The position numbers were made by a program, and so were the translations under genes. Positions 1 to 64,000 of a stretch of DNA of 64,000 nucleotides are shown piece by piece. The stretch comes from Strigamia acuminata (Eukaryota > Arthropoda > Chilopoda > Geophilomorpha > Linotaeniidae). Numbering within the stretch: the stretch's first letter is position 1; each line of letters opens with the position of its first letter. The DNA lies in assembly GCA_949358305.1 (NCBI GenBank), contig OX442319.1:9486001-9550000 (forward strand), read 5' to 3'. Under the pieces are notes generated by a model. The model was not told where the DNA came from. It did no database searches and saw nothing but the letters and a program-made list of their open reading frames with translations.

Positions 1-1
1 C

Positions 2-1768
2 CCTGACGTCGAATTAAGAGCCATGATGGCTAAAAAATTCGAGCTGCCAACAACAAATGTTTTAATAAAAGCATTTGCGGCTAAAATTGCGAAGCAATTA
101 GAATGTGATCCTCCAACGAGAGATGACATTATTGCGGCGCAAAAAGCAGACAAATTTTGCCAACATATTCGCAATTACTTGTTAAACAAGCAATATCCAA
201 GTTACATAGTAACTCGTCTTCAAAGAAGAAATTTTGAAAGACACGCGAGTACTTATCTCATTGAAGAAGATATGTTACTCCATTATCATCCTACCTCTAC
301 CGATGAATTAGGAGAGGATGGTAGGGCGCTTAAAGTTGTTGTGCCAAAGAAATTGATTTATAAAATCATATGGTTGATGCACGGACATCCACTGTCCGGC
401 CACCCAGGCATTGCGAGGACAATGTACAGAACTCGAAGAGTTTATACCTGGAAAGGTATGAAACGTGATATTACACGTTTTATTCAACATTGTCAAGGAT
501 GTCAGGCATGCAAGCCGAGATCAAAGACCGAAATTGAAGGCGCTCAAATTGGACCATTTGGACCATTTGACTGCCTCAGTGTGGATTTGTCTGGTCCCAA
601 ACCAAGAACCAGAAGAAACAATACCCACATTTGCATCATCGTAGATGTCGCTACGCATTGGCCAGAATTATTCCCAATGTGTAATCCAACGGCAATGAAA
701 GTTGCCAACACAATTTATCACTTATCAATAACTTTCGGATTTCCGAGACAAATCATAAGTGATAATGGACCACAATTTCGATCACAGGTCTATAAAGAAT
801 TTTGCAAAAAATTCGACATGTCGCGAACACCGACATCGATTTATCATCCACAAAGCAATCCTGTGGAGAGAACCAATCGAGATATTAAATATTTAGTTTC
901 GATTTATTTAGATATTCATGACCAATGGGATGAGTATCTACGCGAATTTGCATTCAGTTTGAGAACAACTGTAACAAGAGGCAGAGATTATTCTCCTGCT
1001 TTCTTAAATTTTTTCCGAGAATTAAGAATTCCTTGGGATCCAAGAATTCCGGAAGGAATTTTAGTCATTGACCCAAAAAATCCGCATTTATATGTTCAAA
1101 AATTAGAAGCAATAATTGCAGAGACGTATCAGCATATGATGTCTCACGTCTTAGATTTGAGACGCCGTGTCGAAGCTGAAAAATCAGACAAAAAATTCGA
1201 TAACTTCAGACAGAATGATTTAGTCTGGCGAGAGTCTCATATTCTCTCAAATGCCGCTAAAGGAATAGCAGCAGGCATTTCACCGAAAAGGAATGGGCCT
1301 TATGTAATTGTCAAAAGATTACAAGGAGGCGCCTTTCAACTTCGACGGCTGAGTGATAATAAAATTTATCCAGCTGTTCACGGCACTGAATTAATGCCGT
1401 ACTTTCCCGTTTTCAACCAAGAAATTTGGCTGGAAGGGGAGGAAGTGGGTCAAAAAACAAAAAATATTGTTAATACCTTGGATGATGTTGAATTATCCAA
1501 AATTCCTGTCGAAAACACGGAATCGAGTGAAAAATCGAAACTCAAAAATAACGAAGTCGATGAAATAAACAAGCGACTTGAAAATGTTTCTCTTGATGAA
1601 AATCTAGAAAAGGAAATGTTTTTAGAAAAAGAGAAAATTTCAAACAATGAAGAAAATAACTCATCTGACATTGGAGACGATGCTGATGACAATCTAAACA
1701 AGTTGGATTGTACTTCGCGAAAGTCAAAGTACAACTTGAGATCTCGCGTTCCGCGAGCCAAGACATAG
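2..1768 (+). CDS. pol: Pol polyprotein C-terminus (integrase), partial
   Basis: This is the C-terminal part of a Ty3/Gypsy Pol. The frame is open from base 2, so the protein is truncated by the window edge; the first methionine is at 23. Visible landmarks are an HHCC zinc-binding domain around 375-520 (HPLSGHPG, then CQGCQAC), and an integrase core with the first acidic residue in VDLSGP, the second in SDNGPQF and the glutamate in NPVERTN. A GPY-type module (NGPYVIV) is followed by an acidic, lysine-rich tail. The stop at 1766-1768 matches copy B, so this part is not broken. Integrase inserts reverse-transcribed cDNA into the host chromosome. Confidence 0.93.
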   Translation, partial: PDVELRAMMAKKFELPTTNVLIKAFAAKIAKQLECDPPTRDDIIAAQKADKFCQHIRNYLLNKQYPSYIVTRLQRRNFERHASTYLIEEDMLLHYHPTSTDELGEDGRALKVVVPKKLIYKIIWLMHGHPLSGHPGIARTMYRTRRVYTWKGMKRDITRFIQHCQGCQACKPRSKTEIEGAQIGPFGPFDCLSVDLSGPKPRTRRNNTHICIIVDVATHWPELFPMCNPTAMKVANTIYHLSITFGFPRQIISDNGPQFRSQVYKEFCKKFDMSRTPTSIYHPQSNPVERTNRDIKYLVSIYLDIHDQWDEYLREFAFSLRTTVTRGRDYSPAFLNFFRELRIPWDPRIPEGILVIDPKNPHLYVQKLEAIIAETYQHMMSHVLDLRRRVEAEKSDKKFDNFRQNDLVWRESHILSNAAKGIAAGISPKRNGPYVIVKRLQGGAFQLRRLSDNKIYPAVHGTELMPYFPVFNQEIWLEGEEVGQKTKNIVNTLDDVELSKIPVENTESSEKSKLKNNEVDEINKRLENVSLDENLEKEMFLEKEKISNNEENNSSDIGDDADDNLNKLDCTSRKSKYNLRSRVPRAKT

Positions 1769-2110
1769 CGTTGACTTTCACCTTTTGGGTTTACCCAAAA
1801 GATCCGAGAGAGCAATCTCGTGACGTCATTCGTAGTCCACACTCGAATGACAACGTTCACAATGCGTTATAATTTGTGACGTCATTCGGTGTCACCGAAA
1901 CAAGTTCGTTGCTCCAATCAACGAACTTAGCCACTTTTCCGATAAGTTTTGAAGTGGATGCATCAACTCCGATACCGCACGACAGTTTTTCTTGATTCAG
2001 CAAACTGTAAGTTATTTTTCTGAAAGAAAAATTCGATAAATATATTTAATATAGTTTATTAATTCTTTCTAGCCGAAAGAATTTCTTTTCCGACGCGAAA
2101 AAGAAAACGA
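1769..2110 (+). promoter_or_regulatory. Putative internal promoter and 5' leader of the element's third gene
   Basis: Two perfect CRE-type octamers TGACGTCA lie at 1821-1828 and 1877-1884, 56 bp apart, with a TTATAA-like stretch (1868-1873) just before the second. A candidate noncoding exon ends at 2006 with a strong donor (GTAAGT), and an intron of 66 bp (2007-2072) ends in a pyrimidine-rich CTTTCTAG acceptor. Copy B has both octamers at the same 56-bp spacing and an intron of the same length, although much of the surrounding sequence has diverged. Promoter activity is inferred from this conservation. Confidence 0.55.
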
Positions 2111-4649
2111 ATGGCAGACGACGAAGTCAACCTCCATGCGGACGAGGAAATACCGATGGAAGGAGCCGGTAACGATGCCCAATTATCGTTACAAGAGAGG
2201 GTAAATTATTAAAATAATTTTCACTTGGTGTTTCAGTCAGAAAAATTGAGAAAATTCACTTTTCCTGACTTCAAACACAAGCCGCTAAAAAATAAAAATG
2301 GCGGCTATAAAAGTCACGTGCTTCAAGCATGTGCGAAGGGAGTTGCCATGACAACCAACATCCCTTAGTGACTCACAGCCACAAGCGCTAAGCTTAAAAA
2401 ATATTTCAAATAAGAAATTATTTGTTTATTTTAAATAAACTAATTTATTTATTTTTCTTCGAATATAGATCGAGAGAGATCGAGAAACGCCATTCGCGCT
2501 TCCCGATCATGTGCCGACTCAGCACCCGCTGATTTTTCGAGCGGCGTTGCCCGAAAAAATCAGAAGACTGAAGACGGCAAACAACACGTGGTGGAAGTTG
2601 CGCCACGACTTCAGCAGATCAGCGCTGCAAGGATTTGGAGCAAGAGGCCGGTTCATCGAGCGCCTTCACGTCAACGGAGTTGACGAAATCGAGTGGACGC
2701 TCGACGAGAGCCCCCCAGGACCACTTGCAGCAGAGTTGTTGCACAACCAGTGGCCAGTGACGCCCCGAGAGCGTCACGAGCGCAGAAGAGCGCTAAAGAG
2801 TACCGGAATTAATTACGGTGCTCTCACCCAATTGAGGAAGAACCTCAAAACGACTCAACGCGAAGTCGTGAAACGGTACCGCAAGTCCGTTCGTGACGGG
2901 AACCCGCAATTTCCCGTCACACAAACCGAGCTCCACCAGTTGGCGCTCGCCGGGTGTTTCAACGATTTTCCGGGATTCTTCCCGTCGAAAGCACTCCGAG
3001 CTGCCGCAGCGCAGCTTCGCGTCGACGAAAATCGACAACTGGCTCACGAGGCAGATGAGCAAGCGCGTTGCGCTCTCCCTTTTTATCGAGAAGATGAAAT
3101 TCCGGCCCCAGCGGCCATCAATCCTCCGCCGCAAGACGAGGATTTGAGGGTGGGGCAACTCCCTCCGCCGGTTCCAGTCAGACCAATGTTCCGCGAATCG
3201 AGCCGCGATCGAGAGGAGCGACAGAGGCGATCGCGCCCGTATTCGACTGACGTGCAGCCGTCACGCCCGCAGTCGCGACGAGGACGGACACCAGAGTCGT
3301 TTGGCTCGTCGTCTTCGCTGAGTTTCGAATCGGACTCCACAATCCAGTCCGCCAGAAGTAGCCGAACCGCCTCCACGTTCAAAGTGGACAACCCGGCTAC
3401 TCCATACGCCATGAGACGTGTTGTCGGTGATATTTCTCCCGACTGTAGCGTGCCTGTACCTGGACACGCTAGCCGCTTGCCCGAACAAGGATATGTTTCC
3501 CGCTTGCCGGCTGGAGTTAGCAACCTGCAACTCCGGCCATTTTTTAGTGAGTCATTCGGCCCACAATGGACCTGCTACGAGCAGCAACCCATTAGAGCGC
3601 AGCAGGAAGTGCTCCAAAAGCTGGACGCATACCAAAGCGCCCAGATCGCCGAGTCGCAGAAGGACTGGCAGAGACTAGCTGAAAGGCTAGAAGTCTCCGA
3701 CATCAATACCATTGATGATCCCCGCCTGATGGATTTTCAGCGTCAACTAATTCCGGGGATGACTAGGGTGTTGTACCCTGGTGTTCTTCCTTCGCCAGGA
3801 CAGGCGTTAGCGGCCATTACGTACCTTTGGACCGCGCCGATGGGCCTGTCGGAGAAGAAAGTCGAGCTGTGGTACCACCTCAGGCTCGACCCGCCTACGA
3901 TCTTAGCCGAGCTAATAAAGCAAGTCGTAGCAAACGGTGAGACCGAAGAAGAGGCCGCCGTTCGGTTGCGAACCGAGTGGTCCTTTGCGAAGGCCACGGC
4001 GCGAATAGCCGGAAGACCACCGCTTCCAGTTACAAGCGCCACAGCAGCTGCGTCACTGGCTGTTTTCCAGTCGGCCCAAGAAGGCGCTGGATGCTCGTTT
4101 TGGCAAGAGAACCCGAGAAGTTCTCCAACTCCTGCCGGAGTTCAACGGGTAGTCGAAACCCGTCAGCTCCCCGGTGTGGGTCGAGCGCAGGGACGAGGCG
4201 TCACATCCTCGTCAACCTCCGCACCCGCGTTGGTTTTCTTGGGCTCGCCGAGCCATTTCGACGATGCCACGACGGAAGACTCACGTCCACCGCCGCCGCC
4301 GCCGCCAGCCAAGCCGGAGACGAAGGTCAAGCCGCTGAAGAAGGAGTCGGCTTTCAAGACCCTGATGCGCCTGTATCCGCACTTCTATTTGACGCCGGAT
4401 ACGCAAACACTGCTTAGCAACAATCACAAGTTGTCGAGGCAGGTGTTTATGTGGCTCGAGGACCACATCCGGGTGTTAAGCCCACCATCAGTGCTCCACG
4501 ATCGACTCCTGAGAGCACGATTGGCGCCAGAGGATCCCATAGAGTTTGCGGCGCTAGGATTTTTCAACCGAGCGAACTCGGCGAGAATCATCCAGGTTTG
4601 GCTTCATGTCAACCCTGGAATGGTCTCCGGACCAAACGAAATTAAGTAG
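2111..4649 (+). CDS. Third ORF of the LTR element (unknown function), spliced, copy A
   Basis: I do not recognise this protein. The model joins 2111-2200 (30 codons from ATG) to 2469-4649 through a phase-0 intron (2201-2468, GTAAAT...ATATAG), giving about 756 residues. Upstream of 2469 the frame closes exactly at the acceptor, which supports the splice. The protein is basic and tryptophan-containing at its N-terminus, has a serine/arginine-rich low-complexity middle, a glutamine-rich helical part, a polyproline run and a conserved C-terminal block. I see no signal peptide, membrane segment or zinc knuckle, so it is not an obvious Env. GC content is clearly higher than in the neighbouring pol. 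The C-terminus is abnormal: a deletion fuses it to LTR sequence, which supplies the stop. Confidence 0.75.
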
Positions 4650-4670
4650 ATAAAAACCCGGATCGCAGCA
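4638..4670 (+). repeat. Terminal 33 bp of a 3' LTR (remnant)
   Basis: This stretch matches the end of the copy B LTRs read in element orientation, with one visible difference, and ends in the LTR terminus GCAGCA. It directly abuts ORF3 sequence, marking a deletion junction at about 4637/4638. Confidence 0.9.
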
Positions 4671-4868
4671 AATTTTGGTGCGAGTATCGTGGATGGAAGA
4701 AAGATTTTAATGACTATTAACAATAACAAGGTCTAAATCATAAAAATGAATACAAGATGTTTTAAAATTGAAAATTAAGCAAGAAATAAATACCATTTTA
4801 TTTTGCGTAAAAGAGAAATTGAAACAAACGTTCATTTCAAAAAATTAAACATAAAAATTTTTCCAAAC
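4671..4868. other. AT-rich intergenic sequence
   Basis: This stretch lies between the end of LTR element copy A and the start of the terminal repeat of the next transposon. I see no gene or repeat structure in it. Confidence 0.6.
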
Positions 4869-5446
4869 TTTTTAAATCGGAGTGGTTAAAAAGGCAGAAA
4901 TTCTGCCGAAATAACCACGGGTTAAAAAGGCAGAAATTCTGCCGAAATAACCACGGGTTAAAACGGCAGAATTTCTGTAGGTTCCACAGAAAGATGTAAA
5001 TTCCGAATACATATAATTATTTTTATCTGTTCATTAAAACATTAATAAACTTGTATTTACTTCGCTGCATAGCACCTACACGATCTGCATACGTGCAGAG
5101 CGCAACATCCAATAGGGATGTTGATCATAATCGGAAATTAGTATAGATTTTCTATTTTTGGAATATATTGGTCAACTAGACACTGATTGGGCGATTGACC
5201 TCTTATGTACATGAAACGTGACATTATTGAGGTATATAAATCTCCAAACTTCACGTGGCAACCATTTCGCTTTTTGTGTTTAATTTCAAAATGAGACTAC
5301 ACGATTTGTTTGATACTTGGGAACAATGTTTACAAGAGCATATGTTATATTGTAATCACACGTATTCTCCATTGTTTACTAAAACGAAAACCCAAACTAT
5401 TGAGAGCTATAATCGGAAGATTAAAAACCCGGTTATCACAACTGGT
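4869..5446 (+). mobile_element. DNA transposon, 5' half with long terminal inverted repeat
   Basis: Subterminal repeats of about 37 bp, each with the near-palindrome GGCAGAAATTCTGCC, run from about 4880 to 4985. They are followed by a stretch that reappears in inverted orientation at about 49125-49272. TTTTTAAAT at 4869-4877 also occurs at 49274-49282, just outside the other end, and is a candidate 9-bp target-site duplication. Inside are a TATATAAA box (5233-5240) and an ATG at 5291 opening a short frame (MRLHDLFDTWEQC...) that is cut off at 5446, where a host gene fragment begins. A 9-bp duplication together with a Ulp1-type protease at the other end would suit a Mutator-like element, but no transposase is present, so the superfamily is unproven. 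Confidence 0.6.
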
Positions 5447-5506
5447 AAATCCCATTGCTTTACCATCAACAACTCAGCACATTGGTTTATTCCGTACTTC
5501 GAATGA
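5291..5506 (+). pseudogene. Truncated N-terminus of a transposon ORF fused to host sequence
   Basis: The frame starts with an ATG about 50 bp downstream of a TATATAAA box, which is a plausible promoter layout. About 52 codons precede the junction at 5446/5447, after which the frame reads antisense through a G-family gene fragment and stops at 5506. I do not recognise the N-terminal sequence. The best reading is the beginning of a transposon gene whose body was lost. Confidence 0.4.
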
Positions 5507-5637
5507 ATAAATTCTTTCTTCTGCACAATATTCGCAGAATGAAGCATCAAAACAACTAAATCAACGGCTCCCCTACGAAATAATCCAGACAATATACCAC
5601 TGAAAGCTCCAAAACTTTCAAAAACATATTCTTTCAA
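5447..5637 (+). repeat. 191-bp perfect direct repeat, left copy
   Basis: Read base by base, this is identical to 47958-48148 in the same orientation. Sequence identity ends abruptly at both edges. It is part of the G-family gene. See the finding on the 42.5-kb block. Confidence 0.95.
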
Positions 5638-6010
5638 GTGATTAGGTGCTCTTTTCCACATTTCCGCAAAAGCAGCCCTGGGAAAAACACTAACCTCACT
5701 TTTTGCCACTTTATCCAACACCGAAACTAAAACATCTCCGTGTATAATCCCCCAAACTCTTTGCATCGTGGGCAACAAGTAATCCCGCCATCGCCAACTT
5801 AACAAAAGTTACACTAACACTCGATCACAATCTGGTTGTTCGAATACTTCTCTCCACTGATTTTCATTCATCAGGGATAAGAAAAAAGAAACACTATCAG
5901 CAAAAAATACACGACAAGACTGTGTAATTGAAGAAATCGAAGGGAAAATTTTTTTTTTATGTTTGAAGTCTTTTTTAGAAAAAATTCTTGATGGTGATTG
6001 TGAAGTCAAG
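5447..6010 (-). pseudogene. G-family gene fragment (degenerate), copy 1
   Basis: Translated on the minus strand, 5805-5447 resembles the C-terminal half of the intact frame at 33347-34639: shared motifs are SWRWRDY, PTMQRVWGII, LKEYV and VQKKEF. An in-frame TAA near 5806-5808 separates it from an upstream stretch (to about 6010) that continues the family resemblance (FEQPDCDRVL). The last part of the family protein is missing because the transposon junction at 5446 truncates it. The family is unknown to me; it has at least three members in this window. Confidence 0.75.
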
Positions 6011-6390
6011 TCTCAGGCAATGCAGAAAAGCCAAGGGGTCAGCTGAACTGAAATTCTTATTTAATTTTACTTTATCCATACTTACACGCCTTGTATCTCG
6101 TGCCATTGAATTCAAAATTATTATTATCATTGAATAAATTCGTATTTTATGTCAATTTACATAAACGAAAACTACAAATTTTATTTTATTAATATATTAA
6201 ATTGAGTTGTAACAATGCATGAACAAAATGGAAATAAAGTTAGAAAAGTATACAAACAGCAAAACTAAAATGTTAACAATTACAAAATATGAACATAATG
6301 TGATTTTTGCATTGTATGCTTTTTTTTAAATTTGTTTGCAAATTATCATTTCGCTCAAAAGATAAAGCACAAAAATGACACGAATATTTT
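6011..6390. other. AT-rich intergenic sequence
   Basis: No gene, repeat array or RNA gene is apparent here. It would include the 3' untranslated region of the minus-strand zinc-finger gene that follows. Confidence 0.5.
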
Positions 6391-6915
6391 TTAACCAGTA
6401 TGGGTTGCAATATGTCTCTCTAAATTCCCTTTCTGACTACAAGAATAAGCACACACATGACACAAGAATGGTTTTTCTCCAGCATGGGTTAATAAATGCA
6501 CTTTCAAATTTCCTCTATGACTACAAGAATGAGCACACACATGACATAAGAATGGTTTTTCTCCAGTATGGGTTAATAAATGCGCTTTTAAATCCCAACT
6601 GTGTGTACAAAAATGAGCACATAAATGGCACTTGAATGGTTTTGGTTTTTCTCTACTATGGGTTAATAAATGCACTTTCAAATTCCCACGTTGTGTAGAG
6701 GAATAAGCGCATAAATGGCACTTGAATGGTTTTTCTTCACTGTGAATTCGCATGTGGACAGTTAGGTTTGATTTAGTCCCAAAGGAATGTGAACATTTTT
6801 GGCATTTGATAGGCTTTTCACCCGTGTGCTTAAGCTTGTGCTGTTTCAATCCCGAATGATATGAACACGAATAATCACACAGATTGCAACTATAATCCTG
6901 ACGCTTTCTCTGCAT
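6391..6915 (-). CDS. C2H2 zinc-finger protein, six fingers
   Basis: The 174-residue protein is almost entirely tandem C2H2 fingers joined by TGEKP-type linkers (HTGEKP, HSEEKP, HAGEKP): six CxxC...HxxxH units from about residue 10 to the C-terminal HIATHTG, followed directly by a stop. Such proteins normally bind DNA in the nucleus. No KRAB, ZAD or other N-terminal domain is visible in this exon. A pyrimidine-poor but plausible acceptor lies about 70 bp upstream of the ATG, so this could be the last exon of a longer gene with an N-terminal ZAD exon elsewhere. Fingers 3-6 are very similar to one another (KCHLCAH, LCHVCAH), which points to internal duplication. Confidence 0.85.
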   Translation of the reverse strand: MQRKRQDYSCNLCDYSCSYHSGLKQHKLKHTGEKPIKCQKCSHSFGTKSNLTVHMRIHSEEKPFKCHLCAYSSTQRGNLKVHLLTHSREKPKPFKCHLCAHFCTHSWDLKAHLLTHTGEKPFLCHVCAHSCSHRGNLKVHLLTHAGEKPFLCHVCAYSCSQKGNLERHIATHTG

Positions 6916-7289
6916 TCTTTGCTTCAGTAAAGTAGCACGTTTGATGTTTCTCGTATGCTAAGGACGCCGAAATAAACTAAATCTGGAATTTCAAAAAAAG
7001 GTTATTAATTAACTTCGATTTCACCCAGCACTCAAATTAACAAATTAATTTACAAAAATCCAGTCGAAAGGAGTCCTGGTGATCAAGAATGTCATTCGAT
7101 CAGTTAGGCCTAACTTTCGTTACACGTTTGCGCAGAACTATAAATGGGAAAAAAATTACATTAGTACAAAGAAAACACGTAATTAATGGACTTTCCTTTA
7201 CCTTTAAAAATCACCTGCTACCACGTTTTTAGTGTTGAGAAAGTTTAACACCTTTTAAATGCAACAGAAATGCGATACAACAAAATTCA
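6916..7289. other. Intergenic sequence upstream of the zinc-finger gene
   Basis: The stretch is AT-rich. The minus-strand acceptor for the zinc-finger exon (near 6985) falls here. No other supported feature was seen. Confidence 0.45.
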
Positions 7290-8790
7290 ACGGCGGTTGC
7301 CATAGAAACTGGTTAACTACCGTAGTGTATATAGTAACTAGAGCCACAGTACAGATCGCGCAATGCATTATGGGAAGAAGAACAAGATCTGGCAGGAGGT
7401 GATCTGACGATGTACTACGACAGCAGCAACCATTGGCCTGTATATTTAGAATCAATCTTCAGCCATCCAATCGTTTTGAGGTGGGAATTTGACTTTGTTT
7501 ATCTTAAACTATATTTAAGATAGGAAATGTTCCAGAATTGTTGAAAAACAGCGGAATATTTAAACCAATTTTGGCATTTTCAGTTTTTTTTTAAACAGAA
7601 GGCGAATCACACACCTCGCCGCCATTATCAGAGATTTGATTTTCAGCCATCCACCACTTCATGATGAAAAATGAAGTTCCTAGATGTTCAAAACACAAAT
7701 TTGTAAGTTTATTTTCCAAATTTAACAATATTTTAAAGAATGGCTTATTGAATCGCGATATTTTTTAATTTTTGAGAAACAAACTGTTTCAAAATAGCTG
7801 ATTTAAAAGAAATTTCTGTGGGGTTCATAATATTAACATCACGTTGAAACCGGTACGTGGTAGTCACGCACATGCGCAGTAGTCGCGCACATGCGCAGTA
7901 GTCGCTTGTGGGAAGAAGAACAGTGCGATGTGAGCTGACGCGATGGCCACGACATGAGCAACCATTGGTCAGTATGTTTAGAATGATTTCAAAGTGGGAA
8001 ATACAAATTGCTTCTTTTCAACCATAGTTAAGATTATAAATGTTTCAGAATGAACTGTGTGCAACTGAATAATTTAACAAACTGTTCTTTAGAAGAATGC
8101 AGACCACGTTGAAATCAAATTGCACCGCCATTTTGAAGAATTGAATCCTCAGTCCCGCTATAACATCCAGATGAAAAATGAAGTTTGCTCATGTTCATAA
8201 TATGGTTTGGTAAGTACATTTCTCAAATTTAACAATATTTTAAGGAATGGTTTATTGAATTGCGATATTTTTAATTTTTGAAAAACAAACTGTTTCAAAA
8301 TGGCTGAATTGAAAGAAATTTCTGTGGGGTTCACAATAATAACATCACGGTGGGTGGTAGTGGACTAGTGGTAATGGGGACAGTCACGCGCATGCGCATT
8401 AGTGGCTTGGTTCTCAGCCAATCACAGCAACCGGAAGTAAGAATCAAGTGTGCATTATGGGATAAAGAACATATTCTGACGCGATGGTTAGACAACAGCA
8501 ACCATTGGGTGGTGTATTTAGAATTAATCCACAGCCATCCACTCATTTCGAGGAGGGAAATTTGAGTTTGTATATCTTAAACTATATTTAAGATTGTAAA
8601 TGTTCAAGAATTGTCGAAAAACTGCAGAATAATTTAACAAATTTTGATATTTTTAGGATTTAGAAGGCGAACCATTCTGAAATCAAATCTCACCGCCATT
8701 TTTTCGCAACTCAATTCGGAGTCATCCACTCCTCCTTGATAGGAATTTCAAATTGTACAATGGTAAGTACTGTTTTAAAATTTAACATTT
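7290..8790 (+). repeat. Three tandem copies of a promoter/first-exon-like unit
   Basis: Units at about 7290-7745, 7855-8235 and 8340-8790 align with one another. A typical unit has NRF1-type palindromes (for example CGCGCATGCGCA at 8387-8398, and CGCACATGCGCA at 7867-7878 and 7886-7897), then a CCAAT box (AGCCAATCACAG), a GCATTATGGGA motif (7365-7375, 8452-8462) and ACCATTGG. These are followed by a conserved AT-rich stretch, a CGCCATT leader and a GTAAG splice donor. Related units occur at 14255-14650 and, inverted, at 30480-30905. Promoter function is inferred from the motifs. No open gene follows these copies. Confidence 0.55.
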
Positions 8791-8855
8791 CAGTGTTTTT
8801 AATTTTTACGAAACTAGATGAATAAATTTTGCCTCAAATTAAATATGAATTAAGA

Positions 8856-9267
8856 TATTGCAGTTGTAGTTCACTTCTGCCCCAATGTTTCGTGTTTTCA
8901 CTGTGTTGCAGCACCTAACCTGACCTAACCTGACCTGACCTGACCTAACCTGACCTAACCTGACCTAACCTGACCTGACCTGACCTGACCTGACCTGCCC
9001 TGACCTGACCTGACCTAACCTGACCTAACCTGACCTGACCTGACCTAACCTGACCTAACCTGACCTAACCTGACCTAACCTGACCTAACCTGACCTAACC
9101 TGACCTGACTTGACCTGACCTGACCTGACCTGACCTGACCTGACCTGACCTGACCTAACCTGACCTAACCTGACCTAATCTGACCTAACCTGACCTAACC
9201 TGACCTGACCTAACCTGACCTAACAATGACAAACATTGGGACAGAAGTGATCAACAGCCAATATTGC
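8856..9267. mobile_element. Inverted-repeat element enclosing a telomere-like array
   Basis: About 36-40 bp of imperfect terminal inverted repeat (left 8856-8893, right about 9227-9267; core CACTTCTGCCCCAATGTTT against AAACATTGGGACAGAAGTG) flank the pentamer array. No coding potential is present. It may be a MITE that captured or expanded telomere-like DNA. I could not identify a target-site duplication. Confidence 0.55.
8923..9226. repeat. Interstitial telomere-like array mixing CCTAA and CCTGA
   Basis: About 60 pentamers alternate irregularly between CCTAA (TTAGG on the other strand, the ancestral insect telomere unit) and CCTGA (TCAGG, the beetle unit), with a few variants (CCTGC, CTTGA, CTAAT). 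The mix and its interstitial position argue against an active chromosome end. Confidence 0.9.
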
Positions 9268-9310
9268 TTATGAATATTAAATTTACAAAATAAATTTTTT
9301 TTCCCTACTA

Positions 9311-9619
9311 TAGTCCGTGCACGGTATCTTGATGCTAAATTCGTACTGCGCATCCCATTCTGCGCAGACGATTTTCTAATTCCAGTTGTTATTTAGCAGT
9401 ATTAAGCCTAATATTAGGCCTAATAATGCTAAAATAAAGTAAATAAACAACAATAAAGTCATAATTAAAAGTAATTTACAGGTAGTACCAAAATATTTTT
9501 GTTTATTTACCTTATTTTCGCATTATTAGGCCTAATATTAGACAATGGAATTAGACAATCGTCTGCGCAAAATGGGATGCGCAGTACGAATTTAGCATCA
9601 AGATACCGTGCGCGGACTG
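9311..9619. mobile_element. MITE with long terminal inverted repeats and TA flanks
   Basis: The left arm from 9311 (TAGTCCGTGCACGGTATC...) pairs with the right arm ending at 9619. The arms extend about 130 bp each with few mismatches. TA dinucleotides flank both ends (9309-9310, 9620-9621), as in Tc1/mariner/pogo-type elements. There is no ORF, so it is non-autonomous. Confidence 0.75.
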
Positions 9620-9639
9620 TAGTTTAATGTGGTTTCCTC

Positions 9640-10610
9640 CGGTTTATAATAAATTTTTTCGATTTTTTTCTTTCGATTTTAATCATTTTGTCATGTTTGT
9701 GAGCATTCTTACACTGTTTGAACCCGATAAAGCACGATTTTACACTGTTTGAACTTGGTGTAGCACGATTTTTATTCTATCCGAATTTTACATGAGTTCA
9801 CACGTTTTTATAATAATTTATTAAAAAATTCTTGAAAAGTATTGAAATACCTTTAACAATAGTTTCACATTATTTTAAAGTAAACTTTTTCAAAGTTAAA
9901 CCAAAAAACATCATTTGCGGTATTTGTTAATTTGTGATGCAGTGAAGCATCTAGTGTTAACTGACAGCTGTCGTCTGACAACGTAAAAAGTTTAAAAACG
10001 TGTGTTATTGAGGTTAAACAGTTGTAAAAGCACGAAAAAAATTAAAAAATTGATTTTTTGAAAACTTTTATTCACCTACAAGTAAAACTTCCAGCCCGAT
10101 TAGAATTGCAAGAACAATTTGGAATAATGGGGGAGAAAAGGAAAAATAAGAAAAATATTAATAAAAATATATATTTCCCTTTGAAAATTTATTATTTAAA
10201 ATATTTTTGTGTAAATTATGTATTTAATTTGCTTTCCTCTTTATTTCAGATTAAATATCCAATTATACAGCTGCAATAATGACACCACAATTGGCCTTCG
10301 TCGACATGTTCGAGTTCGACGAGGAAATGCACAAACACACACTTGTGTAAGTAAATCTTAAAAAATTCATTATTTACAACTTAATCACTTTATAAATCGA
10401 GGTAAATTCCGTCTCAAATTCAATACGAATTAAGATATGCTGGTTGAATATTAAAATTTTAAAAGATATTTATTTTTTCTACAAGCTTATTGTAAAAAGA
10501 TTTGAGGCGCCCCTTCTTTATGTAGTGATCCTGCACGGCGATACTTGCTTGGAGGGACTGTAGAAAGATTTAAAAACGTGTGTTATTGAGGTTTTTAGGA
10601 AATAATTGAA
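9640..10610 (+). repeat. Segmental duplication unit, copy 1 (empty site of the foldback insertion)
   Basis: This unit is paralogous to 10770-11050 plus 13028-13720. Shared landmarks are the ATCATTTTGTCATGTTT stretch, ACTGTTTGAACCC, GTGATGCAG, AACTGACAGCTG, an exon-like block at about 10250-10348, and a tail with GCGCCCCTTCTTTATGTAG. It lacks the 1977-bp insertion found in copy 2, so it shows the pre-insertion sequence (AAAGTAAACTTTTTC near 9880-9895). Confidence 0.8.
10250..10348 (+). other. Exon-like block with flanking splice signals
   Basis: A TTTCAG acceptor is followed by about 99 bp and a GTAAGT donor. From the ATG near 10279 the block encodes a short acidic peptide (MTPQLAFVDMFEFDEEMH...). 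The duplicate at about 13394-13497 keeps both splice sites but the ATG is ACG and the frame is disturbed. This is probably a relic exon of an unidentified duplicated gene. Confidence 0.4.
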
Positions 10611-10769
10611 TGAATTTCGGTATTTGTAATTTTTACGAAACTTGCTGAATTCGAACGAGTCTGTTTATGAGCACATTTACTTGGGTGAATAAATTTTGCT
10701 TCAAATTAAATGTGAATTAAGATATTACTTATGAATAATAAATTTTTAAAAGAAATTTATTTTTTCCAA

Positions 10770-11050
10770 CTGGTTTAACGTGGTGTCCTCTCGTTTTTAA
10801 TACGGCTTACAGTTTTATCGATTCTTTTTTCGATTTTAATCATTTTGTCATGTTTTTGCGCATTCTTATACTGTTTGAACCCAATGTAGCACGATTTTAC
10901 ACGGTTTGAACCCGATTCTAGACGTTTTTACATTATTTTATCCGATGTTTACATGAGTACATACTGTCTTTACAATATGTTGTTAAAAAAATTTCTGTAA
11001 AGTTTTGAAATACTTTTAACAATAGATTATCAATTTATTTTAAAGTAAAC
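10770..11050 (+). repeat. Segmental duplication unit, copy 2, left part
   Basis: This aligns with about 9650-9895. It is interrupted after 11050 by a foldback element and continues at 13028. Confidence 0.75.
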
Positions 11051-13027
11051 TATGGTGGCCCAGAAGGGCCATCGTAATTTGTTTAAAAATAGAAAAATTT
11101 ACACGTGGCCCAGGAGGGCCAAAAAAATAAAAAATTTCAAAAATTAAACAATTTTAAAATTTTGGAAAAGTCGTGGCCCAGGAGGGCCGTCGACCCAGAA
11201 GGGCCACCCAAATTTTTTTCATTTTTGATAAAATATCCACGTGGCCCAGGAGGGCCATCGGCCCAGAAGGGCCAAAAAAATAAAAAATTTCAAAAATGAA
11301 ACAATTTCAAAATTTTGGAAAAGCCGTGGCCCAGGAGGGCCATCGACCCAGAAGGGCCACCCAAATTTTTTTCATTTTTGATAAAATATCCACGTGGCCC
11401 AGGAGGGCCATCGGCCCAGAAGGGCCAAAAAAATAAAAAATTTCAAAAATGAAATTTTTTTGAAATTTTTGAAAAGCCGTGGCCCAGGAGGGCCATTGAC
11501 CCAGAAGGGCCATCGAAATTTTTTCTATTTATTGGAAAAAAGTCCACGTGGCCCAGGAGGGCCATGGGACCAGGAGGGCCATCGGCCCAGGAGGGCCAAA
11601 AAAATAAAAAATTTCAGAAATGAAATTTTTTTGAAATTTTTCATTTTTTATTTTTTTGGCCCTCCTGGGCCGATGGCCCTCCTGGGCCACGTGTAAATTT
11701 TTCTAATTATTGGAAAAAAGTCCACGCGGCCCAGGAGGGCCATCGGACCAGAAGGGCCAAAGTCCCAAAACACCTCAAGATGATTCAAAAACTTCCCACA
11801 AACATAAAAACACCACCGAAATGGCTAAATCATTCAAAAAATGTAAAAATAGAGTACGAAAAATGGCTTAAAACATCAAATAAAACGTCTAAAACATAAA
11901 AACCCAAGAAAAAGGTGACTTTGTACGTTTTAAAATGCATTTCAAACGACTGAAAATCTCAATTGTGTCATATACGACGCTTTTTTCATCCAATCATACG
12001 AACCACGCATCATCTGCGGCCTCAATCCGTGTTGCACGAGCCCCGAGCCGCAATCCTGACTCCCCGCCAACACTCGATGATGATCCGCACACGCCAAGCC
12101 CGAAACCCCGTCGCTCGAATCAGGCGACTGTTGCCCGCATCCACACCCGAATCGGGCGAATGTTGATATTGCGGCTGCGCAAAGTACTCGTGGACCCCGC
12201 CAAACGCGAAACCAGGGTTACCCGACCCGTTCACGGAATTCACGGGACTCCCGAAACTCCAGTCGTCGAAAACCGGAGTCCGCGACGAACAAAACGACGA
12301 ATTCGACGCTTGGCCGGGCCAAGACGTTTGATGCGGCGCACCGGGCTCTGTCACGCCGCCCAACTGGCTCACGGTGCACGGCGATTTAGCCATTTCGGTG
12401 GTGTTTTTATGTTTGTGGGAAGTTTTTGGATCATCTTGAGGTGTTTTGGGACTTTGGCCCTTCTGGTCCGATGGCCCTCCTGGGCCACGTGGACTTTTTT
12501 CTAATAAATAGAAAAATTTACACGTGGCCCAGGAGGGCCATCGGCCCAGGAGGGCCAAAAAAGTAAAAAATGAAAAATTTCCAAAAAATTTCATTTCTGA
12601 AATTTTTTATTTTTTTGGCCCTCCTGGGCCGATGGCCCTCCTGGTCCCATGGCCCTCTTGGGCCACGTGGACTTTTTTCCAATAAATAGAAAAAATTTTG
12701 ATGGCCCTTCTGGGTCGATGGCCTTCCTGGGCCACGGCTTTTCAAAAATTTCAAAAAAATTTTATTTTTGAAATTTTTTATTTTTTTGGCCTTTCTGGGC
12801 CGATGGCCCTCCTGGGCCACGTGGATATTTTATCAAAAATGAAAAAAATTTGGGTGGCCCTTCTGGGTCGATGGCCCTCCTGGGCCACGGCTTTTCCAAA
12901 ATTTTGAAATTGTTTCATTTTTGAAGTTTTTTATTTTTTTGGCCCTCCTGGGCCGATGGCCCTCTTGGGCCACGTGTAAATTTTTCTATTTTTAAACAAA
13001 TTACGATGGCCCTTCTGGGCCACCATA
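11051..13027. mobile_element. 1977-bp foldback element with 6-bp target-site duplication
   Basis: Long inverted arms (about 11051-11828 and 12388-13027) begin TATGGTGGCCC and end GGGCCACCATA. GTAAAC is present on both sides (11045-11050 and 13028-13033), and the paralogous site near 9885-9890 carries it once, which confirms the insertion. The arms are built of tandem blocks containing many copies of GGCCCAGRAGGGCC, itself an inverted repeat (GGCCC, 4-nt spacer, GGGCC), separated by A/T-rich spacers. The loop is GC-rich and holds a caudal-like exon. No transposase is present, so the element is non-autonomous and its superfamily is unknown. Confidence 0.88.
11942..12388 (-). pseudogene. Captured caudal-like homeobox gene fragment (N-terminal region, no homeodomain)
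   Basis: The foldback loop carries protein-like sequence on the minus strand. One frame gives a Ser/Gly/Pro-rich stretch with HQTSWPGQ, DDWSFGSP and EYFAQPQYQ. After an apparent one-base shift near 12131-12145, the next frame continues (QSPDSSDG...) to the motif YDWMKKASY at 11972-11998. Caudal/Cdx proteins have a YxWM(K/R)K hexapeptide just before the homeodomain and SWP...DW-type motifs in the N-terminal activation region, which fits. The homeodomain is absent; the frame stops at 11942-11944 about 10 codons past the hexapeptide. The frameshift and missing domain make it non-functional. Some other Trp-motif homeobox gene is possible. Confidence 0.6.
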
Positions 13028-13720
13028 GTAAACCTTCGAAAAAAAGTGAAACATCGTACATTTACTAATTTGTGATGCAGCGAAGCATCTATTGTAAACT
13101 GACAGCTGCCATCTGTAAACGTAAAAAGTTTAAAAATGTGTGTTATTGAGGTTAAACAGTTGTAAAAGCACGAACAAAATTGAAATATTGATTTTTTTTA
13201 AAAATTTTATTCACCTAAAACTTTCAGCCCGATTAGAATTGCAAGAACAATTTGGAATTTTACATGAATAATGATAGAGAAAAGGAAAAACAAGAAAAAT
13301 GTTAATAAAAATATATATTTTTCTTTGAGAATTTATTTTTTAAAATATTTTTGTGAAAATTGTGCATTTAATTTGCTTACCTCTTTATTTCAGATTAAAC
13401 ATCCAATTATACAGTCACAATAACGACACCACAATTGGCCTTCGTCGACATCACGTTCGAGTTCGACGAGCAAAATGCACAAACACACATTTGTGTAAGT
13501 AAATCTTAAAAAATTCATTATTTACAACTTAATCACTTTATAAATCGAGGTAAATTCCGTCTCAAATTCAATACGAATTAAGATAAGCTGGTTGAATATT
13601 AAAATTTTAAAAGAGATTTATTTTTTCTATAAGCTTATTGTAAAGATTTGATGCGCCCCTTCTTTATGTAGTGATTCTGCATGGCGATACTTGCTTGGAA
13701 GGGAATGCATAAAGGTTTTC
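13028..13720 (+). repeat. Segmental duplication unit, copy 2, right part
   Basis: This resumes the paralogy to 9885-10600 after the foldback insertion, including the degenerate exon-like block at about 13394-13497 and the GATGCGCCCCTTC tail. Confidence 0.8.
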
Positions 13721-13944
13721 AATTGAATAGTAATACTCGTAGTTGGTTTGGGGCATCAAATGTTTTCAAGTGTGCGTCAAGATTTTTGTCAAATGTTTTT
13801 ATCATTAATAAATTATTTGTTTATTTTTTTTTTATATTTTTTCTCTTTCCAGCGGTACTCCAGCGAGATTTTTTTTATGTCGATTTGTCACTCGGAGTCA
13901 CGGAACTACTGGTGGTTTACTCACTGTAGTACAACAGGAAGTAA

Positions 13945-14160
13945 GAGAAGAAGTGAGACTACATTGTAGGAAGAAGAACGGTGAGACTACATTGTAGGAA
14001 GAAGAGCAGCGAGACCGCGTTTTAGGAAGAAGAGCAGCGAGACTGCGTTTTAGGAAGAAGAAAGCGAGACTGCGTTTTAGGAAGAAGAGCAGCGAGACTG
14101 CGTTTTAGGAAGAAGAGCAGCGAGACTGCGTTTTAGGAAGAAGAACAGCGAGACGTGACG
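13945..14160 (+). repeat. Tandem repeat of about 28 bp (GAGACTGCGTTTTAGGAAG type)
   Basis: About seven imperfect copies of a unit containing TTGTAGGAAGAAG or TTTTAGGAAGAAG and AGCAGCGAGAC. The unit resembles the ATTGTGGGAAGAAGAACAG segment of the neighbouring promoter-like units, so it seems to be a local expansion of that motif. Confidence 0.8.
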
Positions 14161-14254
14161 TGAATGCCTAGAACAGCAACAGTAAAAGATCCCTGAATTC
14201 AAACATGGCAGTTGAGGTTGTAATAATAATAATAATATCAAGTTCATAATATCC

Positions 14255-14650
14255 TAGTTTTGATGGGAAAGATCATGCCCATGCGGAGAAGTGGCTTAGT
14301 TCTGAGCCAATCACAGATTGCATTGTGGGAAGTAGAACAGTATGTAGTCTGACGCGTCTGGCAACCATTGGGTGGTACATTTAGAATTTATCTTCAGCCA
14401 TCTCCTCGGTGAGTTTCTTTATCTTAAATTACATTTAAGATTGTAAATGTTCCAGAATTGTTGAAAAACAGCGACATAATTAACGATTTTTGGCATTTTT
14501 AGTTTTTTTTCTAACAGAAGGCGGACCACGGTGGAATCAAATCTCCCGCCATTATTAACAACTCAATTTTCACCTTACTGAGGAATTAAGTTTCCTGAGC
14601 TTCAAAATGTCGATTGGTAAGTGCACTTTTCAAATTTATCAATATTTTAG
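14255..14650 (+). repeat. Fourth promoter/first-exon-like unit
   Basis: The same order as the units at 7.3-8.8 kb: a degraded NRF1-type site (CATGCCCATGCGGAG), a CCAAT box, GCATTGTGGGA (14320-14330), ACCATTGG, a CCGCCATT leader, and an ATG with a GTAAG donor near 14615-14622. Confidence 0.6.
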
Positions 14651-15660
14651 GAAATTCCTTAATGAATTTTGGCATTTTTAATTTTTAATTTTCAAGAAAC
14701 TTAGTAATTCGAACAAATCGTGGCTGAGTGCTTTCATCAGCACACACACTTGGGTAAATAAATTTCGCTTCGAATTAAATGTGAAATAAAATAAGATAGG
14801 CTTATGAATACTAAAATTGCAAAAGTAATTTATTTTTTCTACAGATTTGAGGCGTCTTTTATTTATGTAAAGTTCCTGCACGGCCATACTTGTTTTTAAT
14901 TTGACATTAATAAATTATTGGTTTATTTATTTTTATTTTTTTTCTCTTTCCGATTCGTTACCCAGAAGTAACGTAACTTGGTTGTAAGTCCGATCGTAAG
15001 ACAGGAAATAAGAACGAGACTGCATTGTAGGAAGAAGAGCAGCGTGACGGCCTAGAATAGCAGCAACCATTGGCAACCAATTTGGTAAATTGAGAAAAAT
15101 TTCGTGAATACGAATTAAGAAATACTTGTTGATTACTAAAATTTGAAAAGAAATTTAATAATTTTTCCTACAGGCTCAATGTAATGATGGAAGAAATGCA
15201 GAATTGTTTTCAATTGAATTTTAATATAGTTGGGTTGGGGTTGGGGCATGGAATGTTTTCAAGCGCGCGTCACGATTTTGTCTTTTTGCAGGTCGATGCA
15301 ATATTTTAGAAGTTTATTTTTCATACTGGCTTAATGTTATATCATGCGTACGTAAAAAAAAACAATTGGGACACGTAATGTTATTTGCATGGCATTATGT
15401 CGGTGGATGTTTTGCCATTAGTAAGTTGTTTTTGTTTGTTTTTATTTTTTTTTCTCTTTTCAGGGAAATTAATTGCTGCCGTTTGGAGACCGATTTGTGT
15501 ATATAACGTCGTTGTAAGAATGTCGGCAAAAGTGTCAAGAATAAAGGTTTTGCATTGTCTTTGATCGAATTCGTGTCTCCAGGTGACGATCTGGAAACAC
15601 GAATTTGATCCGCAATATGCAAAGAAGCGCATGAATCCAATGATCGACCGCTTGCTGCCT
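14651..15660 (+). other. Degenerate duplicated sequence, no supported gene
   Basis: Pieces of the 10-13.7 kb units recur (for example CAGATTTGAGGCG..., and polypyrimidine tracts ending CTTTTCAG near 15464). Acceptor- and donor-like signals are present but no coherent coding exon was found. Confidence 0.4.
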
Positions 15661-18600
15661 GTTCCACACGCCGCAGATTTCTAAAAGTAATTTGTTTAAT
15701 GTTTATTTTTATTTGTTTCTTTCGACAGCAATGGATGGAACCCACAAATTGCAAGTAAAGATGTTTTTCACATTTTGGCATTGAGTCTGGGAGGAAGTTG
15801 ATCCTAAGATAAAAGGTGCTTCCGGGGAAGTTGGTCCTAAGATAAAAGGCGCTTCCGAAGAAGTTGGTAGTTGGTCCTACGGTAAAAGGCGCTACCACTT
15901 CTGCCAAACTAACACGTGTGGCGTGCTCGGTCAAGTGATTTTCACGGGTTTCAGCAATAGAACTCAATCGAGGGACGTGCTGTGAATTACCCAAATGGAA
16001 GAGTAATGTTGAAAAGGTGATTACACTTGGCTTCGAACATTGGCGTAAAAAGCAATGGATGGATCCCGCAAATTGCAAGTAATGATGTTTTTCACATTTT
16101 GGCATTGAGTCTGGGAGGAAGTTGGTCCTATGATAAAAGGCGCTTCCAGGGAAGTTGGTCCTAAAGTAAAAGGCGCTTCCGCTTGCCAAACTTACACGTG
16201 TGGCGTGCACGGTCAAGTGATTTTCACGGGTAGCAGCAATAGAATTTAAACGAGGGACATGCTGTGAATTACCCAAATGGAAGAATAATGTTGAAAAGGT
16301 GATTACACTTGGCTTCACACATTGGCACAAAAAGAACTCAGCTCGAGTAATGCTAATTTGTGTTAAACTAGCTTGCGTTTGTGCTTGAGCTGGTGATCAA
16401 TAGACTGGGAGGACGGTCCTGCCCAGAAGGACCTTCCGTAGATGTTAGGAAAAACCGGGTAAAAGTGACCACACACTTACAGGCACATTTGACTAAGTCA
16501 AGTCGTCCCAGGGGGGGGACACGTCCCAGGGGGGGGACACGCCAACCGGGAAATGAATTTCAATGATTTTCACGAATTGGCATTTGACCAACACGAACTG
16601 GCAACTCGAATTGGCATTTGACCAATGGGCAAAGTGGTTCAAAAAAGGTGATTATCTTTGGTTTCGGAACCCGTCTTGGTCATTACGCTCATTAAGGAAA
16701 AAGGAACAAATAATAACGTTTTTTACATTTTGGCATTGAGTCTGGGAGGAAGTTGATCCTAAGATAAAAGGTGCTTCCAGGGAAGTTGGTCCTAAGATAA
16801 AAGGCGCTTCCGAAGAAGTTGGAAGTTGGTCCTAAGATAAAAGGCGCTTCCGAAGAAGTTGGAAGTTGGTCCTAAGATAAAAGGCGCTTCCGAAGAAGTT
16901 GGAAGTTGGTAGTTGGTCCTACTGTAAAAGGCGCTACCGCTTGCCAAACTTACAAGTGTGGCGTGCACGGCCAAGTGATTTTCACGGGTCTCAGCAATAG
17001 AACTCAAACGAGGAACATGCTGTGAATTACCCAAATGGAAGAGTAATGTTGAAAAGGTGATTACACTTGGCTTCACACATTGGCGCAAAAAGAACTCAGC
17101 TCGAGGAATGCTAATTTGTGTTAAACTAGCTTGCGTTTGCTGATGAAAAAGGATTTTACCACTACGCAGATTTCTACAGGTAATTTATTTAAATTAATGT
17201 TTTATTTATTGTTGGTTATTAATTTTATTTTTTTGTTTCTTTTGACAGCAATGGATGGATCCCACAAATTGCAAGTAATGATGTTTTTCACAGTTTGGCA
17301 TTGAGTCTGGGAGGAAGTTGATCCTAAGATAAAAGGTGCTTCCGGGGAAGTTGATCCTAAGATAAAAGGTGCTTCCGGGGAAGTTGGTCCTAAGATAAAA
17401 GGCGCTTCCAAAGAAGTTGGTAGTTGGTCCTACAGTAAAAGGCGCTACCGCTGCGCGTAAATTGATATGTGATAGGCAAGACCAAGGCGCTATACCTCGC
17501 TATATGCAGCCGAGCATTGTTAGCCACCACTCACTATCGTCTTTTATGCGCGGTCAAGTGATTTTCACGGGTATCAGCAATAGAACTCAAACGAGGGACA
17601 TGCTGTGAATTACCCAAATGGAAGAGTAATGTTGAAAAGGTGATTACACTTGGCTTCACACAGTGGCGCAAAAAGAACCCAGCTCGAGTAATGCTAATTT
17701 GTGTTAAACTAGCTTGTGTTTGCTGATGAAAAAGGATTTTATCACTACAGGGATTTCTACAGGTAATTTATTTAAATTAATGTTTTATTTAGTGTTGGTT
17801 ATTAATTTTATTTTTTGGTTTCTTTTGACAGCAATGGATGGATCCCACAAATTGCAAGTAATGATGTTTTTCACAGTTTGGCATTGAGTCTGGGAGGAAG
17901 TTGATCCTAAGATAAAAGGTGCTTCCGGGGAAGTTGATCCTAAGATAAAAGGTGCTTCCGGGGAAGTTGATCCTAAGATAAAAGGTGCTTCCGGGGAAGT
18001 TGATCCTAAGATAAAAGGTGCTTCCGGGGAAGTTGATCCTAAGATAAAAGGTGCTTCCGAAGAAGTTGGTAGTTGGTCCTACGGTAAAAGGCGCTACCAC
18101 TTCTGCCAAACTAACACGTGTGGCGTGCTCGGTCAAGTGATTTTCACGGGTTTCAGCAATAGAACTCAAACGAGGGACATGCTGTGAATTACCCAAATGG
18201 AAGAGTAATGTTGAAAAGGTGATTACACTTGGCTTCACACAGTGGCGCAAAAAGAACTCAGCTCGAGTAATGCTAATTTGTGTTAAACTAGCTTGCGTTT
18301 GCTGATGAAAAAGGATTTTACCACTACGCAGATTTCTACAGGTAATTTATTTAAATTAATGTTTTTTTTATTGTTGGTTATTAATTTTATTCTTTGGTTT
18401 CTTTTGACAGCAATGGATGGATCCCACAAATTGCAAGTAATGATGTTTTTCACAGTTTAGCATTGAGTCTGGGAGGAAGTTGATCCTAAGATAAAAGGTG
18501 CTTCCGGGGAAGTTGATCCTAAGATAAAAGATGCTTCCGGGGAAGTTGATCCTAAGATAAAAGGTGCTTCCGGGGAAGTTGATCCTAAGATAAAAGGTGC

Positions 18601-21600
18601 TTCCGAAGAAGTTGGTAGTTGGTTCTACGGTAAAAGGCGCTACCACTTCTGCCAAACTAACACGTGTGGCGTGCTCGGTCAAGTGATTTTCACGGGTTTC
18701 AGCAATAGAACTCAAACGAGGGACATGCTGTGAATTACCCAAATGGAAGAGTAATGTTGAAAAGGTGATTACACTTGGCTTCACACGGTGGCGCAAAAAG
18801 AACTCAGCTCGAGTAATGCTAATTTGTGTTAAACTAGCTTGCGTTTGCTGATGAAAAAGGATTTTACCACTACGCAGATTTCTACAGGTAATTTATTTAA
18901 ATTAATGTTTTTTTTATTGTTGGTTATTAATTTTATTCTTTGGTTTCTTTTGACAGCAATGGATGGATCCCACAAATTGCAAGTAATGATGTTTTTCACA
19001 GTTTGGCATTGAGTCTGGGAGGAAGTTGATCCTAAGATAAAAGGTGCTTCCGGGGAAGTTGATCCTAAGATAAAAGGTGCTTCCGGGGAAGTTGATCCTA
19101 AGATAAAAGGTGCTTCCGGGGAAGTTGATCCTAAGATAAAAGGTGCTTCCGGGGAAGTTGATCCTAAGATAAAAGGTGCTTCCGAAGAAGTTGGTAGTTG
19201 GTTCTACGGTAAAAGGCGCTACCACTTCTGCCAAACTAACACGTGTGGCGTGCTCGGTCAAGTGATTTTCACGGGTTTCAGCAATAGAACTCAAACGAGG
19301 AACATGCTGTGAATTACCCAAATGGAAGAGTAATGTTGAAAAGGTGATTACACTTGGCTTCACACGGTGGCGCAAAAAGAACTCAGCTCGAGTAATGCTA
19401 ATTTGTGTTAAACTAGCTTGCGTTTGCTGATGAAAAAGGATTTTACCACTACGCAGATTTCTACAGGTAATTTATTTAAATTAATGTTTTTTTTATTGTT
19501 GGTTATTAATTTTATTCTTTGGTTTCTTTTGACAGCAATGGATGGATCCCACAAATTGCAAGTAATGATGTTTTTCACAGTTTGGCATTGAGTCTGGGAG
19601 GAAGTTGATCCTAAGATAAAAGGTGCTTCCGGGGAAGTTGATCCTAAGATAAAAGGTGCTTCCGGGGAAGTTGATCCTAAGATAAAAGGTGCTTCCGGGG
19701 AAGTTGATCCTAAGATAAAAGGTGCTTCCGAAGAAGTTGGTAGTTGGTTCTACGGTAAAAGGCGCTACCACTTCTGCCAAACTAACACGTGTGGCGTGCT
19801 CGGTCAAGTGATTTTCACGGGTTTCAGCAATAGAACTCAAACGAGGAACATGCTGTGAATTACCCAAATGGAAGAGTAATGTTGAAAAGGTGATTACACT
19901 TGGCTTCACACGGTGGCGCAAAAAGAACTCAGCTCGAGTAATGCTAATTTGTGTTAAACTAGCTTGCGTTTGCTGATGAAAAAGGATTTTACCACTACGC
20001 AGATTTCTACAGGTAATTTATTTAAATTAATGTTTTTTTTATTGTTGGTTATTAATTTTATTCTTTGGTTTCTTTTGACAGCAATGGATGGATCCCACAA
20101 ATTGCAAGTAATGATGTTTTTCACAGTTTGGCATTGAGTCTGGGAGGAAGTTGATCCTAAGATAAAAGGTGCTTCCGGGGAAGTTGATCCTAAGATAAAA
20201 GGTGCTTCCGGGGAAGTTGGTCCTAAGATAAAAGGCGCTTCCAAAGAAGTTGGTAGTTGGTCCTACAGTAAAAGGCGCTACCGCTGCGCGTAAATTGATA
20301 TGTGATAGGCAAGACCAAGGCGCTATACCTCGCTATATGCAGCCGAGCATTGTTAGCCACCACTCACTATCGTCTTTTATGCGCGGTCAAGTGATTTTCA
20401 CGGGTATCAGCAATAGAACTCAAACGAGGGACATGCTGTGAATTACCCAAATGGAAGAGTAATGTTGAAAAGGTGATTACACTTGGCTTCACACAGTGGC
20501 GCAAAAAGAACCCAGCTCGAGTAATGCTAATTTGTGTTAAACTAGCTTGTGTTTGCTGATGAAAAAGGATTTTATCACTACAGGGATTTCTACAGGTAAT
20601 TTATTTAAATTAATGTTTTATTTAGTGTTGGTTATTAATTTTATTCTTTGGTTTCTTTTGACAGCAATGGATGGATCCCACAAATTGCAAGTAATGATGT
20701 TTTTCACAGTTTGGCATTGAGTCTGGGAGGAAGTTGATCCTAAGATAAAAGGTGCTTCCGGGGAAGTTGATCCTAAGATAAAAGGTGCTTCCGAGGAAGT
20801 TGATCCTAAGATAAAAGGTGCTTCCGGGGAAGTTGATCCTAAGATAAAAGGTGCTTCCGGGGAAGTTGATCCTAAGATAAAAGGTGCTTCTGGGGAAGTT
20901 GATCCTAAGATAAAAGGTGCTTCCGAGGAAGTTGATCCTAAGATAAAAGGTGCTTCCGGGGAAGTTGATCCTAAGATAAAAGGTGCTTCCGGGGAAGTTG
21001 ATCCTAAGATAAAAGGTGCTTCCGGGGAAGTTGATCCTAAGATAAAAGGTGCTTCTGGGGAAGTTGATCCTAAGATAAAAGGTGCTTCCGGGGAAGTTGA
21101 TCCTAAGATAAAAGGTGCTTCCGGGGAAGTTGATCCTAAGATAAAAGGTGCTTCCGGGGAAGTTGGTCCTAAAATAAAAAGCGCTTCCGAAGAAGTTGGT
21201 AGTTGGTCCTACGGTAAAAGGCGCTATCGCTGCGCGTAAATTGATATGTGATAGGCAAGACCAAGGCGCTATACATTGCTATATGCAGCCGAGCATTGTT
21301 AGCCACCACTCACTATCGTCTTTTATGCGCGGTCAAGTGATTTTCACGGGTATCAGCAATAGAACTCAAACGAGGGACATGCTGTGAATTACCCAAATGG
21401 AAGAGTAATGTTGAAAAGGTGATTACACTTGGCTTCACACATTGGCGAAAAAAGAACTCAGCTCGAGTAATGCTAATTTGTGTTAAACTAGCTTGCGTTT
21501 GCTGATGAAAAAGGATTTTACCACTACGCAGATTTCTACAGGTAATTTATTTAAATTAATGTTTTATTTATTGTTGGTTATTAAATTTATTTTGTTCTTG

Positions 21601-21610
21601 TGTATTTAGG
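15660..21610 (+). repeat. Tandem array of exon-intron cassettes (unit about 546-583 bp)
   Basis: The unit repeats with near identity from about 17.1 kb; copies before that are degenerate. Each full unit has an exon beginning CAATGGATGGATCC and ending TTTCTACAG, then an intron with a GTAATT donor and a TTTTGACAG acceptor. Introns lie at 17180-17248, 17763-17831, 18342-18410, 18888-18956, 19467-19535, 20013-20081, 20596-20664 and 21542-21609: seven of 69 bp, with the last 68 bp and a divergent 3' half. Exon lengths are 514, 510, 477, 510, 477, 514 and 877 bp. Unit lengths differ mainly by multiples of an internal 33-bp repeat. The plus-strand exons contain stops in all frames I checked, so a long noncoding or decayed transcript is more likely than a protein. 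Confidence 0.8.
20725..21170 (+). repeat. 33-bp internal tandem repeat, longest run (about 13 copies)
   Basis: The unit runs from GGAAGTTGATCC to GGTGCTTCC, so GGAAG and CTTCC at its ends can pair. Shorter runs of 2-5 copies occupy the same place in the other cassettes. Being a multiple of three, the repeat leaves long open frames on both strands. Confidence 0.9.
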
Positions 21611-21699
21611 GTTGTCAATGAAGCAGTGGATGTGTCATCAATGAAGCCGTCAATGAAGCAGTGGATGTCGTCAAGAATGAAGCATTTGCTGTTTTTTTT

Positions 21700-21935
21700 T
21701 ATTTTATTTGTTTTATTTTATTCTTGTTATATTTTATTTGTTTCATTTTATTCTTGTTATATTTTATTTGTTTCATTTTATTCTTGTTATATTTTATTTG
21801 TTTCATTTTATTCTAGTTATATTTTATTTGTTTCATTTTATTCTTGTTATATTTTATTTGTTTCATTTTATTCTTGTTATATTTTATTTGTTTCATTTTA
21901 TTCTTGTTATATTTTATTTGTTTTATTTTACTTGA
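21700..21935 (+). repeat. 30-bp tandem repeat, T-rich (about 8 copies)
   Basis: Near-identical copies of a TATTTTATTTG/TTTCATTTTATTCTTG unit follow the last exon of the cassette array. Confidence 0.9.
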
Positions 21936-21964
21936 TTTGAGATTGTGTAATTTTCGTTTTTAAA

Positions 21965-24045
21965 TTGTATTGTTGTCACCAACTGGGTTTTCTGTAGTTT
22001 TCCCAGTTGGTAATGCGAATGCGAGGTTGGGTTCGAGTGAAAATTGTAACCCAGTTTGCAAAAAGAGGTGTAAAACAAAAGGATGATAAGAAGAAAAATA
22101 ACAAAATAAGAACAAGAAAAATGAATAACAAAATAAAAGCAATAAAAAAGAAACAAAATAAAAGCAACAAAAAAGAATAACAAAATAAACGCAAGAAAAA
22201 AGAATAACATTAAAATAAAATGAAAGGTGTAGTTCTGCAATGGGTGATTTTAGATTAAAGCTAAATTTGGCCAAAACAGACAAAAATGGATATACGATTG
22301 AAAAATTGATTGTTAATTAAATGTTTTTGAATAAATTGCTGTCATAGAAGTGAAATAAATATATTTGAGTCGGGATCATTGAATCACGAACACAATGTTG
22401 AATATGTTCACAAAACAGAAGGAAAAGAGCGGGGAAGAAGCAAAGAATATTTTAAAAGGAAGATGAAAATGCTTAAAGAGCTGAATAAAATATAAACATA
22501 ACGAGTTTTTTTGATTTTGCTTTTATTTATTTTGAACAAAAAATATTTCAATGATAATTAAAGAATACACAAACAATTTGTACAAATATTCTGCAACACA
22601 CAAGCTGGCGAAACCAAAAATCGAGAGAATAGAACAAAAATTTAATTTACAAAAAAATTGAATACAGTTAAAATAAAATCTCAAGTGAGTTGCTCCAAAT
22701 GTTCAAACATCGTTCTTAAAATTGTCCTTAATCTCTCGGCGAGTAAAAACAAAGACATTGTTTTGCGTAAATCGCCTGTGTTTGATGATAAGCAATTTAT
22801 GGGCGGTATTCAATACGGTATTATTTCGCTCTGACGTCTCTAGATGGCAGGAGCGACCAGAGACAGTTTGCGATCGGAAAACAGTGGCGCCATCTATGTT
22901 TTCAAATTGCTATTAATTAAGAGTTAAAATTCCTCTGACTTGTGAGTGGTGATTATGCTTTAGAAAGTACCTGATTTATCGCCCATGGAAGCAATGCAAT
23001 ACGATATTGTTATATTAACACACAGCTCGGTTTCAACAGGTTTGGCACACCTTCTCTCAATTAAATGTGTTTTTCGAATTTATTGTACAGATTGAAGCCA
23101 GTTTTGATTAGGAGCGATAAATTCGGATACGTTTATTGGATTTGCACAGTTTAGTTTCAACAAGGTGGGCGATAAATTCGGATACGTTTAAGTCGTTTAT
23201 TTGACTCGCAGTTCAGTAGCAAATAGGATGTGTTATTTAGATATTCAGTCTGTAGTTTAAGTTTGTGTTTGTGTCTGGGCGATAAATTTGGATGACTTTT
23301 TCAGATATTCAGTGCAATTTCAGCTTGTATTTGTGCGTGGGCGATAAGTTCGGATGACATTTTCAGATATTCAGTGCAATTTCAGCTTGTATTTGGGCGT
23401 GGGCAATAAATTCGGATAACTTTTTGAGGAATTCAGTAAAATTTCAGCTTGTATTTGTGCGTGGGTGATAAGTTCGGATGACTTTTTTAGGTATTCAGTG
23501 CAATTTCAGCTTGTGTTTGTGCGTCGGCGATAAATTAAATTTTCATACACATTATGTATAAAAACAGAGCTATTTATTCACTTTTATTGTTCAATAAAAA
23601 TAAAAATAACTATTTTTTCTTTTTGTGATATGGTCGGAAGCACGCTCCTTTTTGTCCAAATTCGCGTTTGGTCGGCGTATTATCATCCACCGGGTCGTAA
23701 TTCGCTATTGGAGAAGTTTCTACGAGTCCGTCGACCAAAAATTGCATCAAAAACGGATCCAGCTGCGCAAAACAAAAAGAAAAACATCAATTGTAAATAA
23801 AAATTAATTTCTTGCATTAATATTATTTCTTTCTAATTTTAGTTTTATTGCTCTGGTATGTAAATTGTGCGGGAAAAAATCTCTGAGTGCATTTTTTTTC
23901 ACCAAGCAACATTTTCGTTTTCATTCATCCTCTTCCCATGTGGCCTCTTTTTTGCAATCTGTGGGTACAATTTTAACGAGGACCCAACCTTGCATTCACA
24001 TTACCGACTGGAAAAATATAAGAAAAACCCAGCTGAGGTTCGTGG
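21965..24045. repeat. Widely spaced inverted repeat
   Basis: About 120 bp at 21965-22085 reappears inverted at about 23925-24045 (the TTTTTGCAA...GGGT, ACCCAACCT...GCATTC and ACCCAG blocks match in order). The left arm contains a hairpin with a perfect 10-bp stem, ACCAACTGGG and CCCAGTTGGT (21979-22012). The region between holds A-rich tandem DNA, intergenic sequence and a 62-bp satellite, and no gene I can support. Confidence 0.6.
23100..23540 (+). repeat. Tandem repeat of about 62 bp (GCGATAAATTCGGAT type)
   Basis: Five to six imperfect copies, each containing GGGCGATAAATTCGGATGAC, ATTCAGTGCAATTTCAGC and TTGTATTTGTGCGTG. Confidence 0.85.
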
Positions 24046-24780
24046 GAAATTTTCTTGCCATATGAAACATCAGAAACAGTTTAAAACAAAAATTACACAA
24101 TGAATTTAAATACAATAAACAAACAATGTTACAATGTTCAGTGACGACCAACATTCTCACTGCTCAAGGTAGGCTGGCGACCAACATCCATTGTCCAAAT
24201 TCCGCTGCAAATCCAAACAAACGATCCAACTTGAATGACATCTTGATCCACGATATGGCTTCCCAAGCTATGCAAGCTATGCAAGCGCCAATACATGAAA
24301 ATCACTCACCAGTTGGCTGTGGTAGCAGTAGTGCTAACGATATCAGAGGTACGCTGGTAGGACCTCTTCAATTTTTGCCTTGTATTGCGTGTGGTCACTT
24401 TTTCCCAGTGGGTCGATTGAATGGGATGAAACCACTTGCCAACTGAGAAAAAGGATTATTCCTTGCTTTTGCCAGTAACTATTTCTAGCCTTAAATTCGG
24501 AGTTTCCCCATTCATGCAGATTCCATTCAATTGCTGTCTGGAAAGAAAGAAAAAATAATTAATAACCAAGAAATAAAACAATAATTAACACAAATTACCT
24601 GAATAAACCTGCAATTTCAAACATTATCTCTCGTCCTGTTTTCTGCCAGCGCCACTCTCAAACAGGGTACAGCTCATTTTCCATCCAAACTGTATCCACG
24701 TCCCGTCTATTTCTTCCGGTTATACGCAATCCAACTAAAGTTCGCGGACCACTATTTTCAATGATTCTTAAAGCGATAAA
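24046..24780. other. Intergenic sequence without a supported gene
   Basis: A 106-codon open frame starts at 24126 but has no recognisable domain and no splice or regulatory context I can defend. The rest is unremarkable. Confidence 0.4.
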
Positions 24781-25230
24781 AATGAATTTTTGGGAAGGAA
24801 AATAAATTTTTGGGAGGGAAAATAAATTTTTGAGAAGGAAAATACAAAGAAAAATGCATTTACGGGAGGGAAACATGCTTTTTGGGAAAGAAACATGCAT
24901 TCTTGGGAAGAATAATGCATTTTTGGGAGAAAAAAAAAATGCATTCTTGGGAAGAATAATGCATTTTTGGGAGAAAAAAAAAATGCATTTTTTGTGCTGT
25001 ACCGGTATTCGAAGTTTTTTTGTATGTACCAGTATTCGAAGGTTTTTGCGTGTACCGGTATTCGAAGTTTTTTTTGCGTGTACCGGTATTCGAAGATTTG
25101 TGCTTGTACCGGTATTCGAAGTTTTTTTTGCGTGTACCGGTATTTGATGTTTTTGTATTCGAAGTTTTTTGTGTTTACCGCTTTTCGAAGTTTTTGTATT
25201 CGAAATGTTTGTATTCGAAGTTTTTGATGT
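24780..25230 (+). repeat. Two adjoining tandem arrays
   Basis: At 24780-24990 there are short copies around TTTTTGGGA(A/G)GGAAAAT and GAATAATGCATTTTTGGG. At 24995-25210 there are about eight copies of a 25-30-bp unit with GTACCGGTATTCGAAG and a T run. Confidence 0.85.
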
Positions 25231-25429
25231 TTTTAAAGTGTTTGGTGTGTTTAAAAAATATGTTAGGTGTTTTTAAAGTTTTCTATGTTTTTAAAATAAG
25301 CTGTTTTAAGGTTTTCATTCGCGCGCTCTTCTTTACCGGTTTCCAGACACAAATCGATATGCAAACGACTGGAATTTCACTAAAAAGAAAAAAAAAATGA
25401 AATTAATTTATAATGCAATCTGAATACCG

Positions 25430-27005
25430 GGGATTCGTAATGAGCGCGGAATGAATGAGCGCGGAAAAAAAATTAATTTAAAAATTCAACAATTGGTTGC
25501 CTGAATTAACGCGGAATGAATGAGCGCGGAATTTCACAACCGACAATTGAATAAGCGCGGAATGTCGAAATCAAGACTGTCGTAGCGCGGAATTCAAATT
25601 GCAAAAAATTGCAGCTGAATAAACGCGGGATTGAAATCAAGTCTGAAGAAGCGCGGAATTCAAATTGCAACTGAATAAACGCGGAATTGAAATCAAGACT
25701 GAAGAAGCGCGGAATTCAAATTGCAACAAATTGCAACTGACATTGAATTGAATTGAAATTTTTAAATTGGAATAACTGAATAGCCACGGAATTTGAAGAA
25801 ATTGAAACAGAACAGAAACCATCGTTTTGGGTTTTGTATACGGCCATTTTAGGTTGTTTTTTTGGTCATTTTTGGTTAGTTTTCGTTCAAGTCCGATCAT
25901 TTTCAGTCATTTTTGGGTTCAGTTATAAATTGGCGATGGAACCATTTTTTCATAGTTCGTAGCTTTGCGCCAACTTGGTTTTTTTCGTTTTCTTCAAATT
26001 CAAGTGTATTTTTCATCGTTTTCTTCAAATTCAAGTGTATTTTTCATCGTTTTCTTCAAATTCAAGTGCATTTTTCATCGTTTTCTTCAAATTCAAGTGT
26101 ATTTTTCATCGTTTTCTTCAAATTCAAGTGTTTTTCACCGTTTTGTTCCATTTCTTGCTTGATTTTCATCAATTTGTTCCATTACTAGGTTTGATTTTCA
26201 TCAATTTGTTCCATTACTAGGTTTGATTTTCATCAATTTGTTCCATTACTAGGTTTGATTTTCATCAATTTGTTCCATTACTAGGTTTGATTTTCATCAA
26301 TTTGTTCCATTACTAGGTTTGATTTTCATCAATTTGTTCCATTACTAGGTTTGATTTTCATCGTTTTTGTGCAATTAAAAATTGTTTTCATTGTATTTAA
26401 TTCTACAAGAGGATGAAAATCAAACTAGAAATGAATCAAAATGATGAAAATCAAACTAGAAATGGAACAAATTGATGAAAATCAAGCAAGAAATAAATGG
26501 AAGAGAACGATGAAAAACACTTAAACTTGAAGAAAACGATGAAAAACACTTAAATTTGAAGAAAACAATGAAAAACACTTAAATTTGAAGAAAACGATGA
26601 AAAACACTTAAATTTGAAGAAAATGATGAAAAACATACTTGAATCCGAAGAAAACGATGAAAAGGGTTAACACAGGAAACAGATTACCATTCCGCGCTAA
26701 GACAATTCAATAACTGCCTAAGCGCAGAATTATCTACAGATTACCATTCCGCGCTTAGTCTGTTCTTGAATTGCCTGAGCGCGGAATTCTCACAGTACAC
26801 CTTTCCGCGCTCAGGCAATTCAAGGACTGATTAAGTGCGGAATGGTGTGCTGTATAGAATTCCGCGCTTAGTCAGTTCTGGAATTGCCTGAGCGCGGAAT
26901 TCTCATTACCACAACTGAACAGGCGCGGAATGATCAGCCGTGGACTGAATAAGCGCGTATGAATTAGCGCGGAATTTTTTTCCACGCTCATTCTTTCCGC
27001 GCCAG
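25430..27005. mobile_element. Composite foldback structure made of tandem repeats
   Basis: Three repeat types occur in order on the left and again in reverse complement on the right: GAGCGCGGAAT units (25430-25720; 26685-26990), TTTTCATCGTTTTCTTCAAATTCAAG units (25985-26135; 26495-26660) and GATTTTCATCAATTTGTTCC units (26160-26360; 26420-26490). The centre is near 26390. Arm lengths differ, as expected if tandem copies expand independently. No coding sequence was seen. Confidence 0.75.
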
Positions 27006-27207
27006 GTATTGTAACCCCTGAATACCATTAAATGCCACATTTTTAAAAAAGAAATTCTTAATGACATATAACATAATAAATTTATTTTCAAATTTTAGTA
27101 TTCAGTAAGCACATCTTAATTCATGTTTAATTTCAAAACCGAATTTACCTTCATTTTCTAAGAATTACTTACAAGTGTGACGATCAACAGACTCATCCAA
27201 CCCCAAC

Positions 27208-28046
27208 GGGGTGGCGCTACTGTCGCGAAAAAATATATCGCGAAAATGGGAAACGCGATTTTCGCGATTACAAAATTAAGGACAAGTAATCGCGAATAAT
27301 CAAATCGCGAAAAAAGAAATAGCGAAAATGGGAAAACGCGAGAAAATATATCGCAAAAATAGGAAAACGCGAAAAAAAGAAATCGCGAAAAAAGAAAACG
27401 CGAAAATGTGCATGGAATTCCCAAACATCACCGACGAACGGACGGGTGCGCGCCCGCGATCGGTCGGCATGTCCTTCCCGCACTAGTTCCCGCACCACCA
27501 GCGCTTCGACGGACCCGTCCCGACGTACACCGAGGCGTACTCCGGCTGCCCGGACCAATTCTTGCTCGTCGATCCGCTGCACAAGCCCGGGGGAGTCAAG
27601 TGCGTGCCTCGGTGCGCTCACGACGTCTGGATGGACATTTTGCCTCGTGCGTGTAGTGGGTCATTTTGACGTTCACGTGGTATTTGGCGGCCGGCAAGAA
27701 ATGGGGCCACGAAGCGATCGATTTGCTGAGTTCGTCAACTGCCAAAGTGCCAGTGGTCACGTCGGCGAGCCGTGACGCGGGATCACGTCTCGTCTCGGAT
27801 ACGGAATTTACCAAATTTTTTAGCAATTTCTAATTCGCGATTTAATTGCACACGCAATTAAATCGCGAATCGCGGTACACAAATTCGCGGTAGCCCATAT
27901 TCGCGACACTTGGTCCAACGGAATAACAGATTCGCGTTTTATGGATTCGCGATTGTTTTTTTCGCGATTTCTAGATTCGCGATATATTTTTCGCGATTTC
28001 TGGATTCGCGATTTATTTTTTCGCGACTGTAAATGCGCCCCACCCC
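27208..28046. mobile_element. Foldback element with a frizzled-like fragment in its loop
   Basis: The ends are GGGGTGGCGC (27208) and GCGCCCCACCCC (ending 28046). The arms (27208-27405 and about 27830-28046) consist of many short TCGCGA-centred units. The loop (27406-27829) has a different, GC-rich composition and contains coding relics of a frizzled-type receptor. There is no transposase and no convincing target-site duplication beyond AAC. Confidence 0.75.
27412..27829 (+). pseudogene. Captured frizzled-like receptor fragment
   Basis: In the frame of 27412 the loop reads through a stop (TAG 27484-27486) into a cysteine-containing stretch ending KCVPRCAHDVWM, like the linker between the frizzled cysteine-rich domain and the first membrane helix. 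In another frame, from 27657, it reads [20 protein letters not shown]. Frizzled proteins have a closely similar segment, WxxLTxTWFLAAGxKWGHEAI, around transmembrane helix 3 and the following loop. The helices between these two parts are missing, so the fragment is internally deleted, frameshifted and stopped. Smoothened is a less likely alternative because of the KWGHEAI match. Confidence 0.72.
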
Positions 28047-28234
28047 AACCCGCCTTTTGTTCGAATTCAGCCATTTGACCATTTGCAATCAGGATTTGTG
28101 GTCGCATGGTTTTCGTTTGTCCTACAAACTCTTCATCTTACCGAGTTTTATCTGGAACTACAATATTTATAGTCATTCTTCCAAACTAAACAATTATTTA
28201 GCCACGGTATAGAAAACCTTTAAATTAATCGCTA

Positions 28235-28421
28235 CAGTGTAAGCTCCGTAGACCGGACATAGGACGGGTCCAAGAAAGTTGTCCGGACTAAAAGGCTGTC
28301 CGGATGGGAGAGGGGATTTACTGTTGCTGGGTATATGTTGGGACCAAATCAGGACCTCCAAACTGTCCGGTCCACACAGCTGTCCGGACGGTGCTATGTC
28401 CGGTTTACAGAGCTTACACTG
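28235..28421. mobile_element. 187-bp MITE, TA target site, CAGTGTAAGCTC termini (pogo/Tigger-like)
   Basis: Terminal inverted repeats CAGTGTAAGCTC...GAGCTTACACTG, extending to about 28 bp with two mismatches, are bordered by TA at 28233-28234 and 28422-28423. The interior repeats GTCCGGA several times. It has no ORF. The CAGT start and TA duplication are typical of the pogo/Tigger branch of Tc1/mariner. Confidence 0.85.
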
Positions 28422-28423
28422 TA

Positions 28424-28990
28424 CTTTACTTTATTATCTGTTCCCCGAAACTGACTTCGCCTTTTCCAAATAACTAATTGCGATCGAGGCTTATTGTCGA
28501 GCGTCGTCTGCTAATTACTCACTTTTTACAAGTGCATTCCTTTTTTAAAAAAATTAAATTAAATTAAATAATTTTGCACAAAATTATAATTTTGGTCATT
28601 TGTCCAGTTCTAAAATTAGCTACCAATTACCAATGTTGCTGCTGTTGTCCATCTTCTTTCGGAACCAAGGTTTATAGCTTCATTGATCCATGATGTAGCT
28701 TCATTCCATTAGCATGCTGTCTGCAAAGAGAAAAAAATAAAACTAATCAACAAAAACTTTATTAATGATAAAAATATTTGACAAAAATAGTGACTAGCAC
28801 TGAAAAAGTTTTCATACTCCAATCAACTATTTCAATTTAATATTAAACAATTCTGCACTTTTTCGAATCAAGTATGGCTGTGCAGGATTCACCACAAAAC
28901 AAGGAGCATCTCAAATCATTACATTAATTCGTTGCAAATAGTTTTACTTTTATAAATTTGTGCAATCAAAACTTTTATTTATAATAAGTG
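28424..28990. other. AT-rich intergenic sequence
   Basis: No supported gene or repeat was seen between the MITE and the next inverted repeat. Confidence 0.5.
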
Positions 28991-28994
28991 AATT

Positions 28995-30015
28995 GATGTT
29001 TATTCCCAGACTTGCAATAGTGAAATTACTTGTGATGATTGTGAATGTCAAAATTAATAAAAGCATTGTAAAACAGAAACTCGATGAGTTGAATCAGTCC
29101 ACTACTGAACGAATCAGTTTGATTTTACAGTAAAAAAAAAAATTAAGAGTTATTGCTAAAATTTAAAAACTGTGATAATACGTTACTGTTTTGAGATTTT
29201 TGAAAAAAAGTATTTTGTTTTGTCCACTTTTTTATGCAGGAAACATTTATACTGGCATAAATTGACATACTTGTAAATAGCTGTAGATGCAGTAAATATC
29301 TTGAATATTTTAGCAGGGTTTAGCAAATACGTGGTTTTCTAGCTACAGGCTGCACAGAAATGAGAACAATTTTTAAACTTTTTTATTATCTAGAAAACCA
29401 CATATTTTCAAAACCCTTCTAAAACATTAAAGATTACTGAACCTAGAACTGTTTAAAAGCGCGTCAACTTATGCAGTAGCAATGTTTATTGCATAAAAAA
29501 CGAGCAATAAATAAAAGACACTTTTTAAAAATAGATTATGCTCATATTAAAATATGAGCACAATGTATACGTAATCTTGCTGTACTGGATATATACGAAC
29601 CAAACTCCTAAAATCTTAACACAATAACGTTTTTTAAAATTTTTAATTTATGTGTATATATTTTAATACTTTTACTGTAAAATCAAACTGATTCATTAGG
29701 CCAGGGGTCGGCAAGTAATTTTAAGTGGGGTCCGGAAAAATTGAAAAATTTTATCAAGGTCCAGAAAAAGACAACAAAATAAAACACAAAAAACACAAAA
29801 AAAACCAAAAAAACACCAAAAAAACCAAAAAAATATATAATAAAAAATATCTGGCGGTCCAAGTTTCGACCTTCCGCGGTCCGCCAGTTGCCGACCGCTG
29901 CATTAGGCAGTGGATTGATTCAACTCACTGAGTTTCTGTTTTACAAAGCTTTTATTATTTTTGACATTCACCGTCATCACAAGGAATTTCAAGTGTGTGG
30001 GAGCGGGAATAAGAA
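28995..30015. mobile_element. Imperfect 1-kb palindrome (foldback element)
   Basis: The left arm from about 28998 pairs with the right arm ending about 30015. Matching blocks include GTGAATGTCAAAA(A/T)TAATAAAAGC, GTAAAACAGAAACTC, AATCAGTTTGATTTTACAGTAAAA and, near the centre, GGTTTTCTAG with CTAGAAAACC (29331 and 29391). The centre is near 29370. The right arm is interrupted by a hAT MITE, so the palindrome is older than that insertion. Confidence 0.75.
29702..29900. mobile_element. 199-bp hAT MITE with 8-bp target-site duplication
   Basis: The ends CAGGGGTCGGCAA and TTGCCGACCGCTG are imperfect inverted repeats of hAT type. CATTAGGC flanks both sides (29694-29701 and 29901-29908). The interior is A-rich. 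It lies within the right arm of a larger palindrome. Confidence 0.92.
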
Positions 30016-30479
30016 TTTAGCCTAAAAATAGAAAATCGAGAATTACTGTAGATGTTTTTTAACTCTATCCTTTTGTTTGATATACACTTCCAGGTAGCTA
30101 ATTGGTTTCCATACGGTGTTTTTTTTTGTTCCATTTGCCTTGGTTCACATATTAACAACTTTTCCCTGGCGTAAATTAATTCCTAATGTAATATTTTCGT
30201 TATATCTAGAATGCAATGTGAATGCGGTAGCCACGACGTGTCCAAAATTTTTTATCTTCATTATTTCTAATGATTATAGCATTAAGCCAGATAGGTGAAA
30301 TAAATGTCTTTTTAAATTTTAATATGTTATTTTAATATTTAATTTGAGACGGAATGTTTGGCAAATGCATTTGCACTTTAGGCCTAACTGCCGTGTTTGA
30401 ATTCAGCGAGTTTTCACATCACTTTCATTAAACATTGAAAATACCGCGATTCATTAAAACATACCCTAAAATATACGTA
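30016..30479. other. AT-rich intergenic sequence
   Basis: No supported gene or repeat was seen. Confidence 0.5.
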
Positions 30480-30905
30480 CCAACATGTATATTGACCATC
30501 AGGAATCTTCATTACCTAATAATTGCCTAATAAATGTGGATGGCCGAGGATGAAAATGCTGCAATAGCGACGAGATGTGTTTTCAGCCTGGTCTGCTTGC
30601 TTGTAAAAAACAAAAATAAAAATACCAGAATTCATTAAATTATTGTAAAATAAACAATTTTGGAACATTTATAGTATAGTTTAAAATAAACAAACTGAAT
30701 TTCCTACCATGGCCCAAGATTCCTTTTGAAAAATACCGACCATTGATTTCTGCAACTGTCGGCGTCACACATCGTTACCCGACGTCAGACATCACCCTCC
30801 TCTTCTTTCCAGTTCCCACAATGCAATCTGATTCTTAGTTCTCATAGCTGTGATTGGCTTAGAACCGAGTCATTTAATGCGCATGTGTGATGAAGATGTT
30901 TAAAT
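30480..30905 (-). promoter_or_regulatory. Promoter-like unit, inverted copy, about 120 bp from the NRBF2 gene
   Basis: Reverse-complemented, this aligns with the units at 7.3-8.8 and 14.3 kb: ATGCGCAT, AGCCAATCACAG, GCATTGTGGGA (30814-30824 on this strand), TCTGACGTCGG, and a leader with CGGCCATCC. It sits just upstream of the NRBF2 start codon but points away from it, so it may act as a divergent promoter. Function is inferred from motifs and position. Confidence 0.5.
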
Positions 30906-31028
30906 TGATATTTAGCTTGATACTTAGCTTGATGTTTAGTTTGATATTTATGGAATGATAAACCCCAACTCCCATTTGGTCTATAACTGCGGGATTTGTA
31001 ATTCAAAAGGAAGGACGTGGAATTTGAG

Positions 31029-32729
31029 ATGGAATCGGCGTTGGCGTTAAATCGCGTTAAATGCTGTATGAGTTTAATAGTTTATCGTTAAAATTTATGG
31101 TTTTATTATTTTTTTTATGTGAAACTTTTAGGAAAATTTCCTATTCGCAACATTACCGATGTAGGAAAGTGAGGAATTACTCGCGGTTGGATATACTTGA
31201 TGAAGCTATTTTTCACCACCAGACGGCGATTGGTAATGGTTAAAGTTTTAAAAGTAAAAAGATAAAATATTTAAAAGGTGTTTTTATTGTTTTGTAGAGT
31301 TGTTTAAGGATGTTATGCAGGTGACGAAATTTGATAAGGCGTTGAAATCGATTCGATTGCAACGTGATTATCACGTGCGACAAGATGTCGTCATAATGTG
31401 AATCAGCTTGCCATTGCAAGGTGGTTTCTTCCTGCTGTTAACTTGTACTGGCATGTTTTGGCATGTTTATGTTCTGTTAATGAAAAATAATTGATTGACT
31501 GCTGAAAGAGAAGTTCGGATTTTTTTTTTGGGAAAGAAAGTGAATTTCTTTTGGGCTGTTATGGATTTGTTCCGGTAAAAATTGAATTTTTTTAAAATCA
31601 AAATTTGATTTGTTGGTCAAAATTGATATTTTATTTTGAAAAAAATGTGAAAAACTATTTATGCACACAAAATTGGATTTTTTTTGTAAAAATTTAATCG
31701 CTGAAGTGGAAATTTTTAATGCTTTTGATACAAAATTGGATTTTTTGTGTTAAATTTTAATGTTTTTGATGCAAAATTGGATTTTTTGTGTTAAATTTTA
31801 ATGTTTTTGATGCAAAATTGGATTTTTTGTGTTAAATTTTAATGTTTTTAATGCAAAATTGGATTTTTTGTGTTAAATTTTAATGTTTTTGATGCAAAAT
31901 TGTAATTTTTTGTGTTAAATTTTAATGTTTTTGATGCAAAATTGGATTTTTTGGGTTAAATTTTAATGTTTTTGATGCAAAATTGGATTTTTCGTTAAAA
32001 ATTTGGTTTTCTCGTTACAAATTTGATTTTTTCGTTAAAAAAATTGATTTATTTGGGTCCAAAAATTATTTTTTTTATAAAATATAAAAAAATTTTTAAA
32101 GGGTAACCATTTCCTACCTTTCTCACTGACCCCAACCTCAACAACTTGCACCAACATCAAACTTAATCACAAATTCAATCTTCCTTACCAGAATCAAGCA
32201 CCAAAAACCCGAAGAACGAACCCACAAAGCTCGAGGGAATTCTCAACAGACCACATCAGCCTCACCCGAACCTTCAAACGCAGACTTGCAACACGCAATT
32301 TACAGAACATTAGAGGAATCCGACTCCGTCCTCGCATTTCTAATCCAAACCAAAACCATTCCGCAACCGAAAACCCCACAAATCTCGAAAGAACGACCAA
32401 CGAACGACGAAAAACACATCCATTGCAGCCGCAAAATGCCGAAAGACGACAAAACACTAATGGAGGAATTGCTAACGAACAACGAAGACCTCAAACGCAT
32501 GGTCCGGCAACTCGTGGGCGAGTTGGATAAGTGCAACGAAGAAAAACAACACTTGCAGGAGTTGTTGGCCAACATGCGCAACAACATGTCTTCGTCCGAC
32601 ACCGATGAAACGGCGCTTTTGCTGGTTTCTGCCGATTCTTCTGACCTCACTCCCGTGAACTTGCCCCCTCTTGTGCCCTTGGAGATGCCCAATTTTGATT
32701 TTGGCTTGCTGGAGCCGAAAAACGAGTGA
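31029..32729 (+). CDS. NRBF2: NRBF2/Atg38-like protein, four coding exons
   Basis: NRBF2 is the Atg38 counterpart, a regulatory subunit of the autophagy-specific class III PI3-kinase complex I (Vps34, Vps15, Beclin 1, Atg14). The model joins 31029-31065, 31170-31232, 31298-31397 and 32192-32729, with all phases consistent, giving about 245 residues (human 287). Exons 1-3 give an MIT-like helical hairpin (LDEAIFHHQTAI, then a helix with IRLQRDYH). Exon 4 has SVLAFLIQTK, the signature MPKDDKTLMEE, a coiled coil and a C-terminal NLPPL motif, all matching NRBF2 family order. An AATAAA lies at 32746-32751. The first exon is the least certain: its acceptor (GGAAAG at 31164-31169) was chosen because it alone keeps the frame and fits the family. 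Confidence 0.8.
31690..32010 (+). repeat. Tandem repeat of about 44 bp in the last NRBF2 intron
   Basis: Six to seven near-identical copies of a unit with TTTTTGATGCAAAATTGG and TTTTTTGTGTTAAATTTTAA. Confidence 0.9.
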
Positions 32730-32879
32730 TTTTAATTAAAATGCCAATAAAGTTTGATGTTTATGAAAAAATAACCAAACATTTGTGCTTTTTATCGTTT
32801 AGTGCCAATGAAACGAAAACTATGGATTCTCTACCATTTGACCACCATGACCACCATGACAGTCCATTTTTATTTCTTT

Positions 32880-33185
32880 TTGGTTAAAAAATTGATTTTT
32901 TTGGTTAAAAAATTGATTTTTTGGTTAAAAAATTGATTTTTTGGTTAAAAAAATTGATTTTTTGGTTAAAAAATTGATTTTTTGGTTAAAAAATTGATTT
33001 TTTTGGTTAAAAAATTGATTTTTTTGGTTAAAAAATTGATTTTTTGGTTAAAAAATTGATTTTTTGGTTAAAAAATTGATTTTTTGGTTAAAAAAATTGA
33101 TTTTTTGGTTAAAAAATTGATTTTTTTGGTTAAAAAATTGATTTTTTGGTTAAAAAATTGATTTTTTTGGTTAAAAAATCATTTT
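32880..33185 (+). repeat. Short tandem repeat of about 18-20 bp (TTGGTTAAAAAATTGATTTT)
   Basis: Roughly 16 copies differing only in A and T run lengths, between the NRBF2 poly(A) signal and the 3' end of the G gene. Confidence 0.92.
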
Positions 33186-33346
33186 TTTAATGTATAAAAA
33201 TTTTATTAAGGGTAATAACCATTTCCAAATTTACAATCTTCTGAATCACACAAAACAAAACAATGAAGAGAGTAAAAAATAACTGTTTAATAATAACAAA
33301 CTGTTCATAGCATCCATCACGAAGACATTCCAATGTCGGGATGAAT

Positions 33347-34650
33347 TTATTTCAAGACTTTTAGGAACCTTTTCTTTGCTTTTTTTAGATGGCACATAAC
33401 AAATAATCGGTATTTCTCCATAAAATCCCCAACATCCGTTTCGCACAAAACAGTATGTCTTGAAAAAACATCAAATAAATACAATCGCTTTTCCATTAAT
33501 AAATCGACGGGGTATTTCGAACGAAAAAATTCTTTCTTTTGCACAGTACTCGCAGAACCCAACAACAACGCAATTAAATTTGTAGCTTTACTATAAAACA
33601 ATTCAGATAATAAATAATGAAGATTAGAACCTCCAAGAACATATTCTTTTAAGCGATTAGGAGCTCTTTTCCACAATTCCGCAAAAAGAGCGCCGTATTC
33701 AACAACTACGACCGTTTGCAATACCGTATCAGGATTAACACTTGTTGCCACTGTTTCCAATAACAAAAGAAAAACATCTCCGCGAATAATTCCCCAAACC
33801 CTTTGCATCGTGGGCCAGAAGTAGTCTCGCCATCGCCAACTGAATAATAGTCTCAACAATACTCGCTCACAATCTTCCTGTTCGAACAATAATCTCCATT
33901 GCGTCTCAGTCATCTGGGATAGAAAAAAACTCGTAATATCGCCACTCACCGACTCCTTCGTAGCTCGAATTAAATTCCTTTCTTTCTCCTCGTTGCTCAG
34001 GGCTTTCCACATGTATCTGACAGCCGCATCGGGTCCGGATTTCACGACTAGATTAAACACATACTCGGCGATGCTTTCATTAACACGGGGTAACTCATCG
34101 TCATTTGTAGACATTTCCTCCAATCTTTTATCTTTGGTTATACACCACGTCCAATAATAAACCATTGGTTCGCCAGCTATATCGATGTTTTCAAAGTACC
34201 TACCGGTAGTCGGATAGAACGTGGGAGTAATAGTGACGAGATGTTCTACTAAACAAAAAGTGCAAGCAAGTTCGTACTTTTCGACAACATCCAAGCGACT
34301 ATCGGATAATAATTTGATCGCCGTTGCCTTCTTGTCTATCGTTCCATGTGTCGTCCAAATGAAATCGCTCGGGTGAAATTTCAATCCGAATAAATGCTTT
34401 TGATGCAGAAAGTTTATCCAGTTCACTATTTCTCTACTAGTTGGTTTAACAAATTGTAATAATCTAGCTGTGAGTGATTTTGGTAGATCCAAGTTAAACA
34501 CATGATCCAAAATGGTGTCTTCAACTTTTTTCCATTTTGCGCTGTCGGACTGAATGTTAACAAAAGTCCACGGTATTAAACTGTCGTAAGTAGTTACACA
34601 ACAATCTTTCATCTGATCGTCATCAACCGTGTCCCACAAGTTGGTTACAA
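33347..34650 (-). pseudogene. G-family gene, main part (430-codon frame), separated from its 5' end by an LTR element
   Basis: I do not recognise this protein family. The frame runs without a stop for 430 codons and is rich in Trp and hydrophobic helices (SWRWRDYFWPTMQRVWG, LWKRAPNRLKEYVL, VQKKEFFRSKYP, VLCETDVGDFMEKY), with no signal peptide or known motif. It starts without a normal ATG because its first 38 codons lie at 46989-47103, beyond a 12.3-kb retrotransposon. If one CCTT duplication is discounted, codon 39 is shared between the two sides and the frame continues exactly. The inserted element is in the same orientation, so its 3' LTR lies directly upstream of this part. The C-terminus is shorter than in the fragment at 47753. 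Confidence 0.8.
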
Positions 34651-34654
34651 CCTT

Positions 34655-35613
34655 TGCTGCGATCCGGGTTTTTATCCACTTAATTTCTAATAAATTAAGC
34701 AGAAACCGCAGGTGAATGCTATAAAAGACTTACAATCGGCGGCCTTAAATTATCTAGGGGTTAAGTTTAAGGAAAAGAAATAAAAAGACAGTTTTATTAA
34801 TAAAAATCACAAATATGTATTTATTCGTTTAAATTACAATGACTAGTTAAAAATATCACAATGGCGACAAGTCGCGAAATGAAATGAGCGGGAACAATGG
34901 AAGGGCTTGCAACGACTGTTGCAAGCTACAAAGCGCTAAAATGGCGCTTAAACAACACACAGTTGTTAGGCGAAGGCGAATTGTCTTCGTTTGCTGAACT
35001 CACGAACGATGGTCGAAGACGATGGTTCTCGTGGGCTCCTTCTACGGCTCGTGCGACGGCTCGGCGGCGGTGGTTGACGGCTGTAGGCGTCCGGCTCTCG
35101 TACGATGGCGGTGGCTGTCGTTCGCGCGGCAGCGACGGCGATGGTTCACGATCGTCGGGAAACTTCTTCTTCTCGTTTGCTGGAATTAGCTACGGCTAAT
35201 TCAAGCAGAATTGCTGGCTTTGTGCTTTGGGTGGCACAAAGATAGCAGGTGAAACTGAGTTACAACGGTCCTCTATCAATACGTATTGTCGGAGCAGATA
35301 TCGCAGTGATGTTGAGGTTGTTGTTGTATTTTTCAGAGTCCCGATTTGAGCCAAGACGCGAGCCCAGCACGCTTCAATATTGCGCAGAAAACCTGCGCAC
35401 TTAGCTCAAATGGGTGCAACTAGTGGTTATTACACCATATTGCACCATAACGGCTAATAACCGTTTTCACCCCGGACAACCTGGGGTGATATGTGCCTAG
35501 AGAGGATTTCTCCCCTCGGTCACATGATCTGACTTGGCGTGTGCCACAGTCAAATTAATTAGAAGATAATTAATTTAATCTTCTAAGTTGGTGAATATTT
35601 TGAGATCACCACA
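34655..35613 (-). repeat. 3' LTR of copy B
   Basis: 959 bp, apparently identical to the 5' LTR. An AATAAA-containing stretch lies toward the element-distal side. It borders the remaining part of the G gene, which reads in the same direction. Confidence 0.95.
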
Positions 35614-35628
35614 CATCCCCCCATTTAA
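35614..35628 (-). promoter_or_regulatory. Polypurine tract for plus-strand DNA priming
   Basis: On the minus strand the bases next to the 3' LTR read AAATGGGGGGATGTG. A G-run in this position primes second-strand synthesis in LTR elements. Confidence 0.75.
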
Positions 35629-35665
35629 GACGAATCTTACATGGAGAGAAAATGAACGAACCAAT

Positions 35666-38305
35666 TTATGATTCGTCCATGGTCTGAGTTCGCTCAGGCG
35701 TCAACGGGCGCATCATATCCGTGGTGTCGTCCCTCGGGTTGGACCGCTCGTTAACCGTACACAGGTCGCGACCTGCGTTTGGTCCGGAGACCATTCCAGG
35801 GTTGACATGAAGCCAAACCTGGATGATTCTCGCCGAGTTCGCTCGGTTGAAAAATCCTAGCGCCGCAAACTCTATGGGATCCTCTGGCGCCAATCGTGCT
35901 CTCAGGAGTCGATCGTGGAGCACTGATGGTGGGCTTAACACCCGGATGTGGTCCTCGAGCCACATAAACACCTGCCTCGACAACTTGTGGTTGTTGCTAA
36001 GCAGTGTTCGCGTATCCGGCGTCAAATAGAAGTGCGGATACAGGCGCATCAGGGTCTTGAAAGCCGACTCTTTTTTCAGCGGCTTGACCTTCGTCTCCGG
36101 CTTGGCTGGCGGCGGCGGCGGACGTGAGTCTTCCGTCGTGGCATCGTCAAAATGGCACTGCGGGCCCAAGAAAACCAACGCGGGTGCGGAGGTTGACGAG
36201 GGTGTGACGCCTCGTCCCGGTGCTCGACCCACACCGGGGAGCTGACGGGTTTCGACTACCCGTTGAACTCCGGCTGGAGTTTGAGAACTTCCGGCGTTCT
36301 CTGGCCAAAATGAACATCCAGCGCCCTCTTGGGCCGACTGGAAAACAGCCAGTGACGCAGCTGCTGTGGCGCTTGTAACTGGAAGCGGTGGTCTTCCGGT
36401 CATTCGCGCCGTGGCCTTCGCAAAGGACCACTCGGTTCGCAACCGAACGGCGGCCTCTTCTTCGGTCTCACCGTTTGCTACGACTTGCTTTATTAGCTCG
36501 GCTAAGATCGTAGGCGGGTCGAGCCTGAGGTGGTACCACAGCTCGACTTTCTTCTCCGACAGGCCCATCGGCGCGGTCCAAAGGTACGTAATGGCCGCTA
36601 ACGCCTGTCCTGGCGAAGGAAGAACACCAGGGTACAACACCCTAGTCATCCCCGGAATTAGCTGACGCTGAAAATCCATCAGACGGGGATCATCAATGGT
36701 ATTGATGTCGGAGACTTCTAGCCTTTCAGCTAGTCTCTGCCAGTCCTTCTGCGACTCGGCGATCTGGGCGCTTTGGTATGCGTCCAGCTTCTGGAGCACT
36801 TCCTGCTGCGCTCTAATGGGTTGCTGCTCGTAGCAGGTCCATTGTGGGCCGAACGACTCACTGAAAAATGGCCGGAGTTGCAGGTTGCTAACTCCAGCCG
36901 GCAAGCGGGAAACATAACCTTGTTCGGGCAAGCGGCTAGCGTGTCCAGGTACAGGCACGCTACAGTCGGGAGAAATATCACCGACGACACGTCTCATGGC
37001 GTATGGAGTAGCCGGGTTGTCCACTTTGAACGTGGAGGCGGTTCGGCTACTTCGGGCGGACTTAATTGTGGAGTCCGATTCGAAACTCAGCGAAGACGAC
37101 GAGCCAAACGACTCTGGTGTCCGTCCTCGTCGCGACTGCGGGCGTGATGGCTGCGCGTCAGTCGAATATGGGCGTGATCGCCTCTGACGTTCCTCTCGAT
37201 CGCGGCTTGATTCGCGGAACATCGGTCGGACTGGAACCGGCGGAGGGAGTTGCCCCACCCTCAAATCCTCGTCTTGCGGCGGAGGATTGATGGCCGCTGG
37301 GGCCGGAATTCCATCTTCTTGATAAAAAGGGAGAGCGCAACGCGCTTGCTCCTCTGCCTCGTGTTCTCGAGCCAGTTGTCGATTTTCGTCGACGCGAAGC
37401 TGCACCGCGGCAGCTCGGAGTGCTTTGGACGGGAAAAATCCCGGAAAATCGTTAAAACACCCGGCGAGCGCCAACTGGTGGAGCTCGGTTTGTGTGACGG
37501 GAAGTTGTGGGTTCCCGTCACGAACGGATTTGCGATACCGTTTAACGACTTCGCGTTGTGTCGTCTTGAGGTTCTTCCTCAATTGGGTTAGAGCACCGTA
37601 ATTAATTCCGGTACTCTTTAGCGCTCTTCTGCGCTCGTGACGCTCTCGTGGCGTCACTGGCCACTGGTTGTGCAGCAACTCTGCTGCAAGCGGTCCTGGG
37701 GGGCTCTCGTCGAGCGTCCACTCGATTTCGTCGACACCGTCCACGTGAAGGCGCTCGATGAATCTTCCTTTTGCACCAAATCCTTGCAGCGCTGATCTGC
37801 TGAAGTCGTGGCGCAACTTCCACCAGGTATTGTTTGCCGTCTTCAGTCTTCTGATTTTTTCGGGCAATGCCGCTCGAAAAATCAGCGGGTGCTGAGTCGG
37901 CACGTGATCGGGAAGCGCGAATGGTGTTTCTCGATCCCTCTCGATCTATATTCGAAGAAAAATAAATAAATTAGTTTATTTAAAAATAAACAAATAATTT
38001 CTTATTTGAAATATTTTTTAAGCTTAGCGCTTGTGGCTGTGAGTCACTAAGGGATGTTGGTTGTCATGGCAACTCCCTTCGCACATGCTTGAAGCACGTG
38101 ACTTTTATAGCCGCCATTTTTATTTTTTAGCGGCTTGTGTTTGAAGTCAGGAAAAGTGAAATTACTCAATTTTTCTGACTTAAACACTTGGTAAAAATTT
38201 ATTCTAATAATTTACCCGTTGTTGAAGCGTCAATTGAACGTCTTCATTTGCCCCTTCCATGGGCATTTCTCCGTCCGCCTGGAGTTGGATCGCTTCCTCG
38301 TCCAT
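35666..38305 (-). CDS. Third ORF of the LTR element (unknown function), spliced, intact copy B
   Basis: Model: 38305-38216 (30 codons from ATG) joined to 37945-35666 by a phase-0 intron (GTAAAT...ATATAG), about 789 residues. The frame before 37945 closes at the acceptor. Exon 1 is exactly 90 bp in both copies, though its sequence differs much more between copies than exon 2 or pol does. The protein has a basic N-terminal region (WWKLRHDF, RKNLKTTQ), a Ser/Arg-rich middle, a helical glutamine-rich block and a conserved C-terminus. No membrane span, signal peptide or zinc knuckle is visible, so neither Env nor a second Gag is supported. Indels relative to copy A are multiples of three, which suggests protein-level selection. 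Confidence 0.8.
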
Positions 38306-38647
38306 TCTCTTTCGTTTTCCGGTAATTTCGGAAATTCTTTCGTCTTGAAAGAGAAATAATACATAAATCTTATGTTTTATCAAATTTTTCTTACAGAAAA
38401 ATTACTTACGATCAGGTTGTCGAACTATTCGGGTCGTAACGTAGGCGATGCGATGCATACACTCTCGAAACTTTTGAAAAAGTGACTAAGTTCGTTGATT
38501 GCAAACACGAACTTGGATTAGAGACGCTTTGTGACGTCACTAATTATAACGTATGATTAACGTTGTCATTCGAGTGGGTACTACGAATGACGTCACGAGA
38601 TTGCTTTCTCGGATCTTTTGGGTAAACCCAAAAGGTGAAAGACAACA
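38306..38647 (-). promoter_or_regulatory. Putative internal promoter and 5' intron for the third ORF, copy B
   Basis: TGACGTCA occurs at 38532-38539 and 38588-38595 (56 bp apart, as in copy A). A 5' intron of 66 bp (38409-38344, GTAAGT...TTTCAAG) precedes the ATG exon. Conservation of these sites amid diverged sequence is the main evidence. Confidence 0.55.
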
Positions 38648-41600
38648 CTATGTCTTGGCTCGCGGAACGCGAGATCTCAAGTTGTACTTTGACTTTCGCG
38701 AAGTACAATCCAACTTGTTTAGATTGTCATCAGCATCGTCTCCAATGTCAGATGAGTTATATACTTCATTGTTTGAAATTTTCTCTTTTTCTAAAAACAT
38801 TTCCTTTTCTAGATTTTCATCAAGAGAAACATTTTCAAGTCGCTGGTTTATTTCATCGACTTCGTTATTTTTGAGTTTCGATTTTTTACTCGATTCCGTG
38901 TTTTCGACAGGAATTTTGGATAATTTAGCATCATCCAAGGTATTAACAATATTCTTTGTTTTTTGACCCACTTCCTCCCCTTCCAGCCAAATTTCTTGGT
39001 TGAAAACGGGAAAGTACGGCATTAATTCAGTGCCGTGAACAGCTGGATAAATTTTATTATCACTCAGCCGTCGAAGTTGAAAGGCGCCTCCTTGTAACCT
39101 TTTGATAATTACATAAGGCCCATTCCTTTTCGGTGAAATGCCTGCTGCTATTCCTTTAGCGGCATTTGAGAGAATATGAGACTCTCGCCAGACTAAATCA
39201 TTTTGTCTGAAGTTGTCGAATTTCTTATCTGATTTTTCAGCTTCGACACGGCGTCTCAAATCTAAGACGTGAGACATCATATGCTGATACGTCTCTGCAA
39301 TTATTGTTTCTAATTTCTGAACATATAAATGCGGATTTTTTGGATCAATGACTAAAATTCCTTCCGGAATTCTTGGATCCCAAGGAATTCTTAATTCTCG
39401 GAAAAAATTTAAGAAAGCAGGAGAATAATCTCTGCCTCTTGTTACAGTTGTTCTCAAACTGAATGCAAATTCGCGTAGATACTCATCCCATTGGTCATGA
39501 ATATCTAAATAAATCGAAACTAAATATTTAATATCTCGATTGGTTCTCTCCACAGGATTGCTTTGTGGATGATAAATCGATGTCGGTGTTCGCGACATGT
39601 CGAATTTTTTGCAAAATTCTTTATAGACCTGTGATCGAAATTGTGGTCCATTATCACTTATGATTTGTCTCGGAAATCCGAAAGTCATTGATAAGTGATA
39701 AATTGTGTTGGCAACTTTTATTGCCGTTGGATTACACATTGGAAATAATTCGGGCCAATGTGTAGCGACATCTACGATGACGCAAATGTGGGTATTGTTT
39801 TTTCTGGTTCTTGGTTTGGGACCAGACAAATCCACACTGAGGCAGTCAAATGGTCCAAATGGTCCAATTTGAGCGCCTTCAATTTCGGTCTTTGATCTCG
39901 GCTTACATGCCTGACATCCTTGACAATGTTGAATAAAACGTGTAATATCACGTTTCATACCTTTCCAGGTATAAACTCTTCGAGTTCGGTACATTGTCCT
40001 CGCAATGCCTGGGTGGCCGGACAGTGGATGTCCGTGCATCAACCAAATGATTTTATAAATCAATTTTCTTGGCACAACAACTTTAAGTGCCCTACCATCC
40101 TCTCCCAATTCATCGGTGGAGGTAGGATGATAATGGAGTAGCATATCTTCTTCAATGAGATAAGTACTCGCGTGTCTTTCAAAGTTTCTTCTTTGAAGAC
40201 GAGTTACTATGTAACTTGGATATTGCTTGTTTAGCAAGTAATTGCGAATATGTTGGCAAAATTCGTCTGCTTTTTGCGCTGCAATAATGTCATCTCTCGT
40301 TGGAGGATCACATTCTAATTGCTTCGCAATTTTAGCTGCAAATGCTTTAATTAAAACATTTGTTGTTGGCAGCTCGAATTTTTTAGCCATCATAGCTCTT
40401 AATTCGACGTCAGGGGTTCCTGACGGATCATGCATGTTAATACAAAAATTAATTAATGCTTGATCGTCGTCATTAACTATTATTGACTTGGGTAATTCGT
40501 TCAATTTTCCCATTTGCCAACTTCGGCAAGGAGATGGACAATATGATAATAAATCATCATTATCGCCATCGTCTTCTGGTTCGTCAGGTGCGCTGACAGG
40601 TGCACGTGACAATGCGTCTGCTATTACATTCAGCGGACCTTTGACGTATTGTATTTCGAACGAATACGCCATTAGCTCCATTTGCCAACGAGCTAATCTG
40701 CCCGACGGGTCAGATAACGACATCAACCACTTAAGTGCTTGGTGATCCGTTTGTACAGTGAATGTAGTGTACTCTAAGTATGGGCGAAATTTGCGTAATC
40801 CCCATACTACTGCGAGACATTCTAATTCTGTCACAGTATAATTCTTTTCAGCGGGTTGCAAGCTTCTGCTTGCATACACGCATGGCATTTCGACTTCTTG
40901 GCCATCCACAATTTTCTTTTGTGTAAGGGCTGCACCCAACCCTTGTTTACTGGCGTCAGTATGAACAATAAATGGCATGTACAAGTCAGGCATCTTCATT
41001 GTTTCAGCATTCGTAAGCAGGTCTTTTATTGCGTCGAATGCTGCTTGATGATGCAGTTCCCAATCGAACTCCGCATCTTTCTTCAAGAGTGGCCTTAGTG
41101 GTTCTGCCACTGTGGCCAAATTCTTGATTAGGCGGTGAAAGAAATTCACCATGCCTAGAAATCTTTGTAATTCCTTAAGATTGGTAGGAGCAGGAAATTG
41201 CGTAATTGCAGCGACTTTTTTAGGGTCTACTGCAAGTCCTTCTACTCCTACTTTGTAGCCTAGAAAAATTAATTCCTTTCTACAGAGATGCGTCTTGCCA
41301 GGGTGCGCATGTAAATTAGCTTCTGCCAATTTTTTAAACACTATATCTAAATGTTTAATGTGTTCTTCGAACGATTTGGATACAACAATTATGTCATCCA
41401 AATATGCCCATGCAAATTTTCTGTAAACGTCACCCAAAACTTTTTCCATTAATTCTTGGAAGGTAGTTGGTGCGTTTACTAATCCGAAAGGCATGACTAA
41501 AAACATTAGTCTTCCCATTGGGCTCCAGAAGGCAGTTTTTTCTCTGTCTTCAGGGCGCAATTCTATCTGCCAATATCCCTTGGTCAGATCTATAGTACTG

Positions 41601-42901
41601 ACCCACTCGAATTCTCCGATTTCTCGCAGAATTTCCTCAATTGTTGGCATTTGAGGTGGGTTGTACTTAGTATGTGTATTGATGGGGCGAAAATCAATGC
41701 ACAAGCGTGGGTCGTTTCCTGGTCGCATGACTAGGACTGGCCTCATTCCGTAATCGCCTTCAGCTTTGACGACTACGCCTTTGTCAATCATGTCTTGACA
41801 AAGTTGTCTGATTATTTCCCTTTTTTGAGGGTTTATGCTCTTAAAGGGGACACGGATGGGTTTCTCCGTGTCAAGCTCAATTTTGTGCTTAACCAGGTGT
41901 GTTTTACCTGGATCTTTAGAAATAATCCTTTTATGTTTGGATAACATCTTTTCTAATAATTTGGATTGCTCCAAATTTAAGTTAGCTTCTTTGACTAACT
42001 TTTGGATGAAATTCTCTTCATCAATTTTGCTTTGAGTTACACTTGCAGCGTAAGCTTTTGCAAAGGTCACAAATGAGGAATCGGGTTCCTCTATTTTCTC
42101 CAAATAACGATCCAGCAACGCTTGTGGAATGTAGGGTAAATCTGCATCCACAGGTTGCGTGAAATTCCAAGACATCGTCTGTGGATTAGGTTGGATTTTT
42201 AATTTATTCATAAAATCGCAACCCAATAGTACCATTGGATACTTATTTGGTATTACGATGAACGGATGACGTAACGTGCCATGTGTCCATCGAAATGAAA
42301 GATGAATGGTTCCATCTGGAGTGACTTCTTCACTTGCCGTCGTGACTCTGACACCAGGTCCGATAGGTCGTAGATATTTTTCTAGACCTAATTGATTAAT
42401 AACTGAAGTGGCTAGGAAGCTTTTATTTGCTCCTGAGTCCAACATTCCGGTTATTACACCTTTTAACGTTTCTAACTTTAACGTCGGAAGGTCTTGGCTG
42501 TTTGGTATTCCAGCCACTTTGCACTCAAACTTGCGCAATTTATGAGGAATTGTAATTGGAGGCTCCAAAGGCAATTCATCTAATAACTCATTGGTATCAA
42601 GAGTTGTAGTTGCAAATAACTTAATGCATTCCTCAATTCCAGGTGTCTCTGGAACTGAGCTTGGTCTATCGTCTTTAACTTCGACTTTATCTTGAATATT
42701 GGAAGTGTCTTCTTCAGTCGGGGTTTCGCCGACAATCTCCTTTTTTACATCAAGAGATCCATTTTCTTTTAGTTCAGTTTGACGAATTAATTCATCAATA
42801 GCTTCTCCAACATCTTCCATTATCTTCAGATTTTCATTCTCTGATTCCGATTTCGGAGGTGACGCAGCGTCCACTAGACCTGATGGATCTGCGTCTACAA
42901 G
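38648..42901 (-). CDS. pol: Pol polyprotein (protease, reverse transcriptase, RNase H, integrase)
   Basis: About 1408 codons are open downstream of a GTG at 42874, and the frame extends up to the frameshift site at 42901. An aspartic protease motif DSGA is at residues 146-149. RT includes the catalytic YLDD at about 491-494. RNase H starts near TDAS (about 639-642). An HHCC zinc domain, the DDE integrase core and a GPY module follow, then a charged tail. The order PR-RT-RH-IN defines Ty3/Gypsy. Pol has no ATG of its own at the start and is expected to be made as a Gag-Pol fusion by -1 frameshifting. All catalytic landmarks I can see are present. Confidence 0.95.
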   Translation of the reverse strand, partial: LVDADPSGLVDAASPPKSESENENLKIMEDVGEAIDELIRQTELKENGSLDVKKEIVGETPTEEDTSNIQDKVEVKDDRPSSVPETPGIEECIKLFATTTLDTNELLDELPLEPPITIPHKLRKFECKVAGIPNSQDLPTLKLETLKGVITGMLDSGANKSFLATSVINQLGLEKYLRPIGPGVRVTTASEEVTPDGTIHLSFRWTHGTLRHPFIVIPNKYPMVLLGCDFMNKLKIQPNPQTMSWNFTQPVDADLPYIPQALLDRYLEKIEEPDSSFVTFAKAYAASVTQSKIDEENFIQKLVKEANLNLEQSKLLEKMLSKHKRIISKDPGKTHLVKHKIELDTEKPIRVPFKSINPQKREIIRQLCQDMIDKGVVVKAEGDYGMRPVLVMRPGNDPRLCIDFRPINTHTKYNPPQMPTIEEILREIGEFEWVSTIDLTKGYWQIELRPEDREKTAFWSPMGRLMFLVMPFGLVNAPTTFQELMEKVLGDVYRKFAWAYLDDIIVVSKSFEEHIKHLDIVFKKLAEANLHAHPGKTHLCRKELIFLGYKVGVEGLAVDPKKVAAITQFPAPTNLKELQRFLGMVNFFHRLIKNLATVAEPLRPLLKKDAEFDWELHHQAAFDAIKDLLTNAETMKMPDLYMPFIVHTDASKQGLGAALTQKKIVDGQEVEMPCVYASRSLQPAEKNYTVTELECLAVVWGLRKFRPYLEYTTFTVQTDHQALKWLMSLSDPSGRLARWQMELMAYSFEIQYVKGPLNVIADALSRAPVSAPDEPEDDGDNDDLLSYCPSPCRSWQMGKLNELPKSIIVNDDDQALINFCINMHDPSGTPDVELRAMMAKKFELPTTNVLIKAFAAKIAKQLECDPPTRDDIIAAQKADEFCQHIRNYLLNKQYPSYIVTRLQRRNFERHASTYLIEEDMLLHYHPTSTDELGEDGRALKVVVPRKLIYKIIWLMHGHPLSGHPGIARTMYRTRRVYTWKGMKRDITRFIQHCQGCQACKPRSKTEIEGAQIGPFGPFDCLSVDLSGPKPRTRKNNTHICVIVDVATHWPELFPMCNPTAIKVANTIYHLSMTFGFPRQIISDNGPQFRSQVYKEFCKKFDMSRTPTSIYHPQSNPVERTNRDIKYLVSIYLDIHDQWDEYLREFAFSLRTTVTRGRDYSPAFLNFFRELRIPWDPRIPEGILVIDPKNPHLYVQKLETIIAETYQHMMSHVLDLRRRVEAEKSDKKFDNFRQNDLVWRESHILSNAAKGIAAGISPKRNGPYVIIKRLQGGAFQLRRLSDNKIYPAVHGTELMPYFPVFNQEIWLEGEEVGQKTKNIVNTLDDAKLSKIPVENTESSKKSKLKNNEVDEINQRLENVSLDENLEKEMFLEKEKISNNEVYNSSDIGDDADDNLNKLDCTSRKSKYNLRSRVPRAKT

Positions 42902-45900
42902 TTTTTTCGAAACATGTCAGTTATGATCTTGACTGCTTTTTCAAACTCAGCTGTTGACACTGGTTTGTCCTTTTTAGAGGAAGGGCAGTCTTTTTGCCAA
43001 TGCCCTAATTTTTTGCATAAATTGCATGGATCAGTGGCAGGCGATTTCTTTTTCGTTGCTGCTGGCGAGGCAGAACGAGAACGAGCGTCAGACCGGCGCT
43101 CTGGCGACACCGCGGGTGATTTTGAATTCCTTTCGGTATTCACCTTTGATGCGTCAAATGAAACATTTTTTGGTTTCATTTTTGGCTTCCATTTGCCTGC
43201 AACGGGGTTATTTTTTGCTAACAGCGCCGCTGCTTTGGCTAATAAAGCCAACGTCTCATCTCCTGCTTCCTCCTCCTCTTCAGCTTCTTCAGCTTCAGAC
43301 GACGGAGTTTCAGCTCCAGTTATATTTGCATGTAACTTAGGAACTGAATGAGGATTTTTGACGTCCTTTTTGGAAGATTCTTTTTTCGAACTCTTCTCAT
43401 CCACTTCGTCTAGAAAGTCTTCGTAACTAGGTGGCTGCAACAATTTCAAACCATTAAAGGTTTCATTGTTTTGCTCAGCGAGTCTTTTCTCTCGCTTTAA
43501 GTACGCTGACCTTTCGCTTTCTGTAAGGTAAGCTTTGTACTTTTCGTCAATGCGCAATTGATTGACTTCCATGAACTCGTTTAACTCGGAGAATTTCCCC
43601 GGGTCGGGAGCGTCCGACATCATCAGAATATTTTTACTATATTCTGTGAGGCCAGCTCTAAACTGATCATCTGCTGTTGCATCAGTAACAGCATGTGGCA
43701 TTCTGCCAAGCAGATTCTCTGCTCTTAGCATGTACGAATGTAAGCTTTCGCCTTTTCGTTGCTTAAGACATCTCCAAAGCGTCTTGATGTCTTCGCTCGA
43801 TTCACCAAATTTAAACATAAATTGTTTAACGAAGTCATCCCACTTCGTGAAGTCTTTCCTGCGAAACCACTCCTTGACACCGCCAACTAGTATTCTTGGT
43901 ACTAGATGGGCCAATGCACCTTCACAGCTAAAACTGTGAACTTTGCCTAGTTCGAATATTTCCAGCAAGAGGTTTGACCCTGCTTGCCAATTTCCATTAT
44001 AGGCATGTGGGATAACTCGATCCCATCTAATGAACTTTTCATCTGTTGTTTGATGAGTCCATTTATCAGAAGTAAATTCACTTATTTTTTGCAAAATAAT
44101 TTTATCCCTTCTGCTTTTTCGCTGTTGTTGAGCATTTTGCCTCAACAACTGGTCAATCTCATCTTTCGTGTAAAAATCGGGTCTTTGAGTTCTACTACGT
44201 GTTCTGTGACGAGATCGCCCTCTCACACTGGGACGTGAGGAATCTGTATCTGACGCAGATTCATGATTCGGATTTGGCGGCGGATCAGGGTCCGGAGGAT
44301 CGTCGCCATCTGGCGGACGACGGTCTCCATTTGGTGGTCCCCTTCCATTTCGATTGCCATTCGAATTGTGGTCACGTGAGTGGCCACCTCCATGTCCATC
44401 TGAACTGTCTCCACCTGGTGGGTCACCACCTGGCGGATTTCCACGGTATCTCGGCCCATCACGGATGTCGTTGTGACAATCTCGTTTTGGTGAGCCTTCT
44501 CGCGGATTATCGTGTGACCGTCCACGATCGTGTGGTTTCTCACGTTCTTTATTCTTTTTCGCCAGCAATCCAATTAATTGGTCACTATTGCTAAAGAATC
44601 TATCCGAATTTTGCGGAACTTTTGGGGAATGATATTCGGTCGGGTCTGGTTGTCGCTTTCTCTTTTTGCGACTGTGATGACTATTACGGCTTCCACGACT
44701 ACTGCGTGAGTCATCGCTGTCAGTCCAACTTGATTGTCGACTGACTTTTGGTTTAGCTGATGTTAAATCAATCAACTCAGGTGATTTGGAAGCACCTTTT
44801 TGCAAAACTGGGGCTGGCTTTGCAAAATTATCTTCGCCACAAACGTCTTGTACTTTTTGTACGACTACTGCAAAGTTTTCTTGTACCGTCAATAGATCTG
44901 CGCGAAGAATTTCGTTTTCACGAGCTTGCGCAGCTAAGTCGGCACGTAATAACTGCTCTGCAGTGCTTAGACTTTTGGCGGCTTGACCAGCATCAATTAC
45001 AGACTGCTGTCGAGCGAGAAATACTTCGTTTTCTCGTTGTGCTAATCTCTTAGCTCTTGCTGCTTGTTCTACAGCATAATTCTCGTAATTTCGAGAACAT
45101 GAGGGGATTATTTCCCTCGCTCGAACTGGGGCGGTTAGTTCGGCAGTCTTTAAATTTGTGTTGGCTTCTCGCAAATTTGCGTTGGCCAATCTCAAATTTT
45201 CATTAGCAATTTCTAAATCTTTTTGGGCTTGATTTAGTTGCTCGAGCCTTTGTTGTTGCTCTTCGTCAGTAATTAGCCAGGAAGCTTTTTCCTGCTCTAA
45301 TTGTAACAACTTAACATGGTCATTCGCACGTTGTTGTTTTAGTTCGGCATTTTGCTGATGCATTTCTGCACGCATTCGCTCGAACTCTGCTTGCAAGCTT
45401 GTTCTGACGATTTCAACGTCTTTTTGACTTTGTTTGCGAACCATAGCTTTGTGGATTTGTTCCACAGTCATTTCGCTAGTGACTTTTACTCCCTCGAGCC
45501 TAGCTTGCTCACGGAGTGCGTCCATCATGGTAACACGCACGGGAGAATGAGAAACTTCCATATTGGAGTTCTCAGAATCTTGTTGTGCTGCACCTTGAAC
45601 CGGTGATGAATTCAGCGAGTGCTCTGCACTTGATGATTGAATTCGTAAATTCAAATCATCGTTTTGCGACTTGGAACGGCCACTTCCAGTTGGATTGTTT
45701 AAGTCCAACTGGCCGCTGGGCGGGGATGGCTGTTGTCGCTCCAACGCTTGCGTGAATTCATTCACGATTAACTGTGCCGAGTTACAGTTAGCTGTTTGAT
45801 CCATGGCTTCAAACAATTCTTGTGACTCAGTCACTTCTTGATCCACGACTGGTAGATCGATCGCCACTCGTCTCTTCGCCGGCCTTCCTCTCGGTCTCTT

Positions 45901-45918
45901 CTCTGAAGGAGTCGCCAT
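42895..45918 (-). CDS. gag: Gag polyprotein
   Basis: This frame has 1007 codons from ATG at 45918, which is long for a Ty3/Gypsy Gag. It has an acidic start, a coiled-coil region rich in Glu/Gln/Leu (about residues 140-370), an Arg/Asp/Gly-rich low-complexity stretch (RDGPRYRGNPPGG), and a capsid-like domain (WDRVIPHAY...FKFGESSEDIKTLWR, about 650-790). A single CCHC zinc knuckle (CNLCKKLGHWQKDC) lies near the C-terminus. The capsid domain and knuckle are typical of Gag, which packages the element RNA. The stop TAG at 42895-42897 lies just after the slippery site. Confidence 0.95.
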   Translation of the reverse strand: MATPSEKRPRGRPAKRRVAIDLPVVDQEVTESQELFEAMDQTANCNSAQLIVNEFTQALERQQPSPPSGQLDLNNPTGSGRSKSQNDDLNLRIQSSSAEHSLNSSPVQGAAQQDSENSNMEVSHSPVRVTMMDALREQARLEGVKVTSEMTVEQIHKAMVRKQSQKDVEIVRTSLQAEFERMRAEMHQQNAELKQQRANDHVKLLQLEQEKASWLITDEEQQQRLEQLNQAQKDLEIANENLRLANANLREANTNLKTAELTAPVRAREIIPSCSRNYENYAVEQAARAKRLAQRENEVFLARQQSVIDAGQAAKSLSTAEQLLRADLAAQARENEILRADLLTVQENFAVVVQKVQDVCGEDNFAKPAPVLQKGASKSPELIDLTSAKPKVSRQSSWTDSDDSRSSRGSRNSHHSRKKRKRQPDPTEYHSPKVPQNSDRFFSNSDQLIGLLAKKNKEREKPHDRGRSHDNPREGSPKRDCHNDIRDGPRYRGNPPGGDPPGGDSSDGHGGGHSRDHNSNGNRNGRGPPNGDRRPPDGDDPPDPDPPPNPNHESASDTDSSRPSVRGRSRHRTRSRTQRPDFYTKDEIDQLLRQNAQQQRKSRRDKIILQKISEFTSDKWTHQTTDEKFIRWDRVIPHAYNGNWQAGSNLLLEIFELGKVHSFSCEGALAHLVPRILVGGVKEWFRRKDFTKWDDFVKQFMFKFGESSEDIKTLWRCLKQRKGESLHSYMLRAENLLGRMPHAVTDATADDQFRAGLTEYSKNILMMSDAPDPGKFSELNEFMEVNQLRIDEKYKAYLTESERSAYLKREKRLAEQNNETFNGLKLLQPPSYEDFLDEVDEKSSKKESSKKDVKNPHSVPKLHANITGAETPSSEAEEAEEEEEAGDETLALLAKAAALLAKNNPVAGKWKPKMKPKNVSFDASKVNTERNSKSPAVSPERRSDARSRSASPAATKKKSPATDPCNLCKKLGHWQKDCPSSKKDKPVSTAEFEKAVKIITDMFRKNL
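42901..42907 (-). promoter_or_regulatory. -1 ribosomal frameshift slippery site A_AAA_AAC
   Basis: On the minus strand the gag codons CGA AAA AAC precede TTG TAG. The heptamer A AAA AAC is a classic retroviral -1 slip sequence, and slipping one base back here enters the open pol frame. I did not fold the downstream RNA. Confidence 0.85.
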
Positions 45919-46009
45919 TTTTCAATGAGGATAAAGAAAGGATAGAGAAGAAAGATAAGCAAGATAAAAATGGCGGGTAAATTTTAACTAACAAAGTTAT
46001 ACAATGACT

Positions 46010-46027
46010 ATCCCGGACGGGCCCCCA
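46010..46027 (-). promoter_or_regulatory. Primer binding site, tRNA-Pro type
   Basis: Two bases from the 5' LTR the minus strand reads TGGGGGCCCGTCCGGGAT. This matches the known tRNA-Pro primer site (as in murine leukaemia virus) at 17 of 18 positions. Confidence 0.8.
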
Positions 46028-46029
46028 CG

Positions 46030-46988
46030 TGCTGCGATCCGGGTTTTTATCCACTTAATTTCTAATAAATTAAGCAGAAACCGCAGGTGAATGCTATAAA
46101 AGACTTACAATCGGCGGCCTTAAATTATCTAGGGGTTAAGTTTAAGGAAAAGAAATAAAAAGACAGTTTTATTAATAAAAATCACAAATATGTATTTATT
46201 CGTTTAAATTACAATGACTAGTTAAAAATATCACAATGGCGACAAGTCGCGAAATGAAATGAGCGGGAACAATGGAAGGGCTTGCAACGACTGTTGCAAG
46301 CTACAAAGCGCTAAAATGGCGCTTAAACAACACACAGTTGTTAGGCGAAGGCGAATTGTCTTCGTTTGCTGAACTCACGAACGATGGTCGAAGACGATGG
46401 TTCTCGTGGGCTCCTTCTACGGCTCGTGCGACGGCTCGGCGGCGGTGGTTGACGGCTGTAGGCGTCCGGCTCTCGTACGATGGCGGTGGCTGTCGTTCGC
46501 GCGGCAGCGACGGCGATGGTTCACGATCGTCGGGAAACTTCTTCTTCTCGTTTGCTGGAATTAGCTACGGCTAATTCAAGCAGAATTGCTGGCTTTGTGC
46601 TTTGGGTGGCACAAAGATAGCAGGTGAAACTGAGTTACAACGGTCCTCTATCAATACGTATTGTCGGAGCAGATATCGCAGTGATGTTGAGGTTGTTGTT
46701 GTATTTTTCAGAGTCCCGATTTGAGCCAAGACGCGAGCCCAGCACGCTTCAATATTGCGCAGAAAACCTGCGCACTTAGCTCAAATGGGTGCAACTAGTG
46801 GTTATTACACCATATTGCACCATAACGGCTAATAACCGTTTTCACCCCGGACAACCTGGGGTGATATGTGCCTAGAGAGGATTTCTCCCCTCGGTCACAT
46901 GATCTGACTTGGCGTGTGCCACAGTCAAATTAATTAGAAGATAATTAATTTAATCTTCTAAGTTGGTGAATATTTTGAGATCACCACA
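46030..46988 (-). repeat. 5' LTR of copy B
   Basis: 959 bp, TG...CA, apparently identical to 34655-35613. It would drive transcription on the minus strand. Confidence 0.95.
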
Positions 46989-47127
46989 CCTTGATCATCG
47001 AAATGTCTTGTAGTGTTTCTGGCGTGAATGTATATCGAATAAAACTTGTTTCCGGCGTCGTTTTCAGCTTTTTTACTGGACTGCATCCACCTCCTTCGCT
47101 CATTTCGCCGAGGAATTTAGAACTAGT
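46989..47127 (-). pseudogene. First coding exon of the disrupted G gene
   Basis: An AATTCCAG acceptor ends at 47128 and the exon starts at 47127. The ATG is at 47103-47101, followed by 38 codons (MSEGGGCSPVKKLKTTPE...) that reach the LTR insertion at 46989. The frame rejoins the 430-codon frame at 34650 when one copy of the CCTT duplication is removed. The lysine-rich start could act as a nuclear signal, but that is a guess. Confidence 0.78.
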
Positions 47128-47752
47128 CTGGAATTGGAGCAAAATTAAAGTTTAAATAAATAAACCTATACAAAAAACTAATAAATCAAATATAATTACC
47201 ACTTGTTTACGCTTGTTTACTGATTTCTAGATGTTACGATGGATTTGAAAATCAAAATTCAAGCGTATCGTGGCTTCCACAAATGTCGTTTTGTACCAAC
47301 CAATAGCAATCAAACTTTAAATACCATTGTGTCAATTTATGACGCACTTTTCTTGTGGCGCCATCTATGTATTTTATACAATAAAAGCACTCGTAATTTT
47401 TATTTTTATTTCTCCTTTTTTTAATCTTCTGAATCCACTCAAAACAAAACAAAGTGACCACATTTTATTCGGAGTAAAAATAATTTTCTTAACATCCATC
47501 AAGACATGCTGCAGTAAATTCTCCATTTGATATAACGGTAACAAATAAATAAAATGTTGAAATATTTAATTAAAATTGGTTGAATTTGTTTTGTGTTATA
47601 AAATTGGAAATTAAGCAAGAAAATATAGACAATTTCGCAGATTTATGGTATGTGAATTTTATTAATACTGTAATTTGCGAAGGTATACTTCAAAAAATTT
47701 AGAAGTTTTCATCTGTGAAGAATGAATTTCAATGGAGACGAAGCAATTTGCA
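47128..47752. other. AT-rich sequence upstream of the G gene
   Basis: It should contain the promoter and any noncoding exon of the disrupted G gene on the minus strand. No other gene is supported. A GCGCCATCTATG stretch near 47357 also occurs near 22890, so it may be a dispersed repeat. Confidence 0.4.
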
Positions 47753-48148
47753 TTATAAAATATTAAATTGGCGCTTGAAGCGAGATATTTCATCTTCCGA
47801 TTTCAAACACCGATTCATGAATTTGTCCACCTCGCCCTTTTCATTCTTCCCTACGAAATGATCACAAACATCCCTTCCTTTTTCCCTCGCAAATCTCTCC
47901 ATAAACTCCCCAACATCCTTTTCGCACAAAACACTATGTTTAACAAAAACATCAAACAAATCCCATTGCTTTACCATCAACAACTCAGCACATTGGTTTA
48001 TTCCGTACTTCGAATGAATAAATTCTTTCTTCTGCACAATATTCGCAGAATGAAGCATCAAAACAACTAAATCAACGGCTCCCCTACGAAATAATCCAGA
48101 CAATATACCACTGAAAGCTCCAAAACTTTCAAAAACATATTCTTTCAA
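47753..48148 (-). pseudogene. G-family gene fragment, copy 3 (C-terminal part)
   Basis: The minus-strand frame from about 48148 to the stop at 47753 encodes the C-terminal third of the family (LKEYVFESFGAF, VQKKEFIHSKYG, VLCEKDVGEFMERF) and a longer lysine-rich tail than the copy at 33347. The N-terminal part is absent: at 48148 the sequence switches to transposon DNA. The part at 47958-48148 is identical to 5447-5637. Confidence 0.8.
47958..48148 (+). repeat. 191-bp perfect direct repeat, right copy
   Basis: Identical to 5447-5637 in the same orientation, with abrupt ends. Confidence 0.95.
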
Positions 48149-49057
48149 AAAAATAAACCTGCACATTTAACTCTTAAAACACCCACAGATAATCGCCCGT
48201 CAGTAGAAGACAATAATATCCGCTTCGAGGAATTGCCAGACGATCACGATTTGGATCTAATAACTGATCCATCAGAGCCTGTGTGGATAGCAAACCTAAC
48301 AATGGCAGATAAGAGAACGATCACGGACAATCTCTGGCTAAATCAAGAGGTTTTAAATCACTCATCATTGTTATTGAAACAACAATATCCAGAAATAGTC
48401 GGTTTGGTAAACTTACATCGATTCGGGAACGCAAACCTTCCATTAGATGTCCCGTATATCCTTGACATGTTACCCAATGAAGGCATTTTCGTTCAAATGT
48501 TAAACATTGGGAATCATTTTATCACGGTCGCGGGATATTTTACTCAACGAGCCATCGATTTAGATGTATATAATAGCCTAAATATCCTCTCACTCCCACC
48601 AAAGGTAGTATCACTGGTAAGCTCACAATTTAAGAATCACCCATGTAAACTGATCAACTTTAGGTTAATCAAAGTAACTAAACAAATTAATGGTGACTGC
48701 GGGTTGCACGCCGTAGCAAATGCCCATTTTGCTTGCGAAGGGTCAAACCCAGGAGAAGTGCAACTAAACCATACTCTGTTGCGAACACATTTAGCTGATT
48801 GCATCGATTATCAATCTATCACTACATTTCCAACGGTTAAAAATTGTGACTTAAAAGTATTAGCAACTGTCCGGAAAAAAATTGTATATTGCTCGTGCCG
48901 TAAACCATTCGGAGGTCCGGAAATGGTGCAATGCGATAAGTGTGAAGAGTGGTTTCATAAAGGATGTCTCAAGGACAGTAGTGATGTTTTAGCGGATGAA
49001 AAGTGGTATTGCGAATATAGGTGCAAGAAACCAGTGCCACTAATTGAATTGTTATAA
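48149..49057 (+). CDS. Ulp1-like (C48) cysteine protease with C-terminal PHD finger, 5'-truncated
   Basis: The frame is open across the junction at 48148 and has no ATG nearby, so the beginning is missing. A C48-like protease fold is suggested by GNHFITVAGY (His), VYNSL at the Asp/Asn position, and KQINGDCGLHAVAN (Gln and catalytic Cys), in the order His-Asp/Asn-Gln-Cys. After it comes a PHD finger: CSCRKPFGGPEMVQCDKCEEWFHKGC and a final C...C pair. Ulp1-type proteases cleave ubiquitin-like modifiers, and several eukaryotic DNA transposon groups carry them. The terminal repeat just downstream fits a transposon origin. The transposase itself is not present. Confidence 0.7.
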   Translation, partial: KNKPAHLTLKTPTDNRPSVEDNNIRFEELPDDHDLDLITDPSEPVWIANLTMADKRTITDNLWLNQEVLNHSSLLLKQQYPEIVGLVNLHRFGNANLPLDVPYILDMLPNEGIFVQMLNIGNHFITVAGYFTQRAIDLDVYNSLNILSLPPKVVSLVSSQFKNHPCKLINFRLIKVTKQINGDCGLHAVANAHFACEGSNPGEVQLNHTLLRTHLADCIDYQSITTFPTVKNCDLKVLATVRKKIVYCSCRKPFGGPEMVQCDKCEEWFHKGCLKDSSDVLADEKWYCEYRCKKPVPLIELL

Positions 49058-49282
49058 TCATTGTTTAAAATAATTAAAATAAAATAAAATAAAAATAAAA
49101 GTTTCTAAAAACTTAACTCTTAATAAACAGATAAAAATAATTATATGGAATTTACATCTTTCTGTGGAACCTACAGAAATTCTGCCGTTTTAACCCGTGG
49201 TTATTTCGGCAGAATTTCTGCCGTTTTAACCCGTGGTTATTTCGGCAGAATTTCTGCCGAAATAACGCTTGCCTTTTTAAAT
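48149..49282 (+). mobile_element. DNA transposon, 3' half with long terminal inverted repeat
   Basis: It contains the protease/PHD gene and, from about 49125 to 49272, the inverted counterpart of the terminal repeat at about 4880-5045, including the ACCCGTGGTTATTTCGGCAG subterminal repeats. TTTTTAAAT at 49274-49282 matches 4869-4877. The 5' part of the element is missing here but present at 4878-5446. Confidence 0.6.
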
Positions 49283-49404
49283 ACATCTGAACAACTAATA
49301 TCCTGTCACGTCGGGGGTCCGTCTTTCAATGCTTTGTATTTTGTACATAAAAATATTTTCAGGAGATTAAAAATTCATTCACCCCGATTCAATCACGCAG
49401 TGAA

Positions 49405-50085
49405 ATGTCACAGTCGCCAGTCTCGTCCAAAGCAACCAAACAACCAATGTCTTTGCCCATTCATGGTTTCAGCGATAGCGATCAAAGTGACGACGAAACA
49501 ATCAATCCCCTCACGGAAGAATGTAAAAGAAAAGTGGAAATTAATTTAGACTCTGACGAAAACGAACCAGCGAGAAAAAAGCAAAAATCTTTATTTTCCG
49601 AACGAACCAGTCCGGCTCAGATTCACAAATTACATTTACCCGATTGCTTCTCGCGCAAGGCGGTAAAATCAAACGTCCAACTAGAAAAACCTTTCGTACT
49701 GACAAACAGCGATGACGATTCGGAAGAGGAAAGTGGACCATTGCGTTTCTTCGTCGTTAACGAAGCTCGGCCACTGCCTCTTCCGCAATTAGTGCAAACC
49801 CCGCAAACCTCCGAGCCCGTTGATTACCAATCCGACTGCCTGAACGTGCCACCGCCACCGATAGACCTGGAACAGTTGGCCGCCTATGAACGGGAAGCCA
49901 TCCTGATACAGTCGGAGGATGCGGAAGATGCTACGGGAAGACCGGATCTCGATGTCCGAGACACGGTGCCCACTTTCCGGTACCGAGAAGTGGAAAAACA
50001 GGTCGTAACCGATCGAGAAATATTAATTAAAAGCCAAGAACGAAGTATCAAGACAAAGAAGGACAAACCCGAAGAAAATCGTTAA
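49405..50085 (+). CDS. Acidic, probably nuclear protein of unknown function
   Basis: A single-exon frame of 226 codons from ATG at 49405. I do not recognise it. It is hydrophilic and acidic with serine/aspartate patches (HGFSDSDQSDDE, TNSDDDSEEE), a likely nuclear localisation signal (ARKKQKS) and a proline stretch (VPPPPIDLEQL). The C-terminus is charged and lysine-rich. There is no membrane segment or known catalytic motif. An AATAAA occurs about 180 bp downstream, near 50262. It begins about 120 bp after the transposon end, in the same direction as the following genes. The clean frame and codon use suggest a real host gene. Confidence 0.6.
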   Translation: MSQSPVSSKATKQPMSLPIHGFSDSDQSDDETINPLTEECKRKVEINLDSDENEPARKKQKSLFSERTSPAQIHKLHLPDCFSRKAVKSNVQLEKPFVLTNSDDDSEEESGPLRFFVVNEARPLPLPQLVQTPQTSEPVDYQSDCLNVPPPPIDLEQLAAYEREAILIQSEDAEDATGRPDLDVRDTVPTFRYREVEKQVVTDREILIKSQERSIKTKKDKPEENR

Positions 50086-50314
50086 AATGTGAAAAATTAG
50101 TCGAGTTTTTAATGTGGCAATGAAATTAATTTGAACACGAAAAATGTTTACAACTCACTTCAATCAATTTACTGTTGTGTTTTATAACGACCTGTAAAGT
50201 AATTGTTTTTTTTTATATAAAAAAGTGATTGCGCGAGAGAGCGCCGCTTTCTAACAATGAAATAAAGTTTAGTCTTTCTTCATCGAGATTCTAAGGCTTA
50301 AGTAATTAATAGAA

Positions 50315-51560
50315 ATGTTTAACATTCCAACTTTAAAATCTTTGAGCTTGAAAGTGGTCGCAGATTTTTTGTTTGATGCTTTTAAAGTTCGATCTCCATC
50401 ATTCCAGCTGGAAGCAATACTAGGGAAAAGTAAGTCAAAAATTTAAATAAGAATGAAATCAGTATTGTATACAGAAAATTGATTTTCTATTTCAGAACTG
50501 TACGATGCAATGAAGGACTTGAATGTTTATAGTTTACAAATGGAACCTGACAGCTTAGAAATCACTTTTCAAATGTTAATAGAATATTTGAGTATGCATA
50601 AGTATTTATTTTAGTAATACGTATATAATTTTATACACTATTTTCTACATTTATTCTTGTAGCCTCAAGTTTGAAACTGGACCTCGCGCACGTTTTAAAT
50701 ACACAATACGAAAAGTACAATTTATTCCATCTATTACTGATGATCGAAATGGGATTTCACCATCTCGACGACAGCCAGTGTATTCACTTGAGCAGAAATT
50801 TGAGCCGCATAAACTTGCTTAAATTTGGGAAAAAGGTAACATTGATAAGATCAGAAAAATGAAAAAATCAATTACCAATATTGATTGACAGCAATTTTGC
50901 TATCTTTATTTAATCTCCAACTGCTTTGACTTATTCCAGATAAGTCACGAAAATTGCGTGTGATTTTCATTATTTACCAGGAATAAGTCACATCAGTTGA
51001 AAATCAAACGAACATAACAAAACCGCTGTCAATCAATATCGCTCGTTGGTTTTTTTCATTTTTCTGATTTTCTGTCGAAATATCCACTCCGTTTTGGAAA
51101 TTAATTTTTTTTTCTTTTTCATTTTTCGAAATAGACCGTCAAGTCGATATACTTTACGTATGAAAAGATGTATAAATTTCCGGCCTGCAACGGATTCACA
51201 CCAATGGAAACTGTAGAATTTTTCATAACAGCTTTTCCATACCTGCAAGAAATAACGGCGTGGGGAACCCCCAACAAAACCTTCGACGACCACATGCTGT
51301 TTTTTATATCTAAATCGTGCCCACATTTGAAGAAGCTGATTTTGCGGAATTTCCCTTGTGAAACGGATCAAGGAATAGAGTTTCTTCACTCCCCACAATC
51401 GGTGACGAAAGAGCTAGTGAAATTGGACGTCTACGGGACAAACGTGACTGCAAGTGGAGCCGAAAGAGCCTTAACGCACTTGACTCGTCTCGAATTCCTA
51501 GATTGCAGCAGTCGCAAGGACAGAATTCGTCTTCTGAAATCCCTGTCGGAGCAAGAGTGA
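50315..51560 (+). CDS. Leucine-rich-repeat-like protein, four exons
   Basis: The model joins 50315-50429, 50496-50591, 50663-50835 and 51135-51560; donors and acceptors are canonical and phases agree, giving 269 residues. The N-terminal IPTLKSLSLKVVADFLFDAF and the later LHL-type spacing (FPYLQEITAWG, CPHLKKLILRNF, LVKLDVYGT, LTRLEFLDCSS) look like leucine-rich repeats of the kind found in F-box/LRR or ZYG11/ZER1-type substrate receptors of cullin ligases. No clear F-box is visible, so the role as an adaptor is a guess. The third intron holds a MITE-like insertion. An AATAAA near 51655 could serve as its poly(A) signal and overlaps the promoter region of the next gene. Confidence 0.75.
50850..51069. 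mobile_element. MITE-like inverted-repeat insertion in an intron
   Basis: The ends ATCAGAAAAATGAAAAAA (left) and TTTTTTTCATTTTTCTGAT (right) are inverted repeats, followed inward by matching AATATTGATTGACAGC and GCTGTCAATCAATAT. A second inner pair, GACTTATTCC and GGAATAAGTC, surrounds the centre. It has no coding capacity. Confidence 0.7.
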
Positions 51561-51634
51561 ATTCAGTAGTTTAACGTCCTAACCTCGTAACTAAATTGCG
51601 TCGTCTTACAACGTCGTACCGACGTTTGAAGTAG

Positions 51635-51640
51635 TATAAA
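51635..51640 (+). promoter_or_regulatory. TATA box of the ariadne gene
   Basis: TATAAA lies about 95 bp upstream of the ATG in a short (172 bp) intergenic gap and is the only good TATA match there. Confidence 0.55.
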
Positions 51641-51732
51641 ACCGCCAACGATTTTAATAAACATCATTCAACTTTTTTGCTTGATCCTCAAACCAATCAA
51701 CCATACACGCAATTATCAAACACGTCAATCCA

Positions 51733-53136
51733 ATGTCTTCATCCGAAGAATCCAGCTTTGAATGCGACGATGACTACGATATGAATGATGATGATTATTA
51801 TAACACGAGTTCGAACGATCTCAACGATCTTGACATTGTGGACTTCGAGCATTTCGATTTCGAATGTTTAAAACCCCACGAAGTGCAAAAAATGCTAACC
51901 GAGACTGCCGAAGCGTTAGCCACCAATTTACGAGTCCTACCGCCCATCGCCAAGATTCTACTCCGCAATCACAAATGGTCCGTCAACGACGACATCAATG
52001 ACGTGCACCTACACACTTTGTTGATAGACTCCCGAATTAAGCCTTCATCCACCAAACTCTATTTGACTACGGACGAATGTCAAGTTTGCTTCGAATCGAG
52101 CGACGAATTTCGACGTTTAGAATGCGGACATTTGTTCTGCATCTCTTGCTGGCTCACCCACTTCGAAATGAAACTCAGCCAGGGCGTTTCCACCGAAATG
52201 GAGTGCATGGAGACGGATTGCAAGATCATCGTGCCCGAAGATTTCGCCCTGGACGTTTTATCCAAATCGGATCTCAGCGACAAATACAACAAATTCGCGT
52301 TGCGCGATTGTGTCCGCTCGCACCCCGAACTGCGCTTTTGTCCCGGGCCGAACTGCAGCGTCGTTATTCGCGCGAAACAGCCGAAAAGTAAGCGCGTCAC
52401 GTGTAGCGAATGTAAAAGCATTTTCTGCTTCAAGTGCGCTTCCGACTATCACGCGCCGACGGACTGCGTGACGATCAGGAAGTGGATGGCGAAATTGGAC
52501 GAGGATTCGGAACTTGCTAGTTACTTGCTGGCAAACACGAAGGATTGTCCGAACTGCTTCCACACGATCGAGAAGAACGGCGGGTGCAATCACATGTACT
52601 GCAACCAATGCAGATTTAATTTCTGCTGGTTGTGTCTGGGCGATTGGAAGACGCACGGAACGGCTTATTACCAATGCAGCACGTACATCGAGAACCCGGA
52701 TGTTGTGGTCAAATCGCAGCGACAAGTGAGAGCGGCGTCGAAGAAGTTCGAGTTTTATTTCGACAGATGGAAGAACCACGAGCAGAGTTTCGCTTTGGAA
52801 GTAGAAACGTTTGAAGGAATCAGAGTTAGGACTGAGGAGAAAGTGATGAATAAGGAAGGAACGTGGATCGATTGGCAGTATTTGTTCGACGCTGCTGAAT
52901 TGCTCGCGAAGTGTCGATATACGTTGAAGTATACTTACGCGTACGCTTATTTCTTGGAGGCTGGACCTAGGAAAGTGTTGTTTGAATACCAGCAATCGGA
53001 GCTTGAAACTGTGATCGAGGATTTGTCGTGGGAGATCGAAAGAGCGGAAAATTCAGGCAGAGCCGCATTCGAAAACCTAATGCTGACTTGTGAGAAGAGG
53101 CGGGCAACTTTGTTGGCAGATTTTGGTGAAACGTGA
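51733..53136 (+). CDS. ari-2: Ariadne-2-type RBR E3 ubiquitin ligase, intronless
   Basis: RBR ligases take ubiquitin from an E2 on RING1, pass it to a cysteine in RING2, and then to substrate; ARIH2 works with neddylated cullin-5. The 467-residue protein (human ARIH2 493) has an acidic N-terminus and RING1 (CQVCFES...CGHLFCISCW, about 116-165). The IBR (CPGPNCSVV...CSECKSIFCFKC) and RING2 (CPNCFHTIEKNGGCNHMYC) follow; the catalytic Cys after KNGG is kept. The C-terminal Ariadne domain (FDRWKNHEQS, GTWIDWQYL, LAKCRYTLKYTYAYAYFLE, GPRKVLFEYQQ) matches ARIH2 rather than ARIH1. There are no introns across 1.4 kb while neighbouring genes have several, so this may be a retrocopy that remained functional. 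Confidence 0.92.
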   Translation: MSSSEESSFECDDDYDMNDDDYYNTSSNDLNDLDIVDFEHFDFECLKPHEVQKMLTETAEALATNLRVLPPIAKILLRNHKWSVNDDINDVHLHTLLIDSRIKPSSTKLYLTTDECQVCFESSDEFRRLECGHLFCISCWLTHFEMKLSQGVSTEMECMETDCKIIVPEDFALDVLSKSDLSDKYNKFALRDCVRSHPELRFCPGPNCSVVIRAKQPKSKRVTCSECKSIFCFKCASDYHAPTDCVTIRKWMAKLDEDSELASYLLANTKDCPNCFHTIEKNGGCNHMYCNQCRFNFCWLCLGDWKTHGTAYYQCSTYIENPDVVVKSQRQVRAASKKFEFYFDRWKNHEQSFALEVETFEGIRVRTEEKVMNKEGTWIDWQYLFDAAELLAKCRYTLKYTYAYAYFLEAGPRKVLFEYQQSELETVIEDLSWEIERAENSGRAAFENLMLTCEKRRATLLADFGET

Positions 53137-53996
53137 AATGTCCAAATCATGATTTACATTGTTTATTCAAATTATCGAGATTTTAATCTCAATTTATATT
53201 TAAAAATCTTTCTGCTTTATATCTCTAATGATTTTCTAATGCTTAATTCATAGCGCGACTGCAATAAAATACCCATCAATATAAGTTTGAGTTTTATCCG
53301 TATAATGGGCTGAGACTGCAAGTTCCGCCACTAGGTTTTTCGATCCACTTTATTGAAATAATTATTTCCAACATACGGTTTCAATTTAATTAGTTTTAAA
53401 AATGTGTATTGTATTGAAGACGAATAAAATAGATATTATGTTGTTATAAAAATATATATACAAACATAACATCACCAAAACATGCAGGGTCACCAACAAA
53501 TCAGTCAGGGGATTAAAGGATTAAAGGGGATCCTTCATTTGAATTTAAAGGGGAGAAAATCTTTTTGTTATTAAATATTTCTTAGATATTTTACATTTTC
53601 GACGATTACATTTTATAAATCTCTAATAAAACAAAATTTAAGATGCAAAATAATAGCTTAAATGTTAAAAACATAGAAAAAAAAGTTCTAAACGTACTAA
53701 ACACCTGCTTATGATCAATACAAGTGATAAATACTTTGACAGTTGACCCCAACAAAACAAAGGGGTTAAAACTTGAAAAGTCATTGACCACTTAAGCCAA
53801 GCTACTGTGTGCGGGTGCGAAGGACAGAACGGTAAAGTTTAAAACATTTGACGAGACGGTGCAGATTCGAATTGTAAGTAAAATGCATCATTCAAAGTCG
53901 TTTGTGCAATGTAAATCGATAGTAATAGATTCTTTTATACTTCAAATGATGCTTTAAAATTCAAACAATTTTTATTTATTGCAATCCGCACAAAAG
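53137..53996 (+). other. Intergenic region and probable 5' noncoding exon of the FIP200-like gene
   Basis: AT-rich sequence without coding potential. A strong donor (GTAAGT at 53875) follows a possible transcribed leader (about 53805-53874), which would splice to the exon with the ATG at 53997. Confidence 0.45.
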
Positions 53997-55165
53997 ATGT
54001 CTGTTTTCTTGGTCGATGAAGGAAGGATGCTTCCGATGGACGTGGATTTAGCTGCAAAAAGGTAAAAACGTAAATTCATTGTTTCGTGTAAGAAAATGCG
54101 TGATTTTATGTGTATCCCATTATACGATGTTTGCTAACCATACGAAAGTTTAAGCCCGTTTTCACCATTCAAAATCAACCATGGGAAATATTATTTCAAA
54201 TCTACCAATCGGAACGATTTGTTGAATTAGTGATTTATTATAGAATAAAAGAATTCAAAAGAGTAAAAAATATATAAATTGTGCGATTGGCAACTTATGG
54301 TTGAAAAAAATAAACATATGTTTGCGATTAGTTTAGTCTTAGGTGCAACCAGGAGTTTTTTTTATTTCCCCACAGCAAAATAATTTTTGATAAAACTGTG
54401 TGTGCCTGTGTATGTGTATTTTATTTAAGGACAAAAAACAAATCGATATTTAAGACCAAAAACATTGATTTTTATGACCAAATAATCGATTTTTAAAACA
54501 AATAATCGATTTTTAAGACATATAATCGATTTTTAAGACAAATAATCAATTTTTAAAACAAATAATCGATTTTTAAAACAAATAATCGATTTTTAAAACA
54601 AATAATCTATTTTTAAAACAAATAATCGATTTTTAAGACGAAAAATTAAATTTTGAAGATCCCAAAGTTAATTTTTCCGAATTCCGGACCATTTCAGGAC
54701 CATGACCATTGGAAATTTCAACATGGATTCTCATTTTTTTAAATACACAAATTTCTTATTATAGTGTGGAAAGTGTAAAGAAGATGATTGCATGCCGACT
54801 GCGCATTCCGGTGGAAAATCAAGTGCTGCTCGTAAACAGTGGGGAGAGTTTGGACTCGGACGAAAGCTTGTGCAGTTACTCATCCGGCACAGACTCCGGT
54901 CCAATTTATTTATACAGCAATAATTTCCTAGAGGAAGATGAACGGCCACCAATAATAGCATCTGGATTTGGGACAATCGGTGAGAATCAACGATAATAAA
55001 AATAAATTATATTTATAATTTTTCTTTTTTGCAGAATTGGTTGATAAAAAAACACAAAAAACCCTCGATGAAACTTATTGCAACTTCAGAGAACATGCAT
55101 CCAAAAATCTCCCAGAAAGCTATTGGGCATCCTTTCGGAATTTTCAAAAACGTAATTAATAATTA

Positions 55166-55198
<33 letters not shown>

Positions 55199-57437
55199 TA
55201 ATTAAAAAAAATCAAACATTATTTTATATTTCTTTTTTCTTTAATAGATTTAGAAGTAATCAGGAAAGGAATATTTCCCTGCGGTAAACGTTTCCTTTAT
55301 TGATACGGAGTTAGTCAAAAATATAATATTATTTGATTTGCTATTTTAGATACAAACTTATTATCAAGAATTGAAGAGTCATTATGCCTGCCTGCCACTT
55401 ACAACACGGTGATAAACCGCGCTTATTTATCGAAATACTTATACGAACACGACAACTGCATCTACAAGTATTGCAAGAATGTTCTAAGTGAATTACACTT
55501 GCAACAGCATGGATGGTTGGCTGCCTTGTCCAACCTAAACGCTTCCACACAGTGAGATTCAATTATTTTTGTTGGTAATTTACACTAATATCATTCTATT
55601 TGCTACAGATTTTTCAGAATGTCCGTGATAAAGTTCGAAGAGAATTATTCCAATTATTTATCTTCACGCAAGACACACATAGAATCGTTAAACCAGTAAA
55701 TCTTTCAATTACAATTTATTTTGATAGACTAATAAATGTGCAATAGTTTCAGCCAAGATATCAAGGCAATGGATAAGACTCTACTATTACCTGGATTGGT
55801 GTCTGAAGAAAACAAATCTCTCTATCAATGGTTAAGTTCCAAGGAGAAAATAAGAAGTATTGAAGAGGTAACGACGAATATTCAAACATTTTATGATGTA
55901 AATTTCATCCCATTTCTTTTCATTAGATTGCTCAGTTCTGTGCAAGGGGTTTAGAACAATACAATGTGAAATTCTTTCAAGCAATTCAATCAGAAAGCAG
56001 CAAAATCCTCATTGAAGCAGACCATGACAAAATGGTCAAAATTATAGGACTAAATGAGCTGTTCAGTCATTTGGATCAATCGCTGAAGGAATCCCAGAAT
56101 AAAGTGCAGGCTCAAAAAGATCACGCATTGGTAAGAATTCTGAGTTAATTCACGCCACGATTTATTCATTTATAATTTCTCATTGCAGATGTTTCAAAAC
56201 AATGCACAACGTGCTGGCGACAAAGCAAATGCATCCATTTTGGTTGATCTGTGTCTTCTTCATGAAGAACATTTGTTGCGTATGAAAATGGCTCATCGAT
56301 TCATATACACGATTCTGAATAATTGCATTGCTGCCAAGGAACAGCTCTCTAAAATGCTACACATTCGGTTGGCTTGGATAACATTAGTCCAGAAATCCAT
56401 GTCCAAAATGAATAACCAACTTGTTTTTCATTCCGACAATTTAAAGAGGTTGCAGGCGCATCTGGAAATACTCCAACAAATCCACACAGCTCCGGAATTG
56501 TATCTGGCCGCTGTTACTGAAGTTGTGAGAAGAAAGGCTTTCTCCGAAGCATATTTACAAGTATGTATTTTTACACAGAAATCAGGATACTTTTATTGTT
56601 ATGTTTTGCTTTCAGTGGTCAACAGCTGTATCGCAACAAGCATCGGAGCTGTATAAAAAGGAAACGGCTCAAAGAAAAGTCTTTGGTGATAAAATCAACA
56701 GACATTTTGTGCGCACACTGTTCCCTGGTATGGATGATAATCCACCGCCTTTTGCTATTGACTGTCCAAAGCCATTCGATGCAAATTTACCATCAATTAA
56801 ACCGGAAGACGGGGATAATTTAAGGCAACAGTTTACGCATTGCGATAAACTACCCATAACCTGCACAGAAAAGACCGATGATGGGTCTACGAAGAGAATT
56901 GAACCGGACTGTGCAATGCTATTTTCTATGGTGAATTTAAAGGAATGCTTACCGGACTGTGAAAATGTTTTTCAAAAATTGCATCCAACCCATACGCATA
57001 TCAAAGATTCAGATAATGGTGGTGATAATTTCTCAGAACTGAAGGTCGAATTTGAGAAGATTGATGCTCAGTTTACTGAACTATTTGGCATTGACTGTCA
57101 TCCAGTTGCTTCTGAAGTGACATCAATCAGTCCAGACTTCGACTTTGGGTCAAACGACAGCTGGATTCCTTTAAATATTGAAAAGGAAGCGAAGGAAGTA
57201 AAGTTTGATAATGAATTTGCACAGCCGTCTGATATTGCATGTCTCCAACAAATTGATTTCAACTTTTCACCGATTTGTTCAGTTGTCAAAATGAAGCCAT
57301 GTACGCCAAACCTTGCATCCTCATTTGCGGTTGATAATAATTTAGATGTTGAAGATGAACAACCTTTAACACATCCCAATGTCAGCCAAAGTTTAGACAG
57401 TCAAAGTATTTACTGGTCTTTCTGTCTTGAAAACTAA
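53997..57437 (+). CDS. FIP200/RB1CC1 (Atg17/Atg11)-like protein, N-terminal half only, ten exons
   Basis: FIP200 is the scaffold of the ULK1 (Atg1) complex that starts autophagy. Exons: 53997-54061, 54765-54979, 55035-55151, 55248-55283, 55350-55551, 55609-55695, 55753-55867, 55927-56130, 56189-56560, 56616-57437; phases agree, 744 residues. The start (VFLVDEGRMLPMD...VENQVLLVNSGESL...SSGTDSGPIYLY) matches the ubiquitin-like N-terminus. LQQHGWLAALSNL, VRRKAFSEAYLQ, AQRKVFGDKINRHF and PKPFDANLPSIKPEDG follow the Atg17-like region in order. Human FIP200 has 1594 residues; here the protein stops at 57437 with AATAAA at 57445-57450. The long coiled coil, Atg11 and claw domains are missing. It could be a truncated paralogue, or a shorter family member. 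Confidence 0.85.
54475..54655 (+). repeat. 20-bp tandem repeat in the first coding intron (AATAATCGATTTTTAAAACA)
   Basis: About nine near-identical copies in the 703-bp intron of the FIP200-like gene. Confidence 0.9.
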
Positions 57438-57467
57438 ATTATGCAATAAAGAATTCTGATATTTTTT

Positions 57468-57570
57468 AACGGATACTCATACATTTAATAGCGTAAATTT
57501 AACGGATACTCATACATTTAATAGCGTAAATTTAACGGATACTCATACATTTAATAGCGTAAATTTACAG
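57468..57570 (+). repeat. Three copies of a 34-bp unit after the FIP200-like gene
   Basis: TAACGGATACTCATACATTT and TAATAGCGTAAATT repeat three times without visible change, just past the AATAAA signal. Confidence 0.9.
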
Positions 57571-58538
57571 AACCCAGGAAATGACACAGTTCTGCCAATA
57601 CAAATTAACCTCCTGTAGTGAGGAGAATATTCACTAAAAACACACACACAATTTAAATATTCAGAATATAATATTATTTGTTAGTTGTCGAGTGACAACA
57701 AACGGTAGCAAACAGTTTCCTGAGCTTGTTGTGCGTGCTCTTTCAGAGAATGAATAATTAAAAAAATTGTGAGCCCTTTGCCAGTCTTTGGTCTTCAGAG
57801 AAACAATCATGAAAAAATAAAATGGCTAAATTTTTTGAATAGGATAATAGCCATCATACGATTACTATAAGGCGCTCCAGAGGTGGACAAGCCTAAAATA
57901 GTAAAATACCAACACTAAACTGAACATACAAATACAATTTTTACTTATCAGAAGGAAAGGTAATTAAATATAACAACTAGAATTTATGAAATTACAACAA
58001 TCATAGAAAGTAATAACATACTAGTAATACAATAAAATATGGACAGAAGGAAAAAATCGTGCGAATAGCTTAGGTAGGTAAGCACTTGATAAACTTACAA
58101 CTTAATATTACACATCAAATTAATGACTATATAATTTACACAACACGTCAAAAGCAAAACTATCAGCCTACTCATCTTATTTTATGGTCAGTTTAACAGC
58201 ATTTGCAAATTTAAAGAAGTGATGCACATCTATATAAGTTAAGATAATTGTAAATAACATAATCTGAAATAAATTAATTTAAATTTCAATGGGGTATGGC
58301 TATTGGCTACATCTGTATACAGATTAAATGTACAATAAGCTTAAGTGCAATTTACAGAAGAATGTTTGTAGCGTAGGCGAGCTTGAAGGCTACCAGTGCT
58401 CCGTAGGATTTTTATGTGTGCTCCATCAATGAATGTTTTGTATACATGGAAATCAAAATCAGTGTTTTCCATTCATAGAATGCGCCACGTATATGTTTTG
58501 GCGCTCTGTGCAGTTGCACTGCTCGCCTCGATCGTGCC
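57571..58538. other. Intergenic region between convergent genes
   Basis: It lies between the 3' ends of the FIP200-like gene (plus) and the IR gene (minus). The sequence is AT-rich, with no supported gene or repeat array. Confidence 0.5.
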
Positions 58539-61500
58539 TTACTCCGGACCTGGGGCGTAACGTGCATAAACTAATTCTACAAGGAATGCCATCACTGACA
58601 TTACGATGCCTCCAACGATGATCAGAAAAGCTGTTACCACTTGATATATGGAGATTGGCTTCCCTGCATTATCACTTTTAACGCATTTTGATTCTTCATA
58701 TCTAAGCACTTCATCCTTGTTAAGTTTGGTTAAAATTCCACTTTCTGATAACTTGAGAATTCTTAAAGAATGTAAAATTAATTAATTAGTAAATTGAAGA
58801 CCATTTTTCACCAAAATACAATAAGTTGATATGCATTGGGTCTTTTCCTAGTCTCCTTTGCCCCCTTTTCTTTGTAATCTCTACCGACAACCAGATTCAT
58901 TTCCAACATCTCCTTGTTTGAAGTTGCTACTTGTGAGCAAATCCGCCCGTGACCTCCATCTGCCTATCATAGTTTGTCAACCTACTGACTGTCGCTGTGT
59001 GTTCACTCATTGGTCGACAGTGTCGACCCGAAGCTAGATCCCCATTGTTGTCTGAACGCTGAAATAGAAGTTTACGCACATCAAGCTTACTTTTGATTAA
59101 TTATCTCTGTATGCTTTGATCCTCGACTGAATCTAAAATAGTCGTGAAGAGATATGGGGATTTTCTTAGTAATGAACATGCAAGAATTTAATTCAAATAC
59201 GAGTTGATAGTCTCGTATATAACTTTCGCCGTGAATATAAGCATTGTTTCCAGATAAAAGCAGGTTTGTTATTTCGGTGTAATCAGAAACGTTTCCTTTA
59301 TTAATGCTTTTTTCCATACGTTGCCATATTTTCTGCCGAAGATTCGTGTCTGCTCTCTGCAATTTCAGATTGAATATTTTACTTCACTAAATAATAACAC
59401 GCTGAATGATACTTTCTTCAAGAATTTGTAATGAGATTACCATAATGTCAATGTACACAAAGCTTTCTCCTAAAGTAAACACGTTGACTTTGTCATTCAA
59501 TAGTAATTCGTGAATGTCATTGTATTGATCTCTAGTTGGAGCGACAGTCAATGATGTATACAATAGAGCACTGTGGCTCATAAAAATCAACATTACAAAG
59601 AGATGTTTTGTTTGGGTCGTTATACAAACTGATAAACAAAGTCAGACATACATTCGGTTACTGGAAAAACTTTCTAAAAGCGCTTCTACTATTAATTTAT
59701 CTATTTGTTACTCGTGCAAACTTATTTTCTAGCATTTAGTGTGATTAGCTGAGACAATCACTGTTCATTGTCGTCGTACACCCAATTCCAATGCTAACTA
59801 GTAGATTCTTTTGAGTGAATACATAGTTTATTAGCCTTTTCAATTACCTGGTAGAGTATGTCTGGCGGTTTCTTTCTTGTGCCTCATTGAAATATTTATA
59901 GACAAAGTAAGGAGCAAACATGTAGTGACTATAATTAGCCAAAGAAGTAATGGGAATGGGTTCACGAATGTCATCCACAAATATTTTGTTTGCACTGTGT
60001 CTTGTTTGATTATAAAACCCAACGTATCTTGCCATACTGGAAAAACGGTGTATTCGTAATGTTTTATGTCATGCGAAGAAGCTCCAAATGTTTCTCGAAG
60101 CATATCAGTTTGCTAATAAAACGAATAGAACACAAATAATATGTTAGGTTTAAAATATTCACAGAATCACCAGGGCCATCCTAACATTGCACAACATAAA
60201 TTTACCCAGCCAGGTTCTTCTTCATAGGATGCATTCTGTATTGCTGCTTTCGTCTTTATGCTGCAATGATGTAAAAAGTTTAGTTATAAAATCATTCGTT
60301 ATAAAAACACATATAAAATAATATTTTTTTGTATTAATATACAGCTATCCACATACGTCCTCCCACTGTATTGGTATTTCTTGATATTAACAGCAAATTA
60401 CACTCAACAACTTTTTTGTTTTCTCTGTAGGTCAGCAGTGCATGCAGGACAGTTCTCATGCGTTCATTCTTATTACATTTATTTAATTTTTTCCATATCT
60501 TTGACAACAAACTGGTTCTCCTTTAAGGCATTTTATTTTTAAGAAATATGAAAATGTGAGTAGTCACAGGATTCACTGTAGCTCAATAACCATTTTGAAA
60601 TTTTTATACTCCGTGTATAATTTTTTCTCAAATAGTAACTTTCCAAAAATAAAACTTACCGCAAATTTTGGGATAGATAAAAAATATTCAAAAAGAGATT
60701 TTCAAACCAACTTGGATCTAGAGTCCAGTCCCACTAATTAACAGAAAGGTAGGTTAAATATTATTATTGTCCAGACTGTAAAAAAAAAGCAAACTATATT
60801 TACCGAATGAAAACAGCAAACTCTAAACACAGGTTTGCGCAAATAAATGATTTGTTTCGATATTATTCCAAATTGACACGTCCGTGCTGATCCAGAGTTG
60901 ATGCTTAGTTTGGTTTTGATATAAACATTCACATCATCATCATTCACTTTTGTGTAGGTCCATGAAAACAGGTCAAAATTCTGAAATTTAAACTTTGCAA
61001 TTAATATTGTTATTATTCGTGTATTTAGTATCCTGACATCAGTTTGATCAGAATAAATGAGCGCGTAGAATTTATTTTGCTTGAACAGAATGAGATTTTG
61101 TAAATAGTAATCAAGTTGAGATCCTTCCTTCAGTATGGTTGCATCGAGAGTGATAAATAAGAGTAATTTATTCTCAATGTTGAAAAAGGTCATATCAAAC
61201 TGAAAATAATTTGTCTAAAAAACTTGAAATTTCATCAAAAGGCCAAATGATTTTTATAGCTTACTTCTTTTATCTCTTTACTAACATACATTAAAGCCGA
61301 CATATTTACCGCAGTGACAACAATTAGTTGGTAAGGAGTAAAATCGTAATGATACGGTATATCCAACCAGCGTGCTACTCGTAGTTCAATTTTCCCAAGC
61401 CAATCATTATGGACCAATTTTTTTAAAGCACAGTTCATGAAGCCTGGCGTTTATAAAGTTAGAATGATAAAAAGTAAAGTATTAGAAAAAATTATCATTT

Positions 61501-62026
61501 ACCATCATCCTGTTCTAAGTAAATGAATAATATTCTCGTGACATTTAAGATGTTTATAGTGTTCGATATTTGCAGCGCTTGTTGATCATTACAATGATTG
61601 ACAAATGACTGGCGTCGAGTATTGTTTCTTTCTGTTTTAACAAACGGATTATTTGAAAATTTGTAGACTGTAGGGACTTTGGCTAATTAAAATATTAACC
61701 TGAATTTTACACAAATTTCTGTATTACTTTTTTAGTTAAATGTTTATAAATTTATGATTCATACTGGTTTTACGGCAACTATTACCAGAACTTGTAAAGC
61801 TCCACTTTCAAGAGTCCCGTTTCACACAAGGTTACTTTCACAGACTATCGACACAGTGGCGCCTTCTGGGATTAGAAAATGCAACTCGGCAATTTCGGGA
61901 AACGGGACTCTACTGAGCTCCATAGGCAGAATTTCTAGTTGACCTACTTTTTGTCGATTCCGTAGAATTTTCAGTCAACACTATCATCATTAAAACGAGA
62001 ACAACCACATTTCCCTTAGATACCAT
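58539..62026 (-). CDS. Divergent ionotropic receptor (IR), ten exons
   Basis: IRs are chemosensory ligand-gated channels related to ionotropic glutamate receptors, in sensory neuron membranes. Exons on the minus strand: 62026-61948, 61682-61503, 61443-61265, 61199-60804, 60733-60660, 60260-60206, 60112-59848, 59628-59441, 59356-59091, 58761-58539; phases fit throughout, 634 residues. The protein opens with a hydrophobic signal (NVVVLVLMMIVL). S1 includes RVARWLDIPYHYDFTPYQLI. TM1 is NPFPLLLWLIIVTTCLLL, the pore/TM2 region VMLIFMSHSALLYTSLTVAP, S2 NLRQKIWQRME...FITKKIPIS, and TM3 VVTAFLIIVGGIVMSVMAFLVE, ending just after. This order and the LSESGILTKL motif before TM3 are typical of IRs. No long N-terminal domain of the co-receptor type is present, so it belongs with the fast-evolving divergent IRs. 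Confidence 0.85.
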
Positions 62027-62494
62027 ATTTGGTTGTGATTCTTGTTGCAATTGAGTATGCTAAATGTAAATAAAATATTAAAATGTTATGGAGTAATAGA
62101 AGAAATAGAATATCACAGGGCTGAAGTTGGCATCACATTCACATTCGCCCAAACTACAGATAGAACAAATCCCAATTTTTTTTACCACGAATTTTAATGG
62201 TTTTTACATCAAAAGAGAGGACTTTCTCCTTAACAAACCCTAAAAAGCACAAGTCTCTATCCCTCTTAGTTTTCGAGCAGCAACCATTTGAATATTTCGC
62301 AAACACTTGTACTAAATTTCCGAATGTGGTGGCACAGTTTCAAACTCGAATATATCAAGTTGAGATAAAAGTTAGATTTCAAGAGAATCATAGATTCAAA
62401 TCAAAATCAATCAAAATCAAATCCCAAAAACACTTCAAAGATTTTGTGTTTTTTAATTCTAGCTTGTCAAAACCATGCCTCATTTTCCGCCGCA

Positions 62495-62600
62495 ACCTCA
62501 CCCAACCTAATATCACCACAACCTCATCCAACCTAATATCACCACAACCTCACCCAACCTAATATCACCACAACCTCACCTAACCTAATATCAACCTAAT
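62495..62600 (+). repeat. 25-bp tandem repeat (AACCTAATATCACCACAACC)
   Basis: About four copies with single-base differences. Confidence 0.85.
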
Positions 62601-62774
62601 AACAACTTCTCGATCGCTAGCAATCGACCCACTGGACTTGACACGCAGCCTTCGTCGCTTATCACAGCCCGGTGTCTCTGGTTAACTGGCTCCAACACCC
62701 AGCCATCCGCAGCAACGGCAACACTGCCAAATCGTGGGCAACATCATCGAAGTCCAATGAGAAGGAATTTCTTG

Positions 62775-62895
62775 TTTTGGGGGGTGATGAAAACGGGGGG
62801 AAATTCCTGTGAAAAAGGGGGCAAGATAGTTTTTTTTGGGGGGTAGAAAAAGTAAGAGGAAATTCAATTTTTTTTTGGGGGGGGGGGGAAATTCA
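62775..62895 (+). other. G-run cluster with G-quadruplex potential
   Basis: Runs of five to twelve G occur at about 62778, 62796, 62816, 62838 and 62877. Loop spacing is longer than in ideal quadruplexes. Confidence 0.5.
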
Positions 62896-63633
62896 GTCTA
62901 TTTGGGGAGCGAATTATTTATGGCCAAGAAAAAATACATACGGTTTTACAGTCCACTCAGGTGAAAACGTGGCACTCGATCCACTCAAAAACACTGCATT
63001 GCAGCTATATTGATGTTTTGTAAAAGTTTACAAGTAATTACTATTTTAAAAATTCATGAGATTTCTTAGAATTGTAATGAGTGGTTCGTGACTCACTGTA
63101 CGAAGATATCACAAATATGAAATTTCATTTTGTGAAGTAGCAAAATACTCAATTCCCCATCACATTAGATTGTACAATTCAGGGCCAGTGCGAGGGATGA
63201 GGCGGTCACCTCAGGGGGCATATTTTCTAGAGGCGGCATCTTTGGGCGCACAATCCAATTTTTTCCAATTCCAATTCCAATTTTGTTGTTTAAAAGGGCG
63301 GCATATGATTTGCTCGCCTTAGGTGGAAATGTGTGTTGCACCGGTCCTGATCTCAACAAATTGACCACGGATTCTTTTTTAAAGGCTTTTATTTAACTTG
63401 ACTTGAATGTTTGTTTGTTTTGTGAGAGTGGACGGACGCCAATCGGGCACGGGAATGACCAAACAGTGCCGGACGCATTCACGTTCATAGAATTGAGCAC
63501 AAGAGACTTTTTCTACAAAATTGATTTTGTGTTGTATGACATGTTAGTACTGTTAGACCGCATTCCAATACACGTGTGCAGCATGGACCAATAATTTTGA
63601 TCCCATTGATTTTATTTAACAGCAAGCACAAAT

Positions 63634-63922
63634 CTATTGTTGCTTTTTCTCCACAACTACTTTAGCCGTTTTGAATAATTTGCAAAATACCAATTTTACA
63701 GTAAATACTAAACCAAATAATACAGACAATAAAACAATCGAAATAAATGCAACAACATCTATCAAGAAATTCTGGAAAAAATTCAGTTCTTCTCCAGCAC
63801 TTCGTAAACAACTTGCACCATTGTTCTTAATCACATATTCAACCCAATAAACTGCTTGGTCAACTGGCCGTTGGTATCGGTCGTTAAATATCTTTGAGTA
63901 TTTCTTCATGTTTTCCTTGTAA
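63634..63922 (-). CDS. UDP-glycosyltransferase, last exon (partial gene)
   Basis: UGTs conjugate sugars to small lipophilic compounds in the ER lumen and are used in detoxification. This is the terminal exon: it follows a TTGGTTGCAG acceptor (exon starts 63922). It encodes about 95 residues: YQRPVDQAVYWVEYVIKNNGASCLRSAGEELNFF at family positions near the C-terminus, then a single membrane span (FLIDVVAFISIVLLSVLFGLVFTV) and a short lysine-rich cytosolic tail ending KKQQ, as expected for a type I ER protein with a dilysine-type signal. The UDP-sugar signature lies in an earlier exon beyond the right edge. Confidence 0.88.
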
Positions 63923-64000
63923 CTGCAACCAAAATAAATAAAACTCAATACTAGTATATTAAATAAACTACATCCACTATAACTTTACCTCTCTCTTAGT

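What the first reader, a model, noticed from the sequence alone, without database searches (positions are those of the whole stretch)
38216..38647. A retrotransposon carrying its own promoter-driven, intron-containing third gene
Seen directly: in both copies (1769-4649 and 35666-38647) the segment between pol and the large third frame has two TGACGTCA octamers exactly 56 bp apart and a 66-bp GT-AG intron upstream of an ATG. A 90-bp exon then ends at a GTAAAT donor, and a second exon opens at an ATATAG acceptor in phase 0. The leader and exon 1 have diverged strongly while pol and exon 2 are nearly identical, yet promoter-type sites, intron length and phase are kept. Known: forward introns are normally lost from retroelements unless the genomic RNA escapes splicing. 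Inferred: the third gene was acquired with its own regulation, or is expressed from a subgenomic spliced RNA.
Basis: partly seen in the sequence, partly recalled or inferred. Interest (0 to 1): 0.88.

Follow-up and report, generated by a model that had tools for sequence, protein, structure and literature searches.

The report
Retrotransposon whose third gene has introns
A jumping element in an arthropod-like genome carries a third gene interrupted by two introns, and a few genomic copies that lack one or both introns exactly at the splice sites show that its RNA is really spliced and then copied back into DNA.

Summary
The window's complete copy is a young Ty3/gypsy-type LTR retrotransposon (LTR pair identical, 4-bp target duplication). 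Its third gene has a leader, a 66-bp intron, a 90-bp coding exon, a 270-bp intron and a 759-codon exon.

The rest of the genome supplies the test. Junction searches found six copies lacking intron 2 and five lacking intron 1 at the predicted sites: seven copies in two subfamilies and three combinations, against 142 places keeping the intron-2 acceptor. Two of the seven were read end to end. Both are LTR-gag-pol-ORF3-LTR insertions with identical LTR pairs and their own target duplications. The introns were therefore spliced from full-length LTR-started RNA that was then reverse-transcribed and integrated.

Splicing is thus no evidence for an internal promoter, which stays untested. Intron 2 is strongly folded, though the whole element is. 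Its last 208 bp are identical between two subfamily copies whose exon 2 differs by 3.5%.

ORF3 found no relative. My proposal, inferred only, is that it regulates unspliced genomic RNA as CERV does in C. elegans Cer1. New variant of a known kind.

The parts
46030..46988 (-). 5' LTR of copy B (TG...CA), identical to the 3' LTR; target duplication AAGG at 46989-46992
42895..45921 (-). gag open frame with CCHC knuckle (Pfam score just under cut-off)
42901..42907 (-). A AAA AAC heptamer in gag frame, a -1 frameshift-type site (motif recalled)
   Evidence: sequence
38648..42916 (-). pol open frame: RT, RNase H, integrase above Pfam cut-offs; protease match below cut-off
38410..38647 (-). leader of the third gene, strongly folded (z -6.15)
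38588..38595 (-). octamer TGACGTCA 1
38532..38539 (-). octamer TGACGTCA 2, 56 bp on
38344..38409 (-). intron 1, 66 bp; exactly missing in 5 genomic copies
38216..38305 (-). ORF3 exon 1, ATG plus 29 codons
37946..38215 (-). intron 2, 270 bp, folded (z -6.76); last 208 bp identical in copies A and B; exactly missing in 6 genomic copies
35666..37945 (-). ORF3 exon 2, 759 codons and stop
34655..35613 (-). 3' LTR of copy B; target duplication AAGG at 34651-34654
2..1768 (+). 3' part of pol, copy A
1769..2006 (+). leader of copy A with octamers 1821-1828 and 1877-1884
2007..2072 (+). intron 1 of copy A
2111..2200 (+). exon 1 of copy A
2201..2468 (+). intron 2 of copy A
2469..4649 (+). exon 2 of copy A, truncated; LTR remnant ends at 4670

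Best explanation
A Ty3/gypsy-type LTR retrotransposon has a third gene (ORF3) that can only be made from spliced RNA. SHOWN: both introns are removed in vivo from full-length LTR-started RNA; some of this spliced RNA is reverse-transcribed and integrated, leaving full-length copies without introns; about 96% of the copies counted keep intron 2 and so come from unspliced RNA (or from duplication of such copies). INFERRED (about 0.35): ORF3 is a nuclear regulator, made from spliced RNA, that protects or exports the unspliced genome, working like CERV of Cer1 or Rev of HIV-1, with the folded and conserved intron 2 as the signal that marks an RNA as unspliced. How the ORF3 AUG, 8.7 kb from the LTR start, reaches ribosomes (internal promoter or a long splice from the 5' leader) is open. 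The confidence given is for the statement with its marks: about 0.95 for the shown part.
For: Exact intron-2 junctions at 2 B-type and 4 A-type places, control 0; exact intron-1 junctions at 1 and 4 places, control 0; 142 places with the intron-2 acceptor. The two copies fetched whole hold LTR, gag, pol, ORF3 and LTR, LTR pairs 0/960 and 0/984 different (one gap column in the second), 4-bp duplications AACG and ACTT. ORF3 open only after splicing. dN/dS 0.12 in exon 2, 0.14 in pol, 0.19 in exon 1. Intron 2 z -6.76; 0/208 against 75/2164 in exon 2, p 0.0015; changes avoid stems, 13 of 36, p 0.004. Cer1 CERV: spliced third gene required for export of unspliced RNA.
Against: No RNA data. ORF3 has no relative and no usable model, so its function rests on position and analogy. 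Folding is not special to intron 2: pol tiles average z -4.5 and gag -3.9 against -0.8 outside the element, and single pol and LTR windows reach -9 to -11. Stem changes show no two-sided compensation, and 8 of 13 do not keep the pair. Among 12 A-type copies the conservation of the intron-2 core over exon 2 is weak (13/216 against 33/300, p 0.06). Copies without intron 2 do integrate, so intron 2 is not strictly needed for packaging.
Confidence: 0.6

Rival explanations
1. ORF3 has its own promoter at the TGACGTCA pair and is expressed as a short spliced mRNA, as foamy viruses express Tas and Bet; it may regulate transcription rather than export. Not exclusive with splicing of full-length RNA.
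For: Octamer pair kept at 56 bp in A, B and a third more diverged relative; 310 such pairs with 40-56 base spacers genome-wide against 4 for the reversed control, though other repeat families contribute. The AUG is far from the LTR start. None of 60 copies whose upstream was read shows a long splice to ORF3. Foamy precedent.
Against: No transcript start known. Splicing occurs in LTR-started RNA. The octamer-to-octamer stretch also folds. The leader has one upstream ATG in both types.
Confidence: 0.4
2. ORF3 is a host gene captured with its introns.
For: It is the only intron-bearing gene of the element; no relative in other elements was found.
Against: No cellular relative among the best 7998 candidates of 5.8 billion proteins at E 0.01. 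Capture through RNA would remove introns. No ORF3 without pol upstream in 60 copies read, but a host paralogue was not searched for apart from these.
Confidence: 0.08
3. The intron-less copies arose by DNA deletion or recombination, not by splicing.
For: Exchange of blocks between lineages does occur in this family.
Against: Loss is exact at the predicted sites in 6 and 5 cases, two subfamilies, three combinations; the two copies read in full are fresh insertions.
Confidence: 0.02
4. ORF3 is an envelope-like protein made from spliced RNA, as in errantiviruses.
For: Position after pol and need for splicing.
Against: No transmembrane-like stretch (highest 19-residue hydropathy 1.0), no Pfam match.
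Confidence: 0.03

Closest known systems
Cer1 / CERV of C. elegans (PMC10309623: abstract, passages, sections 9 and 15; PMC3315495: passages)
   Same: Ty3/gypsy element; large third frame between pol and 3' LTR; made from spliced RNA; lineage-specific protein without known relatives; most genomic RNA must skip good splice sites.
   Different: CERV has five exons, the first three in the gag frame, so its splicing spans pol; here both introns lie after pol and exon 1 starts there. No sequence relation found. CERV function is shown by mutants, ORF3 function is not. SL1 was not found in this genome.
Foamy virus Tas/Bet and delta-HFV (PMC1224871, PMC3185757: passages)
   Same: Regulatory gene near the 3' end with an intron; pregenomic RNA spliced there (301 bp) gives reverse-transcribed proviruses.
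   Different: Foamy viruses have env and a proven internal promoter; removing their intron breaks Tas, whereas here removal opens ORF3. Unrelated genes.
Errantivirus env (PMC12992720: passages)
   Same: Arthropod Ty3/gypsy element, third gene from spliced RNA.
   Different: env-F is spliced from exons at or before gag; ORF3 has no transmembrane-like stretch.
Ogre elements of plants (PMC6317226: passages)
   Same: Ty3/gypsy element keeping an intron that only part of the transcripts splice.
   Different: The Ogre intron lies between gag-pro and RT; here the introns are in a third gene.
MDG1-group sORF1/sORF2 (PMC11952523: passages)
   Same: Accessory genes in insect LTR elements.
   Different: Short frames, sORF2 a transmembrane protein; no introns described in the passages seen.

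Membership tests
Ty3/gypsy LTR retrotransposons | pol with RT, RNase H, then integrase | tested here: met
   Pfam matches above cut-off in this order; pol relatives named gypsy-type
Ty3/gypsy LTR retrotransposons | LTRs TG...CA and short target duplication | tested here: met
   959-bp LTRs, AAGG
Ty3/gypsy LTR retrotransposons | tRNA primer binding site | not tested
   Sequence after the 5' LTR was printed but not matched to a tRNA
Cer1/CERV lineage | third gene after pol made from spliced RNA | tested here: met
Cer1/CERV lineage | first exons shared with gag | tested here: inconclusive
   Exon 1 has its own ATG after pol and spliced copies keep gag and pol in line; the 5' end of the ORF3 mRNA is unknown
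Cer1/CERV lineage | sequence relation to CERV | tested here: not met
   No protein at E 0.01 among 7998 scored candidates; no direct comparison with CERV was made
Cer1/CERV lineage | nuclear protein required for export of unspliced RNA | not testable with these tools
   needs cells
Foamy-virus-like internal promoter system | active promoter before the third gene | not testable with these tools
   only the octamer pair is known
Foamy-virus-like internal promoter system | integrated copies of spliced pregenome | tested here: met
Foamy-virus-like internal promoter system | env gene | tested here: not met
   no third frame other than ORF3 between pol and LTR; ORF3 not env-like
Errantiviruses | env with transmembrane segment | tested here: not met

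The most novel reading that the evidence does not exclude
A 'complex' Ty3 retroelement of arthropods: a promoter after pol makes a spliced regulator that acts on the folded, conserved intron 2, which only unspliced genomes carry, so that intron 2 licenses export or favours packaging; the roughly 4% of intron-2-less integrants are licence failures or, as with delta-HFV, a silencing form.
Probability: 0.2. Interest if true: 0.82.

Novelty: new variant of a known kind. Interest (0 to 1): 0.62.

Why it matters
How a retroelement keeps forward introns although every round passes through RNA is an old puzzle. Here the losses can be counted in one genome (6 intron-2-less copies found by pattern against 142 places that keep the acceptor, two of the six shown to be fresh full-length insertions), which gives a natural measure of how often spliced genomes are copied and integrated. 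If intron 2 is the licence, it offers an RNA element and a partner protein to test in an arthropod. The four searches of the paper library aimed at such elements brought Cer1, insect env and MDG1 accessory genes, and in what I saw of them no third gene with introns of its own after pol.

Tried and rejected
ORF3 homology: no hit in the protein database, Pfam, PDB sequences, viral contigs. The AlphaFold model from two near-identical sequences is useless (pLDDT 34, pTM 0.20), so no fold search was run. Rfam on the element: one match far below its cut-off.

SL trans-splicing was considered as a route to ORF3: canonical SL1 not found within 2 mismatches; the Rfam SL1 search is uninformative because its controls did not ring. 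The host looks arthropod, so this was dropped. 'Intron 2 is uniquely folded' was rejected: the whole element is structured. 'Leader and exon 1 simply evolve faster' was set aside: dS 1.62 in exon 1 against 0.11 in exon 2 points to a block exchanged between older lineages.

Full report
WHAT WAS CLAIMED AND WHAT IS THERE. The finding describes two copies of a retrotransposon whose third gene has two introns and an octamer pair before it. The coordinates check out. Copy B is a complete element on the minus strand, 34655-46988: LTRs identical over 960 bp, target duplication AAGG, gag, a probable -1 frameshift heptamer, pol with Ty3/gypsy domains, then leader, intron 1, exon 1, intron 2, exon 2. 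Copy A enters the window inside pol and has lost the end of ORF3 and most of its 3' LTR.

THE INTRONS ARE REALLY SPLICED. The window lies in a 237.5-Mb genome that can be searched. A 32-base exon 1-exon 2 junction found 2 places for the B type and the A-type junction found 4; intron-1 junctions were found at 1 place for B and 4 for A, all within 3 mismatches, reversed controls 0. The acceptor with intron 2 kept has 142 places within 3 mismatches, so intron-2-less copies are 6 of 148, about 4%; more diverged copies escape both counts.

I read 61 copies around the third gene: 58 after removing duplicate fetches, two more, one more. 54 keep both introns; 2 lack only intron 2 (L039, L088); 4 lack both (L040, L081, L087, L089); 1 lacks only intron 1 (L090, read to about 15 bp before the end of intron 2). 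Five of the seven were fetched because a junction search pointed at them, so 7 of 61 is not a rate; of the other 56 copies 2 lack introns. In 60 of 61 the sequence upstream is pol as usual; L090 was fetched only from within the leader.

THE SPLICED RNA WAS A FULL GENOME. For two of the seven (C3:27486194 and C8:11172853) I fetched the surroundings. Both align through gag, pol and ORF3 with small indels only, apart from the missing introns, and both have two LTRs. Their LTR pairs show 0/960 and 0/984 differences (one gap column in the second), and duplications AACG and ACTT flank them. The LTRs of the two copies differ from each other at 59/958 and from the window's at 76/946 and 84/955. These are recent insertions of different descent. 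L081 and L087 are nearest to different unspliced copies. The other five intron-less copies were not read to their LTRs.

WHAT THIS SAYS ABOUT THE PROMOTER. Splicing demonstrably occurs in LTR-started RNA, so it is no evidence for an internal promoter. Still, the ORF3 AUG lies 8.7 kb from the LTR start, so some device must present it. The octamer pair is not random: 310 pairs with 40-56 base spacers genome-wide against 4 in the control, though other repeats with other spacers contribute. It recurs at the same 56 bp in a third, more diverged relative, of which only 64 bases were seen; 31 of 48 inner bases match A, and 0 of 20,000 shuffles do as well. The inner stretch folds in all three, so an RNA role competes with a promoter role.

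CONSERVATION. A against B: exon 1 dS 1.62, dN 0.31 (30 codons); exon 2 dS 0.109, dN 0.013 (720 codons); pol dS 0.071, dN 0.010 (588 codons). The leader-exon 1 block thus has a much older A-B split than its surroundings and was probably exchanged by template switching. Across that split intron length, exon length, phase and octamer spacing were kept with no indel. The intron 2 core lies in the younger part yet has 0/208 differences against 75/2164 in exon 2 (p 0.0015). Within 12 A-type copies the contrast is weaker (13/216 against 33/300 variable sites, p 0.06). Intron 2 folds at z -6.76, the leader at -6.15 in B and -5.27 in A. Of 36 distinct changes in intron 2 (two of them deletions) 13 fall in stems, where 59% of positions lie (p 0.004), but 8 of the 13 do not keep the pair and none is compensated on the other side. 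Against over-reading: pol and gag tiles average z -4.5 and -3.9 while 178 windows outside the element average -0.8, and single windows in pol and LTR reach -9 to -11. Folding is a property of the whole element.

WHAT ORF3 MAY BE. 789 residues, about equal acidic and basic content, basic clusters, one NES-like pattern, no transmembrane-like stretch, no leucine-zipper pattern, no relatives found, no usable model. Envelope is unlikely. The best analogy is CERV of Cer1, a lineage-specific protein from a spliced mRNA required for export of unspliced genomic RNA (PMC10309623: abstract, passages, sections 9 and 15; PMC3315495: passages). The reverse-transcribed spliced genome has a precedent in the delta-HFV provirus of foamy virus, a 301-bp loss by splicing of pregenomic RNA (PMC1224871: passages). 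I file the element with neither.

HOST. Not named. A neighbouring ariadne-2-type gene has its best named match in the centipede Strigamia maritima, 57%, followed by other arthropods. SL1 was not found.

VERDICT. Observation confirmed. Splicing, and reverse transcription of spliced full-length RNA, established from genomic copies. Internal promoter open. Function inferred. A new variant of a known kind.

Noticed in passing
34655-46988: The whole element is unusually foldable in the sense strand (pol tiles mean z -4.5, gag -3.9; 178 windows outside the element -0.8), like genome-scale ordered RNA structure (recalled term).
   Followed up: partly
42901-42907 (- strand): A AAA AAC heptamer at the gag-pol overlap, a classical -1 frameshift site (recalled).
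   Followed up: no
G000:C1:3793996-3794059 and C1:10110240-10110416: A more diverged relative keeps two octamers 56 bp apart; elsewhere successive octamer pairs follow each other at about 56 bp. Letters of these places could not be fetched further.
   Followed up: partly
5447-5637 and 47958-48148; 4893-5037 and 49120-49258: Another repeat lies beside both element copies in the window (191 bp identical; 145 bp at 94%).
   Followed up: no
48095-49057: Open frame with a C-terminal PHD finger (Pfam), perhaps from a DNA transposon.
   Followed up: no
15395-21278: Repeated units with 33-bp tandem arrays and open frames through them.
   Followed up: no
L004, L005, L020; L055: Copies with a B-type leader but diverged exon 2, and one with an A-type leader and a B-like exon 2 start, suggest mosaic elements by template switching.
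   Followed up: partly
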